64,000 bases of DNA, from the NCBI RefSeq assembly GCF_008831285.2, contig NC_045143.1, positions 3,171,503 through 3,235,502 of the forward strand, written 5' to 3'. The stretch comes from Nymphaea colorata. Taxonomy: Eukaryota; Streptophyta; Magnoliopsida; Nymphaeales; Nymphaeaceae. Shown piece after piece: positions 1 through 64,000 of this stretch. A program made the position numbers and the translations under genes. The notes under the pieces were generated by a model. It searched no databases, had not been told where the DNA came from, and saw only the letters and a program-made list of their open reading frames with translations. Every line of letters begins with the position of its first letter. Position 1 is the first letter of the stretch.

Positions 1-250
1 TTAGATTTATTGTCTCTCTTTTTCATTTTGTGTTCCGTGCTTCTGTTTGTTCGTTTTGCGATTGTACCTTGGTTTTCCTACCGTTTCCATGTTTGGTTAC
101 CCTAATTTGGAAGGGTGCGTTCCGTTGTTCAGTGGGGCAGCTACTTTGAAGGAATGATGCTGAGTATGTTTTGTTCATTTCTTTGGAGAATCAAGTGGGA
201 TGTTTCCTCGCAAAATTCGTCTCAATTTCATGTGTGGCAATTCCACAAGA
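1..250 (+). repeat. CIPK-leader-derived repeat, direct copy cut by window start
   Basis: This stretch is nearly identical to 47,159-47,355 and to the reverse complements of about 4,240-4,500 and 46,267-46,480. In the copy at 3.7-4.5 kb the same sequence sits directly upstream of a CIPK start codon, so it is most simply read as captured 5' leader DNA of a CIPK gene. Small open frames across it differ among copies and are not convincing genes. Confidence 0.7.
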
Positions 251-284
251 TCTCGGTCTTGTTGATTGCGAATTTTTAGATCTA

Positions 285-1583
285 GGGAAAACAAGCCGAG
301 GGTGGAACATTCCCCACAAAAGTATATATGAAGAGAACATCTGTTGTGCAACCCAAATCCAACACCATCGCATATGTTCCTCCCTCCCATGCTTCACCCC
401 TATGAGCATATGCAATACTTGTGTGCTTAACAAGGAAAAAGAAAGAAAATGATTTGCAAATGCAAAATATAACGATTGGCGCTGAACTCTAAATAGTTTC
501 ATTTGCCATGGTGACTCTAGAAACCAGAGTATAAGATGATACCCAAAAGAAATCGTTCAGTTTTTCAAAGAACTGCAATGATGCAATTCAAAAAAGAAAC
601 GGTGCACAATATCTGAGAACAGGAATACCTCCGATATTGATGATTACCATGCCCTTAGAAAGTATTGAATGTGCAACTCCTAGACCACCATAATAAAAAG
701 GAAAAAGAAATGATAACACGGTTTGGACGTAATCGTTCGGTTGGATAGCCAAAGAGAGAGAGAGAAAGAAAAGTCATTTGCTCTAAGTAGGACTGCATGA
801 AAAAAAGTTGGAAGAGGCCTTGTAATGAAAGCATAAGATTTAACGTGGTTGTCCACCACGGAAGACCACCATTGGATTTAAGGATCATAGGGTTTGATTT
901 GATATTTATATTCTCTCTTTGCAATAATCTCTAAGCATATCTTTGACTTTTTTTACAACTCTGGGTTGTCGAATTTCTTTGTTGATAACAATGCAATTAT
1001 TATTTTTGTTGGTTTCTTTATTTTTATAGATATCATTTCCTTATAGGTTGCAAAATTATCGTCAACAATAATAACATTTCTTTTGTTGTGCAAAAACACT
1101 TTGCGTAACATCAATATTGTTAGATTTGATATTTAAACTCTCAGTTTACAATAAGGTCAAGAAACTTGATTTTTTTTGCAAATTCAAGTGGATGACCACG
1201 CTCGTTGATAATAATGTTTTTATTATTTTTTATTACATATTTGCTTTCATAGATGTCGTTCTCTTATAAGTCGCCACATTATCCTTAACAATAATAACGT
1301 TTCTTTTATTGAAAAGATTTTTTTTACAACATTAAAACATTTGCATAACACTCCCCATTTTCATCTCCAAAACATGCTTGAAAAGTCCAAGATATTTGAT
1401 ATTTTAAATTTCAAATATAGATATTTGATTACTAAAAAGGATTTCAAATTATTTAGTTAAAAAATTCAAGAATTGCATCATATATTCATAATTGTTGATT
1501 TAAATCAGCAGGTGCACGAACAATTTATGGGAATAGAAATTCACACATGGCATAAACATCTATTTTGAAGGAAACTGCACATA
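285..1583 (+). repeat. 1.3-kb dispersed repeat, copy 1
   Basis: Direct repeat of 49,483-50,811 at roughly 95% identity by eye. The first 210 bases also occur in reverse orientation at the end of the duplicated blocks near 56,080-56,292 and 59,813-60,025. It is AT-rich, contains a short GA run near 750-765, and no protein family is recognisable in any frame. Identity of the repeat family is unknown. Confidence 0.75.
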
Positions 1584-1589
1584 GATTCC

Positions 1590-2266
1590 AGCACTAGTAT
1601 ATGCAGCAAGAAGAGACTACAACATACACAGATGATAAGGAGTTTTCTGCGATAAAAAAAAATATACCCTCTATAACATCTAGGGCAGATCCATCGCTGA
1701 CAGAAAACTAGTCATTGCACATAACTTTCCATGATCTGTTTACACCCACAATTAATTCATGACAGATTTATCAGACCTTCCATCCCCATTCACGACAGAT
1801 TGAAAAAAAAAACGCCAGATTTCAACAAGCAATGACCAGCGACAACGAAGAGACCTTCTGCGACTTGAAGAAAACACCTGCTACAGCCATCAAACACAAG
1901 GAGACACCTGCGACATCCAGCAAACACCAGCGACTTCCATTCAACAAGCAGTGACCAAGGACACCGAAGAAAACTTCTGCCATGTGAGGGAGACACCTGC
2001 GAGTCTGCGTCTTCCATCCAGCTTGAAGAACGTTTAACCAATCTTCATCCACGTCCACTTGAACAAGGCATCGATCTAGGGCTTTTTAATATTTTGCTTG
2101 AGAAAACTCTAGATCAAGCCTAATATACACGTTCAAACTGTCTTGCCCTCAAAACTCTCCACGAGAACAGAAGAAGAGGAAGAGGAAGAGGATGATCACA
2201 ATGAGAAAAGGTTGATGACTAGAGATAGGTTTCTGTCCCAAGAAAGGTTGGGCTTTGATACCTTGT
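1590..2266 (-). repeat. Copia-associated leader repeat, copy 1
   Basis: Matches 42,925-43,595 in the same orientation. Reading on the minus strand it lies downstream of the LTR and degenerate primer site at 2,250-2,486, the position of an untranslated leader. Its sequence is full of short CACCTGCGAC-like repeats (about 1,845-2,000), which is why several overlapping open frames occur. No protein domain is seen. Confidence 0.55.
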
Positions 2267-2486
2267 TGCGTGCAGCCAAGTGAGAGAAGAGAAGATAACG
2301 AGAGAGAGAAAGAGAGAGGGAGAACTTTTTCGTATTCTCTAATCTGCTCTAATCTCACGTTAAATGAGAATAGGGTAAAATAACAAATTACAAAAGAAGT
2401 CCACAACTAGAACACCAATTTGTAAAGAGTTGTTCCTAAACTTTTAAATATTCACAAACACCACCCAACACACATATTATTCAACA
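2267..2486 (-). mobile_element. Copia-type LTR, copy 1
   Basis: On the minus strand this 220-bp segment begins TGTTGAATAATA and ends GCA, and is followed a few bases later by AAGGTATCAAAGCC, a decayed form of the TGGTATCAGAGC initiator-Met-tRNA primer site. The sister copy at 43,596-43,823 has the intact primer site. It abuts the end of the integrase-derived fragment upstream, as expected of a 3' LTR or of a solo junction left by rearrangement. Confidence 0.6.
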
Positions 2487-2500
2487 AAGGGAATGATGGG

Positions 2501-3640
2501 TCATAAGACAAGCTCTATGTTTAGGAGAAAAAGACTCATATGAAATGAATCTTTGAGTAAACCTAATGTGTCTTTGGGACCTCCTAGGATTGGCGTGATC
2601 ATTTTCTTGTGTTGCATGATCTCTTCTCCTATAACTATAATGTCTCTTGGAGGATTGATATTAGTAGGACTATCTTCTATAACTTCTTGCACTTGTTCCT
2701 CACTATCGGAATCATCATCATAATCCGTCCACAAAAAAGCATCATCTTCTAGTTGCTTTGGCTCATTTTAAAAGCCATCTTCATTTTCAAAAAGGATATC
2801 ATTTATGGTAACATATACTTATCTCATTCCAAATTATATGATTTATATCCCTTTTGTGTTTCTGAATACCCAATAAACACACAATTAATAGCTTTGGAAG
2901 AAAGTTTATCATCTTTGTTAGTTAACACAAAGCATTTGCAACCAAAAAACTTAAGTCTGTCGTAATTAGGTTTTACATTGTGTAATTTTTCAAATAGAGA
3001 AATATATTTCAAATGTTCGGTAGGCATTCTATTAATCAAATAGGTTGATGACAAAACAGCCTCAACCCAAAAGTTTTTAGGAACATTTTTGGATAAAAAA
3101 AAATGCTCTTATGGTTTCAATAATGTGCCTATGTTTTCTTTCAACGACTCCATTTTGTTGTCGAGTGTTTGGGCAAGATTTTTGATGTATAATATCTTTA
3201 TCTTTTAGAAATTATTGAAATTCATTTGACATAAATTCTTCTCCCGAATCACTTTTAAAGATTTTAATATTGAAATCAAATTGGGTTTTGATCATGTTAT
3301 AGAAATTCTTGAAGTTTGCAAATACCTCTGAATCTCTGATTTGTGTTTGAGAAAATAAACCCAAGTATGTCTAGAATAATCATCAATAAAGATCACACAA
3401 TACAATAATTCTCCTTTTGACATAATAGGAGCGGGTCCCCACACATCCCAATGCACCAAATCAAAAGGCATTTGGGTAACAAATTTTCTATTATCAAAAG
3501 GTAAGGCTTTTATTTTTGTCTTGCATTACAACAAAAGTTCTTTTGACAATACTTTTCCAAGAAGGGAAGATGAGACACTTTTTCTAGTTTTGAATGTTCA
3601 AGCCTTTGGTGCCAAGTTTGAATGTCACACTATTTGATGA
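2501..3640 (-). pseudogene. Ty1/copia integrase fragment, frameshifted, copy 1
   Basis: Two open stretches on the minus strand show copia integrase features. The piece at 2,824-3,054 carries STYLINRMPTEHL, FFGCKCFV and CVFIGYSETQKGY, the conserved integrase C-terminal landmarks. The piece at 2,501-2,734 is the acidic linker (TDYDDDSDSEEQ) that follows integrase. Upstream, 3,060-3,500 still encodes recognisable core (the VERKHRH region and the DYSRHTW-like region) but in shifting frames with stops. No reverse transcriptase or RNase H part is present. Same orientation and structure as 43,838-44,960, so both derive from one duplicated block. Non-functional relic. Confidence 0.8.
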
Positions 3641-3708
3641 TATTGCATGAAAGCCTTGAAAGGTCCAAAAAGTCTATGTAGTAGAGATCATTTGTTCTAA
3701 AACCTTTC

Positions 3709-3963
3709 TCAATTGTCTTTGCTGGTCATAACCTCATAAAGCTTAACGATGTTTGGGTGTCTCACCAACCCCATTACAAATGTCTCTCGTTTGATCTGGT
3801 CAATCATCCCCACCCTGTTGACCTTCTCTTCATCAATCATTTTTATAGCAACACTCTGCCCTGCCCTTGTATTCCTAGCAAAGCACACCTTAGCAAAGGT
3901 GCCCTGACCCAATAATCGGCCTAACTCAAACCTTTGCATCAATATCATTCCCTTATTATCCAT
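3709..3963 (-). pseudogene. CIPK protein kinase N-terminal fragment, copy A
   Basis: The 84-codon frame starts [20 protein letters not shown] and continues through the glycine-rich loop GQGTFAKV, the ATP-anchoring lysine in SVAIKMID, and [22 protein letters not shown]. This is the beginning of a CBL-interacting protein kinase (SnRK3 family; calcium/CBL-regulated Ser/Thr kinases). It stops at SKDN where family members continue into the hinge, so the catalytic loop, activation segment and NAF/FISL CBL-binding domain are all missing. The first 800 bases upstream (to about 4,600) are shared with the other copies and look like the gene's leader. It is a captured or broken gene start, not a working kinase. 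Related fragments lie at 6,377-6,739 and 45,020-45,530. Confidence 0.85.
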
Positions 3964-4610
3964 CTTTCTTCCCCAATCAAGAAAACCTAATCAAGCACAC
4001 AAACAACAGAAATATTCTATACCTCCCACTAACCAAATATTTGATATTGATATCTAATGAGCGGGAGTTAAAAAACATATAATTTAACCTCCCAAAATTT
4101 AAAAATTTTAATTCGGCCTTCCTCATGAATGGTTCATGCATAAATCCAGGAAATACACAGAACAATAAATGGCGAGTAGAAGAATACGAGTTTCCTCACA
4201 CGACGAATGAGGTTCTAAAAATTCGCAAGCAACAAGAAGAGATCTTGTGGAATTGCCACACAAGAAATTGAGACGAATTTTGCGAAGAAACATCCCACTT
4301 GATTCTCCAAAGAAATGAACAAAACATGCTCAGCAGTCAGCATCATTCCTGCAAAGTAGCTGCCCCAACGAACAACGGAACGCACCGTTCCAAATTAGGG
4401 TAACCAAACATGGAAACGGTAGGAAAACCAGGGTACAATCACAAAATGAACAAACACGGACCACAAAATCAAAATGGGAGACAATAAAACTAAAAAAATC
4501 CTCACAGAAAAAAAAATTAACTTAGCATCCGGGGAAACGGATCATGAAACAAAACTTTCAAAAACCTGACCTACCATTACAAAACAGAGAAAGAAGAAAG
4601 CAACAGCAGA
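3964..4610 (-). repeat. CIPK 5' leader sequence attached to copy A
   Basis: On the minus strand this segment runs directly into the ATG at 3,963. Its distal part (4,240-4,500) is the sequence shared with 1-250 and with both arms of the palindrome at 46.3-47.4 kb. Its proximal part (3,964-4,110) is shared with the leader of the CIPK fragment near 45,530-45,650. That association is the reason for treating the family as former CIPK leader DNA. Confidence 0.6.
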
Positions 4611-4639
4611 TGCATGAAACACAACTTGCTCTTTGATTT

Positions 4640-5110
4640 CAAGATTCATGGTTGTAAAATCCACGTTTGCTAAAACAATGGATTTTTCACTTAAATCCAG
4701 TCTGAAATTTGAAATCGAAGACTATCAAACAACCTTAAGAGATAGCGAGGAAAAGAGGCATGACTTTACCTTGTCAAATATGATTCTATTTGTATTTTTT
4801 TCTATTAAAAATATTATTATTAGGTTATTATTTAGCTAATATAAATTATCGGTATTATCTAGAGTGTGTATTATCATCATTCAAAAAATTTTTGTCAATA
4901 CCTGGATATTAGCAAAATCCAATTTTAATAGCAGAAAAAATATGTGTATAATTTTAGAGAAATCAAAACCTACTTTTGACCACACCTCCTTTGCCAATTT
5001 CAATATTCATTCCTTGCGGTCTGGGGTCTTCACTTGTTTCGAAAGCTTGTTCTTCATATGTGGTAAAAGCAGATATTCTTTTTTTTTGAAAAGTCTGGTA
5101 CGTGGTTTGA
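4640..5110. repeat. Dispersed repeat, inverted copy at 47.36-47.80 kb
   Basis: Reads as the reverse complement of about 47,360-47,800, with the order of sub-blocks preserved. AT-rich and without a recognisable coding frame. It lies between the CIPK leader and the fold-back element. Confidence 0.6.
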
Positions 5111-5194
5111 GTAAGTTATTTGAAAAAAAAAACTTTTGGCTGGACTGTCGGTATCAAAAGGTCATGCCTATGCCTACCAGCACCAAGAGGGCAG
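5089..5194. repeat. 106-bp repeat, inverted partner at 10,519-10,618
   Basis: The segment beginning GAAAAGTCTGGTACGTGG and ending CAGCACCAAGAGGGC is found in reverse complement at 10,519-10,618. The pair encloses the fold-back element and about 2.6 kb of further DNA, so it could be the outer terminal repeat of a larger nested element, but no target-site duplication was found to prove this. Confidence 0.6.
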
Positions 5195-5247
5195 AAGAGA
5201 TGCCTTGGTCTTTGAGCAACCAACGAGGAAGGGCAAGGAAGAAAGAG

Positions 5248-6376
5248 CACAATAAAAAACTTGCAATGCTAAAGATATTGCAGACATAACCAGGCAACCT
5301 ACTTCATGTATCTCACAATTTCTCCCAAGTCCCAACTGACACTGACTGATTCCATTGCTCTCCAATCATCATTTTGAGAGGAAGAGAGAAAATCACATCT
5401 CTCAGTTCAATCTTTAACTACAAAACCTCAAACACAAGAAAAAGATGGCATTTTCTAATGGAAGCTCTTCTCACACTAGTTCAAACAGCCTCCATTAACA
5501 CACATTCATCAGAAAAGCCATATTCACAGAATCACAAAGTTGTGTTTGGAAACGGATTAAATCTGTTAGCAGCAAGCGAAGAGGAGGCCGGACTGCGCCT
5601 CGTTTTTCAGGTCCACAACCAAAATAAGATCAATCTCTGCACTGTACAAGGAAAAAATACAAAACCCAAAATCTTCAATGTAGTCACATTCCTCACACGG
5701 AGCAGAGGAGGCGCGGCGACGGTTCCTCAGGTGGAGCAGAGGACTCTGCGACGTCGAGTAGAGGAGGACAATTGCTAAGGCGGAGCAGATGAGTCTGCGA
5801 CGTCGAGAAGAGGAGGCGCGACGACGACGCTCAGGGGCCGCTGAGAATGCTCTCTTCTTTCTGAAGATCGAAAATTCATCTGATTAGGGCACCCAAATCC
5901 GTCCGAGAGGGGAAGGGCGATGGGCAGGTAGGGGAAGCGAAGATTAACAAAAACAATAAAAAAAAGGAAACGCTCTTATTTCTGTTCGACGTAGATCAAC
6001 TCTCACCTATTTCTCGTGTCCAATTGTCCGTCGTGATCAGCCTGCGTCCAGCGTTTGATGAAACAATCAAAGGGCGTCCTGTTTCACGTGTGCTGACCAT
6101 CAAACGACCTTTTGGGTTCTTTATGTGTTTTTTTTTCTCTCGATTCTTTTTTTTTTCCACCGTCCAAAAATGTCCCACGAGGACGGCCAAGAACGGCCCG
6201 GATTTCTTCATTTGCTCGAAACTGTCGAAGTCTTACGGTTGTGCCATTGTACGTGATTTCACCATTGAATGCACTAATCATTGTCAATTTAGATGTATTT
6301 GGTTCGGATCTTTCAGATTCCGTTTAATCGGATATCCAGATTCAAGATTGGTGTCAACTATAAGTACATAAAGTTA
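5248..6376 (+). repeat. Left arm of fold-back element
   Basis: Contains a GC-rich stretch near 5,695-5,930 with repeated GGAGCAGAGGA and CTGCGACGTCGAG units, set in AT-rich DNA. A 134-codon open frame at 5,374-5,778 runs into this stretch, and the corresponding frame in the right arm (7,492-7,674, minus) keeps the segment VQTASINTHSSEKPYSQNHK. I do not recognise the protein; it may be another captured gene start or chance. Confidence 0.65.
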
Positions 6377-6739
6377 AATGGACAACAGGGGGCACTGGAT
6401 CTTAGACCCGAACATGTTTAAAACCTTAGGGTATTTGTTTTTTAAATGTGAATAAATAATTTTACAAAATTTAACACATTCAGTGTGTAACCTCATAGCA
6501 CACAGAACCCTAAAGTCTCCGTTTGGGTGTCTCACCAACCTCGTTACAGATATCTCTCGTTTGATCTGGTCCATCATCCCCACCCTCATGACCTTCTCTT
6601 TTATCAATCATTTTTACAGCAACACTCTGCCCTGTCCTCGTATTCCTAGCAATGTACACCTTAGCAAAGGTGACCTGACCCAGTAATTGGTTTAACTCAA
6701 ACCTTTGCATCAATATCGTTTCCTTATCATCCATCTTTG
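6377..6739 (-). pseudogene. CIPK N-terminal fragment, copy B, frameshifted cargo
   Basis: From the ATG at 6,734 the minus strand encodes [20 protein letters not shown], then VTFAKVYIARNTRTGQSVAVKMIDK, the CIPK glycine-rich loop and lysine region. The loop glycine of GQGT is replaced by valine (GQVT). After MIDK one extra base shifts the frame; the proper continuation (EKVMRVGMMDQIKREISVTRLVRHPN) is in the neighbouring frame. The start codon lies only six bases inside the right arm of the fold-back element, so the arms flank the coding fragment almost exactly. Not a functional kinase. Confidence 0.85.
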
Positions 6740-7877
6740 TAACTTTATGTCCTTATAGTTGACACCAATCTTGAATCTGGATATCTGATTAAACGGAATC
6801 TGAAAGATCCGAACCAAATACATCTAAATTGACAATGATTAGTGCATGCAATGGTGAAATCACGTACAATGGCACAACCATAGGACTTCGACAAGTTTCG
6901 AGCAAATGACGAAATCCGGGCCGTTCTTGGCCGTCCTCCTAAAGATGGGGCATTTTTGGACGGTGGAAAAAAAGAAAAAAAAAAAACAAAAAGGACCGAG
7001 AGAAAAAAAAAAACACAGAAAGAACCCTAAGAGGTTGTTTGATGGTCAGGACATGTGAAACATGACACCCTTTGATTTTTTCATCAAACGCTGGACACAA
7101 GCTGAACACGACGGATGATTGGACAAGAGAAATAGGTGAGCATTGATCTACGTCAGACAGAAATAAGAGCGTTTCCTTCTTTTTTGTTTTTGTTAATCTT
7201 TGCTTCCCCTATGCGCCCTTCCCCTCTCTGACGGATTTGGGTGACCTAATCAGACGAATTTTCGATCATTAGAAAGAGGAGAGCATTCGCAGCGGCCCCT
7301 GAGCGTCGTCGTCGCGCCTCCTCTTCTTGACATCGCAGACTCATCTGCTTAACCTTAGCAATCGTCCTCCTCTACTCGACGTCGCGGAGTCCTCTGCTCC
7401 ACCTGAGGAACCGTCACCGCGCCTCCTCTGCTCCGCCTGAGGAATCGTCACAGGTGACTACATTGAATATTTTGGGTTTTGCATTTTTTCCTTATACAGT
7501 GCAGAGATTGATCTTATTTTGGTTGTGGACCTGAAAAACGAGGTGCAGTCCGGCCTCCTCTTCTCTCGCTGCTAACAGATCTAATTTGTTTCCAAACACA
7601 ACTTTGTGATTCTGTGAATATGGCTTTTCTGATGAATGTGTATTAATGGAGGCTGTTTGAACTAGAGGTTCCATTAGAAAATGCCATCTTTTTCTTGTGT
7701 TTGAGGTTTTTTAGTTGAAGATTGAATGAGAGATGTGATTTTCTCTCTTCTTATTAAAATGATTATTAGAGAGCAATGGAATCAGTCAGTGTCAGTTGGG
7801 AGAAATTGTGTGATACATGAAGTAGGTTGCCTGGTTATGTCTGCAATATCTTTAGCATTGCAAGTTTTTTTATTGTG
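6740..7877 (-). repeat. Right arm of fold-back element
   Basis: Reverse complement of 5,248-6,376 with scattered substitutions and small indels (for example longer A tracts at 6,965-7,010). The GC-rich section recurs at about 7,200-7,450. Confidence 0.65.
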
Positions 7878-9200
7878 TTGTTTCATTGAGCAGATGGTGG
7901 TCATGAAGGTTTCATGACACCAGTCACTATGTAGTCAGCCATCTCACACATGGCTTGCGGTTACCAGACACACTTTTGATAATTCATTTGTCTACCCAGC
8001 AACAGAAAAACCTGAGAGAATTTGAATTTTTTGTTATCAATGAACAGAAAGGAGCTGCATGGATGATGTCACAAGAAGCAACGCTGCACTTTCCTTGATT
8101 AATTCATTGCTTTTTAGTACTGCAGGACAGGAAAGGGGTACTTCTTAGGCGTTGTTGAATACTGTAATGGAATAACATGCTCTCAGAGATGAACTAAATA
8201 ATCGATAATGAACATGATGTTTAGATATTATGTACACCACCTATCATCTGGTAGTAGATTCTTGATGGCTGAAGGCTTAAGTGGCTTAATCGCATCTAGC
8301 ACAAGTGAGTACTCGCCAACTTCCATCTCTAGATCTATAAATTTGAGATTTTGTTCTAATTGGTCTAGAATCAAGTCACCATATGTAAATTTGAGTTTGT
8401 CTCTTTTGCCTATAATTGCCTTATGTAAGTTTGAATTTACCTGTTTTTTGCTTAAGTTTCATGTATATGCTTGCATTTTTGTGGTTTATCTATGTTTGGC
8501 TATAATTGTCATATGCCAACTTGAATTTTTTGCTGGAAATTCACGTATGTGAGGTTGAGTTTTTTTCTACGCACATGAACTGAAGCATGTTTCTTTAGAA
8601 CCGATCAGACATGTCACAAGGCATATATTTTTGCTTTACAAATTTTTATTTATGGTGATCAGACGTGCAATCGGTGTGTCCTCTGTCAGGCTTTTGATGA
8701 AATTAGCAGCTTCATGTTTTAACATTGAATGAATGTCGCCGGCGTCCTTTCCCCCAGAATTTGGCGTCAAGGAACCATGTGTTCCTGCTAATTTTGAAGG
8801 GTAGATCAATAACAGCGCTTGGTTACACAGTTCATCTGAGTTTGACGAATCTCTACATTTCAAGTACTATGTGAGTTTGTGATCGTAGCTCTACAGAAGA
8901 ATATGTAACCTATGGCCTATACGCAATGCCCAAGAACAAGAGAAAGAACAAGAGAGGAAACAGGCAGCCGTGATTGCTTACCATTTGTCGTCATAAAGGC
9001 ATAGCCTTAGCGAGAGCAATACTGGAGGAAGAAAAACGCGAGGCAAGTGGAGCGTGCCAGGGAAGGCTGCTTAGGGTTTTTCTCAAATTCATCCCATGCT
9101 TTTACAAAATTGACAAATTCACCCTCTCGCTAATTGCAGCGAACAGGTTCAGGGGCTGCTAGAGCGCTGGCGATGTTGAGTCGACCCTGGAGGACGGTCG

Positions 9201-9202
<2 letters not shown>
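7878..9202. other. Intergenic DNA, no gene recognised
   Basis: Both strands carry only short open frames. One at 8,636-8,863 on the minus strand has a normal amino-acid composition but matches no family I know. Several loosely similar sentences around TTTGAGTTTGTCTC at 8,385-8,560 suggest an old decayed tandem repeat. Confidence 0.4.

Positions 9203-9274
<72 letters not shown>
9203..9274. repeat. (TA)n microsatellite, 72 bp
   Basis: Uninterrupted alternating TA. The open frame reading Tyr-Ile repeats through it is an artefact of the repeat. Confidence 0.97.
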
Positions 9275-9278
<4 letters not shown>

Positions 9279-10518
9279 AAATCAGCTCACTACACGATAG
9301 TTGTTTTTTTTATTATGTACCAATAGAAACAATCATAAAAAGTATGTTTTACCACTAAAATATATTAACAAGCAATTAGCCATCTTCAGCGCTTTATTGA
9401 AGAACAGAAGAGCAATAAGAAAAAAAAAGGAAGGAAATTGTAATGTTGCTTACTCTTGTCTCTATGTGTCCCAATCACATATCATAGACGAAATTTCCTT
9501 TTTTTATAATGATTATAAAATTTTTGGAGTGATATAGTGATTATTTGGCCGTTGGATATATATTATCAAATTTGTTTATATGAATTTAGGTTTGAATATA
9601 ATGTGATATTGCATTATAACCATTGACATCCCTCTTAAAACCCAAAGAGGTTCACGAGAAAATCCCTCTTAAAACAAACATCAGATAGGATGGATAGAAC
9701 AGACATATGTGAAAGATAAACGTAGCGTTCTGTTATTAAAATCGTCAAATGGTAGACAAAAAACACCAATGTCCATGAAGATAGGACAGTAGTATAATAG
9801 ACAGAACGTCCTGTCTGTCCTGTCCTAATGGACAACAATCAAACGACCTCTAAGTCTCCTGCCACTATTTGAAACTCTCTCTCTTTTTGGAGAAACATTT
9901 TCGCTCCAGAACCTCCAGGAACCACGTGCTCGAAGCGGTTTCTTCGGAAGCCTTGTCTGGAAGGCTCTTCTAGTTGTGGGTTAGAGTGGGAATGAGGTGA
10001 TCGAGTTGGTCTTTGTCTGGTCGCTGGCAGAGGAGCGGTCAGGTGGCATGTACCGTTTCGGGGTGTTTTGGGTGGTTGACATGATGATCAGCATGGATGA
10101 GCCCTGGGAAAAGGTGGAGTTTTGACGAAGTGAAAACGCTTTTCCGGTTCGATTTTCAATATTTGAGGTAAGGGGTGAATTTTGGCTTTCTTTTGATTTT
10201 TTTCTTTTGGATATTCGATCATTAACTTCCCATGTTCTTCATCATTATGAAATATCTCAGCTTCAGTAAATGAAAGATTTTTGCTTCTTCGTTGCTTTTT
10301 CTTTCCTGTTTCTAGCGAAAAATATCAATTTCTTGCATGTTCATTTCACGGATTTTCTGGCCGTTTTGGGGACGCTCTTAATGTTGAGGCATCTTATCCT
10401 CCAACCAGTCGTTTGACTAAGGTCAAATATGCCGACGTCCCGGTTAGCTATGTCTTCTTCCTCGCCCATCTTGGTTGCTGAAAGACCATGGCGTCTCTGT
10501 TACGTTTGTCATCCTCCT
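9275..10518. other. Intergenic DNA with possible decayed small element
   Basis: No gene recognised. Around 9,660-9,855 is a segment rich in ACAGAACG, CCTGTC and GGACA motifs on both strands, ending AATCAAACGACC. This looks like the end of a small non-autonomous DNA element, but a complete pair of ends could not be defined. Confidence 0.3.
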
Positions 10519-10618
10519 CGGCCCTCTTGGTGCTGGTAGTTATAGGCATGACCTTTTGACACCAACAGTCCAGCCAAGTGATTTTTTTTTTATAACTTAC
10601 TCAAACCACGTACCAGAC
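10519..10618. repeat. Inverted partner of the 5,089-5,194 repeat
   Basis: Reverse complement of 5,089-5,194. Similarity stops exactly after ACCAGAC, where the LTR at 10,619 begins, which independently places that LTR boundary. Confidence 0.6.
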
Positions 10619-10828
10619 TGTTGAAAAGTTGTGCCTTATCAAGATAAGGCAGATAAGGTGGATCAATCTAGAGCTAATCCTTGATCTTAGGCAAGATTAG
10701 AGGTTTTTATGTATATCACAAAAATCTGATGACTATATATTGAGAAGTCGACAATGAATAAAATCATCTCTTTCTTCTCTCGTTTTTTTCCTCTTTCTCT
10801 TGTCCTCTTCTTTCACAAAACTTTAACA
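10619..10828 (+). mobile_element. Copia-type LTR, plus orientation
   Basis: A 210-bp segment starts TGTTGAAAAG and ends TTTAACA, giving the TGTT/AACA terminal inverted repeat of LTRs. It contains a TATA-like ACTATATATTGAG and is followed at once by the primer binding site. The left boundary coincides with the break in similarity to the 5.1-kb repeat. No second LTR or matching internal region was found in this orientation, so it is a truncated insertion. Confidence 0.75.
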
Positions 10829-10840
10829 TGGTATCAGAGC
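10829..10840 (+). promoter_or_regulatory. Primer binding site, initiator-Met tRNA type
   Basis: TGGTATCAGAGC directly after the LTR is the standard Ty1/copia minus-strand primer site complementary to the 3' end of initiator methionine tRNA. Confidence 0.85.
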
Positions 10841-11155
10841 TCAAGGAGAGTATACATGAAACACTTGTAGTTGGAATTGAAGTGAGTGATATCAAGACAT
10901 TGTTTAATTGGGTAACGAGTACCTTTTGTGGGGTTTGTCCTCTCACTCTTCAACAAATGGCTGAAACTGGGCAAGACTGAGATGCATTTGTAGTCCTTGA
11001 GATGAGTTGGTATATGCCTAGGTCGCGTAGATCTGCGAAGCTGGACTGAATCTCCATGTGTAGGCTCGATTGATTGAGGAATGGAATCTGGGTTGGTCTT
11101 ATCATCTAGATTTGATGGAATATTGTTAAGAGGTTTGCTTGGGCTTGGAAGAAGC

Positions 11156-11920
11156 TCATGTTCCCCTTAGACAATCATTGAATGGTAAAGGAAGAACCAC
11201 ATGTTCATTGTCCCCAATGTGCATTTCATTTTTATATGGAAAATGATTTTCACAAAATCTGATGTCTCTACTGGTGAACAACGACCCACTTTCAAGATCA
11301 TAAACCTTGTAAGCTGATTGACCATATTGATATCCAAGAAATATGCATCGCCTTCCCCTTAAGTCAAACTTGTGATTTTTATGAATATTGTAGGCATAAC
11401 AAAGGCATCCAAAAACACGCATATGTTTGTAGTTTGGTGTGCGTTTGTATAAAACTTCATATGGAGTTTTATTATTTAATGCACTGGATGGTAACCTATT
11501 GATAATGTAAGCAGCAGTGGTGACACATTCTCCCCAAAATTTTATGGGTAGTTTAGCTTGAAAAATCAATGATCATGCCATGTTTAAGATGTCTCGATGC
11601 TTACGTTCGACCACACCATTTTGTTGAGGAGTCACAACACAACTATGCTGACGATCAATGCCTTTTTCATGAAGAAAGTTATTCATTTCTTGTGAAAAGA
11701 ATTCAGTTCCATTGTCACTTCTAAGAATTTTAATTCTAGTTCGAAACTGGTTTTCAATAAGTGCGACAAAATTTTTAATGACTCCAAAAACTTCATATTT
11801 ATATCTCATAAGATAGATCCATGTAGATCGGGAAAAATCATCAACTATGGTTAAAAAATATTGTGCACCAGTTAATGAAGGCGTGTGATAACTTCCCCAC
11901 ACATCACAATTGTCAAACAA
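11156..11920 (-). pseudogene. Ty1/copia integrase remnant with one nonsense codon
   Basis: One continuous frame of about 250 codons on the minus strand, broken only by a TGA at 11,573-11,575. It carries the copia integrase DDE region: DVWG, VDDFSRSTWIYL, RSDNGTEF and TPQQNGVVERKH with the catalytic Asp and Glu, then FWGECVTTAAYIINRLPS and FGCLCYAY and CIFLGYQYGQ. The stop sits after ILNMA, where an Arg codon (CGA) is usual, so a single C to T change explains it. Gag, protease, reverse transcriptase and RNase H are absent. It is opposite in orientation to the LTR at 10.6 kb, so the two are not one intact element. Confidence 0.88.
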
Positions 11921-11924
11921 ACTT

Positions 11925-13245
11925 CACAAAGTAGTAAAGCTTCAAATGGGTTTCAGCAATGCATATTGTATATACAATGCAAGGAACCCATTAAAGGTTC
12001 AATTTGCCTAGACAATTACAAAAAGTGTGTTTGACAATTGCCCCGAGCCAACAGACCATTACCCCGAGCCAAGCCCAAAATCTAAACCCAAACTCTGTCC
12101 AAGTGTACAAGGGATGCCAACCTCCACACATGTGTGGTTCGATATTTTATATATATCTAGCACCAAGTTTATTTGGTTCACGTCTTTCATCTTCAGACAT
12201 TAAGAGTGTGTTTGACAATTAACCACAGATTTTAAATCCAAAGCTGATGTGGCTAAGATCCCTTTTACGTGGGATGCACAGTGGAAACAAACATTGGATT
12301 TTACTACTATGTGAAAAAAGAGGATTTTTTTCCCAGGCACTTATGGCAAAAACATTGGATTTGAGGTTGAATGGGATGATATCTGTCCTTAAATACATGA
12401 ATCTAAGATTCTAGTGATCTCAAATCAGAGGTTACCAAACACTCCATAATGGAGTTCACTTATTGTCAAACAGAAAAGTTTTTATTCATCAGACAAACAA
12501 CATGCACGTAGTACACACATAGTACACAAAACAAAATACAAACAATGAAGCACTTTATCTCTTATTAATTTGACCTAACCTACCTGGAGAAGTCCAGTAA
12601 TGTTTTTTGAATTTCCAGATCAGAGTACATGGAATTCGACTGCCTTTGTATTCAAAAGTTGACTGGTATGTTGAGTGCTATGATTAAAAATAAGATCATG
12701 CTGCATTGATGCCTTGACTTGAACAAACTCAACAAATTTCATACTCGTTTCCTCAAATCAAGTGCGCCACTCTTAATTGCGTCCTCCTGTAAACTTATGT
12801 GGATGCGAGTCAACTTGATGCAAAATTACTTCAAATGGCAATTAGTTTAGCCTAAGTGCAATATTAGGCAATGAAATTAATAAATTTGAGATTAATGATA
12901 TGTTAATTGAAATTAAACAATTAATGGAGTTTGTAATGGCTGAAGACTCAACTTAGCTCACACTTACCAAGTTCATGGTGCGTAGTCGGGTATGTGGTGG
13001 CCTACTATGTCTAGGAGTCACCGAGTTCACATTGGTGGACTTAGTTGAGGTTGGTCGAACAAGCTTATCTGGATGGGGATTTAAATTGTTACTTCACCCA
13101 GATTTTCTTCTAACCTATGTACTTCCGAGTTGTCCACGTTTGCATGTTGTTCTTGAAGACATAATAAGTGCTTAGAGGACATATATTTGCACTTGATCTA
13201 AACTCCTCAAGATTTAATAACAGTGGATTTAAAATTAGACTTTCC
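11925..13245 (+). repeat. 1.3-kb dispersed repeat R4, copy 1
   Basis: Direct repeat of 50,931-52,162 at about 90% identity by eye, beginning at ACAAAGTAGTAAAGCTTC. No protein is recognised. Copy 1 starts immediately beside the copia integrase remnant and copy 2 immediately beside the 49.5-kb repeat, so the start is probably a real element edge. Confidence 0.75.
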
Positions 13246-13601
13246 TTTATCTGATCTTAAATCTGACATTTTCTCAATGCAAAAAAAAAATGTGAAGTAA
13301 GGATTTCAGTATCCAACTTAAGATCGTTAGCTTAATGAATTATCAGTTTCACCATAGATGTTTTGGCACATCAATCAAAAACATGTCATATAAGATTTAT
13401 ATCAAATAGTTCAAATTTGAAGGAATCATGTGACTTGTCAAGATTCACCCAATGCAATTGATTTATAAAGGAATGGGTTAGGTGTCAAACTTCTATAAAT
13501 CTGTTGACAATTGCGAAATGTATTTTCTTCATATTCAACTTTTACTGACGTCTTACTGTCATTTATTTTTATATCATACGTAGGTTAGTCGATTTGGTGG
13601 A

Positions 13602-13605
<4 letters not shown>

Positions 13606-13655
<50 letters not shown>
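13606..13655. repeat. (TA)n microsatellite
   Basis: About 50 bp of TA followed by a short CA run and more TA to 13,682. Confidence 0.95.
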
Positions 13656-13660
<5 letters not shown>

Positions 13661-13785
13661 CACACACACACATATATATATACATTATTGTGGGAAAATG
13701 ATGGATCTTGTTTTTTATATATATTTTTTGAAAAACTTTATATGGGTTTGGTTATCAAGTTCGCTAGCTGTTGCTTGAAAGCGAT

Positions 13786-13789
<4 letters not shown>

Positions 13790-13867
<78 letters not shown>
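13790..13867. repeat. Compound (TA)n(TG)n microsatellite
   Basis: Alternating TA for about 35 bp switching to alternating TG for about 43 bp. Alternating purine-pyrimidine tracts of this kind can adopt left-handed DNA. Confidence 0.95.
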
Positions 13868-13870
<3 letters not shown>

Positions 13871-14316
13871 ATTTTGAATAAAAAACAAATTTACATGTGA
13901 AAAATATGGTCTCTCTTTTTGTACTTATAGGTCATGTCACGTATTCTCATGTCTTGCCCTAATATCAGTCATGCACTTTAACCACTTTTTTTGATAAGTA
14001 GTGCAAATGGTGAGGTTGGATGTCATATTGTAGTTATGTTGGTAGTTCAAATCTTGAAAAGTGTTACGCGCCCTTATACATGTTCTTATCTCTCTCTCTT
14101 TGTTTTTTTAATATAAAAATAAATAGTCAAACATCTAAAACAAGCTCACCATCACCATCATTTTACTTATCTTTCTCAATAATAACACTGAGCACTAGAA
14201 GTTTTCCATTAATCAAATGAATAAAACATGGAAATACGGACACTAAGAAAATAAAGACAGCCCATACTTGCTAGCTGCCTTTTACCTTATCAAGCCAAAG
14301 GAGACAAGCCATATTA

Positions 14317-14668
14317 CACTAAAAAATAAGGGAAAAAAAACTCGTTCAAGAATTCATTCCAAGTGTTGGGTAGCCCGGGCAGGCACCAATGGATACAGTC
14401 GGTGTAAGTCTCAGGGTCAGCCTTTTGCTCAGGGTTCAGAAGCTTGCCTTGTCGGATCTTGTAAACGGATATATGTGCATCTTTTTGGTACTCGGATTGG
14501 GTCGTCAGGTTCACGGAGAACACTGGAACCTTCATCGAGGGGGTCACGTACATTGCCACCACTGAGAGTCGCCGGTCCGTTCCCACCTCCAAGTGTGAGA
14601 TGTTCTTCGGGATCGACGTGGTGTCCAACGCACACTTGATTCCGTTCAGGTTGAACCAGTCCATGCTC
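14317..14668 (-). pseudogene. TBL (DUF231) O-acetyltransferase, terminal exon fragment
   Basis: On the minus strand, after a TAG splice-acceptor-like end at 14,669-14,670, the frame reads SMDWFNLNGIKCALDTT, then EVGTDRRLSVV, SEYQKDAHISVYKIRQGK, and DCIHWCLPGLPNTWNEFL. This is the C-terminal part of TRICHOME BIREFRINGENCE-LIKE proteins, Golgi enzymes that O-acetylate cell-wall polysaccharides. The DxxH catalytic motif (DCIH) is intact. The N-terminal membrane anchor, TBL domain and the GDS motif are missing, and the DNA upstream is a dispersed repeat also found at 40.6-41.1 kb. The last residues (FFFPYFLV) replace the usual end. It is a single stranded exon; a full gene elsewhere is probable. 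Confidence 0.82.
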
Positions 14669-14669
14669 C

Positions 14670-15130
14670 TACAACATCCAACATTATTATTAAGGGGAAA
14701 AGTTGCCGGCAATGCCGGCTGTGTCCCTTCTACTGGGCCAAGCTTCTTTACAAATTAGTTTTCAAAAATATGTTATGTTTTGGCGACAAAAAACAGTTTG
14801 CCGCAATTTGTTCTAAAGTTAGTGAATTTTTGTAAAACATTGTAATACAATATTTTATGAGTCTGCTTCATTCTTTAAAACAAATTTACTAAATCATGGG
14901 GAGTAAAAAATTGAGCGCTTAAGCCTCCAACACTTTTTAGCATATTTGATTTGGCTTAGCAACATTCAAACAAGTAGTTTTAATTTGCAAGGTAAGTATT
15001 ATAATAATAAATCAGAGAAGTGCTTATGGACAGGGGCAAAGCAAAGGCTCCCCCTTAAGATTTTTGAAAAATAAGATGTTAGATGTTAGAGAGAATTTAA
15101 ATGACACTTCAAAAAACCAGGTTTTTTGGA
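14670..15130. repeat. 0.45-kb repeat R5, inverted copy at 40,632-41,079
   Basis: Reverse complement of 40,632-41,079, sharing the strings GTTGCCGGCAATGC and GTAATACAATATTTT. The similarity ends within two bases of the TBL exon boundary. Confidence 0.75.
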
Positions 15131-15470
15131 GTATTTGTGTACGGGTATTATACGGCGATAAATTCCTCGGGTATAATACGGTAAAGTTGTATATCTCGAG
15201 AAAATCTCAGCAAATTTTAAAAAATTTAAAAAATTTAAAAAAATTTAAAAATTTAAAAAATCCTGAAAATTACAAGAAAATAAAAATAATACAAAAAAAT
15301 GCAAAAAAGATGCATATAATACGTGTTTTTTTTCAAGTTTTTTTATTTTCTGGCGTTTTTTTTTTAAGACACATCTAATTGCCATTTTATACAGCTAACT
15401 TATTTCTCGAGTATTATGCGCGTATTTTTCGAATAATATGTGTTTTATGTAACAATAGTCAAAACCTAGT
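15131..15470. other. AT-rich stretch with inverted GTATTATAC motifs
   Basis: GTATTATAC at 15,147 and GTATAATAC at 15,170 form a short inverted repeat, and related forms (ATAATACGTG, GTATTATGCGCG, AATAATATGTG) recur to 15,440 around an A-rich core of AAATTTAAAA units at 15,213-15,260. No gene is seen. Confidence 0.4.
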
Positions 15471-17552
15471 TTTGTAAAATAGAGTATACAAGCCGATCGT
15501 TAAAATTCATGTAAAACTAGATTTTAGATGTAAATGAATGGGATTTGGATTGTGACGGCTCTCCCACTCCTCCATCGCCATTCATCGTTAGGTCTCTTTC
15601 GCCTGATGATGGGTAGAGGACGATGAGGAAGGGCCACCGGCCACCAGAAAGGAAGAGAGAACAGAAACATAAAAAGGGAAGGAAGGTAACACTTTATTTC
15701 TTAAATCATATTGAATACCTCTCAATTCAGTACCGACATCTTTGAATACAAACAAAGAACCTAAATCAAACCCCAAATTGAGTTGTGCGTGTCATTGGGT
15801 GCACGGAACCCTCGTATACATAGAAACTTTTTGGTAATATTTAAAAAAAAATGTCTTTTATAATTTTTATATGGATGGATAACAAGTTGAATCCAAAATC
15901 CAGATCCGGAAACAAAATGTGCTCCTCGTTGGCCAAGTTGTTTACGTTCTCTATCGCATGCAATCCCTCTGATCAGCCGACCATGTCGCCCCTACGTGAC
16001 ACCGATCTTGTGGGCCAAGTTGATTACATTCTTCTGCTTGTCCGTTTAATCTGTTTCATATATATATATATAGAAAACCATATGCACCATGAAAGTTCAT
16101 CCAGAGGCTTCATTTTAGGCAAAGTAGCATACATCTTTATTCAAATTATTGAAGGGTCACTCATAGATTCTCTTTGTGTCCTTCATCTATTTGGATGCCT
16201 AACCATCATATGAAACTATACAATTGCGCAGCCGAATGTGGAATCAAATTGAAAAATGAGGCCGAACCTCGCAACTTTTTAGCCCAAGGGTGACTAGACT
16301 TGCTATGAACGAGAAATGATTAAGCTGCTGTCATTGTTCTTATAATATTAATAAAAAACATTTGATAAAATGATACAAGGCTAGATAAATGGCCCAATGA
16401 AGAAGATAACCAAGCTGAGAAATGAGAGCAAAAATGGCAACAAGGCTCATTAAAGATGGTTACTAATGAGGAAGGAACCACAACCCAGCTTAGCTTTAGG
16501 GAAATAGAAAGACAGTGAGATAATCATCTCGCTCGTTTGAAATCTACTACTCGAAGTGACCACACCCAGTCAAACAGATTTTTCGGTAGCGGAACAAGTT
16601 GGATCCACACTTTTGAACCATATTCGATTCGTGGACTATACAGTAATTTACGGATTTGGATTGGCTAAATTAGGATCGAAAACCATTTTGAACTTTATAC
16701 GTGGATTTTGGCTAAATTAGGATCTACACTGCTCTAAAAATGAATCTGATCTGAATCCATATCCATATCTGATTGGATATTTGTATATATCTGAATCCGA
16801 ACCAGATCGAATGTCATTTATTACATCCGATTCTAATCTGATCTGATCTAATTTCTTAATCTAATATTATTTTTTTTCTACATTCGATTTTTTTGATCGA
16901 TTAAGTCAAATATCTGATTCAAATTGACATGGTTAGTGGCCCATGTGAAAATAGTTTCTAGAACTTTATTTGGTAGGTCTCGGACAGTACCAACTCTCAC
17001 ATTATATATGGTTAAAAAGGAAAATAGAAAGTTCCAATAATTTATTTAATATGGAGAGGAGACATGCTGCAAAAGAAGACTTTGGTTCTTCTCTCCTCGA
17101 TACTGGCATCGACCACATTGGCCAAGTCTTCAACACCCTTTCATACGCCATACGCCACTGGCCTCTTGATCTCGTCGTATTCCGTGGAGCCATTCTCGAA
17201 TGGCCCCTGCCTGCCATTTTCGGCGAGAAAGAGATCAGTAAGAGGAAACAAATATGAGTCACCCCCAGCAATTCCCGAACTTCAATCCAAAAGCATAATT
17301 AACTTACAAAACTTTCATCTTGAATGTGTTCATCCACATGATATAGAGATCGATTCAGGCATTATCTTACGTTTGAAAATTTGTGGAAACGTTAAAGCAT
17401 TGTTTTTTAAGCGTTATTACAAGTTTCATTGCAATTCTCATTCAAGAGTAGAGGTGGCACGGGGTTGGTTACCTGGCTGATACTCCCGTAAAATTGGGTG
17501 CCGTTGGGCTTTGGCCGAGTCAAGTTAGTAACTTATTTTTTAATATGATTTT

Positions 17553-17589
<37 letters not shown>

Positions 17590-18158
17590 TATGTATAATT
17601 TGTTATAATTAAGTGTATTTATGTATTAAATTACACTAAAATATATATTTTTTCAGTCTAATTAAAGTGGGTGGGCTTGAGTTGTGACAGTCATACTCAG
17701 GTTAAGCCCAAGCTGCGGTCATGAGCTAGGATCAGCCCAATGCCCGCGTCAGTAAGGTGAGAGTTCATGCTCATCCTTCTTCTGGGCATCAGGTATAAAG
17801 GTGTCATCTAGTAGGAGTTGTCGATTGCTGTTTTTTTTATGTTTTACTCGAAATATCCATTCAAGTGACCACCTGTCTTTTCATGTAAACTCAAAAGCCA
17901 GCTTCATATTTCTTGATTTCCTCATACAGGCAACACTTTGTTAAAAAATAGTTAAACGAGGGACGGCCCTCATATTTCTACATTTCCTCATACAATAAGC
18001 ACTTCGATCCAAACCCATCTCAAATTGAACCACGAAGAATGACTTCAGATCTAAGGTTTTGACATGAAAGCAAGGTTCTCAGATGCGGAGATCCTTTGTT
18101 TTTCTAAACTGTGGGTCCGGAAAAACAGTTTTCATATCCTTGGATTATAGTTCAAAAT
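15471..18158. other. Intergenic DNA, no gene identified
   Basis: Scattered short frames only. A less AT-rich stretch at 17,050-17,257 (plus) encodes DTGIDHIGQVFNTLSYAIRH and about 40 more codons without a stop; I do not recognise it. 16,740-16,860 is rich in ATCTGAATCC/ATCTGATCTG repeats. 17,455-17,760 contains GGGCTTGAG/GCCCAAGC motifs, similar in flavour to 31.1-31.3 kb and to the insertion at 45.15 kb. Confidence 0.35.
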
Positions 18159-19503
18159 CAGTGTTCAAACCAATAGATTCGGACCTACATAAACAATTTA
18201 TACGTAAACCCAACAAATCCTTAAAAAATAGTTGATTAAATAAATTTTCCCGGTTGAAAATCGTTATTTTGTTGAATTTTCAAACATGCAATAAGTGAAG
18301 AATAGATTGAAATGGCGGAATGTAATCAGGCGGCAATGTGGCCCACACCCAAAATGTTCTTGGTTTAAATCTTGTAATACTATCAGGTTTTAATTTGTTA
18401 TTTTTTTAAGCTGCAAGCAGTAGCAATTTTGATTATTGAGTTGAAGAATGTATTGTAAGTCTATTCAATCTCCAAAACAAATCAAAACCTTAGAGGCATG
18501 AAGGCATGATTTTGATTGTTTTAAACCAAAAGTGGTTTTTCTCAAGTAAACATTAAAAAAGAAAGATCAGTGAAAATCAGTGGGATTCTACACACCAAGG
18601 TTGGGTTTGATAGTCTCATATCTGATATCTGAAGATGTATTGAATTGAATGATATGCTTCCCAATCGAGATGCATCGAGAGACTTTTCTTAATAGGTTTG
18701 AATGATATGCTTCCCAATCGAGATGCATCGAGAGACTTCTCTTAATAGGTTTGAATGATATGCTTCCCAATCGAGATGCATCGAGAGACTTTTCTTAATA
18801 GGTTTGAATGATATGCTTCCCAATCGAGATGCATCGAGAGACTTTTCTTAATAGGTTTGAATGATATGCTTCCCAATCGAAATGCATCGAGAGACTTTTC
18901 TTAATAGGTTATGAAAAAGCTTGCAGATAAGTTATTAGTGGTATTAGATTTTTCTGGTAAGTTCAGGAAAACTAATTTAAACATTAGTTTTTCATGATTT
19001 TTTATTTATTATATCTTTCTTGTTCGTTTCCTCTAACAGCCAAGTCTATTGGTAGCCACGATCAAATAAATAAAGTGGTACCCACGATTTTCCGGAGGAC
19101 CCAATACTGCTGTCAGTATCGATATCAGAGTCAGATTAGCTTGCTGTCGCTATATTTTACTTTAAAAATAAAAAAAAAAATAATGAATAAGTGCTCCTAA
19201 AATTATTCAATAAAACCAAAAAAATTCACAGATACCCACAGCTGCACCCACTAGCTTCCTCTACTTTCCCTTCGTAAACACTACTTTCCTTTTTATCAGA
19301 AATATTTTTCCCACAAATTGTGGAAGCAGCGCCCTACCTACCAAACATTTTCTTCATAGGGTGTTTGTAACAGAAATATTATAAGGAGGAGCGTGGGACA
19401 ATTAGTTGATTTGAGTGTTGCACTAATAACGGGTTCTCGATTAGATTATTACGAGTATTACTCCTTTGAACAGAAAGCAGCGACATGCACAACATTCAGA
19501 CTC
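18159..19503 (+). repeat. Repeat family R6, divergent copy with expanded minisatellite
   Basis: Parts match 33,160-34,460 and 36,265-37,590, starting at AGTGTTCAAACCAATAG and ending near CACAACATTCA. The interval 18,611-18,646 is unlike the other copies, and the 53-bp array next to it is expanded only here. Confidence 0.65.
18647..18911 (+). repeat. 53-bp minisatellite, five units
   Basis: Five consecutive 53-bp units start at 18,647, 18,700, 18,753, 18,806 and 18,859, each opening GAATGATATGCTTCCC and closing TTAATAGGTT. Units differ at one or two bases (C for T in unit 2, A for G in unit 5). The homologous places at 33.9 and 37.0 kb contain only the last 25 bases of one unit. Confidence 0.95.
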
Positions 19504-21724
19504 ACAACCGAGCCCAGTTAAAATGTCATATTACTAAATTACTTATATAATATATGTTGTTCTGTTATTTTCCTTTACAATACAATTATTCAAGTATGTT
19601 ATATACATTAATAACTAAATTTTGCTTATTCTGTTATGTAGATAATAAATTTAAATAATAATAATAATAAAATACTCTTGTCGCACCTAAATTTTTTGAG
19701 ATATGCCGCTCCGGCACCTGAACCCCGCATTCTGGTGACATAGTGTAGGGGCCACCCTCGGCTTCTCGCTCGTGACGGTCTGGAAAGCAGATGACTCTAA
19801 CACCTCCTCCGCCAGCCTGCAGCAAGTTAACGACAATATGGACACCGGCAGAGGAAGCCACCGACGGTGCCCAGCAAGTAGCATATCGCATAAGAAGAAG
19901 CAAACTCCGATGGTCAAATGAGGATCTCCTGTGACACCACCACCACGACCTTTTTCCAATTTTTCGAAAAACCAATTACCTCATCTCTTGGTCCTTTTGT
20001 TTTCATACTGTTTTCCAAATTTTAGTTTCTCTCTCTCTCTCTCTCTCTCTTCATGGGCACAAGAGGGCGAAAGATGTTTCTGTGTACGTCATGCTTACAG
20101 TTTGCTTCAATCTTCTATGTTTATTGGTTCCCTCATAATCTCCTTTGGGTTGGGGTTTTATTTGACGATCCAAAACTCTTGTCTGGCTTATTTTGTTGGA
20201 CTGCATTGAGACTCAAAATAACCTCAAAAGATCTCGTTTTCACCTTGCGACCAAGTTCCCATTATGTTTTTGTGTCTAAAAAACTATCACTCCTTTGCTG
20301 TGGTTTTGTCGAGTGTCTCAATATCTTTATGTGCTTACCTGGTCTATGCCTCATAATAGATTGAGAAACAAAATAAATGGCGTACCATTTAGAGAGTTTG
20401 TTTTTTTTATGTTTTGGTGGGTTATTTAGAACTCTAGGAATTATATTATTTATAAAAATGAGGTTGTCTCAGTTCAATGCATGACATCATTCATTTTGTA
20501 CGATGTTTGGACAATTTCTCATAACTTATGAGGGAATGGTACTACCTTCTTCTTACAAGAATTAAGAGCTGAGTCTTAGATGTAATTTCTTTTTCAGGTT
20601 CAACGTTTTGTTGGTCTTCGTTAATGTTATTTTCATCTCTTTTTCTCTCTCCTCTTAGTTTTCTATCTAAACATTTGATTTGCCAAAACCAGTTTCCAAG
20701 GAACAATATCTATTTGTCTTCCTAATTAGGTAGACAGTCCAAAGTACAACATCCAAACCAGAAATTATTTTTAGCTACAAGACACTGAATTTCTTTGACC
20801 ATGACTCCATACCATAAACGAGCTAGGGAATCAAAGAGTTTTAGCCTAGGTTCAATGCTCCCAATTAGCTGGATCTGGCCCCATTATTAAATATGGGCTT
20901 GCATGCCTGAAGGGGCAGCTGGGCAGCTGCCCTTATACATGCTCACAAGTGGTGTCGAAGACACATGTAGACTTATGTAGGCAATTGTCTCCAGGGGCAG
21001 AGCTAAGATTTTTTGCAAGGACGGGCCAAATGAAGACTGGGTTTTGTGAGTTGGATTTGGATAGTGTCAAATTGAACTCATATTCAAAAAATACATGGAG
21101 ACAAAAAAGTAATTTTTTAATTTTTACACTGTATTTTTTTTTTCATTTGGTTGGGGGTGGGGCCATGGCCTAGGCGGGCCCCCCTTCCTCCGCCCCTGAT
21201 TGTCTCCACAGACTCCTATATACTACTTATTTACATATAATTGCCTAATAGTTTTTATTTGATCGTCTACTTATTTCTATGTTATGTTGCTAAAATGGAA
21301 AGACATATCTTTAATTATTTTACACTGAAAGTGTAGGTGGAGTAGAACTCATAGCACAAATAAAGGATCCAGCACATGCACATGCGTGGAGTGAATTTTA
21401 CATGGAATTGAAACTGTCCTTGAAAGAGATCGTGAACAAAAGTCTTACTTCTAGTCAACTTTCCAACGTGCTGCTCATTCATGACAATGTCATATGGATC
21501 GATCTTCATGACTTTTTTTCTTTTTGATGTAATATGAGCTGGCATTTTGATGTGAACTTGTTTTCCCAATTTTTATAATGCCACTCTCTTAGAATCAGTC
21601 AAAATGAGCCTCAAGAGCAATCCTCAAATTAATTTACCAGTTAAAAAAAAAAGTACTGAAAATTTATCTCAAATATTACATTCTTTAGCCTCAAAGGCTG
21701 CAGGATGGCTGGTTTGTAGATGGT
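19504..21724. other. Intergenic DNA, no gene identified
   Basis: Contains a short ATA repeat (19,655-19,670), a CT run (20,030-20,050) and open frames up to 113 codons without recognisable domains. The stretch 19,690-19,930 is GC-richer than its surroundings. Confidence 0.35.
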
Positions 21725-21846
21725 ATATGTGGTGTATTCTTACTTTGATTTTTATTGGTGCTACTATCCTAGACAATAAAATATGTGGTGTATTCTTATT
21801 TACTTTGATTTTTATGGGTGCTACTATCCTAGACAATAAAATATGT
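21725..21846 (+). repeat. Two-copy tandem repeat of about 59 bp
   Basis: The unit ATATGTGGTGTATTCTTA through ATCCTAGACAATAAA occurs twice in a row; the second copy has a TTTACT insertion. Confidence 0.9.
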
Positions 21847-22480
21847 TGTTCTACATCGAGTTGAAGGTGGTCCGCTGCCTATCTAGGCTTCAATGCAGCC
21901 AAAGACCCTATAAGAAGGGAGAATGGGTTGAGCCTTTTATGTGCAGTTGTTTATGAACCTCCTACTCACTCAAAATAATATATGAATTATATATGATGGT
22001 GGACATGGGTAGCTCCACTTTAAAGTTTAAACCCTTAAAGTCAAAGATCATCTCATAGACAGGAAACGAAACTCCTGATTCTCTAACTTTGAGTGACGAG
22101 CTAAGTTCTTTGCAATTTTCATATTAGGTGATGGAAGGTTTTGGCCTCAGTAGATGGAACTTAAAGTGGGTCCACTCCCAAACCCATGAATATTTAGATC
22201 CTTCCAATTATTGTAAGTCATCTCTTCCAAGAACTGCCATAAGAACCATGAACCATTCAATATTGTTTGATGCATGCCTTCTATATTGCCCAAACCGCAT
22301 GCCCAGATGCATAGATAGATTAATGGCATGGATACATAAACATTCACACAATATATTTAGAGACCACTCAAGAGGATATCATAGACTTTCAAAAGATTCA
22401 AGTTTGATAAGTAGACTTCTCGTCAAGTTTGGAGGACAGCTTAACAAATGAACCCAGAATTAGAAATACAGAATCTCAAA
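21847..22480. other. Intergenic DNA, no gene identified
   Basis: Open frames at 22,128-22,451 (plus) and 22,147-22,347 (minus) overlap on opposite strands; neither resembles a known protein. Confidence 0.35.
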
Positions 22481-22483
22481 CTC

Positions 22484-22485
<2 letters not shown>

Positions 22486-22561
<76 letters not shown>

Positions 22562-22575
22562 ATATATATATATCT
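22486..22575. repeat. Compound (CT)n(TA)n microsatellite
   Basis: CT run to about 22,518, then interrupted TA to 22,574, then a TG-rich tail to 22,610. Confidence 0.95.
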
Positions 22576-23134
22576 GTGTGTATGTGTGTGTGTTTGCGTG
22601 TGTATATATAAATATATATATAAAGGGGTACATCTGCGTCAGTGTTAATTGGTTGATCACTGGATTTGTTTGTTTTCGAGTCGCTTATCCGCATTTTTAT
22701 ATATAATGCTTAAGATATTTTAAATTGTCTATGATATGTTCTCTTATGAAATAATGCATGGTTCTACTATGTTTACGATTTTATGCGCTTAATTACGCTA
22801 AATGTACTAATCAAATATTGAAGCATAATCACTTAGTCTTCTGTCACATAAACATGTTCAGGGTCTCCATATATGAACCCAAATAGAGTAGTCTGCTCAC
22901 AGTCTGCTCTTCTAATTAGCATGAAAAAAGAAACTAAAACATAACTAAATAGATGTCTTCATTTCTCTGCCCCGACTTTAAAGTTCTTTCTTCACTAGTT
23001 AATACGCATTCCAGACATTTCATCATCAGCAGGACAGCCTGCAGATAATCAGATAGTAGTGATCAAAGTAGTGAAATATATAAGATGCAGATGACAGAAG
23101 TACGATATAGAATGGACGGTGTGAAGGCGTTCCT

Positions 23135-26100
23135 TTATGTTTTCAGGTTTTTCAGATTACCAGAGCTGCAAGCATGGTGATGGAAGTTTGGTTCTTGCAG
23201 GTTTGGCTGAGTGGGTTGAAGCCAGTTGGAGAAAGGAGGAGAAAGCTGAAGCAGGTCTCTGGATTGCTCATCTTGATCGAAGGTGCCAAAGTCGTCGACC
23301 AGCGGTGGGGCATCTATCACCTGAAGTAGGTCTCTGGGTTGCTCATCTTCAGTGACAAAGTCATCGACCGGCGCTGGGTCATCTATCACCAGGGGCTTCT
23401 TTGCCTTTTGGCGTTCAAAAAGCTGCGAGAGAAACAAGATAGGTAAAAGTGAAAATGTAATATCTTCTTCCATTTTCTCTGTTTCTTTCCCTTTCTAGAA
23501 CATGGAAGAGAACTCGTTACATGCCGAAAAAGAAGATGGAATCAGCACGAAAAAAAAAACAAGAATGAATCACCAGTTTAATTTTGGTAGGTACTGTAAG
23601 GCGTAATTTCTTATAAGATTCAGATCAACAGAATCTTTATGGGATAATATTAGCTTCTACTTAAATTTCTTCTAGTAGCACCTTTCCATGCCGTTGTACA
23701 ATGAATAAGAAAGCACACTTATTTGACTCAGAAGCAGATACACCAAGCTAGATTTTAACTTTTATAAGTTCCAGATTTTCAGGCTGAAATTTCAAACAAA
23801 ACTCGCATAAATATGAACCTAAGGACGGAGCCAAAGCCTATCCAACACAAAAAGAACAGTTATAGATCTGCAGAAATGGAAAACAGGAAAAAGAACGAAG
23901 TTGAAACTTGAAAGTAGAGATTACCGCTCTCGAGAATTCATTGTTGTGTACTTCCAAAAGGCACTGCTCCTATTCAAAGGAGAAGACAGTTGAGCTCTCA
24001 ACGTGATCTTGATTTTTGTTTACAACTTTATGGCTTGAACTAAATGAAGAAACCATGCATTTAAGTACAAGTGGTACCTTTCTACGCAAGTCGTCAAGCT
24101 CTTCTTTGAGCAACTGGATCTGCGTAAGCTTCCATGTGTTAGTGAACCCAGAGGGAGAGCGAGAAAGAAAGTGATAGAGAAGAGCATGAGGAGTTGTCGT
24201 TGTCATTGTACCTCCCTTGAGCGGACTCGATCTAAAGAAGCTTCAAGTTGCTTATCAAGGTGTTTCAAATCGGTCATGGTGAGAGTGGTGAGATCCTCCG
24301 CAGTTAAGTGTCGCATGGTTTCTCGCAGCTTGTCATTCTCATTCTTCATTTTCGTCATCTCACAGTATATCTGCTGGCAATGGTCAGGTAATCTTATCAA
24401 ACTCAATTGCGAGAATCAATCTTCTGTACGATATCGTACTAATTTACGTAAAAGGGAAAAAAAATGTGAAGATCTGTCGCTGCTGACCAACCTGTTTATC
24501 ATCGTATTCCTGAATTCGAGTGCCTGATGCTTTCTTGAATCTATCAATAATCTGGCACATGCTGCAAGAGTGACCACTTTTTATTTCATCATTTGATACA
24601 TGGTAATAGCTACTATGTGCTCACAATGATGAAATAAATATTCTATAACATGACTAACAACTTGTAAACACAGAAACAGAGTATATGACATTTGATTGCG
24701 AAAATTATATTTTAGAAGAGATAACGTATAAACGTCTAAAGATCTGGCAAATTATTAGTGCAATCGACCAACAAAATGTGGTATTTAATTGGGTAGCTCT
24801 CCCTTCATAATCGTTAAAGTTCCTAGATCTGAAATTCTCGTTTATATGTCCTGCAGGGTCACTAGTAGCAGTTGGATTGAAATCTTAGCATCTCGGCTCA
24901 TCTAAGCTACACATAGCAGCAAAAGTTCGTATGCATATCGTTATTGTACCATACAAATAACCAACTCCTCCTCCTGCTGCACATTTCACGAATAGAGTCA
25001 TCTACTTTCGTTCCTTAACTTCGCCGTTCTTTCTGAAGATGAATCTTGGGAAATTTAAACCTCAAAATTACTCAAGAAAAATAAAAAGTCGAGAAGAAAT
25101 CTTTAAACACAAACATGTAAAAATAAATTGCAAATATCACGAAATCAAATCCCATAAGTTGGTGACACAATAGAAACATATCCCAATGCTTGTGATTATA
25201 CGCTCGTGAAATAATGTCTAAACAAGCCCGGAAATGATGAGCTCTCATTGGGACTCTGCACCATTTCTCGTTGTGCAGGGTGGTCCTACTACAGACTTAG
25301 AACAGTCTGCCTGTTCAGATGACCTGCAGACCCACATGGCAAACCCAGTACCGCCATATCCTCTACTTGATGATACTGATTTCATCTTGCAAATCTGTTG
25401 CTTAAAGTGAAGAAAATTGCCAATTTGGTTTGAATCAGCCAAATTTCTGACTGCCAACAACTGTTCCCTTTTTCCCAAATCATGCTCACCAACGTGCTAC
25501 AGAAAATGGTCTGTCTGTGAGGATATTGCCTATGCACTGTGAAGACAAAAGATGCATTCGTCAACAGTCTTTTCATCTGAAGATTAATGGACGTGATCTG
25601 AACTGAGTGAATGTAGAAACAAGTATCGAGAACACCACCGGGATACTTTTCTCTCTTAGTCGATGAACTACCGGCTCAGTTCCTTACATTGGCAGGTGAA
25701 TGATACGTGCTTCAGGAATTAATACGCTTGGAAACAGATATGCATGCGCGCATGTGTATAGCATAAAAGGCAGAATCTTATTATGGTTAAACAGTGAATC
25801 TTATTATGGTTAAACAATAGTTCTTCTTCAAATGACGTTTCATCAATCTGTGACGAGTATCTCGTAAAGGCCAGTTTGATTGTTTGAGAATCTGGAGTCC
25901 AGATGATACATGAAAAGAAATTTTGTAATATCGTTAAGCATAATATTTATTTGACTACCAGGTGACTGAGAGGCGATTTATATCCTTGATGGCATAAAGT
26001 GAAGTTAATCATCATATCCAGCAGTACCACTCTTCCGAATTTTTGCATGTCTACATTTGTTTTACGTTATAAAACCAAAGAACAGGAGATAGAGACTGTT

Positions 26101-27215
26101 CCATGTAATGCAATCCAGCGTCTTACATAGCAGTTCCTTCACATCATAACGACCGGATTATAGAGAAAGTAAATAGAACATATAATTAAGTTTTATTAAT
26201 CTGAACCAAAAAATAAGTGTATGTCTAGAAATGAAACGCATCAGCTTCTTTGATTTTTCGTTTTTCCTCACTGTGTTTCTTAATTTCTTCCCATTTTTCT
26301 TCTTGTGTCATTTGTGAAAGCTGAATTCCTTACAATAACCACATATTATAAAGATTCAGAAAAATTCATATGAAGAACAATTTCTCTTTTAATGTCTTGT
26401 GCTGCTTCTCATTAACCCCAAGACTTAGTTAATTTGGTTCGACAATCGTGATTCGTTTATATAATCCTTTTGATTAACAGCCGTGCGTCAAATAATTATG
26501 GTTAATGATCATCGTATCGCATGTGTCCAACTGCTTCATAACAAGCATATCAGAACAAACTTTTGATAGGCGCCTTCGATTTTTTAGTCGAAATAATCCA
26601 TTGGAGAAAAACAAGGACTCAGAAGCTGAGACAACATGTTCAAGTTAAATAAAAAGAAAGCAATACCATTTTCATGTCAAGATTTACCCTAGCATCTATA
26701 AAACCATCTGAAGGAAAAGGAATGAGCCTAAATATCTTAAAGCAAAGTCCTTATTGTCAATCCGGTCAAAGATTTCAGGATCTCATAATTATGAAACCTG
26801 GAATCGCGTCCTGGTCAAGTAAATGTAGAACTGCACTGGCTAAATATTTCATGAAAGTAAGCAGAAAATCACGCACTTAAAAAAGAAAACTTGTCACATC
26901 TTACCAAAATATATAGAATCTGAAGAAAGGCTTCACTTCATCAAATTTTCTAGACCAAGATCCTAGGCAAGAGAAAATAATTGTAAAACAACATTGCTGC
27001 AACAGAGATATATGAAGGAACCTGGAGTGGGGACTGCAGTACTCGAACATCTGCCCACTGCTGGAAAAGATGATGAGTCCGATCTGGGCATCGCAGAGGA
27101 CGGCGAGCTCATGCGCCTTCTCCAGCAACCCGTCCCGCCTATCGGAGAACGTAACTTGCCGGTCGGTGGTGTTCTCAATCCTCCTCATCTCAACACTTCC
27201 ACGTCCTATGCTCAC
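23135..27215 (-). CDS. B-sister MIKC-type MADS-box protein, six exons, 266 aa
   Basis: Coding exons (minus strand): 27,215-27,022; 24,561-24,492; 24,373-24,212; 24,119-24,078; 23,969-23,925; 23,422-23,135. All introns are GT-AG and phases fit. Exon 1 encodes the MADS domain (residues 3-62) ending FEYCSPHS; exon 2 the I region ([13 protein letters not shown]); exons 3-5 the K coiled-coil domain ([47 protein letters not shown]); exon 6 the C region. [10 protein letters not shown] near the end is the PI-derived motif of B-sister proteins (TT16/ABS, GGM13), transcription factors of ovule and seed-coat development. Oddities: an extra SI after Met1; several DNA-contact positions are acidic (see findings); exons 3 and 4 of the usual plan are one 162-bp exon; the C region has a 23-25 residue tandem duplication; the tail is frameshifted after FHHH. 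The frame is otherwise open, so it may be expressed. Confidence 0.9.
23246..23389 (-). repeat. Tandem duplication inside the MADS C-terminal exon
   Basis: Two adjacent units encode [23 protein letters not shown] (23,389-23,321) and [25 protein letters not shown] (23,320-23,246). The DNA units are clearly related, in frame, and differ in length by six bases. Other B-sister proteins have one such acidic block before the LQL motif. Confidence 0.85.
24562..27021 (-). other. Large first intron of the B-sister gene
   Basis: 2,460 bp between GTTCCTTCA at 27,021 and CTCTTGCAG at 24,562. A long first intron separating the MADS exon from the rest is typical of MIKC genes and often carries regulatory sites. 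Open frames at 25,245-25,576 and 26,674-26,880 have no recognisable domain and are taken as chance. Confidence 0.8.
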
Positions 27216-27314
27216 TTAAATGTGATCTCCACACTCTCAGGCGCCTGAATATGATCTCCACACTTATCAGAAATAGAAATTCTGATAAGGGGAAGAAACG
27301 CGGTGATGAACAGA

Positions 27315-27339
27315 AGAGAGAGAGAGAGAGAGAGAGAGA
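27315..27339. repeat. (GA)n tract in the MADS 5' leader region
   Basis: 25 bp of GA on the plus strand (CT on the coding strand), about 100 bp upstream of the ATG. Confidence 0.9.
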
Positions 27340-27446
27340 TGAGGGGAGGGGAGGTGCTCTCAGTCTTGAAGGAGGTCTGCCATGTGGTAGTGCCCCAAGA
27401 AGGGAAAAAGGAAAAGGTGGTGTGGATGGGTAACTGCCCTCTGGTG

Positions 27447-27456
27447 CCATTTTTGG
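27447..27456. promoter_or_regulatory. Perfect CArG box upstream of the MADS gene
   Basis: CCATTTTTGG fits CC(A/T)6GG, the DNA target of MADS-domain proteins. It lies 232 bp upstream of the start codon, where auto- or cross-regulation by MADS factors would act. A single 10-bp match can arise by chance, so binding is inferred. Confidence 0.45.
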
Positions 27457-27587
27457 GAGGGGGAGAATAGAGAGCCCTGCAAGAAACCACTGGACTCCAA
27501 TGACCCTTCCAGCAACAGACAGATCGTCCATATCTCTGGTTCAAACCTACCACTCTAAAAAAGAATTCAATTAGACCCCAGCAATGT

Positions 27588-27588
<1 letters not shown>

Positions 27589-27644
<56 letters not shown>
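27589..27644. repeat. (CT)n microsatellite in the MADS upstream region
   Basis: 56 bp of perfect CT. On the coding strand this is a GA repeat, the kind of sequence bound by BASIC PENTACYSTEINE factors that regulate ovule MADS genes in Arabidopsis; a role here is inferred only from position. Confidence 0.9.
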
Positions 27645-27647
<3 letters not shown>

Positions 27648-27927
27648 TTGTCAAAAAGAAGGCTACTGAAGCCTGTTCTTGAAAAGAAGAGCAGGAATTG
27701 GATTGTTTAAATGAGAATGAGGATGTGGGGAGTCACTGAATGGGAGTGGTGGGTGAGTTGATGAGGTTACCAGTGGGAGTAACGCTGTACCATCCCATTT
27801 GGGGAAGGAGAAAAGGAGGAGGTTGCCTTGTTTGGTGCATGGCACTGGCGACGTGTAGCAGAGGAGTTCGTATCGATATGGGGAATGCTGGAGGGTGACG
27901 TAAGAAATTTAAGTTCGATTACCCACA

Positions 27928-28363
27928 GTTGAAGTTGAAGAAGTTTATAAAACTCAGTTGGATTACCCACAGCAGTGATGCAACCAGAAATTTAAGCTAC
28001 ATGCAGGGCATTCATGTATAGATTTTAAATAGCATATCTTAACAATAATAATAGTAATAATAATAATAGCAGTAATAACAATATTAATAATAATAATAAA
28101 GTGTCATTTTACCAGTCTTATATATACTTGAGAATTGTTCCCCCAAAATTGAGAAAACAAGTGCTACCGAGATAGTGGCCGTGTAAATGTATGGGTTGAT
28201 AAGCAAAAGAGCGTTAGCTCGGGCTTCTCCTGAATTTTTAAAAACAAGACATAATCAACTTTTGTTCAGTTTTATCCGCACCTTGAACATTGGATAAAAT
28301 AGTAACAGCATCTTAGCAATTGTTTTGGTCTCGTCCTTGCTAGTTATACATATTTAATAAAGA

Positions 28364-28414
<51 letters not shown>

Positions 28415-28745
28415 CTGATATTCCGGCTCCATCTGACAAAAAATCTGATAAATGCCCAAACGAAATTGTATGTATTCTTAATACTTGTTACTACATTCAC
28501 ATGAGTCCTAATCTGAGTTTCATATCGACTGATTATGAGAACAGCTATATGAAAAGCGTAGCATGTGTCGACGGTTCCCCATTTCATCCGCCAGAGATGA
28601 TTTAGTGCCCACGAAGGAAATGAATATTTGGAAAACTTAGTCTTTTGAGTTGGACATGTTCAGTCCTAACATATGGCCTGCCTCTTTCAGAGGCATTTTG
28701 AACCCGCCTTGGATCTGATTTTTATACCAGTAAAATTCATATGAC
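27928..28745. repeat. MADS upstream segment, inverted copy at 62,253-63,020
   Basis: Reverse complement of 62,253-63,020 at high identity, including the AATAATAATAG trinucleotide tract, the GGGGAACCGTCGAC string and the TTTATAAA at 27,944-27,951. The AT tract at 28,369-28,411 is much shorter in the second copy. Contains a TATA-like element in the coding-strand sense about 730 bp before the MADS ATG, so part of this may be promoter. Confidence 0.85.
28369..28411. repeat. (AT)n microsatellite
   Basis: About 43 bp of alternating AT; reduced to about 16 bp in the inverted copy near 62,560. Confidence 0.95.
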
Positions 28746-30544
28746 CAAATTAACTTATTGAATGCCAATCTGGAAATATCATTTTTCTAATTTGAAGTTT
28801 AAGTACATATTACCGTTATATAAATTTCTTTCGAAACTTAGGTTTCTTTTGGATATTGAAAACTAAGGCCGCCATTGTAAGAAGTATGGCCAATCAGGAC
28901 GTATCCTTTTCTGTCTGCTTGGTTAGACCATCAAATGAAGACCATTCAAGTTCGATAAGGTTAACAGGTCGTTCGTCGAAGGTGTATTATAAGTATCTAA
29001 CATGCAATTGGACTTGGATTCAAATTTGATTTTACCTAAGTACCTGACCAGAACATGGATATCACAACTAATGTAATATGCCCAGTTAAATTTTTGATTA
29101 TCCATATCTAATTCATCATTTGAGGTCAGATTATAACTTCAAGATTAAATGTGGGATGGGATTTGGAAGCATCGGCTCTACCATCAAAGGCTTTGGACTT
29201 TGTTGGAGTTTTAAGAATTGGATTGACATATGGCCTGGCTTTTCTTCATTCAAATTTGAAGCCAAATATGCAATTGTTTGATTAATCAAACTTGGTTGAT
29301 GGTACACATCCCACGCACTTATCATGAATGAGAACCCAAAATAGTGCATATTGAAACAAGCATTTCCCACATCAGTATAAACAACATTCGAAAAAACTTT
29401 ATATGTTTAAATGGCCTCGATTTCTGCCATTTTTTTTATTATTTGCCTCATCAAAGGGGGTGAAATAACAAAAACAAATGTGGTTAAGGTTATATCTTAT
29501 TCGAATATGATATGCTGACATCCCTCTGGCTTTTGAATGTACCCAAAAAGGGTTGCTAGGAGCCTAGGAGTATGAATGTGGTATGATTTTATATATATGA
29601 TTATGGACTCAGATTTATAGCTTATTCAGTTAAATTTAGTAAAGAAATTGAAATTCAACGGGTTCATTTGCTAATCCAATTGAGTGTGCTGCTTCATTCA
29701 TAATTGAATCCGAGTCTGCTATCTGACTAAGTTTGGATAAGCGTTTGACCTGGCTAGACCTTATGTTTGAATTCAGTTTTAGATTTGTCCGTAGATAAAA
29801 TGAGATTCAATATGCTTTCAACACTCCACCAACTCACGAATAAATAAAAAAAACTTGGTTTTTAAGTAGCTTTTTTTCCTCAAATAATAGGCTGCTGCTT
29901 TACTAAATTTGGAAATTTAAGTTCCGTTGCTGTCGTATTGGCTTTATGCGAGCTGACAGTTCAAAGAAATTATATAACTAGTTATTTGTCATGAATTGTT
30001 CAAGTATCTTCCGTTTTATAAAGGGAGTTGATCAAAACATTGAATTTCAATGTCTTAGAACAGATACTTCCCAATAATTAATAGGAGAACATAAGCGCGG
30101 TCAGATTGTAAAATTTGTCTATTGCCAATAAAAAATATTGAGCGACAATATATCAACACCTCAATGGAGAGGACTCATGGATTTGGCTGTTCCCATTGGA
30201 CACAGTTTTCAACCCAACCATCGGAGTTAGGACTAGGGATGTCAACGGATCGAATTCAGATCGGATACATTGACATAAATATTTTCAAAGTTAAAAAAGT
30301 TCCAAGTTAAAGAGTACCCAAAAGTTTTTCTTGGAAAAAAGAAGCCACAGCAGCATGCCATCAAAAGAGAAGAGTCTTATTTGGTCATCAGGGTTACCTA
30401 ACCAATGCCATATCAGAACTTTGGAAATATTATAATATAATTGCAACTGTACATATAGTGATATGTGTGCTCATGACAGGAAAACTTTAAAAAAGTTGCA
30501 TACTTCAACATTATGTATCGACATGTCAATAAAAAAAATAGTTT

Positions 30545-30549
<5 letters not shown>
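28746..30549. other. Intergenic DNA, no gene identified
   Basis: AT-rich, only short open frames on both strands with no recognisable domain. Confidence 0.4.

Positions 30550-30623
<74 letters not shown>
30550..30623. repeat. (TA)n microsatellite followed by (GA)n
   Basis: About 74 bp of TA, then AGAGAG to 30,638. Confidence 0.97.
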
Positions 30624-30638
<15 letters not shown>

Positions 30639-32130
30639 TAAAAAAATAGAAAAAAAAAAAAAAAGATGAAGACAAGAACCGGTTCACTTGGCTTCATAAC
30701 GGCACCCATAATTTCATATCAATACTAACCTCAATATTGTCAGGATAACACCTTTCAATAGTCGAATTGAGAACATGGCTACAACAGGGCGCCTAACCAA
30801 ACTAGTTGCGCTACTCATCACTTGGGGAGAGAGACACTTGTTGAGTTTGTGAACTGTCAAGATCTGAAGTGACAAATGGTACATCTCAAATTAAAAAAGA
30901 TCCATTGCATTTGTAAGAAAAAATCATAAGACACCAACAGTGGGAGATCCGGACAAAACAAGAAACTTGGTTGCTTTCTCTCTCTAGATTTGGTATGTAA
31001 GGCTATGAGGCAAGAAGAGGGGGTGAAATTGGGGATAAGCTGAGTGTGAATGGGAATGCAGCCAACCCCTTCTTGGGAGCTAAGCAAAGCATTTAGCAAC
31101 AACAGTTAAGCCTGGACATCGGGTTGGCCCAACCCTACCTCACCCGATAAAAAGTCGGGCTCAAGCCAACCCGATACCCGAAACTTAGATCTGGCCCGAC
31201 CCCATACTTAAAACTCGAGATTGAGCTCTGTCCAATTAAATTAAGAAAAATACATTTAAAAATATGTATTATAAGGCCCACCCACGCTTATTGGGCTCAC
31301 CCAAGAGAAATAGTGCGATTGAACAGGAGATACGAAGCTCATCGGCCACAACAAATTTTTCGACGTGAAAAAAATAGTTATTTATTGTGTTTTTGTTTGA
31401 CGCATTGACTATGGTCATGAGTCACATTAGGACAAAAAGATCCACGTGGGATCTGTTTTTTTATTGAAAAAAAAACTTTTATTTAATAATTCAACACTGT
31501 TGCACAAAATATGTGCCTAATTTTTTTATTTTAAATTTGTGTAAAGAACATGCTTTCATGATCAGATATTCGTTATTTAAATATAATACAATCTTGTGAC
31601 CCATATACTTTTATTAGTTCATTTTCGTCGACCAACTCAAATCGCATAATTTGGAAGGTTACAATCCCACCTCATACTGATTAAACTTTTTGGGATTTGA
31701 TTGAACGTGGATAGTTCTTCAAATCATAAAAGAAGATTATCAATATTTCGTAATGGAGGTTTGTTTGAAACCAAATCAAGATATGACGGGGTCAGATCCC
31801 AATCTAACATATAATTGGTTTGGATCCTTACTGCATACTGGGTTCAGTTTTGGTTCCAGTGACTTCCAACTTCAAGTCTAACTAACATTTGAAATCGTTC
31901 TCATGTATTGGATCCAATCAAGTTTGGGTCGATTGATCTTACCTACGTTTCATAGGCTTTCGAGGTGAAAAATCACATGTGCATTGTCAAGTTCATGAAG
32001 TAGTGTAGTGTATTTAAGAAAAAAGATTCCACATTCACAAAGCAAATGGCAATAGGAGTAGATGGTCCCTTGCCCAAAGTTATTATTATATTATACACTG
32101 GTACTTTCAAAATATGTCCATATGCACGTG

Positions 32131-32161
<31 letters not shown>

Positions 32162-32790
32162 CATGAGAAGAAAAATGATATAAATTTTAGCACTGTATAT
32201 TCTTCTTATGATGGAACAAAAAGCACCATTAAGTTAAATGATATAAATTTAGCTATTCTATTCCTTTATCTAACATGTCTGGGCATTCACAACCACGTTG
32301 CTTGACACAATTGTTTTGAGGTGTAGAGAACAAGACGTTCGTGTCATCCTGTCCCTGGAACACGAGCATCCGATCACAAGATTCCACTAGAAATTTATAA
32401 TGAGAAAAATGAAAAGAGGAAGTGCAGAGATTCCTTTCGGTGGCATTGCTGATACCATCTACACATTTATTGCTGGTATTCGTGAATGTGGTTATAAGTT
32501 CATACGTGAAAAAAATGGTAAGGAACGATAAGAGAAGCGTCACTGAGGCAGGATTCTAACTCAATATGCCGATCCTTGTGTCTGAGTGTGCGTGCATACA
32601 TGAGAGTGAGTGGCTTATTCCTCTCAAAGATGTTCTCTGCTTCTATTTGGTTCATTGAGAATCTCAACATAGATTGACAATAAGTTCATTCAGATTCTCA
32701 ACATTGATTAACAATAATGAGCAGTGACACTCTTTTAAGCAGCTAATAATGTAATCCACTACTCATTATAAACAATCTTGTGCAGAAATA
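30624..32790. other. Intergenic DNA with a GGGTTGGCCC-type decayed repeat
   Basis: 31,110-31,330 is rich in GGGCTC, CCAACCCGATA and GGCCCGACC motifs on both strands, recalling 17.46-17.76 kb and the insertion at 45.15 kb. A (TA)n run is at 32,137-32,161. No gene is recognised. Confidence 0.35.
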
Positions 32791-32796
32791 TATTAA

Positions 32797-35785
32797 ACTG
32801 TGAATTTAATTGAAATTAATAGTTACATTCAATGTATACTCTTTTCTTGAGAAAATGTATTCAAGTACCATTTATTTATTTAGAGATGCATCATAAACCA
32901 AAGGCACCATGACCTCATGAAGATTATATTAGATTTTAAAAAAAATAATTTTAATAGTTAATTTCAATAAGTCTGGTTTTTATCTCTTATCTAAATGGTC
33001 AATTTTTTACCAACTTATATATATATATATTATAAGGTTGGGTTGGGTGAGAATCCCAACAATGAGCTGACTAAGCAAAAGAGCAATTTTGTGAAGCCAG
33101 TGGCATACGACAATGTGACAGAAAGTACATTAGGAATTCATTTCTTGCACGTCGACAATTCAGTGTTCAAACCAATAGATTCGGACCTACATAAACCATT
33201 TATACGTAAACCCAACAAATCACTAAAAAATAGCCGATTAAATAAATTTTCCCTGTTCAAAATCGTTATTTGTTGAATTTTCAAACATGCAATAGCTGAA
33301 TGTGGTTTGTATTTAAGTGCTAAAACCTTAGAGGCATGATTTTTATGGTTTTAAAAGAAAAGTGGTTTTTCTCAAGTAAATAAACATTTAAAAAGAAATA
33401 TCAGTGAAAGTTCAGTGGGATTTCACACATTAAAGTTGCATTTGATAGCGGATGCATTGAATGATAGTGCTTTCCAAAATCCAAAGTTTAAACAAATTAA
33501 TGACGTTACATTTTTAAAACCATGGATTTAATATCGAAGAGGTCCCACCTTAAATTCATGGATTTGGATTTCAAATCACTAATGAATTTGAAATCTATGA
33601 TAAAAAAAAAAACACCCTAATTGTTAATTGTACATGTCGATTGGAATCCTGAAATTTGAAATCTTACTATTAGCTTAAAGAAAATAGGCCGACTCGCTTG
33701 GGTGCTTATGAGGCCGTGTCGACCCAACTAACGTCATTCTCAACAAAAAGATACGGGTCTGTTACGGATATTGACATCCCTGGATCAAATTCTAACAAAA
33801 GTTTCATAAGTATTTTTCTGATCATTACATCTTTCTCATTCTATATTCGCGTGGTAAGCACAATATTTTAAAAAAAAAAAAACCCTAGAAAACAACGAGA
33901 GACTTTTCTTAATCGGTTAAGAAAAAGCTTGCAGATAAGTTATTAGTGGTATTAGATTTTTCTTGTAAGTTCATGAAACCTAATTTAAACATCAGTTTTT
34001 CATGATTTTTATTTATTATATCTTTCTTATTCGTTTCCTCTAACACTCTAAGAGCCAAGTCTATTGGTAGCCACAATCAAATAAATAAAGTGGTACCCAG
34101 TACTGTCAGTATCGATAGATTAGCTTGCTGTCGCTATATTTTACTTTAAAAAATAAAAAATAATGAATAAGTGCTTCTAAAATTATCCAATACAACAAAA
34201 AAAAATCACAGATACCCCGCAGTTGCACCGACTAGCTTTTTCTACTTTTCGTTCGTAAACACGACTTTTCCTTTTATCAGAAATATTTTTCCCACAAATC
34301 ATATGGATGCAGCGCCCTATCTACCAAACATTTTTTTCATAGGGTGTTCGTAACAGAAACATTACAAAGGAGGAACGTAGTATAATTAGTTGATTTGAGT
34401 GTCGCACTAATAACATGTTCCCAGTATTCATTTGAACTGAAAACGGCAACATACACAACATTCAAATTAAAAGATCTACCATAAGACCGCTCAAGTTTCA
34501 AAGCAGCTCTAAACTTTAGTAATGAGAGGGAGAGGGGTGCCTTCGCTCTTGCGAACCGTCGACCAAACACCCTCTTAGGAAAACAAGTCCGCCTAATCTC
34601 ATTATCATTTGCTGTTACTGAGTCTGGCCCAACTAGACTAATCTCATTTTGTGGAGGACAACTGGAAAAATATACAGTTGTCTATTCTTACAGATAAACT
34701 GAATAATCCAAAAGCATGAGGCATGTTTATCCGGATTATGCGCTTTGAAATGAAAAGTTTGTCTTCTAAAATTTTTACTAAGTCGATATTTATCCTACTG
34801 TGTGCTGGTACGATGAAAATTTCAGCATCTTGATTGAAGGTACGTTGGTTGTCACTGAATCGTGGGTACGCGGTGACTGGACCGAGGAACTGCTGTTAAA
34901 AACTGAGTGCGCGATTTGGATCATCTTTTTGGAAAAGACCATAATTTTCCTCTTCTTCCTTGGGGATTCCACTAATTCAACTTTCTTGAATCTCATCTCT
35001 TTGGTTTTAAGAGGCAGTTTTTGGATATCAAAGATGATCGCACAATTAAGTTGTTTAATCTTAGAACTTCATTATAGATTTGCACAAGTAAACAATCAGT
35101 TAATTAGAGTCTAAGAACTCAAAGAAACAAGACTACACTTAATTATCGTTTGGTAATCAAAGCAAAATGATTCTACGAATCAAATCCTACTTTGTGAGCA
35201 GTGATACACATAATTTTGCATAGAAATAGAACCATTTGAATCGTGCAGAGCATGCTTATTAGTTTTAGTATTTCACAGTTGGATATCAACACAATACTAC
35301 AACTTCAATATTAAGAATAATTTTTTTATAATTGGGTACACCAGTGGTGGAGCCAGGATTTTTTGGTTGATGGTTGTTTGAATCACCCACCCGTGTCTCA
35401 TGTGGGCATCGCAGTGGCCAGATATGGGTCCAGTTTCATCATAATGAGACAAGAATTAAAACCATATGTAGCCCTGCTACTGGTGTATTGTTGGTTTCTC
35501 ACACTTGGAAACTGACCTGACCAACCTGTAACAGGAGTAAACAACTCATCCCGCCATTGGTGTACAAATTCATATCTGCATCTATGTCATATTTAATTTA
35601 TAACTGCAAGTGCATCCCTAGTCTTTTTATGGCAAGAAATTCCTACTCTAAAGCAAGATTTGAACTGTTGCTCTGTTTGAAGAGTTGGGGAGGCTTGAAA
35701 CAGAAATAGGCCAGAGTTGCTTTTATGAAACAGATTGGTCCTTCTTGCTTTGTTAGAGTTCAGATTTGAGCAGCTATGAAGATTA
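32797..35785 (+). repeat. 3-kb segmental unit, tandem copy 1
   Basis: Starts at ATTGAAATTAATAGTTAC and runs until the same string recurs at 35,788. Shared landmarks with copy 2 include TTGGGTTGGGTGAGAATCCC, the R6 core, the CGGATTATGCGCTTTGAAATG string and the terminal 84-codon open frame. Several indels distinguish the copies. Confidence 0.85.
35593..35770 (-). other. Conserved open frame in R7, copy 1
   Basis: Minus-strand frame with ARRTNLFHKSNSGLFLFQAS and FKSCFRVGISCHKKTRDALA. The same frame occurs in two other copies (39,126-39,380 and 60,278-60,532). In this copy the N-terminal part is replaced by the junction with the next tandem unit. Function unknown. Confidence 0.35.
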
Positions 35786-35991
35786 TTGAAATTAATAGTT
35801 ACATTCAATGTATACTCTTTTCTTGAGAAAATGTATTCAAATACCATTTATTTATTTAGAGATGCATCATAAACCAACGGCACCATGACCTCATGAAGAT
35901 TATACTAGATTTTTAAAAATTATATTTTTAATAGTTAATTTCAATAAGTCTAGTTTTTATCTCTTATCTAAATGGTCAAATTTTTACCAAC

Positions 35992-36054
<63 letters not shown>

Positions 36055-39000
36055 TGAAAGCTATTTTGAATTCTCAAAAAAAAAAGCTTGGCTTTTCTCT
36101 TTGAAATTTAATGTTCACCTTTTGATCTGAATTATAAGGTTGGGTTGGGTGAGAATCCCAACAACGAGCTGACTAAGCAAAAGAGCAATTTTGTGAAGCC
36201 AGTGGCATACCGACAATGTGACAGAAAGTACCTTAGGAATTCATTTCTTGCAGGTCGACAATTCACTGTTCAAACCAATTGATTCGGACCTACATAAACC
36301 ATTTATACGTAAACCCAACAAATCACTAAAAAATAGCTGATTAAATAAATTTTCCCTGTTCAAAATCGTTATTTGTTGAATTTTCAAACATGCAATAGCT
36401 GAATGTGGTTTGTATGGTAAGTGCTAAAACCTTAAGAGGCCTGATTTTTATGGTTTTAAAAGAAAAGTGGTTTTTCTCAAGTAAATAAACATTAAAAAAG
36501 AAATATCAGTGAAAGTTCAGTGGGATTCCACACATTAAAGTTGCATTTGATAGCGGATGCATTGAATGATGTGCTTTCCAAAATCCTTAGTTTAAACAAA
36601 TTAAGGATCTTTATAGTGACGTTACATTTTAAAACCCAGATCCAAGAGGTCCCACCTTAAATTCATGGATTTGGATTTCAAATCACTAATGAATTTGAAA
36701 TCTATGATAAAAAAAACACACCCTAATTGTTAATTGTACATGTTTATTAGAATCTTGAAATTTTATTATTAGCTTAAACGAAAAACAGAAAATAGGCCGA
36801 TTGGCTTCGGTGCTTATGAGGCCCGTGTCCACCCAACTAACGTCATTCTCAACAAAAAGATACGGGTCTGTTACGGATATTGACATCCCTGGATCAAATT
36901 CTAGCAAAAGTTTAAGTATTTTTCTGATCATTACATCTTTCTCATTCTATTTTCGCGTGGTAAGCACAATATTTAAAAAAAGAAAAACCCTAGAAAACAT
37001 CGAGAGACTTTTCTTAATAGGTTATGAAAAAGCTTGCAGATAAGTTATCAGTGGCATTAGTTTTTTCTTGTAAGTTCAGGAAATCTAATTTAAACATCAG
37101 TTTTTCATGATTTTTATTTATTATATCTTTCTTATTCGTTTCCTCTAACTTCTAACAGCCTAGTCTATTGGTAGCCACAATCAAATAAATAAAGTGGTAC
37201 CCAGTACTGCTGTCAGTATCGATATCAGCACCAGATTAAGTTGCGGTCGCTATATTTTACTTTCAAAAATAAAAAAATAATGAAGAAGTGCTTCTAAAAT
37301 TATTCAATAAAACAAAAAAAAAAATCACAGATACCCGCAATCGCATCCAGTAGCTTTTTCTACTTTCCATTCATAAACACCACTTTCCTTTTTATCAGAA
37401 ATATTTTTCCCACAAATCGTGGATGCAGCGTCGTATTTATAGCAAACATTTCCTCCATAGATTTTTTGGTAATATAAATATTATAAACAGTATAACTAGT
37501 TGATTTGAGTGTTGCACTAATAACATGTTCTGGGTTCGATTATTACCAGTATTACTCATTTAAACTGCAAACGGTCACAACATTCATGCTAATATGTGTA
37601 CCATAAGACCATTCAAGTTTCGAAGCAGTTTTGAACTTTAAGATTGAGAGGGAATGGGGTGTTTTAGCTCTTGCAAACCACTAAGCAAACATCTTCTTAA
37701 CAAAACAAGTCCACTTAATCTCATTATCGTTTGTTGTCAATGAGTCTGCCCTACTAGACTAATCTCATTTTGAGGAGGACAACTGGAAAAATATATAGTC
37801 GTCTATTCTTACAGATGAACTGAATAATTCAAAAGCATGAGGCATGTTTATCCGGATTATGCGCTTTGAAATGAGAAGTTAGTCTTCTAGAATTTTTCTA
37901 GGTCGATATTTATCTTTACTATGTGCTGGTAAGATGAAAATTTCAGCATCTTGATTGAAGGTGCGTTGGTTGTCATTGAATCGTGGGTACGCGGTGACCG
38001 GACCGAGGAACCGCGGTTAAAAACTAAGTGCGCAATTTGGACCATCATTTTGAAAAAGACAATAATTTCCCTCTTCTTCCTTGGGGATTCCACTGGTTCA
38101 GCTTTCTTGAATCTCATCTCTTTGGTTTTAAGAGGCAATTTTTGGAGATCAAAGATGATGGCACAATTAATTTGTTTAATCTTAGAACTTAATTATAGAT
38201 TTGCACGAGTAAACAATCAGTTAATTAGAGTCTAAGAACTCCAAAGAAACAAGACTACACTTAATTATCTTTTGGTAATCAAAGCAAAATGATTCTACAC
38301 CTCAAATCCTACTTTTTCCTGGTAAAGCTCAGAAAACATACCTGAGAAGTCATTCATTATTGTGGATTCTCCCCTTTCAGCCCGAACAGCTCAAGCCAAT
38401 GAGTAGCTTAACCAATAAGAAACTCTTCAATGAACAGAATAAAGGACATTCATGTTCCTGTAATATCCTTTTGAATGGCACATATGAGGAAAATATTCTA
38501 ATAATCATTTTCTTGTTAATTTTTAAATTGAAAAGGGGAGAGAGAGAGTAATGGTAATGCACTACGTTGTGGACCTCAACCATAATGGCTTGTGGAAAGA
38601 CACTAAATATTGGACAGAACTCAATTAAATCATGTTTAGCATTATTTCTTTACACCCTGTAAAAGAAATTGATAGTTATAATGGTGATGCAGTAAGTTGT
38701 GGTCCTCAAACCATTATGACTTCTTTGTGAGTAGTGATACACGTAATTTTGCATAGAAATAGAACCATTTGAATCGTGCAGAGCATGCTTATTAGTTTTA
38801 GTATTTCAGAGTTGAATATCAACGCAATACTACAACTTCAATATTAAGAATAATTTTTTATAATTGGGTACACCAGTGGCGGAGCCAAGATTTTTTGGTT
38901 GATGGGCGCTTGAATCACCCACCCGTGTCTGATGTGTGCATCGCATGCGGCCAGATATGGGTCCAGTTTCATCATAATGAGACCAGAATTAAAACCATAT

Positions 39001-39310
39001 GTAGCCCCGCTACTGGTGTACAGTTGATTTCTCACACTTAGAAATTGACCTGACCAACCTGTAACAAGAGAAAACAAATCATCCCGCCATTGGTGTACAA
39101 ATTCATATCTGCATCTATGTCATATTTAATTTATATCTGCAAGTGCATCCCTAGTATTTTTATGGCAAGAAATTCCTACTGCAAAGCAAGATTTGAACTG
39201 TTGCTCGGTTGGAAGAGTTGGGGAGGCTTGAAGCAGAAATAGGCTAGAGTTCCTTCTATGAAACAGATTGGTCCTTCTTGCTTTGCTAGAGTTCAGATCT
39301 GAAGCCAACA
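35786..39310 (+). repeat. 3-kb segmental unit, tandem copy 2
   Basis: Direct tandem copy of 32,797-35,785, with an expanded TA tract at 35,998-36,050 and an extra segment of about 400 bp at 38,314-38,723. The extra segment contains two related 40-bp stretches (near 38,550 and 38,690, around GGTGATGCA-TTGTGG-CCTCAA). The inverted copy at 60.2-61.7 kb also has part of it, so that copy derives from a copy-2-like source. Confidence 0.85.
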
Positions 39311-39380
39311 TAACTGAACAATGTTCATACCGTCTGCAGCTATGAAGCGGAAAACTCGATATTGGCTGCAAATTTTTCAT
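39126..39380 (-). other. Conserved 84-codon open frame in R7, copy 2
   Basis: Begins MKNLQPISSF and ends TRDALADIN. Rich in Ser, Arg and Leu, like an organelle-targeting presequence, but no domain follows. Length and frame agree exactly with 60,278-60,532, with about a dozen amino-acid differences and no stops. It could be a captured first exon of a nuclear gene or a frame kept open by chance in young copies. Confidence 0.4.
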
Positions 39381-39489
39381 TTTGAAAAAATAAGAAGTTT
39401 GAGATCAGATTGGCTTAGCGTACTAATCAAGATCAAGAAAAAAAATTGTGCTATGACTCTTTCAGAATTTTCATTGAGAATCCAGCCTT

Positions 39490-40631
39490 CCACCAATGAA
39501 CCTTAATTCCAAAGCGGGTTCGATTTAGAATTTTTTTGTTACTTCTGCTACGGGTTTTCTGAAAACTACCAGATACAAACCACAGACTGAAGCCCACCAT
39601 ATAGAAAAGAAATAAAGTTTTCATGTTCTTCTTGGCAATTGGAACCTTCATTCAACTTGACAGAGATTGAACCATAATCAATGGGTAGAAATACTGTAAC
39701 AAGTCTGAAAAATACTGGGCCATTTCCGAAATCAAAAGCATAAGCAAACAGATGACGGCTGTCCTGCACTCTGTCTTCAAATACGTTACTGAAAGAAAAA
39801 GGAGCAAGTCCTGCGTGGAATTCTTAGGGATCGTTGAGAGTGCCAGTACAATAAAGGCACTCAAAGAGAATGTTGGGACCCAGAAAACACACTGTAAGGA
39901 ACACCATGCAAAGAGGGCAGTTATTATCAATTGTTTGAATAAAGTTGAATAAGATGTAAAAAAAGGACAATTTGATATATCCACCTTCAGATGGTGAGTC
40001 ACCCTACATTCTTTTTTAAAAAAATTTACCAACTTTTGGTAATTTTTACACCTCTGTTTTTTAAATGTTGTGAAATCTTGTGTTCATGTTTGATTCTGGC
40101 AATTCAAGAGTTCGTACCCTCCAGATCAACCTAAGTAGAAATCAACATGGTCAATCCACACTACGAATTAGTCATAAACTGAAAACTGAAGTTCGATAAG
40201 GTCAGGTCTAGAAAAAAAACTATTTATGGCATCAAACCACTTAGATTATGGGTGTTCGTAACTTAAAAACTATTGATTGGTCCACACATATCGTCTACCA
40301 CATACTAATTTGAGAAAGCAAAATCACCACCTTGACTACTACACTTGGGGAGAAAGAAAATACAGGCCAAGTTCCAAGGACAAACCCATCCCTAACCACG
40401 ATCACTTAATGATTCCTCATTTTACATACAGAAAAGAGGAGAAGAATCCAACACTAACGTACAAGTTAAGCCCATAAAAAAGTGCACTGCCTGCCTGCAA
40501 GAAGGCGGATTTTTTTTTCTATTCAGACAGGCCAACTATAGTTAAGCAGGCTCCTACAAAATTATGCCAACAGAGATACACCATGATCGTCTTTCTTAAA
40601 GTTGAAGCCCTTAAGTTCAAGTTGAATATCA
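39490..40631. other. Intergenic DNA, no gene identified
   Basis: A 126-codon hydrophobic open frame lies on the minus strand at 39,652-40,032 (QLIITALFAWCSLQCVFWVP and a second hydrophobic stretch CLLMLLISEMAQYF). It has membrane-protein composition but I cannot assign a family, and no flanking exons are apparent. Confidence 0.35.
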
Positions 40632-41079
40632 ATACTCCAAAAAACCTGGTTTTTTGAATTGTCATTTAAATTCTCTCCAACATCTTATTTTTCAAAAATC
40701 TTAAGGGGGGCCTTTGCTTTTTCCCTGTCCATAAGCACTTCTTTGGTTTATTATTGTAAAACTTACCTTGCAAATTAAAACTACTTGTTCCAATTTTGCT
40801 AAAACAAATCAAGCATGCTAAAATGTGTTGCAGGCCTAAGCGCTCAATTTTTTACTCCCGATGGTTTCCTAAATTTGTTTTAAAGAATGAAGCATACTTA
40901 CAAAATATTGTATTACAATGGTTTACAAAAATTCAATAACTTTAGAACAAATTGCGACAAACTGTTTTTGTTGCCAAAACATAACATATTTTTGAAAACT
41001 AATTTGTAAAGAAGCTTCGGTAGAAGGGACACCGCATTGCCGGCAACTTTTCCCCTTAATAATAATGTTGGATGTTGTA
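40632..41079. repeat. 0.45-kb repeat R5, second copy
   Basis: Reverse complement of 14,670-15,130. It truncates the copia integrase frame that comes in from the right at about 41,080. Confidence 0.75.
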
Positions 41080-42860
41080 ATCAAACTGAGTCTTTATTTC
41101 AATAATGAAATTTTGAAGAATACAAATAATTTCAAACCTCTCTTTTAACAAGAACACCCAACTAAGACGAGAAAAATCATCAACAATAATAAGGTAATAC
41201 CTAAATTTGGCCAGACTTACAACCCGGCTAAGCCCCCAAACATCAACATGAATAAGATCAAAAACTGCATGACTTGACGGACTACTGCTGGAAGGAAAAC
41301 TACTTCTAGTGTGTTTGCCCAATTGACAGGCCTCACACTGGAATGACTTAGACACAGAAATATTATGGAGAACACCATGAAGCTTGGATAATGAAGGATG
41401 GCCTAGTCGGAGATGCCACTGATATGGGGTTGGCTTAGATAGAGCCATAGATGTCACGCCCTCCACTGCTTCCGACAGTAGGTAAACTCCCCTGTGTTCA
41501 TGGCCGCCACCAATCATCTTCCCATTTTGCAAGTCCTGAAAAACACATGAACCAGGATCAAATATGGTTCTATAGTGCAAATCTTTCGTCAACTGAATAA
41601 CAAATAGAAGGTTAGCAGGAAACTTTGGAGCATATAAAACATGAGAAAGAATGATAGAACCAGGAAGCTTAACATCCCCAATTCCCATAATAGGAGAAAG
41701 CTTTCCGTTGGCGTGAGACTGACTGCAAAAGTGTTTCGAAGCCCCAGAATCAATAATCCACATAGTACCTGGTTCATGGGAAGTACTAGCAACAGATAAA
41801 GAGGAATCCACCATGACTGAGGAGGCAGCTGTAGACATCGTGGTAAGAAGAGATCGCTGAGCCATAAGCTGAACATACTCTGCCTTACTCATAATCACTG
41901 TAGAGTTCTCAGAATTCATCGAGGAATGAGTCTCTCCAAGTGGTGTAGTAGCTCGGGCAGACCCTATAGGAATCTGAGAAGAAAAGGTCTCTTTGCCCCC
42001 TGAAGTACTAGATCCCTTACCATGGGAAGTAGAAGCTGGTCTACCATGTTTGTCTCAACATCTATCTTCCAAATGTCTTAATTTTTCACAGAATGTACAT
42101 TGAAATCTTTCTCTACCCCCTACACCACGACCTGAGCCTCTTCCCCTCGTGGCTTGTCCACGCCCTCCAGACACATCTAAGGCTGTAGAAGGAGACTCAC
42201 TCTGGGGCTGAGAGAGAAATACAACCAATCTACTGAGTCTATTATATGCCTCAGCAAGATCTGGAATTTTTGCTCCAGTAAGCATCTGAACTTTTGCTAC
42301 CTCATACTTAGGGGACAAACCAGCCAAGAACTTAGCCACCATAGTCTCCTCAAAATACGTCTTGTAACATGCCTGGCATGAAGGTCGAAGAGCCTTCAAT
42401 CGTTCATACGCAGCTTTAACTGAGGCAAAGTATTGAGATAGTTCCAATTCACCTTGCTGCAGTTTGAGTAGTTCTTCCTAAAATTTTTGAGACATTCTTG
42501 TCATGAGAATAAGTTTGTCTCAAGAACGTTCACATATGTTTGGCAATCGTATACTAGGCAAGAGTAGGAGCTATATCCATTTGCACATTGTTCATGATCC
42601 CAGGACATAACAATACTATTATCTTCTTTCCATGTGGTATATTTCTTAGTTTTAATACTCGGTTCATCTTCTTCAATGATGTGGTCTTTCCGATGTCCTA
42701 CTACAAACATCATAAACATTCGTCACCAGATTTCATAGTTGTGACCATCTACTTTCACAGTAGAAGCATAGAAGAAAGGATTCCCAACCACTTTGTATTC
42801 AGTATGAGGCTCAATCCTAGGACTGTCTCCCATATTAGACTGTTGTCCAAGCTCTATTGT
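41056..42860 (-). pseudogene. Ty1/copia gag-protease-integrase remnant
   Basis: Minus strand, from right to left. Near 42,830 a gag start reads MGDSPRIEPHTEYK then GHNYEIW; 42,447-42,055 holds the gag body (YFASVKAAYERLKAL, LAGLSPKYEVAKVQMLTG) and a CCHC zinc knuckle (CTFCEKLRHLEDRC); 41,919-41,056 holds the aspartic protease (WIIDSGASKHFC), the GAG-pre-integrase zinc domain (WHLRLGHPSLSKL, CEACQLGKHTRSSF) and the start of the integrase core (DLIHVDVWG, YLIIVDDFSRLSWVFLL). It breaks off before the second catalytic Asp, at the R5 repeat. Stops separate gag from protease. Reverse transcriptase and RNase H are absent, so it cannot move by itself. Confidence 0.88.
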
Positions 42861-42892
42861 AACACCCACAAAAAAAAAACATCCAACACTAA

Positions 42893-42984
42893 TATGCAGC
42901 AGGAAGAGACTATAACGTACGTAGATTCCAGCACTGGTATATGCAGCAGGAAGAGACTATAACGTATGTAGATGATAAGGAGTT
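42893..42984. repeat. Two-copy tandem repeat of about 46 bp
   Basis: TATGCAGCAGGAAGAGACTA-TAACGTA occurs twice; the 1.6-kb copy of the block has only one unit. Confidence 0.8.
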
Positions 42985-43580
42985 TTCTGCAATAAAAAAA
43001 ATATACCTCTACAACATCTAGGGCAGATCCACGACTGACAGAAAACTGGTCATCGCACATAACTTTCCATGATCTGTTTACACCCACAATTAATTCATGA
43101 CAGATTTAGCAGACCTTCCATCCCCATTCACGATAGATTGAAAAAAAAACGCCAGATTTCAACAAGCAATGACCAGCGACAACGGAGAGACATTCTGTGA
43201 CTTGAAGAAAACACCTACTACATCCATCAGACACAAGGAGACACCTGCGACATCCAGCAGACACCAGCGACTTCCATTCAACAAGCAGTGACCAGGGACA
43301 CCGAAGAAAACTTTTGCCATGTGAGGGAGACACCTGCGACTTCCATCCCGCTTGAAGAATGTTTAACCAATCTTCATCCACGTCCACTTGAACAAGGCAT
43401 CGATCTAGGGTTTTTTAATCTTTTGCTTGAGAAAACTCTAGATCGAGCCTAATATTCACGTACAAACTGTCTTGCCCTCAAAACTCTCCACGAGAACAAA
43501 AGAAGAGGAAGAGGAAGAAGATGATCACAGTGAGAGAAGGTTGATGACGAGAGATAGGTTTCAGTCCCAAGAAAGGTTGG
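42985..43580 (-). repeat. Copia-associated leader repeat, copy 2
   Basis: Same orientation and order as 1,640-2,250. On the minus strand it lies between the primer binding site at 43,581 and the gag start near 42,830, the expected place of a retrotransposon leader. Confidence 0.6.
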
Positions 43581-43592
43581 GCTCTGATACCA
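43581..43592 (-). promoter_or_regulatory. Primer binding site, initiator-Met tRNA type
   Basis: Reads TGGTATCAGAGC on the minus strand, three bases after the LTR end. This places a 5' LTR at 43,596-43,823 with its internal region to the left. Confidence 0.85.
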
Positions 43593-43595
43593 TAT

Positions 43596-43625
43596 TGCGT
43601 GCAGGCAAGGGAGAGAAGAGAAGAG

Positions 43626-43663
<38 letters not shown>

Positions 43664-43823
43664 TTTTCGTATTCTCTAATCTGCCCTAATCTCACATTAA
43701 ATGAGAATAGGGTAAAATAACAAATTACAAAAGAAGTCCACAACTAGAACACTAATTTGTAAAGAGTTGTTCCTAAACTTTTAAATATTCAAAAAGACCA
43801 CTTAACACAAATATTATTCAACA
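43596..43823 (-). mobile_element. Copia-type LTR, copy 2
   Basis: 228 bp on the minus strand from TGTTGAATAATA to GCA, followed by the primer site. Contains a GA microsatellite (43,629-43,660) and matches 2,267-2,486. An integrase fragment lies upstream and a leader plus gag downstream, so it joins two partial elements. Confidence 0.75.
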
Positions 43824-43837
43824 AAAGGAATGATGAG

Positions 43838-44960
43838 TCATAAGACAAGCTCTATGTTTAGGAGAAAAAGACTCATATGAAATGAATCTTTGAGGAGGCC
43901 TAATGTTTCTTTGGGACCTCCTAGGATTGGCGTGATCATTTTCTTGTGTCGCATAATCTCTTCTCCTATAACTACAATGTCTCTTGGAGGATTGATATTA
44001 GTAGAACTATCTTCTATAACTTCTTCCACTTGTTCCTCATTATCAGAATCATCATCATAATCCGTCCACAAAAAAACATAATCTTCTAGTTGCTTGGGCT
44101 CATTTTTAAAGTCATCTTCTTTTTCAAAAAAGATAGCATTTATAGTAACATATACTTTATCTCATTCCAAATCATAAGATTTATAGCCCTTTTGTGTTTC
44201 TGAATATCCAATAAACACACAATTAATAGCTCTGGAAGAAAGCTTATCACCTTTGTTACTTAACACAAAGCATTTGCAACCAAAAACCTTAAATCTATCA
44301 CATTGTGTAATTTTTTAAATTGAGAAATATATTTCAAATGTTTGGTGGGCATTTTATTAATCAAATAGGTTGATGTCAAAACAGCCTCAGCCCAAAAGTT
44401 TTTAGGAACATTTTTGGATAAAAAAAAATGCTTTTGTGGTTTCAATAATGTGCATATGTTTTCTTTCAGCGACTCTGTTTTGTTGTGGAGTGTTTGGGCA
44501 AGATTTTTTATGTATAATGTCTTTATCTTTTGAAAATTATTGAAATTTATTTGACATAAATTCTCCTCCCAAATCACTTCTAAAGATTTTCGTATTGAAG
44601 TCAAAGTGGGTTTTGATAATGTTATAGAAATTCTTGAAGTTTGCAAATACCTCTGAATATCTGATTTGTGTTTGAGAAAATAAACCAAGTATGTCTAGAA
44701 TAATCATGAATAATGATCACATAATACAATAATCCTTCTTTTGACATAATAGGAACGGGTTCCCACACATCCAAATGCACCATATCAAAAGGCATTTGGG
44801 TAACAAATTTTATATTATCAAAAGGTAAGGACATTACAACAAAAGTTCTTTTGACAATACTTTTCCAAGAAGGGAAGATGAGACATCTTTTCTAGATTTG
44901 AATGTCCAAGCCTTTGGTGCCAAGTTTGAATGTCACACTCTTTGATGATATTGCATGAAG
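43838..44960 (-). pseudogene. Ty1/copia integrase fragment, frameshifted, copy 2
   Basis: Minus strand: 44,834-44,622 carries MPFDMVHLDVWEPVP and HDYSRHTWFIF; 44,688-44,260 shifts frame and carries FLSKNVPKNFWAEAVLTSTY and LINKMPTKHLKYIS; 44,071-43,838 is the acidic tail (TDYDDDSDNEEQ, GEEIMRHKKMITPI). Parallel to 2,501-3,640. The catalytic second Asp and Glu cannot be read in one frame. Confidence 0.8.
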
Positions 44961-45019
44961 GTCATGAAAGGTCCAAAAAATCTATGTAATAGAGATCATT
45001 TGTTCTAAAACATTTTCCA

Positions 45020-45533
45020 ATCGTCTTTCCTAGTCATAACCTCATAAAAGCTGACCGACGTTTGATTTGCTAGCCATAACCTCATAAAGTTGAACGATGT
45101 TTGGGTGTCTCACCAATCTCATTACAAATGTCTCTCGTTTGATCTGGTCCAGCCCATTTAGATTTAAAAAAATAATTTTTTTAAAATTTTGTTTGTTTTA
45201 ATAATATATATTTATTATTAATAAATATATTTTATATTTAAAAATTATGTTATAATGAAAAAAATATTTTTTAATTTTAAATGAGCCGGGCTCGGACCGA
45301 GACCCGGGCTCATCGGCCCGACGGGCCGGATTGGGCTGCCCCGCCCCGACCCAATGCCCACCCTTATGACATCCCCACCCTCATGACCTTCTCTTCATCA
45401 ATCATTTTTATAGCAACACTATGCCCTGTCCTCATATTCCTAGCAAAGTACACCTTAGCAAAGGTGCCCTGACCCAATAATCGGTTTAACTCAAACCTTT
45501 GCATCAATATCCTTCCCTTATTATCCATCTTTC
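45020..45533 (-). pseudogene. CIPK N-terminal fragment, copy C, split by an insertion
   Basis: From the ATG near 45,528 the minus strand reads [53 protein letters not shown], then is interrupted by about 216 bp, and resumes with [30 protein letters not shown]. Apart from the insertion this copy has no frameshift and keeps the glycine-rich loop and lysine. As in copy A the kinase ends just after LYEVM, so all copies share one 3' breakpoint region. Leader sequence continues upstream to about 45,650. Confidence 0.85.
45151..45366. mobile_element. 216-bp insertion in the CIPK fragment
   Basis: Compared with the copies at 3.8 and 6.6 kb, the CIPK sequence is interrupted between ATCTGGTCC and ACATCCCCACCC. 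The left half is almost pure A/T; the right half is GC-rich with stem-forming pieces such as CGGCCCGACGGGCCG and GAGCCGGGCTC/GAGACCCGGGCTC. It is a small non-autonomous insertion; class unknown. Confidence 0.7.
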
Positions 45534-45955
45534 TTCCTCAATCAAGAAAACCTAATCAAGCACACAACGACAGAAATATTCTATATCTCCCACTAACCAA
45601 ATATTCGATATTGATGTCTACAGAGCGGGAGTTAAAAAACATATAATTTAACCATCCTTGCGGAGGCCATGTGTCCGGGCACGGATCTGATCTTGGCTAT
45701 GTTCTATTTCATTTAAAGAAAACTGCGGAAGCTCCTCTGGAGCTGCCTCATCAGACCTACAGTAAGACTCCTTGATGGGCACCCACTAATATAATGTAAG
45801 AGCCAACCAAGTTGTACACTTACAGCGTTTGAATGGGACATGTCTCAGAAACACAAGCTTGATAAGTTAACCTGATTGATAAATGGATACGAAAGAATGC
45901 ACATTTTTTTTTAGAATAATATAATGTAATAAGAAATATAATAAAAGAGAACAAA

Positions 45956-46089
45956 GAACAGTGCAGGCTTTCCCTTCTTTAATCTGTCAATGACTGAAAG
46001 AACAGTGCAGGCTTTCCCCTTCTTTAATCTGTCAATGACTGAAAGAACAGTGCAGGCTTTCCCCTTCTTTAATCTGTCAATGACTGACA
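45956..46089 (+). repeat. 45-bp minisatellite, three units
   Basis: Units start at 45,956, 46,000 and 46,045, each GAACAGTGCAGGCTTTCC through CAATGACTGAAA; the first is one base shorter. Confidence 0.95.
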
Positions 46090-46266
46090 CTAAAGAAAGA
46101 GAAACCTCATATCCTAAGGAAGCTGCTGCAAATTCAAGGCGTTGTAATCAAATGCATAGGCAAAGTAGACATAATATCTAAAAAAAACACGTCAAACACC
46201 ACCCTCCATGCGCCTCTGCGTTTGTTCACATGAAATTATTGAGACGAATTTTGCGAGGAAACATCC

Positions 46267-47355
46267 CACTTGATTCTCCAAAGAAATGAACAAAACATAC
46301 TGAGCATCATTCCTTGAAAGTAGCTGCCCCACTGAACAACGGAAGGCACCCTTCCAAATTAGGGTAACCAAACATGGAAACGGTAGGAAAACCAAGGTAC
46401 AATCGCAAAACGAACAAACAGAAGCACGGAACACAAAATCAAAAAGAGAGACAATAAATCTAACAAAATCCTCACAAGAAAAAAACTTGGTAGCAAAAGA
46501 TTTTTCTTTTTCTCTTCTCTTCTCCACAATATCAAGTCCCCTACAGACTCGTCGATACCGCGGGGATCCTGGATCAGCCCCTACAGACTTGTCGAAACGA
46601 TATCCGCATCCAGATCCATAATTTTCAAGACCGAACAAAAACCTACATTTATCGCCCGTTCGGCCCCTATCTCGGCCTCTTCTTTAACAGAAAAAATCAA
46701 CAAAACCATCAAAAAACCTCGTTGCAAAATTTGGACATCCGTTAGTCCCAAAACATGGGAAAGACGTTTGCTTATTCCGGACCCAAGATTTGAGGTGATT
46801 CAAGTTTGTTATCAATTTGACGTTAAGACTTTTCTCTCAACTTTGTATACGAGGTTTTTAGTCATATAGTGAAGTCAAATCGGATGTCCAAATTTTGCAA
46901 TGAGGTTTTTTGATGGTTTTGTTGATTTTTTCTGTTAAAGAAAAGGCCGAGATAGGGGCCGAACGGGCGATAAATGTAGGTTTTTGTTCGGTCTTGAAAA
47001 TTATGGATCTGGATGCGGATATCCTTTCGACAAGTCTGTAGGGGCTGATCCAGGATCCCCGCGGTATCGACGAGTCTGTAGGGGACTTGATATTGTGGAG
47101 AAGAGAAGAGAAAAAGAAAAATCTTTTGCTACCAAGTTTTTTTCTTGTGAGGATTTTGTTAGATTTATTGTCTCTCTTTTTGATTTTGTGTTCCGTGCTT
47201 CTGTTTGTTCGTTTTGCGATTGTACCTTGGTTTTCCTACCGTTTCCATGTTTGGTTACCCTAATTTGGAAGGGTGCGTTCCGTTGTTCAGTGGGGCAGCT
47301 ACTTTCAAGGAATGATGCTCAGTATGTTTTGTTCATTTCTTTGGAGAATCAAGTG
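46267..47355. repeat. Large palindrome, two 475-bp arms around 139 bp
   Basis: 46,267-46,741 and 46,881-47,355 are near-identical inverted copies of equal length. The spacer (46,742-46,880) is unrelated to either arm. The outer halves match the CIPK-leader family of 1-250. Each arm gives an open frame starting MFGLENYGSGCGY; because the arms are almost identical this is not evidence of coding conservation. Confidence 0.92.
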
Positions 47356-49482
47356 AGAATCAAACCACCTACCAGACTTTTCATAAAAATATCTGCTTTT
47401 ACCACATATAAAGAACAAGATTTCGAAACAAGTGAAGACCGCAGACCGCAAGGGATGAATATTGAAACTGGCAAAGGTGTGGTCAAAAGTAGGTTTTGAT
47501 TTCTCTAAAATTATATACATATTTTTTCTGCTATTAAAATTGGATTTTGCTAATATCCAGGTATTGACAAATTTTTTTTGAATGATGATAATACCCACTT
47601 TAGGTAATACCGATTATTTATATTAGCTAAAATAATAACCTATTAATAATATTTTTAATAGAAAAAAATACAAACAGAATAATATTTGACAAGGTAAAGT
47701 CACGCGTCTTTTCCTCTCTATCTCTTAAGGTTGTTTGATAGTCTTCGATTTCAAATTAGCAAACGTGGATTTTACAACCATGAATCTTGAAATCAAAGAG
47801 CAAGAGAGAGAGAGACGGTCGACGGCATCAATTGTGGTTGTTTAGTTGCAAGGAGAGATCGGTCGACTGCGTTATTCATGGTTGTAGGCATAGGTTGGAG
47901 TGAAATGAGAAATTTTTCATAAGGAAGGCCGAATTAAATGGGTCACGGCACATGCAGGCCAGGATTTCAGGTGAAAAACCCATTGTTTTAGCAAACGTGG
48001 ATTTTATAACCATGGATCTTGAAATTAGAGAGAGAGTGTGTGTGTGTGTGACGGTCGGTAATGACTCTGTCGACGGCATCATTTGTTGTTGTTTAGTTGC
48101 TATATGACTTGATGCTTCGAAATTTTAGTCTCTTTCTATGTTTTCTTTTGTTGAAAATCATTTGCTATTGAGTTGTAAAAAAAAATTTCTTGGTATATAT
48201 ATTATGTAATGGATTTCTCTGTGATTTTCAGATACAAAAATACCAAAAAAAAATTAACAATGATGCCGATCTGACTCTGTCCTCCTCCGGTTGCCTTCAA
48301 AATAATACGGAAATAAAATAAAACAATAGAGTAAATAAGAAAGTTGCATTTTTGTTTCAATTGGAAATTTATTTTAAACCCAAATCAATTTTATTTTAAT
48401 TCAAATATTTTATAAAATTTCATTTTTTTCCAATTTTTGCATGCAAAAGCAACGACCGGATCAAGGGACATCACGGCTGCACCATTATACGGAGCTCAGA
48501 CCATTATAAGGAACTCAGTTTAGGAGAAATTAACTTGAAATTTATAATTTTAACACATATCAAGATTAATATAATATTAATCAGCCCAAATTAATTTTAT
48601 TTTCAAGTGATTGAATAGAAAGAGGCGGTTTTCCTTTTGTGGGTTTGCACCGAATGCTATTGTCATCAATAAATCCTAACTTATTCTTAGCTGATAGAGA
48701 CATAATCACGATTTTACTTTACTTTCTACGCTACATAAGATGGGTCATTGATGTGCAAGTTTAAGTAGCGCTCAAGCATTGGGGTGGAGCCAAACATTTT
48801 TTTATGAGGGGGGTCGAATTAAAGTTTTTAAATGTTGATCTGTGCTAAAATATTAATTTTCAAAATTTTTACGTAAAACAAGCGAAAATTCTTAAAATTT
48901 TACATGTGGATTTTTTTTTTTTTAAGTGGGGCCATGGCCCTTACGAACCCTACTCTGGCTCCACCTAAAAGGCACAGAATGCATGCCTTGTATTTTAAAG
49001 GAGATAGGGGTTAGGTTGATTCTTCAAATACTCCTCCTACTCTCCCAAAACGTGGTGAGGCAATCAAGTTTGTTCATTCTTGATGTGCCACTTAACTGGC
49101 TGGTGGTTTTACTCGCACTTCTTTTCATTCATAAATTAATCCTCAAACTCTACCCTTTGTAGATTTTAGAGTTGTTTTTTCTTTTTTTTTTCAGGTAGCA
49201 GACCAAAAAAACAGGTTATGTTCATAGGGTGCATAATGACTAAAATACTAAAAAAAGTTTTTTAAGAAATCAAAAACTGTTAAAAGCTTAAAATATACAT
49301 ATTTTAAAATCACTCTCTCTTAACTCGCACATTGATTTCCCCATCACTAAAATCACTATAATCATCTGAATTAGACGACATCCCCTCCTACGCAAAGCGG
49401 ATCACCTAACAAGAAAAGTAAATTGACCAATGAACTTGATGATCATGATGATGATTTACAACAAACTTTAAAACCCAATTTA
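47356..49482. other. Repeat debris and intergenic DNA
   Basis: 47,360-47,800 is the inverted partner of 4,640-5,110. 47,760-48,080 contains two related stretches around GCAAACGTGGATTTTA and CCATG-ATCTTGAAAT. 48,100-49,470 is AT-rich with no recognisable gene. Confidence 0.4.
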
Positions 49483-50811
49483 AGGAAAACAAGCCGAGGA
49501 TGGAACATTCCCCACAAAAGTATATATGAAGAGAACATATGTTGTACAACCAAATCCAACACCATCGCATATGTTCCTCCCTCCCATGTTTCACCCCTCT
49601 GAGCATATGCAGTACTTGTGTGCTTAACAAGGAAAAAGAAAGAGAAAGATCTGCAAATGCAAAGTATAACGATTGCCGCTGAACTCTAAATAGTTTCATT
49701 TGCCATGGTGACTCTAGAAACCAGAGTATAAGATGATACCCAAAAGAAATCATCCAGTTCTTCAAAGAACTGCAATGATGCAATTCAAAAAAAAAAACGG
49801 TGCACAATATCTGAGAACAGGAATACCTTCGATATTGATGATTACGATGCCCTTCGATATTGATGATTACGATGCCCTTAGAAAGTATTGAATGTGCAAC
49901 TCCTAGACCACCATAATAAAAAGGAAAAAGAAATGATAACACGGTTTGGACGTAATCGTTCAGTTGGATAGCCAAAGAGAGAGAGAGAAAGAAAAGTCAT
50001 TTGCTTTAAGTAGGACTGCATGAAGAAAAGTTGGAAAAGGCCTTGTAATGAAAGCATGAGATTTAACGTGGTTGTCCACCACGGAAGACCACCATTAGCT
50101 TTAAGGATCATAGGGTTTGATTTGATATTTATACTCTCTTTTTGCAATAATCTCTACGCATATCTTTTTTTTTACAACTTTGGGTTGTCGAATTTCTTTG
50201 TTGATAACAATGCAATTATTATTTTTGTTGGTTTCTTTATTTTTATAGATATCATTTCCTTATAGGTTGCAAAATTATTGTCAACAATAATAACATTTCT
50301 TTTGTTGAGTAAAAACACTTTGTGTAACATCAATATTGTTAGATTTGATATTTAAACTCTCAGTTTACAATAAGGTCAAGAAACTTGATTTTTTTTACAA
50401 ATTCAAGTGGATGACCACGCTCGTTGATAATAATGTTTTTATTATTTTTTATTACATCTTTGCTTTCATAGAAGTCGTTCTCTTATAAGTCGCCACATTA
50501 TCCTTAACAATAATAACGTTTCTTTTATTGAAAAGATTTTTTTTTACAACATTAAAACATTTGCATAACACTCTCCATTTTCATCTCCAAAACATGCTTG
50601 AAAAGTCCAAGAGATCATATTTGATATTTTAAATTTCAAATATAGATATTTGATTACTAACAAGGATTTCAAATTATTTAGTTAAAAAATTCAAGAATTG
50701 CATCATATATTCATAATTGTTGATTTAAATCAGTAGGAGGACGATCAATTTATGGGAATAGAAATTCACACATGGCATAAACATCTATTTTGAGGGAAAC
50801 TGCACACATAG
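49483..50811 (+). repeat. 1.3-kb dispersed repeat, copy 2
   Basis: Direct repeat of 285-1,583. It has a local 30-bp tandem duplication at 49,826-49,880 (GATATTGATGATTACGATGC twice). Confidence 0.75.
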
Positions 50812-50930
50812 AACTCACAGACATAACAAACTAAAGGTTTTCTTTCAAAAGAGCAATAAAAGAACAAGACACCACAGACATCAAACATCCGGCCAGTTTG
50901 AGTAATTAAGTCTATTTGGGTTTGCTATTT

Positions 50931-52162
50931 ACAAAGTAGTAAAGCTTCAAATGAGTTTCAGTAATGCATATTGCCAATACAATGCAAGGAACTCATTAAA
51001 TGTTCATTTTACCTAAACAATTACAAAAAGTTCAATGAAAATTAAAGCAGCCAACATCCCACTACTCCGAGCCAAGCTCTAAATCTAAACCTAAACTCTG
51101 TCCAAGTGTATAAGGGATGCCAACCTCCAGACATGTGTGGTTCAATATTTTATACATATCTAACACTTAGTTCCTTTGGATCACATCTTTCATCTTTAGA
51201 TACTAAGAGTGTGTTTGACAATTAGCCTCATATTTTAATTCCAAAGCTGATCTGGCTAAGATCCCTTTTACGTGGGATGCACAGTAGAAACAAACACTGG
51301 ATTTTACTACTATGTGAAAAAAGAGGATTTGTTTCCTAGTCACTTATGGCAAAAACATCGGATTTGAGGTTGAATGTGATGAGATCTGTCCTTAAATTCA
51401 TGAATCTGAGATTCTAGTGATCTCAAATCTGAGGTTACCAAATGCTCCATAATGGAGTTCACTTATTGTCAAACAAAAAGGTTTTTATTCATCAGACAAA
51501 CAACATGCAGGTAGTACACAAATAGTACACAAAACAAAGTACAAACAATGAAGCACTTTATCTCTTATTAATTTGACCTAACCTACCTGGAGAAGCCCTG
51601 TAATGTGTTTTGAATTTTCAAATCAGAATACGCGGAATTCAACTGCCTTTGTGTTCAAAAATTGACTGGTATGTTTAGTGCTATAATTAAAAATAAGATC
51701 TTACTGCATTGATGCCTTGACTTGAACAAACTCAGCAAATTTCATACACGTTCGGTCAAATCAAGTGTGCCACTCTTAATTGCGTCCTCCTGTAAACTTA
51801 TGCGGATGTGAGTCAACTTGATGCAAAATAACTTCAAATGTCAATTAGTTTAGCCTAAGTGCGATATTAGGCAATGAAATTAATAAAGTTGAGATTAATG
51901 ATATGTTAATTGAAATTAAACACTTAATGGAGTTGGTAATGGCTGAAGACTCAAATTAGTTGAGGTTGGTTGGACAGGCTTATCTGGTTGAAAACTTAAA
52001 TTGTTACTTCGCCCAGATTTTCTTCTAGCCTATATACTTCCAAGTTGTCTATGTTTGCATGTTGTTCTTGGAGATGTATTAAGTGCTTAGATGACATTTA
52101 TTTGCATCTGATCTAAAATTCTCAGGATTTAATAACCGTCGACTTAAAACCAGACTTTCCAT
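50931..52162 (+). repeat. 1.3-kb dispersed repeat R4, copy 2
   Basis: Direct repeat of 11,925-13,245, with a deletion of about 90 bp near 51,957. It ends about 50 bp before the first visible V-ATPase exon, so this repeat may have displaced the true 5' exon. Confidence 0.75.
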
Positions 52163-52210
52163 CTACTTATTATTGTATTGTTCGACTCTTTTTTCGGCTG
52201 CTATATATTA

Positions 52211-54141
52211 GGGGAATCTACATCACGGGGAGCAGTCTCATCAGCGCAGCGATTAAGGCTCCTCGAATCACTTCCAAAAATCTAATTGGGTATCAATTCT
52301 GAAATATACGATTCGTCATTTTCCTTTTCTTCTTCCCTGGTTCTTTGCACTAAATATTTGTGAGGAGTAATATTTCCATATATATTTCGTTTTGTATGTA
52401 ACAGCGGTGTGGATTCGATGTACTTGACATTTTCAGTGTGGCATTCACACGCTTAACTCTTATCAATTTTTCTCTGCAATCAAATGTTCAAATTAAATTA
52501 TTCAATTTTAGTTCCCCATTGGATCTCAATAGTTCGTGACCATTAGAAATTGCTGCGTAATTTCCAACTCCCATAGAGAATCCATTTAGATGTTGATCAG
52601 ATAAAAACTTTTTTTTTTGTCATGGTTGTTGTTCCTTAGGATGTCACTGTAATCCGCGCACCCTACTATGCTTGTATTACAGTATGTTTGAAACGTTGAA
52701 AGTGGAAACCAGCTAGATTATGTCTGGTTGTCTAAATCGCATGAAATTCCTCCCTCGTTGATGTTATTGCAGTTGAAATCTCTAGGAAGGTTATATTTAA
52801 CTGAATACTATAAGCATTGGCAACCGAACCATTGGATACATCAGGAACTGCATCATTGGAACTAGTCGGATCCTCTGTTGGGAGTATCACTATATTGTGA
52901 ACGAGATATAATATGTGATACTCTCTATTTCTCATTCATTATTGTTGCAACAGTAACCCTAAGAAACGAATATTTTCTCTACAAAACTGCCATGATCTCA
53001 TGCTACCAACATATCTGGTGGCACTTGTATCAAAGATGGAGTGGGAATTATATCCAGTTATCAACAACTCGACTGTAGCTTCTTAAAACCCGACTATGTT
53101 GTATAAAACGTATAAAATGGCGACTTTGCTAGCAACTTCTGGGCAACTCTGTCATATTTCGACATAACCATAAAAGGAAAGCTATGTAAGACCACTATGT
53201 AAAGCCCCTTGCGCAATAAATCTCTTTCCTGCACGTTATATGGACATGTTTGTCTGGAGCATGCGTTTGAAAGTTCTCCGAAGAAATCTGGCTTTTGTGA
53301 TTAGTTCATCGATCTCGATATATGTTTCCACTTATGTATCCTTGAACGAACATTAGAATCTGTCTATATTTGCTAGGCCGTGATTATGGGGGCATGCGCA
53401 TCAGAGAGCAACCTGTGCATGTTAAAAGTACTCCAAGTTAAATCCTGCTTAGAATTTACCAAACAATCATCATACCCGTAACTAGTGTATGGCACCTGCT
53501 CTCCTGCATGCTCTCTGATTGTGCTTACATTCAAATGGCTGTGATTCCATCTGATGGCTGCTTGTAGTTAGTCATGCTTTATCTTAATTAGAAAATTGTG
53601 CCTTCTGTGTCATGCTTCTTAGTTTGTCTAGAAGATGCAGCTTCTATTCATCATTTGAATCTGCATGCCTTCCCTGCTATTGTTAATTTTTGTTACTTGG
53701 AAGTAGTTTTTGACTTCTCCATTTCAGTGTAATCTTCTGTGAGGCTGTTGCTATATATGGCGTGATTGTAGCAATCATTCTACAAACGAAGCTAGAAAGT
53801 GTTCCACCCTCAAAGATATATGCTCCTGATTCTCTGAGGACAGGATATGCCATCTTTGCTTCTGCAATCATTGTTGGTTTTGCCAACCTGGTTTGCGGGT
53901 AGAGTATCTTATCCTTTCAGGTTATTTAATTTTGAGGAGACTGTTCATCTCGCATGATCACATCTTCTATGACAGGGTCTGTGTAGGAATAATAGGAAGC
54001 AGCTGCGCTCTCTCAGATGCTCAAAACTAATCTCTTTTTGTGAAGATACTGGTGATTGAGATCTTTGGTAGCGCACTTGAGTTGTTCGGGGTGATCGTAG
54101 TCATCATCATGTCTGCACAGGCAGTATTCACAGCAAAATAG
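52211..54141 (+). pseudogene. V-ATPase proteolipid subunit c'' gene, 5'-truncated with nonsense codon
   Basis: Three exons are readable: 52,211-52,289 (GIYITGSSLISAAIKAPRIT-SKNLI), 53,728-53,898 (VIFCEAVAIYGVIVAIILQT, then KLESVPPSKIYAPDSLRTGY, AIFASAIIVGFANLVC) and 53,976-54,141 (VCVGIIGSSCALSDAQN, stop, SLFVKILVIEIFGSALELFG, VIVVIIMSAQ). Introns are GT-AG and phases fit. This is subunit c'' (Vma16-like), a membrane ring subunit of the vacuolar proton pump; the proton-carrying Glu in FCEA is kept. The first exon (N-terminal helix and first part of helix 2) is absent, replaced by repeat R4. A TAA at 54,028-54,030 takes the place of the Ser-Thr codons after DAQN, and two membrane glycines of the last helix are Glu and Val. 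These features indicate a dead copy. Confidence 0.88.
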
Positions 54142-54302
54142 TAATTACAGAGTGGGAACTTAATCCTAAATATTAAGCAGGGATGTTTTGCTTTTGAGCT
54201 GTAGCATAGAGCTGGCTGTTGGACACCAAGCTGACGGTCGCCTCAGCAATTTTGCTCGTGTATACATTCTGCTAGAGAATATGTAGCATGGAGCTTTCTA
54301 AT

Positions 54303-54353
54303 AAATGTACTTTAACACCTGATTCTATTCCATGTCTCTTCTTCAACACCATG

Positions 54354-54393
<40 letters not shown>

Positions 54394-54595
54394 GTACTTT
54401 AACACCTGATTTTATTCCATGTCTCTTCTTCAACACCATGCTTTATATATATATATATACTTGTCCCGTACAGGCACAGTGATTGCTGTGCGATCACATT
54501 CTCCTCGTGTATACATTCTGCCAAGTTCTCTAATCAATGTATTGTTAACCCATGGTTCCATTCCATGTCTTATCTTCAACACCATGCTTACACAC
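54303..54595 (+). repeat. Three-unit degenerate tandem repeat with TA tracts
   Basis: Units open AATGTACTTTAACACCTG and contain TCCATGTCTCTTCTTCAACA followed by CCATGCTT and a TA tract (54,358-54,390 and 54,445-54,460). The third unit at 54,526-54,595 is diverged and lies in the start of the 1.78-kb duplicated block. Confidence 0.8.
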
Positions 54596-55116
54596 ATGCC
54601 GGTCTCATACAGGCTCAGTGATTGCTGTAGATCGATGTTCGCAATTCAAGTTAATGTGATTCGATACAAAGTAGCATCACGCTCTGTTTGGCCTTTCAAA
54701 TTGTGCATGTATGAACGTGAGAGAGAGAGATGTCTTATCTGCATGCTGCAGAGAGCTAAATAAATAATCTATGTGCAGTCCCATAAAGATTTAAAAAAAC
54801 CCTAGTAACAAGATCATGTGGAGATAAGCCAGTAATGGAAGTTCCGGTGACTTAACAACGAATTGAACGAATACGATCATTGTGACCGACTTGGCTGAAT
54901 TATTGAGGAAGCCACTAAACTAACGTGTTTACTCGAACCAATGCTAGACTGTTTCTAGGGTAAAGCTTCCCCTGGTAATTTGCTAAAAAATGCTCGTGCT
55001 TTAACTAATATAAATAAATTGAACCATTTGAGAAGAAGGGGGCCTTCACCACTCGTCCATCGGCATTGGCATGATAATCAACTGACCACTTGATGGGTAT
55101 GAGTGATTCAAAACTA

Positions 55117-55528
55117 TCACCAAAAATCTTTACAAGAACAGAAACCATCATCGAAATGGTGAAAACGAGTGCGGTCCCTGATGACCACTTTCCTGCCGTA
55201 CAGTTTTGATATGATCTTGATGGCAGAATGGCAGTGGGGACACATCCGTAGGTTCTTCACAATTCTGATGGTTGTCCCTGGACCTAAAATGATAAGGCTA
55301 AAATCCAGTGCCAACTTCTCACTGTGGCGATGAAGTGCATCCTCCTTTTCTTCTTCCCCAAGATCAAGCAACACTTCTGATGTATTGGGCACGTATCCCG
55401 CTAACTTCAACTCACTTGCCATTTCGTCCAACTTTGAGTAAATAGCCTTTGACCGAGGATGAGAGCCATCTCCACCAACAAATTCATGAACAACCCCAGT
55501 CATCTCAATCAAACTGCAACCAAGATCC
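55117..55528 (-). pseudogene. PPR protein, E/DYW C-terminal domain only, copy 1
   Basis: Minus-strand frame: DLGCSLIEMTGVVHEFVGGD, SHPRSKAIYSKLDEMASELK, LAGYVPNTSEVLLDLGEEEK, HRHSEKLALDFSLI, KNLRMCPHCHSAIKIISKLY, RFHHFDDGFCSCKDFW and stop. This is the end of a plant PPR protein with a DYW cytidine-deaminase-like domain; such proteins edit C to U in organelle RNAs. The HSE zinc/catalytic motif and CxxCH are present; the usual Asp in CxDCH is His here, and the tripeptide DYW is DFW. No PPR repeats precede it: at 55,529 the sequence switches to TTTTTTACA, the end of a copia LTR. Dead 3' fragment. Confidence 0.88.
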
Positions 55529-55529
55529 C

Positions 55530-55874
55530 TGTAAAAAATCAAAATGAATAAATAATTAAAGGGACATGAAATTTTAAAGTGGTTCAACCAATAGGCCTAC
55601 ATCCACTACTCTATCATTTCTTGTTTGCCTTTCTTTGGTGGAGAGGCTCATTTATATAAAGGAGTTACATAAGGGGTCTCTAGTTTCCAAAAGATATGAC
55701 GTTTCATCTTTCAACATACATGACTTTTCATCACTCAAAAGACATGATTTTTCATCTTTCAAGAGACATGACTTTTCATCTTCCAATAGACATGACTTTT
55801 CATCTCTCAAGAGATATGACTTTTCATCTTTCAAATAATTTACATTGAGAGCCTTCTTGGTGTTTCTGTTAACA
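55530..55874 (-). mobile_element. Copia 3' LTR inserted in the PPR gene, copy 1
   Basis: Minus strand from TGTTAACAGAAAC to TTTTTTACA, 345 bp, directly preceded by a polypurine tract (GCGGGGGGA at 55,875-55,883) and by the RNase H end of copia, so this is a 3' LTR. A TATA-like TTTATATAAAT lies near 55,655. The U3 part holds a 24-bp minisatellite. The LTR end falls exactly at the break of the PPR frame, although the final TTTTTTACAG could also mimic a splice acceptor. Confidence 0.7.
55690..55850. repeat. 24-bp minisatellite in copia U3, about seven units, copy 1
   Basis: Units of the form CATGACTTTTCATCTTTCAA plus four bases. On the minus strand they encode an eight-residue repeat (LKDEKSCL with variations) continuing the RNase H frame. 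Confidence 0.92.
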
Positions 55875-56047
55875 TCCCCCCGCAAGCTCAATGCTCCAAC
55901 AATAAGATTGAGCTTGTTAATTATTTGATAATGGTGCTGCTTACTAAGTGGCTTAGTTAAAATATCAGCAATCTGATCTTTGGAAGAGATGTATTGAATT
56001 TTCAAATCTCCTTTAGCCAATTTTTCTCGAACAAAAATGAAGGTCAA
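55875..56047 (-). pseudogene. Copia RNase H C-terminal fragment, copy 1
   Basis: FVREKLAKGDLKIQYISSKD, QIADILTKPLSKQHH, NLIVGALSLRGDV: the invariant end of copia RNase H just before the polypurine tract. Everything upstream in the polyprotein is missing, replaced by a fragment of the 0.3-kb repeat. Confidence 0.88.
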
Positions 56048-58122
56048 TCTCTATGTGTTTGCTTGTCGTATAAAACTGCTTAAAAGAGTTCAGCGGCAAT
56101 CGTTATACTTTGCATTTGCAAATCTTTCTCTTTCTTTTTCCTTCTTAAGCATACAAGTACTGCATATACTGAGAGGGGTGAAGCATGGGAGGGAGGAGCA
56201 TATGCGACAGTGTTGGATTTGGTTGCACAACAGATGTTCTCTTCATATATACTTTTGTGGGGAATGTTCCACCCTCGGCTTGTTTTCCTTAGGGCCTGTT
56301 TGATGGGCGGGTGAAATTTAACGCGGTAATTTTATCATGGTAAATTTTTCTAGAAAAATTTAGTGGATGAAATTTCACCCTCTTCCAAAACGAGGCCCTG
56401 TTTGATTGTCGGGTGAAATTTAACGTGGTAAATTTAACCCTGTTTGATGAACATGAAAAATTTAACGTGGTAAATTTAACCCTGTTTGATGCACAGGAAA
56501 AATTTAACCTGCAAAATGATGCACCACCAAACGAGAAAGATCATCACCTCATGGAACCACCACCAAGCCAAAACCAACAAACAAAAAATGGACTGCAGAA
56601 CCCATATATTTCTTCATGAATCATGCCAAAACAAATCACCATACAACCAGTTCATTAAAGAGACGACCATTCACATGATATATGTAACAAAAAGCAAATT
56701 GGCAATACATGAAAGCAGACGCCTCCTTTAGCCACTTCATTTTCAGGTCGGCAATACATAAAAGTAGATGCCTCTAGCCACTTCATTGAGAATAAAAGTA
56801 AGTGAATGTGCAGCTGTTCACTCTCAGTTCAGTGGCCACAAACATGAGCTACCAGGAAGCTGCTCTGCTGAGACTGTGGGGTTACTGCACTCCAAGCCTT
56901 TGCAGAAGCAGAGATGATCTATACTTCTATTTGGCTTTTCTAGTACATACTTTGTATTCTTGATCGCTTTTTCGATGTTGAAATCATCCAAATCTAATAT
57001 TTCTCATGATTGATAATCATTGGAGGTTGTTGGTGTGAACGCCAGTGACTCAGAAAACTGTAAGTTACTGTTCAGAATACCTAGGCCAGGCTCTTCATTG
57101 AAGGCAATAAAAAAAAAAAATCTCATCTTGAGCAAACCTGAGGCAGATCTCATAATTTCTATAAATTAAGAAGATGCAACGATACATAACTGTAATCACT
57201 GATATTGTTCTTCAGAATACCTAGGTCATGGAAGGCAATAAAAAAAAAAAAAACTCATCTTGAGCAAACCTGAGGCAGATCTCATAATTTCTATAAATTA
57301 AGAAGATGCAACGATCCCAGTTGTCCACCGTTGTGGCATTTCCCAGTAGACAGGAAGAAAGGGAAAAAAAATGGTACGCTTGCATAAAAATGAATAATTC
57401 ACTCAACTGGGAGAAACAATACGTCAAAAATAATGAAGAAAGGGTTGTTGCAGAAACGAGGAAATAATGAATAATGCACTCAACTTGGGAATGTAAAACT
57501 GCTTCTAAGATGCAACGATACATAAAATCAGAACTGATCTAATATGCAGAGATTAAACGAATGGATTGAGCAAGGAAAACGTAATCCCAATAATGAGCAA
57601 GGAAAACGTAAATGAACAATGACCGCTGCACATAATCCCGAATACCCTACTAAGAAAATCAAAACGCAAATCCCCAACTCCAAAGAGGAGAAAAATCAGA
57701 CAACGAGAGTGAGAGAAACAGGGAGACAACTAAAGCAAGAGAGACGGGGAGACAACGAGGAGCAAGAGAAGAGAGACAGGGAAAAAAAATTTGGGCGTTC
57801 CTTGGGCGGAACGACGATGTGGCGTTGACGAACCTCCAAATATATCGCAAGAGAGAAAGGGAGAAAACGAGAGCAAAAGAGACAGAGAAAAAAAATTTGG
57901 GCGTTTCTTGAGCAGAGGGAGACAACGAAATCTTACTTGGCGGTGACTGTGGGTTGGCGAAACGGTGGAGGAGCGGAGCAGTGACGGCGGAGCGGCGATG
58001 TTGCCAGCGGAGATGGCGGAGGAGCAACGATGAGAGGGGCGACGCCTCTGGTGCGACGGTAAGAAGGCAAGAATGCGAGGGAGAAGAAGCTGCGAAGGGA
58101 GGACGTTTGTGAAAGCATTGTC

Positions 58123-58146
58123 GAGCGGGTGAAATTTCACCCGCTC
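58123..58146. repeat. Perfect 24-bp palindrome 1
   Basis: Core GGGTGAAATTTCACCC extended by GAGC on the left and GCTC on the right; self-complementary without a loop. Confidence 0.97.
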
Positions 58147-58197
58147 CTTTTTACATTAAACGGGTGAAAAATCACCCTGTTTGATGGTTGTTTTGTC

Positions 58198-58221
58198 GGG
58201 CGGGTGAAATTTCACCCGCCC
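58198..58221. repeat. Perfect 24-bp palindrome 2
   Basis: Same GGGTGAAATTTCACCC core, here flanked by GGGC and GCCC. The flank change is matched on both sides, so the symmetry was kept through change. Confidence 0.97.
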
Positions 58222-58849
58222 GTACAAATTTTTACCGCTCCATCTACATTCTGCCAAGTTCTCTAATCAATGTATTGTTAACCCATGGTTCCATTCCATG
58301 TCTTATCTTCAACACCATGCTTACACACATGCCGGTCTCATACAGGCTCAGTGATTGCTGTAGATCGATGTTCGCAATTCAAGTTAATGTGATTCGATAC
58401 AAAGTAGCATCACGCTCTGTTTGGCCTTTCAAATTGTGCATGTATGAACGTGAGAGAGAGAGATGTCTTATCTGCATGCTGCAGAGAGCTAAATAAATAA
58501 TCTATGTGCAGTCCCATAAAGATTTAAAAAAACCCTAGTAACAAGATCATGTGGAGATAAGCCAGTAATGGAAGTTCCGGTGACTTAACAACGAATTGAA
58601 CGAATACGATCATTGTGACCGACTTGGCTGAATTATTGAGGAAGCCACTAAACTAACGTGTTTACTCGAACCAATGCTAGACTGTTTCTAGGGTAAAGCT
58701 TCCCCTGGTAATTTGCTAAAAAATGCTCGTGCTTTAACTAATATAAATAAATTGAACCATTTGAGAAGAAGGGGGCCTTCACCACTCGTCCATCGGCATT
58801 GGCATGATAATCAACTGACCACTTGATGGGTATGAGTGATTCAAAACTA

Positions 58850-59261
58850 TCACCAAAAATCTTTACAAGAACAGAAACCATCATCGAAATGGTGAAAACG
58901 AGTGCGGTCCCTGATGACCACTTTCCTGCCGTACAGTTTTGATATGATCTTGATGGCAGAATGGCAGTCGGGACACATCCGTAGGTTCTTCACAATTCTG
59001 ATGGTTGTCCCTGGACCTAAAATGATAAGGCTAAAATCCAGTGCCAACTTCTCACTGTGGCGATGAAGTGCATCCTCCTTTTCTTCTTCCCCAAGATCAA
59101 GCAACACTTCTGATGTATTGGGCACGTATCCCGCTAACTTCAACTCACTTGCCATTTCGTCCAACTTTGAGTAAATAGCCTTTGACCGAGGATGAGAGCC
59201 ATCTCCACCAACAAATTCATGAACAACCCCAGTCATCTCAATCAAACTGCAACCAAGATCC
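58850..59261 (-). pseudogene. PPR E/DYW C-terminal domain, copy 2
   Basis: Same frame as copy 1 except that the zinc-site motif reads CPDCHS, the family consensus, instead of CPHCHS. Copy 2 therefore keeps the ancestral residue. It is equally lacking PPR repeats and joined to the copia LTR. Confidence 0.88.
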
Positions 59262-59262
59262 C

Positions 59263-59607
59263 TGTAAAAAATCAAAATGAATAAATAATTAAAGGGACAT
59301 GAAATTTTAAAGTGGTTCAACCAATAGGCCTACATCCACTACTCTATCATTTCTTGTTTGCCTTTCTTTGGTGGAGAGGCTCATTTATATAAAGGAGTTA
59401 CATAAGGGGTCTCTAGTTTCCAAAAGATATGACGTTTCATCTTTCAACATACATGACTTTTCATCACTCAAAAGACATGATTTTTCATCTTTCAAGAGAC
59501 ATGACTTTTCATCTTCCAATAGACATGACTTTTCATCTCTCAAGAGATATGACTTTTCATCTTTCAAATAATTTACATTGAGAGCCTTCTTGGTGTTTCT
59601 GTTAACA
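59263..59607 (-). mobile_element. Copia 3' LTR, copy 2
   Basis: Duplicate of 55,530-55,874, including the 24-bp minisatellite (59,423-59,583). Confidence 0.7.
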
Positions 59608-59780
59608 TCCCCCCGCAAGCTCAATGCTCCAACAATAAGATTGAGCTTGTTAATTATTTGATAATGGTGCTGCTTACTAAGTGGCTTAGTTAAAATATCA
59701 GCAATCTGATCTTTGGAAGAGATGTATTGAATTTTCAAATCTCCTTTAGCCAATTTTTCTCGAACAAAAATGAAGGTCAA
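59608..59780 (-). pseudogene. Copia RNase H C-terminal fragment, copy 2
   Basis: Duplicate of 55,875-56,047 with the same QIADILTKPLS signature. Confidence 0.88.
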
Positions 59781-60175
59781 TCTCTATGTGTTTGCTTGTC
59801 GTATAAAACTGCTTAAAAGAGTTCAGCGGCAATCGTTATACTTTGCATTTGCAAATCTTTCTCTTTCTTTTTCCTTCTTAAGCATACAAGTACTGCATAT
59901 ACTGAGAGGGGTGAAGCATGGGAGGGAGGAGCATATGCGACAGTGTTGGATTTGGTTGCACAACAGATGTTCTCTTCATATATACTTTTGTGGGGAATGT
60001 TCCACCCTCGGCTTGTTTTCCTTAGTTTGGGTTTGAAAGTTTGTTGCAAATCATCATCATGATCATCAAGTTTATTGGTCAATTTTAGTTTAATGATTTT
60101 AGTATGGGTAAAGGGAAATCAGTTTGTTCTAGTGCTTCTATGTGATTTTCGCGTGGTAAGGTTCGGTGGTGAAAG

Positions 60176-61745
60176 GCTGGATTCTCAATGAAAATTCTGA
60201 AATAGTCATAGAACAAATTTTTTCTTAATCTTGATTAGTACGCTAAGCCAATCTGATCTCAAACTTCTTTTTTCAAAATGAAAAATTTGCAGCCAATATC
60301 AAGTTTTCTGCTTCATAACTTCAGACGGTATGAACGTTGTTTAGTTATGTTTGCCTCAGATCTGAACTCTAGCGAAGCAACAAGGACCAATCTGTTTCAT
60401 AGAAGGAACTCTGGCCTATTTCTGCTTCAAGCCTCCCCAATTGTTCAAACCGAACAACAATTCAAATCTTGCTTTGCAGTAGGACTTTCTTGTCATAAAA
60501 AAACTAGGGATGCACTTGCAGTTGTAAATTAAATATGACATAGATGCAGATATGAATTATACGCCAATTGCGGGATGATTTGTTTACTCCTGTTGCTGGT
60601 TGGGTCTGTTCAACAAACTTGTGGTTCAGTTTCCAAGTGAGAGAAATCAACTGTACACTAGTAACGGGCTACATATGGTTTTAATTCTGATCTCATTATG
60701 ATGAAACTGGACCATATCTGGCCACATGCGATGCACACATTAGACACGGGTGGGTGATTCAAGCGCCCATCAACCAAAAAATGCTGGCTCCGCCACAGGT
60801 GTACCCAATTATAAAAAAAACTATTCTTAATATTGAAGTTGTAGTATAGCGTTGATATCACTTTGAAATACTAAAACTAATAAGCATGCTCTGCACGATT
60901 CAAATGGTTCTATTTCTATGCAAAATTACGTTTATCACTACTCACAAGAAGTCATAATGGTTTGAGGACCACAACTTGCTGCATCACCATTATAACTATC
61001 ATTTCTTTTACAGGGTTTAAAGAAATAATGCTAAACATGATTTAATTGAGTTCTGTCCAATATTTAGTGTCTTTCCACAAGGCAAGGAAGAAGAGGAAAA
61101 TTATTGTCTTTTTCAAAGAGATGATCCAAATTGTGTGCACTTAGTTTTTAACAGCGGCTCCTCCATCCAGTCACCGCACACTCACGATTCAATGACAGGC
61201 AACGTACGTTCAATCAAGATGCTGAAATTTACATCGTACCAGCACATAGTAAGATAAATATCGACACAGAAAAAACTTTATAAGACTACCTTTTCATTTC
61301 AAAGCGCATAATCCGGATAAACATGCCTCAGGCTTTTGAATTATTCAGTTTATCTGTAAGAACAGACGATTGTATCTTTTTCCACTTGTCCTCCACAAAA
61401 TGAGATTAGTCTAGTTGGGCAAGACTCAGTGACGGCAAATGATAAATGATAATGAGATTAAGTGGACTTGTTTTCTAAGAGGGTGTTTGGTTGGCCGTTT
61501 GGAAAGAGCGAAGACACTCCTCTCCCTCTCAATCCTAAAGTTCAGAGCTCCGCTCAATTATGGTACATCTTTTAATTTGAATGTTGTGCATGTGGTTCAA
61601 ATGACTAATACACATATTAATCCAACTAAGAACATGTTATTATTGCGACACTCAAATCAATTAGTTATACTACGGCCCTTGTAATATTTCTGTTACCAAA
61701 CATTTTATGGAGGAAATGTTTGTTATATACGACGCTGCGGGCGCT
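60176..61745 (-). repeat. Inverted partial copy of the 3-kb unit
   Basis: Reverse complement of parts of 37,400-39,490, including the 84-codon frame, the segment around 38.6-38.9 kb and the CACGATT-GCAGCG end. The region 37,400-38,300 is represented with deletions. It ends within 40 bp of the K-box hairpin. Confidence 0.8.
60278..60532 (+). other. Conserved 84-codon open frame in R7, copy 3
   Basis: MKNLQPISSFLLHNFRRYER through SCHKKTRDALAVVN, same length and frame as 39,126-39,380. No family recognised. Confidence 0.4.
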
Positions 61746-61779
61746 GCATCCACGATTTATGGAGGAATTGTTTGTTGAG

Positions 61780-61893
61780 GAGGATCTCACCACTCTCACC
61801 AAGACCGATTTGAAACACCTTGAAAAGCAGCTTGAAGTTTCTCTATATCGAGTTCGTTCAAGGGAGGTACAATGACAACGACAACTCCTCATG
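61780..61893 (+). pseudogene. B-sister K-box exon fragment, arm A
   Basis: Plus strand reads EDLTTLTKTDLKHLEKQLEV then SLYRVRSRE and the intron start GTACAATGACAACGAC. It matches the 3' part of MADS exon 3 and 34 bases of the following intron (24,293-24,180, minus strand) with about nine substitutions. In frame, but no MADS or I exon is nearby. It forms the left arm of a hairpin. Confidence 0.88.
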
Positions 61894-61944
61894 ATTGAGC
61901 AAGATCGAAACACCTTGAAAAGTTCACTTAAAGATAGAGAAGAG

Positions 61945-62055
61945 CATGAGGAGTTGTCGTTGTCATTGTGCCTCCCTTGAGCGAACTCGATGTAGAGAAA
62001 CTTCAAGCTGCTTGAAGGTGTTTCAAATCGGTTTTGTGAGAGTGGTGAGATCCTC
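61945..62055 (-). pseudogene. B-sister K-box exon fragment, arm B, frameshifted
   Basis: Minus-strand copy of the same exon and intron start, in reverse orientation to arm A across a 51-base loop. Three deleted bases in two places alter the frame inside TLTK-TDLKHL. A few more exon-like bases (RHLT) extend to 62,069. Confidence 0.88.
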
Positions 62056-62075
62056 AGTTAAGTGTCGCTCGCCAG

Positions 62076-62165
62076 TGCCGTGCACCGGACAACGGGACAA
62101 GGCGGAAGTGGATAACCTCCTCCTTTTCACATCCTCATTCTCATTTGAACAAGCTTCAGTCTGTT
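62076..62165 (-). repeat. Shards of the MADS upstream region
   Basis: The reverse complement contains GGTGCACGGCACTGGCGA, GAAAAGGAGGAGGTT and AAATGAGAATGAGGATGTG, matching 27,700-27,850 with deletions between the pieces. Confidence 0.7.
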
Positions 62166-62252
62166 GCGCCGAACACAGACACATAACTGAACGGTGAAAA
62201 AAAAAAGGCGAATATAAAGAATTTTACAGATTGTCATTAGTAAGTTAATTGG

Positions 62253-63020
62253 GTCATATGAATTTTACTGGTATAAAAATCAGATCCAAGGCGGGTTCAA
62301 AATGCCTCTGAAAGAGGCAGGCCGTATGTTAGGACCGAAAATGTCCAACTCAAAGGACTAAGTTTTCCAAATATTCATTTCCTTCAAGGGCACTAAATCA
62401 TCTCTGGCGGATGAAATGGGGAACCGTCGACACATGCTACGCTTTTCATATAGCTGTTCTCATAATCAGTCGATATTGATTAGGTGAATTCACAGTCAAT
62501 ACAATTTGGTTTGGGTATTTATCAGATTATTTTTTGTCAGAAGGAGCCGGAATATCAGGTATATATATATATTCTTTATTAAATATGTATAACTAGCAAA
62601 GACGAGACCAAAACAATTGCTAAGATGCTGTTCCTATTTTATCCAAAGTTCAAGGTGCGGATAAAACTAAACAAAAGTTGATTATGTTTTGTTTTTAAAA
62701 AATTCAGGAGAAGCCCGAGCTAACGCTCTTTTGCTTATGAACCCATACATTTAGACGGCCACTATTTCGGTAGCACGTGTTTTCTCAATTTTGGGGGAAC
62801 AATTCTCAAGTATATATAAGACTGGTAAAATGACACTTTATTATTATTATTAATATTGTTATTACTGCTATTATTTCTATTATTATTATTACTATTATTA
62901 TTGTTAAGATATGCTATTTAAAATCTAGACATGAATGCCCTGCATGTAGCTTAAATTTCTGGTTGCATCACTGCTGTGGGTAATCGAACTGAGTTTTATA
63001 AAGTTCTTCAACTTCAAATC
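62253..63020. repeat. Inverted copy of the MADS upstream segment
   Basis: Reverse complement of 27,928-28,745. Its order relative to the shards at 62,076-62,165 is not the order at the source locus, so the copy was rearranged. Confidence 0.85.
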
Positions 63021-64000
63021 TCAAGTTTCATCCCCTGATCACAAGGTTAGAAGTCCGAATCCTACCAAATTGCTTCCACTTCGCTAACTGAAAGGCAGTA
63101 ATTAAGTACCTGTTGATCACAGAGCTTGGTAATTAGTTGAGCTCTTTCATCGCCTTTCTGGTTAATTTCCCGCATATAGAGATGAATTCGTGTAGTATGA
63201 AGAAGGCCTCAAGGAATCATCAATATCTTAACCTGCTGATCACTTGCATGCTATAGCTCTAGTCTTTTCGTTATTGAACGTTCAAATCGGCTTCACTATT
63301 TCTCCGCAACATTGCTGAAGAAGGAATGCTTATGCATGTTTATAAGATAATCAGATTAATTTGAGAAAGTGCAAGAGATTAGTGGAGTTTTCCACACTGT
63401 ACTGAACTTCACTTATTGATCTGATAACAGGAAATGCATAGAGAATCACAGATTGGACATAGTAGAGCTAAAAAGAGGCAGAACTCCAACCTTGGTCCAA
63501 CGTATATCGCATCCCTATGCTGTTCATGAAAGCTTTTGTTCATGATCCGGATCCACCAATTGTTCATTTCTCAGATCTCTGGCTCTGAACTGGTAGCTTA
63601 TAAGCTCAACCTTCTTCACTAAGGCTATGTTGGATAGCTAGCATGGGATCTCAAATCTGCATTAGGAGAAATCCACTACTGAATTAAACGGTGGATTTCA
63701 CAGCTGTGGATTTAATTAAGAGCCACATTACGTTATAAAAACCATGCATCTGTACGGTTTTAAGATATCTGTGGATCTGGGTAGCCTTGGATCCCTGGAT
63801 CTAAGGTCCAAAGCTATCAAACATAGCCTGAGAGATATCTAAATCCAACCCCTAGTCATCAAGTGAGCCAAGGTACTCTTGTTAGCAATATTAGTTTCAC
63901 CTTAGTTAATACCACACAAAGAACGTTGCCCTCTTCTCAAAATGCAAACAGTTAGTTCATGTTCTACAGCCATAAAGCACAATTAAGTTGGAGCTAGGAT
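63021..64000. other. Intergenic DNA, no gene identified
   Basis: No long open frame. 63,640-63,840 contains GTGGATTT/AAATCCA and GGATCT-type repeated words reminiscent of the style of repeat R4 but not alignable by eye. Confidence 0.35.

Follow-up and report, generated by a model that had tools for sequence, protein, structure and literature searches.

An inverted pair of MADS-box exon fragments at positions 61780-62055 of the window, as we call the whole 64,000-nt stretch of Nymphaea colorata DNA analysed here (C6:3171503-3235502), is probably a rearrangement scar, left by inverted duplications that recurred among the decaying B-sister gene copies of a cluster, and at most a passive source of siRNAs. 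This interpretation is drawn from the clustering of inverted repeats at the gene copies (P 0.0009), from six groups of such repeats that contain gene sequence and from five out of five chromosome-6 copies that look decayed. It is also drawn from a match to the intact gene that has not been kept, promoter pieces that are directed away from the pair and the lack of excess CG decay in the copies.

The earlier note on this DNA had described two arms of 111-114 bp facing each other across 51 bases. This anatomy was confirmed by a self-BLAST of the window, in which 61780-62055 appeared as a palindromic self-match (E 5e-74), and by a separate repeat search of the window, which recovered the arms as three pieces. 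The parts of the hairpin are:

61780-61893, plus strand: arm A, 114 nt, in sense orientation; 61780-61866 is the 3'-terminal 87 nt of B-sister exon 3, and the following 27 nt belong to intron 3.
61894-61944, plus strand: loop, 51 nt.
61945-62055, minus strand: arm B, 111 nt, the same exon/intron stretch in antisense orientation, with gene homology continuing to 62068.

Arm B extends beyond arm A by 13 nt of exon (to 62068) and by 12 nt of intron (from 61933), the latter forming the last part of the loop (61933-61944). The loop also holds a third exon scrap, in sense orientation, at 61907-61922, which is identical to 61812-61827 at 16 of 16 positions. The alignment of the two arms contains 5 substitutions at 111 sites and 3 gap columns (95.5% alike), which is the divergence previously counted by eye, and the count of about nine differences between arm A and its source exon also proved accurate (92.4% of 118 nt, or 9 mismatches, against the window gene; 8 of 114 over the core). 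The translation of arm A (61780-61872, 31 residues) matched the Pfam K-box with an E-value of 1.9e-6 and 28.4 bits, the curated cut-off being 30. The identification of the arms as an inverted pair cut from a B-sister-like MADS gene, each with K-box exon and donor intron sequence, is supported.

The possibility of a misassembly at the inverted junction should be considered here, since a single assembly was examined. However, a missed adapter or a chimeric read would be expected to leave near-identical arms, whereas the observed arms differ by the 5 substitutions and 3 gap columns, end unequally and enclose a distinct 51-nt loop. There is also no N in the window, and we find an artefact scarcely credible.

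When folded in silico as RNA, the segment 61760-62080 reached -212.3 kcal/mol, as compared to a mean of -86.2 in shuffled sequences (z -20.6), and none of 100 shuffles was as low. The 276-nt foldback at 61780-62055 gave -207.4 kcal/mol on the plus strand and -190.8 on the minus strand, and has the stem-loop form of the precursor of a plant MIRNA gene. In agreement with the long duplex proposed earlier, RNA across the pair would according to this model form a near-complete duplex of about 110 bp if transcribed.

Both primers of the chromosome-6 marker Ny-6.2 (PMC9601493, Table 1) matched C6 once each, facing each other at a distance of 251 bp, and we therefore consider C6 to be chromosome 6 of N. 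colorata, an assignment by one of 13 published primer pairs. In the assembly searched (407.8 Mb in 783 contigs), for which all match counts are lower bounds, the arms gave at least 14 matches, corresponding to seven places matched by each of the two arms; one of these places is the inverted pair itself, and the other six are single copies of the exon. Five of the six single exon-3 copies among the matches listed are located on C6 (3.19-3.69 Mb, including the window gene) and one on C1. Six exons make up the C1 gene, whose open product of 232 residues carries SRF-TF (88 bits) and K-box (93 bits) domains; in a protein search of the genome, this gene was the single place with near-identical exons throughout. 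We take the source gene to be a B-sister gene from the motif FEYCSP and the C-terminal LQLW, the name being based on these motifs and not on a tree. Other MADS exon-1 matches in the protein search were at 64-76%, and the genome may contain another B-sister gene that is more distantly related. The same search also showed MADS-domain matches in dense arrays elsewhere, at C13:8287232-8303420 and C7:5654170-5761463.

The copy inside the window has the following features:

22670-27903, minus strand: the window's decayed B-sister copy, which is related to the arms and spans the gene from its promoter through the 3' region.
27022-27209, minus strand: exon 1 (MADS box) of this copy, SRF-TF 77 bits.
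24212-24370, minus strand: exon 3 (K-box) of this copy, K-box 56 bits; the stretch matching arm A is 24185-24302.

About 12.7 kb of the window around this copy is collinear with C1. The copy has ATA at the position of the start codon of the C1 gene, and its MADS domain contains charge reversals, from basic to acidic, where the C1 gene reads SKRRGGLLKKA. Exon 1 stays open despite these reversals, and the product might be a non-DNA-binding protein instead of the copy being a plain pseudogene. In the other four copies on C6, the alignment of exon 1 starts at base 29 (L009) or base 13 (L010, L011 and L012), with internal deletions in all four. Four of the five C6 copies share the loss of one base shortly before exon 6 ends, the alignment of L009 stopping short of that point. 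Judged from their sequences, all five chromosome-6 copies look decayed, and overall they differ from C1 at 7.3-9.3% of sites; L012, whose exon 3 carries a deletion and is poorly aligned, was retained in the counts and in the tree. The B-sister gene at 23-27 kb, to which the arms had previously been related, is one of five decayed copies. Another decayed copy, L009, is about as close to the arms or slightly closer, and the intact close relative is present on chromosome 1.

The arms differ from each other at 5/111 sites, less than either does from any full copy (7/114 to 14/111), and they group in the tree with a bootstrap value of 39 and a FastTree support of 0.65. Arm B shares two states with L010 and L011 that are absent from arm A, while its exon end carries the state of the window and C1 copies. 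With a bootstrap value of 39 and conflicting affinities at few sites, a single template for both arms was not established, and the sequences are compatible both with one inverted duplication followed by drift and with the joining of two neighbouring fragments. MIR824, the arms of which are described as resembling two different regions (PMC1790633), provides a precedent for an origin by joined fragments. An origin from a transposon or MITE was rejected, as the assembly contains one inverted pair and not the many copies by which such an element is recognized. A known RNA family was rejected as well, because a search of the whole window against Rfam at gathering scores gave 0 matches, including to any described MIR family.

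The sequences on either side of the hairpin provide information about its setting:

61083-61762, minus strand: local repeat with other copies at 38083-37410 and 34962-34309; it stops just before the hairpin, where the other copies run on.
62069-62092, plus strand: proximal promoter piece 1, a weak match (87.5%, E 0.04), gene-sense and directed away from the hairpin.
62128-62152, plus strand: proximal promoter piece 2 (96%, E 2e-5), gene-sense and directed away from the hairpin.
62223-64000, plus strand: far-upstream region of a B-sister copy (L014), gene-sense, away from the hairpin and gapped, with about 0.68 kb more past the window end.

The far-upstream region to the right of the hairpin comprises about 2.4 kb in all, with gaps. 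Of 781 sites compared with the stretch upstream of the window gene, 32 differ, as against 123 of 1322 compared with C1, which indicates that the hairpin locus belongs to the chromosome-6 amplification. Two further elements were observed in the window. The segments 54512-56292 and 58245-60025 are direct repeats, 99.94% identical over 1781 bp, the first of which holds a DYW-deaminase ORF on the minus strand (55120-55596), and this pair may be a very recent duplication, an element or an assembly duplicate. In addition, a retrotransposon-type ORF with GAG-pre-integrase and Pol beta-barrel domains is located at 41059-42054.

Inverted repeats, defined as minus-strand self-matches with an E-value of 1e-8 and a spacer of less than 1 kb, were searched for in DNA stretches from C6 and C1. 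In 254 kb of C6, five groups were identified, at 5241-7884, 46264-47358, the hairpin, 183068-183151 and 231211-233065, the last being the promoter of L011. The first two are larger inverted repeats in the window, with arms of about 1.1 kb and 0.55 kb, and contain no B-sister sequence. Elsewhere, two groups each were found in L009 (C6:3639200-3649100), L010 and L035 (C6:3587001-3590500) and one in L012, and there was no inverted repeat under this rule in 30 kb around the C1 gene. Gene sequence is present in six groups:

61780-62055 of the window: the hairpin, with 240 of 276 bases gene sequence, from exon 3.
6998-7769 of L009: a 772-nt inverted repeat, with 749 of 772 bases gene sequence, from intron 3, exon 4 and exon 6; -569 kcal/mol.
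2815-2969 of L009: 79 of 155 bases gene sequence, from intron 1.
231211-233065, the inverted repeat of L011: 216 of 1855 bases gene sequence, from the promoter.
770-2430 of L035: 1310 of 1661 bases gene sequence, from exon 1, two palindromes of a tandem duplication.
2716-2973 of L035: 200 of 258 bases gene sequence, from the 3' region.

In chromosome-6 coordinates, the hairpin corresponds to 3,233,282-3,233,557, the L011 repeat to 3,402,713-3,404,567, the L035 repeats to 3,587,770-3,589,973 and the exon 4 to 6 repeat of L009 to 3,646,197-3,646,968. The tandem duplication in L035 is 1.3 kb long and 91% identical, and its MADS-box fragments alternate in orientation. The repeats of L010 (0 and 6 bases) and L012 (0 bases) adjoin the copies and are practically devoid of gene sequence; one of those in L010 holds far-upstream sequence known from C1.

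Six inverted repeats were located in the four 9.9-kb loci with an exon-3 match (39.6 kb), as compared to four, including the hairpin, in the other approximately 244 kb of contiguous C6, an enrichment measured against adjacent C6 sequence (binomial P 0.0009; 0.0004 without the hairpin); the background in all comprised this C6 sequence and the 30 kb of C1 only. These four loci had been picked by the exon-3 match only, and L035, which had been picked for its alternating MADS matches, was left out; the region C6 3.425-3.72 Mb was covered in part. Since the inverted repeats of L009, L010, L011 and L012 do not match one another, they do not represent one inherited event, and the recurrence of other parts of the B-sister gene in nearby inverted repeats points to a rearrangement-prone cluster. 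It is this recurrence within one gene family, with several inverted repeats within about half a megabase, that is the surprising part. In part against a scar, three of the six repeats behind the enrichment (two in L010, one in L012) are almost without gene sequence, so that the clustering is partly beside the copies and not of them.

The presence of several gene parts as inverted repeats, together with the strong predicted duplex (z -20.6), would also suit our main rival explanation, according to which the pair is a working hairpin-RNA locus of the OGI/MeGI type that is transcribed and diced and acts in trans to silence B-sister genes, either by itself or jointly with the cluster's other inverted repeats. 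Within the cluster, the anatomy of L009 suits an expressed hairpin RNA better than that of the window pair does, with promoter homology directly before exon 1 and the exon 4 to 6 inverted repeat after exon 3, yet its repeat matches the C1 mRNA poorly (0 and 7 of 752 21-mers with at most 2 mismatches). The recognizable promoter pieces beside the window pair, on the other hand, are oriented away from its arms. For the window pair, 10 of 91 21-mers from a plus-strand transcript and 26 of 94 from a minus-strand transcript, two of them perfect, were antisense to the C1 mRNA with at most 2 mismatches, as compared to 0 from a control stretch of 256, which speaks for silencing. With the plus-strand 21-mers, all five C6 copies scored above C1 (11 to 29 of 91, the window copy reaching only 11), and with the minus-strand 21-mers this was true for four of the five (28 to 43; L012 19). 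Furthermore, the arms differ from C1 at 12 of 114 (arm A) and 14 of 111 sites (arm B) and are thus as far from it as the decayed window copy (11 of 114), which means that the match to the intact gene has not been kept and argues against a silencing locus.

Likewise, a comparison of CG sites between C1 and the window copy revealed 20 changes from CG to TG or CA in the copy and 19 in the reverse direction, with a transition/transversion ratio of 1.01. The ratios for the other four C6 copies were 0.86-1.07, as compared to 1.16-2.14 for five repeat pairs of the window. Excess CG decay was thus not found in the C6 copies relative to C1, and their sequences give no sign of long targeted methylation, the contrast with the repeat pairs being modest; this too speaks against silencing. 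The transitions between the arms, four of four of which are G.U-compatible on the plus strand (P 0.06), weakly suggest that the RNA is constrained, in favour of a silencing locus and against a scar. The arms being still 95.5% alike also speaks against a scar. None of ten other inverted repeats displayed a pairing constraint with P <0.05, that of L009 having 8 G.U against 13 A.C. Taken together, we consider a hairpin-RNA silencing locus possible but doubtful.

Inverted duplication of a target gene had originally been invoked as the accepted model for the birth of plant MIR loci. In this reading, the pair would be a MIR gene recently formed from an inverted duplicate of its target, and DCL1 would release one precise miRNA from it. 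The foldback arms have extended similarity to a protein-coding gene, covering exon 3 and intron 3 at seven places including the hairpin, as outlined for the inverted-duplication model (PMC3237417, PMC1790633). However, a near-perfect duplex of about 110 bp would, as the latter source describes this stage, favour mixed siRNAs (PMC1790633). The outer 21 nt of arm A, in an alignment by eye, correspond exactly to the C1 gene, but most decayed copies share the block, which is therefore not specific, and arm B is deleted there. With promoter pieces directed away, no Rfam match at gathering scores, arms at least as far from the intact gene as a decayed copy is and other gene parts in nearby inverted repeats, the MIR suggestion is not supported, and we regard it as highly improbable.

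We therefore favor the rearrangement scar, and hypothesize that the pair is one of the recurrent inverted duplications of the cluster, formed when breaks were repaired or templates switched between adjacent copies. Such patchwork repair is in keeping with the scrap of exon in the loop and with the truncated promoter pieces next to the hairpin. Selection would not be maintaining the pair. A read-through transcript could fold into the duplex of about 110 bp and be cut into siRNAs by Dicer enzymes, and these would find better matches in the decayed copies on chromosome 6 than in the intact gene on chromosome 1.

A more far-reaching idea is that the chromosome-6 region as a whole is a gene-specific silencing cluster, in which the decayed copies and the repeats of exon 1, exon 3, exon 4 to 6 and the promoter give rise to siRNAs that damp the intact B-sister gene. 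We consider this very unlikely. B-sister genes such as TT16 and MADS29 are described as promoting removal of the nucellus, which the Nymphaeales retain as storage tissue (PMC6105262). If the idea were true, damping of the B-sister gene by siRNAs could conceivably help to keep the nucellus. No mention of the cluster was found in the available main-text portions of open-licence papers, including the water lily genome paper (PMC7015852). In an early-branching flowering plant, the cluster shows a developmental gene that has undergone inverted duplication repeatedly, which is the raw material that current models propose for the origin of hairpin-siRNA and MIR loci.

The Arabidopsis gene AGL16 belongs to a different MADS subfamily from the B-sister genes. 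Its regulator MIR824 resembles the window pair in that the foldback arms come from a MADS-box gene and each arm is closest to a different source stretch (PMC1790633), but it is described as producing a defined miRNA that represses AGL16 and as having a conserved miRNA segment, features that would be hypothetical for the window pair. OGI in persimmon is likewise a gene duplicate carrying an inverted repeat (PMC7048303), but it represses MeGI via small RNAs and sets sex, whereas the window fragment, a candidate at most, is the end of one exon only. The hairpins formed by inverted pseudogenes in rice are similar in structure, with a stem of more than 100 bp, a loop of less than 2 kb and paralogous pseudogene pieces on opposite strands (PMC2708354), and the window pair has this structure with arms of 114 and 111 nt and a loop of 51 nt; the second rule given in that study is the density of mapped small RNAs (PMC2708354). 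Finally, the pair is comparable to the non-conserved local inverted duplications of plant genomes reported to yield mixed siRNAs (PMC1790633), in that it too is one such local event and would form a long duplex, but unlike these it belongs to a cluster with several such duplications from one gene family in about half a megabase.
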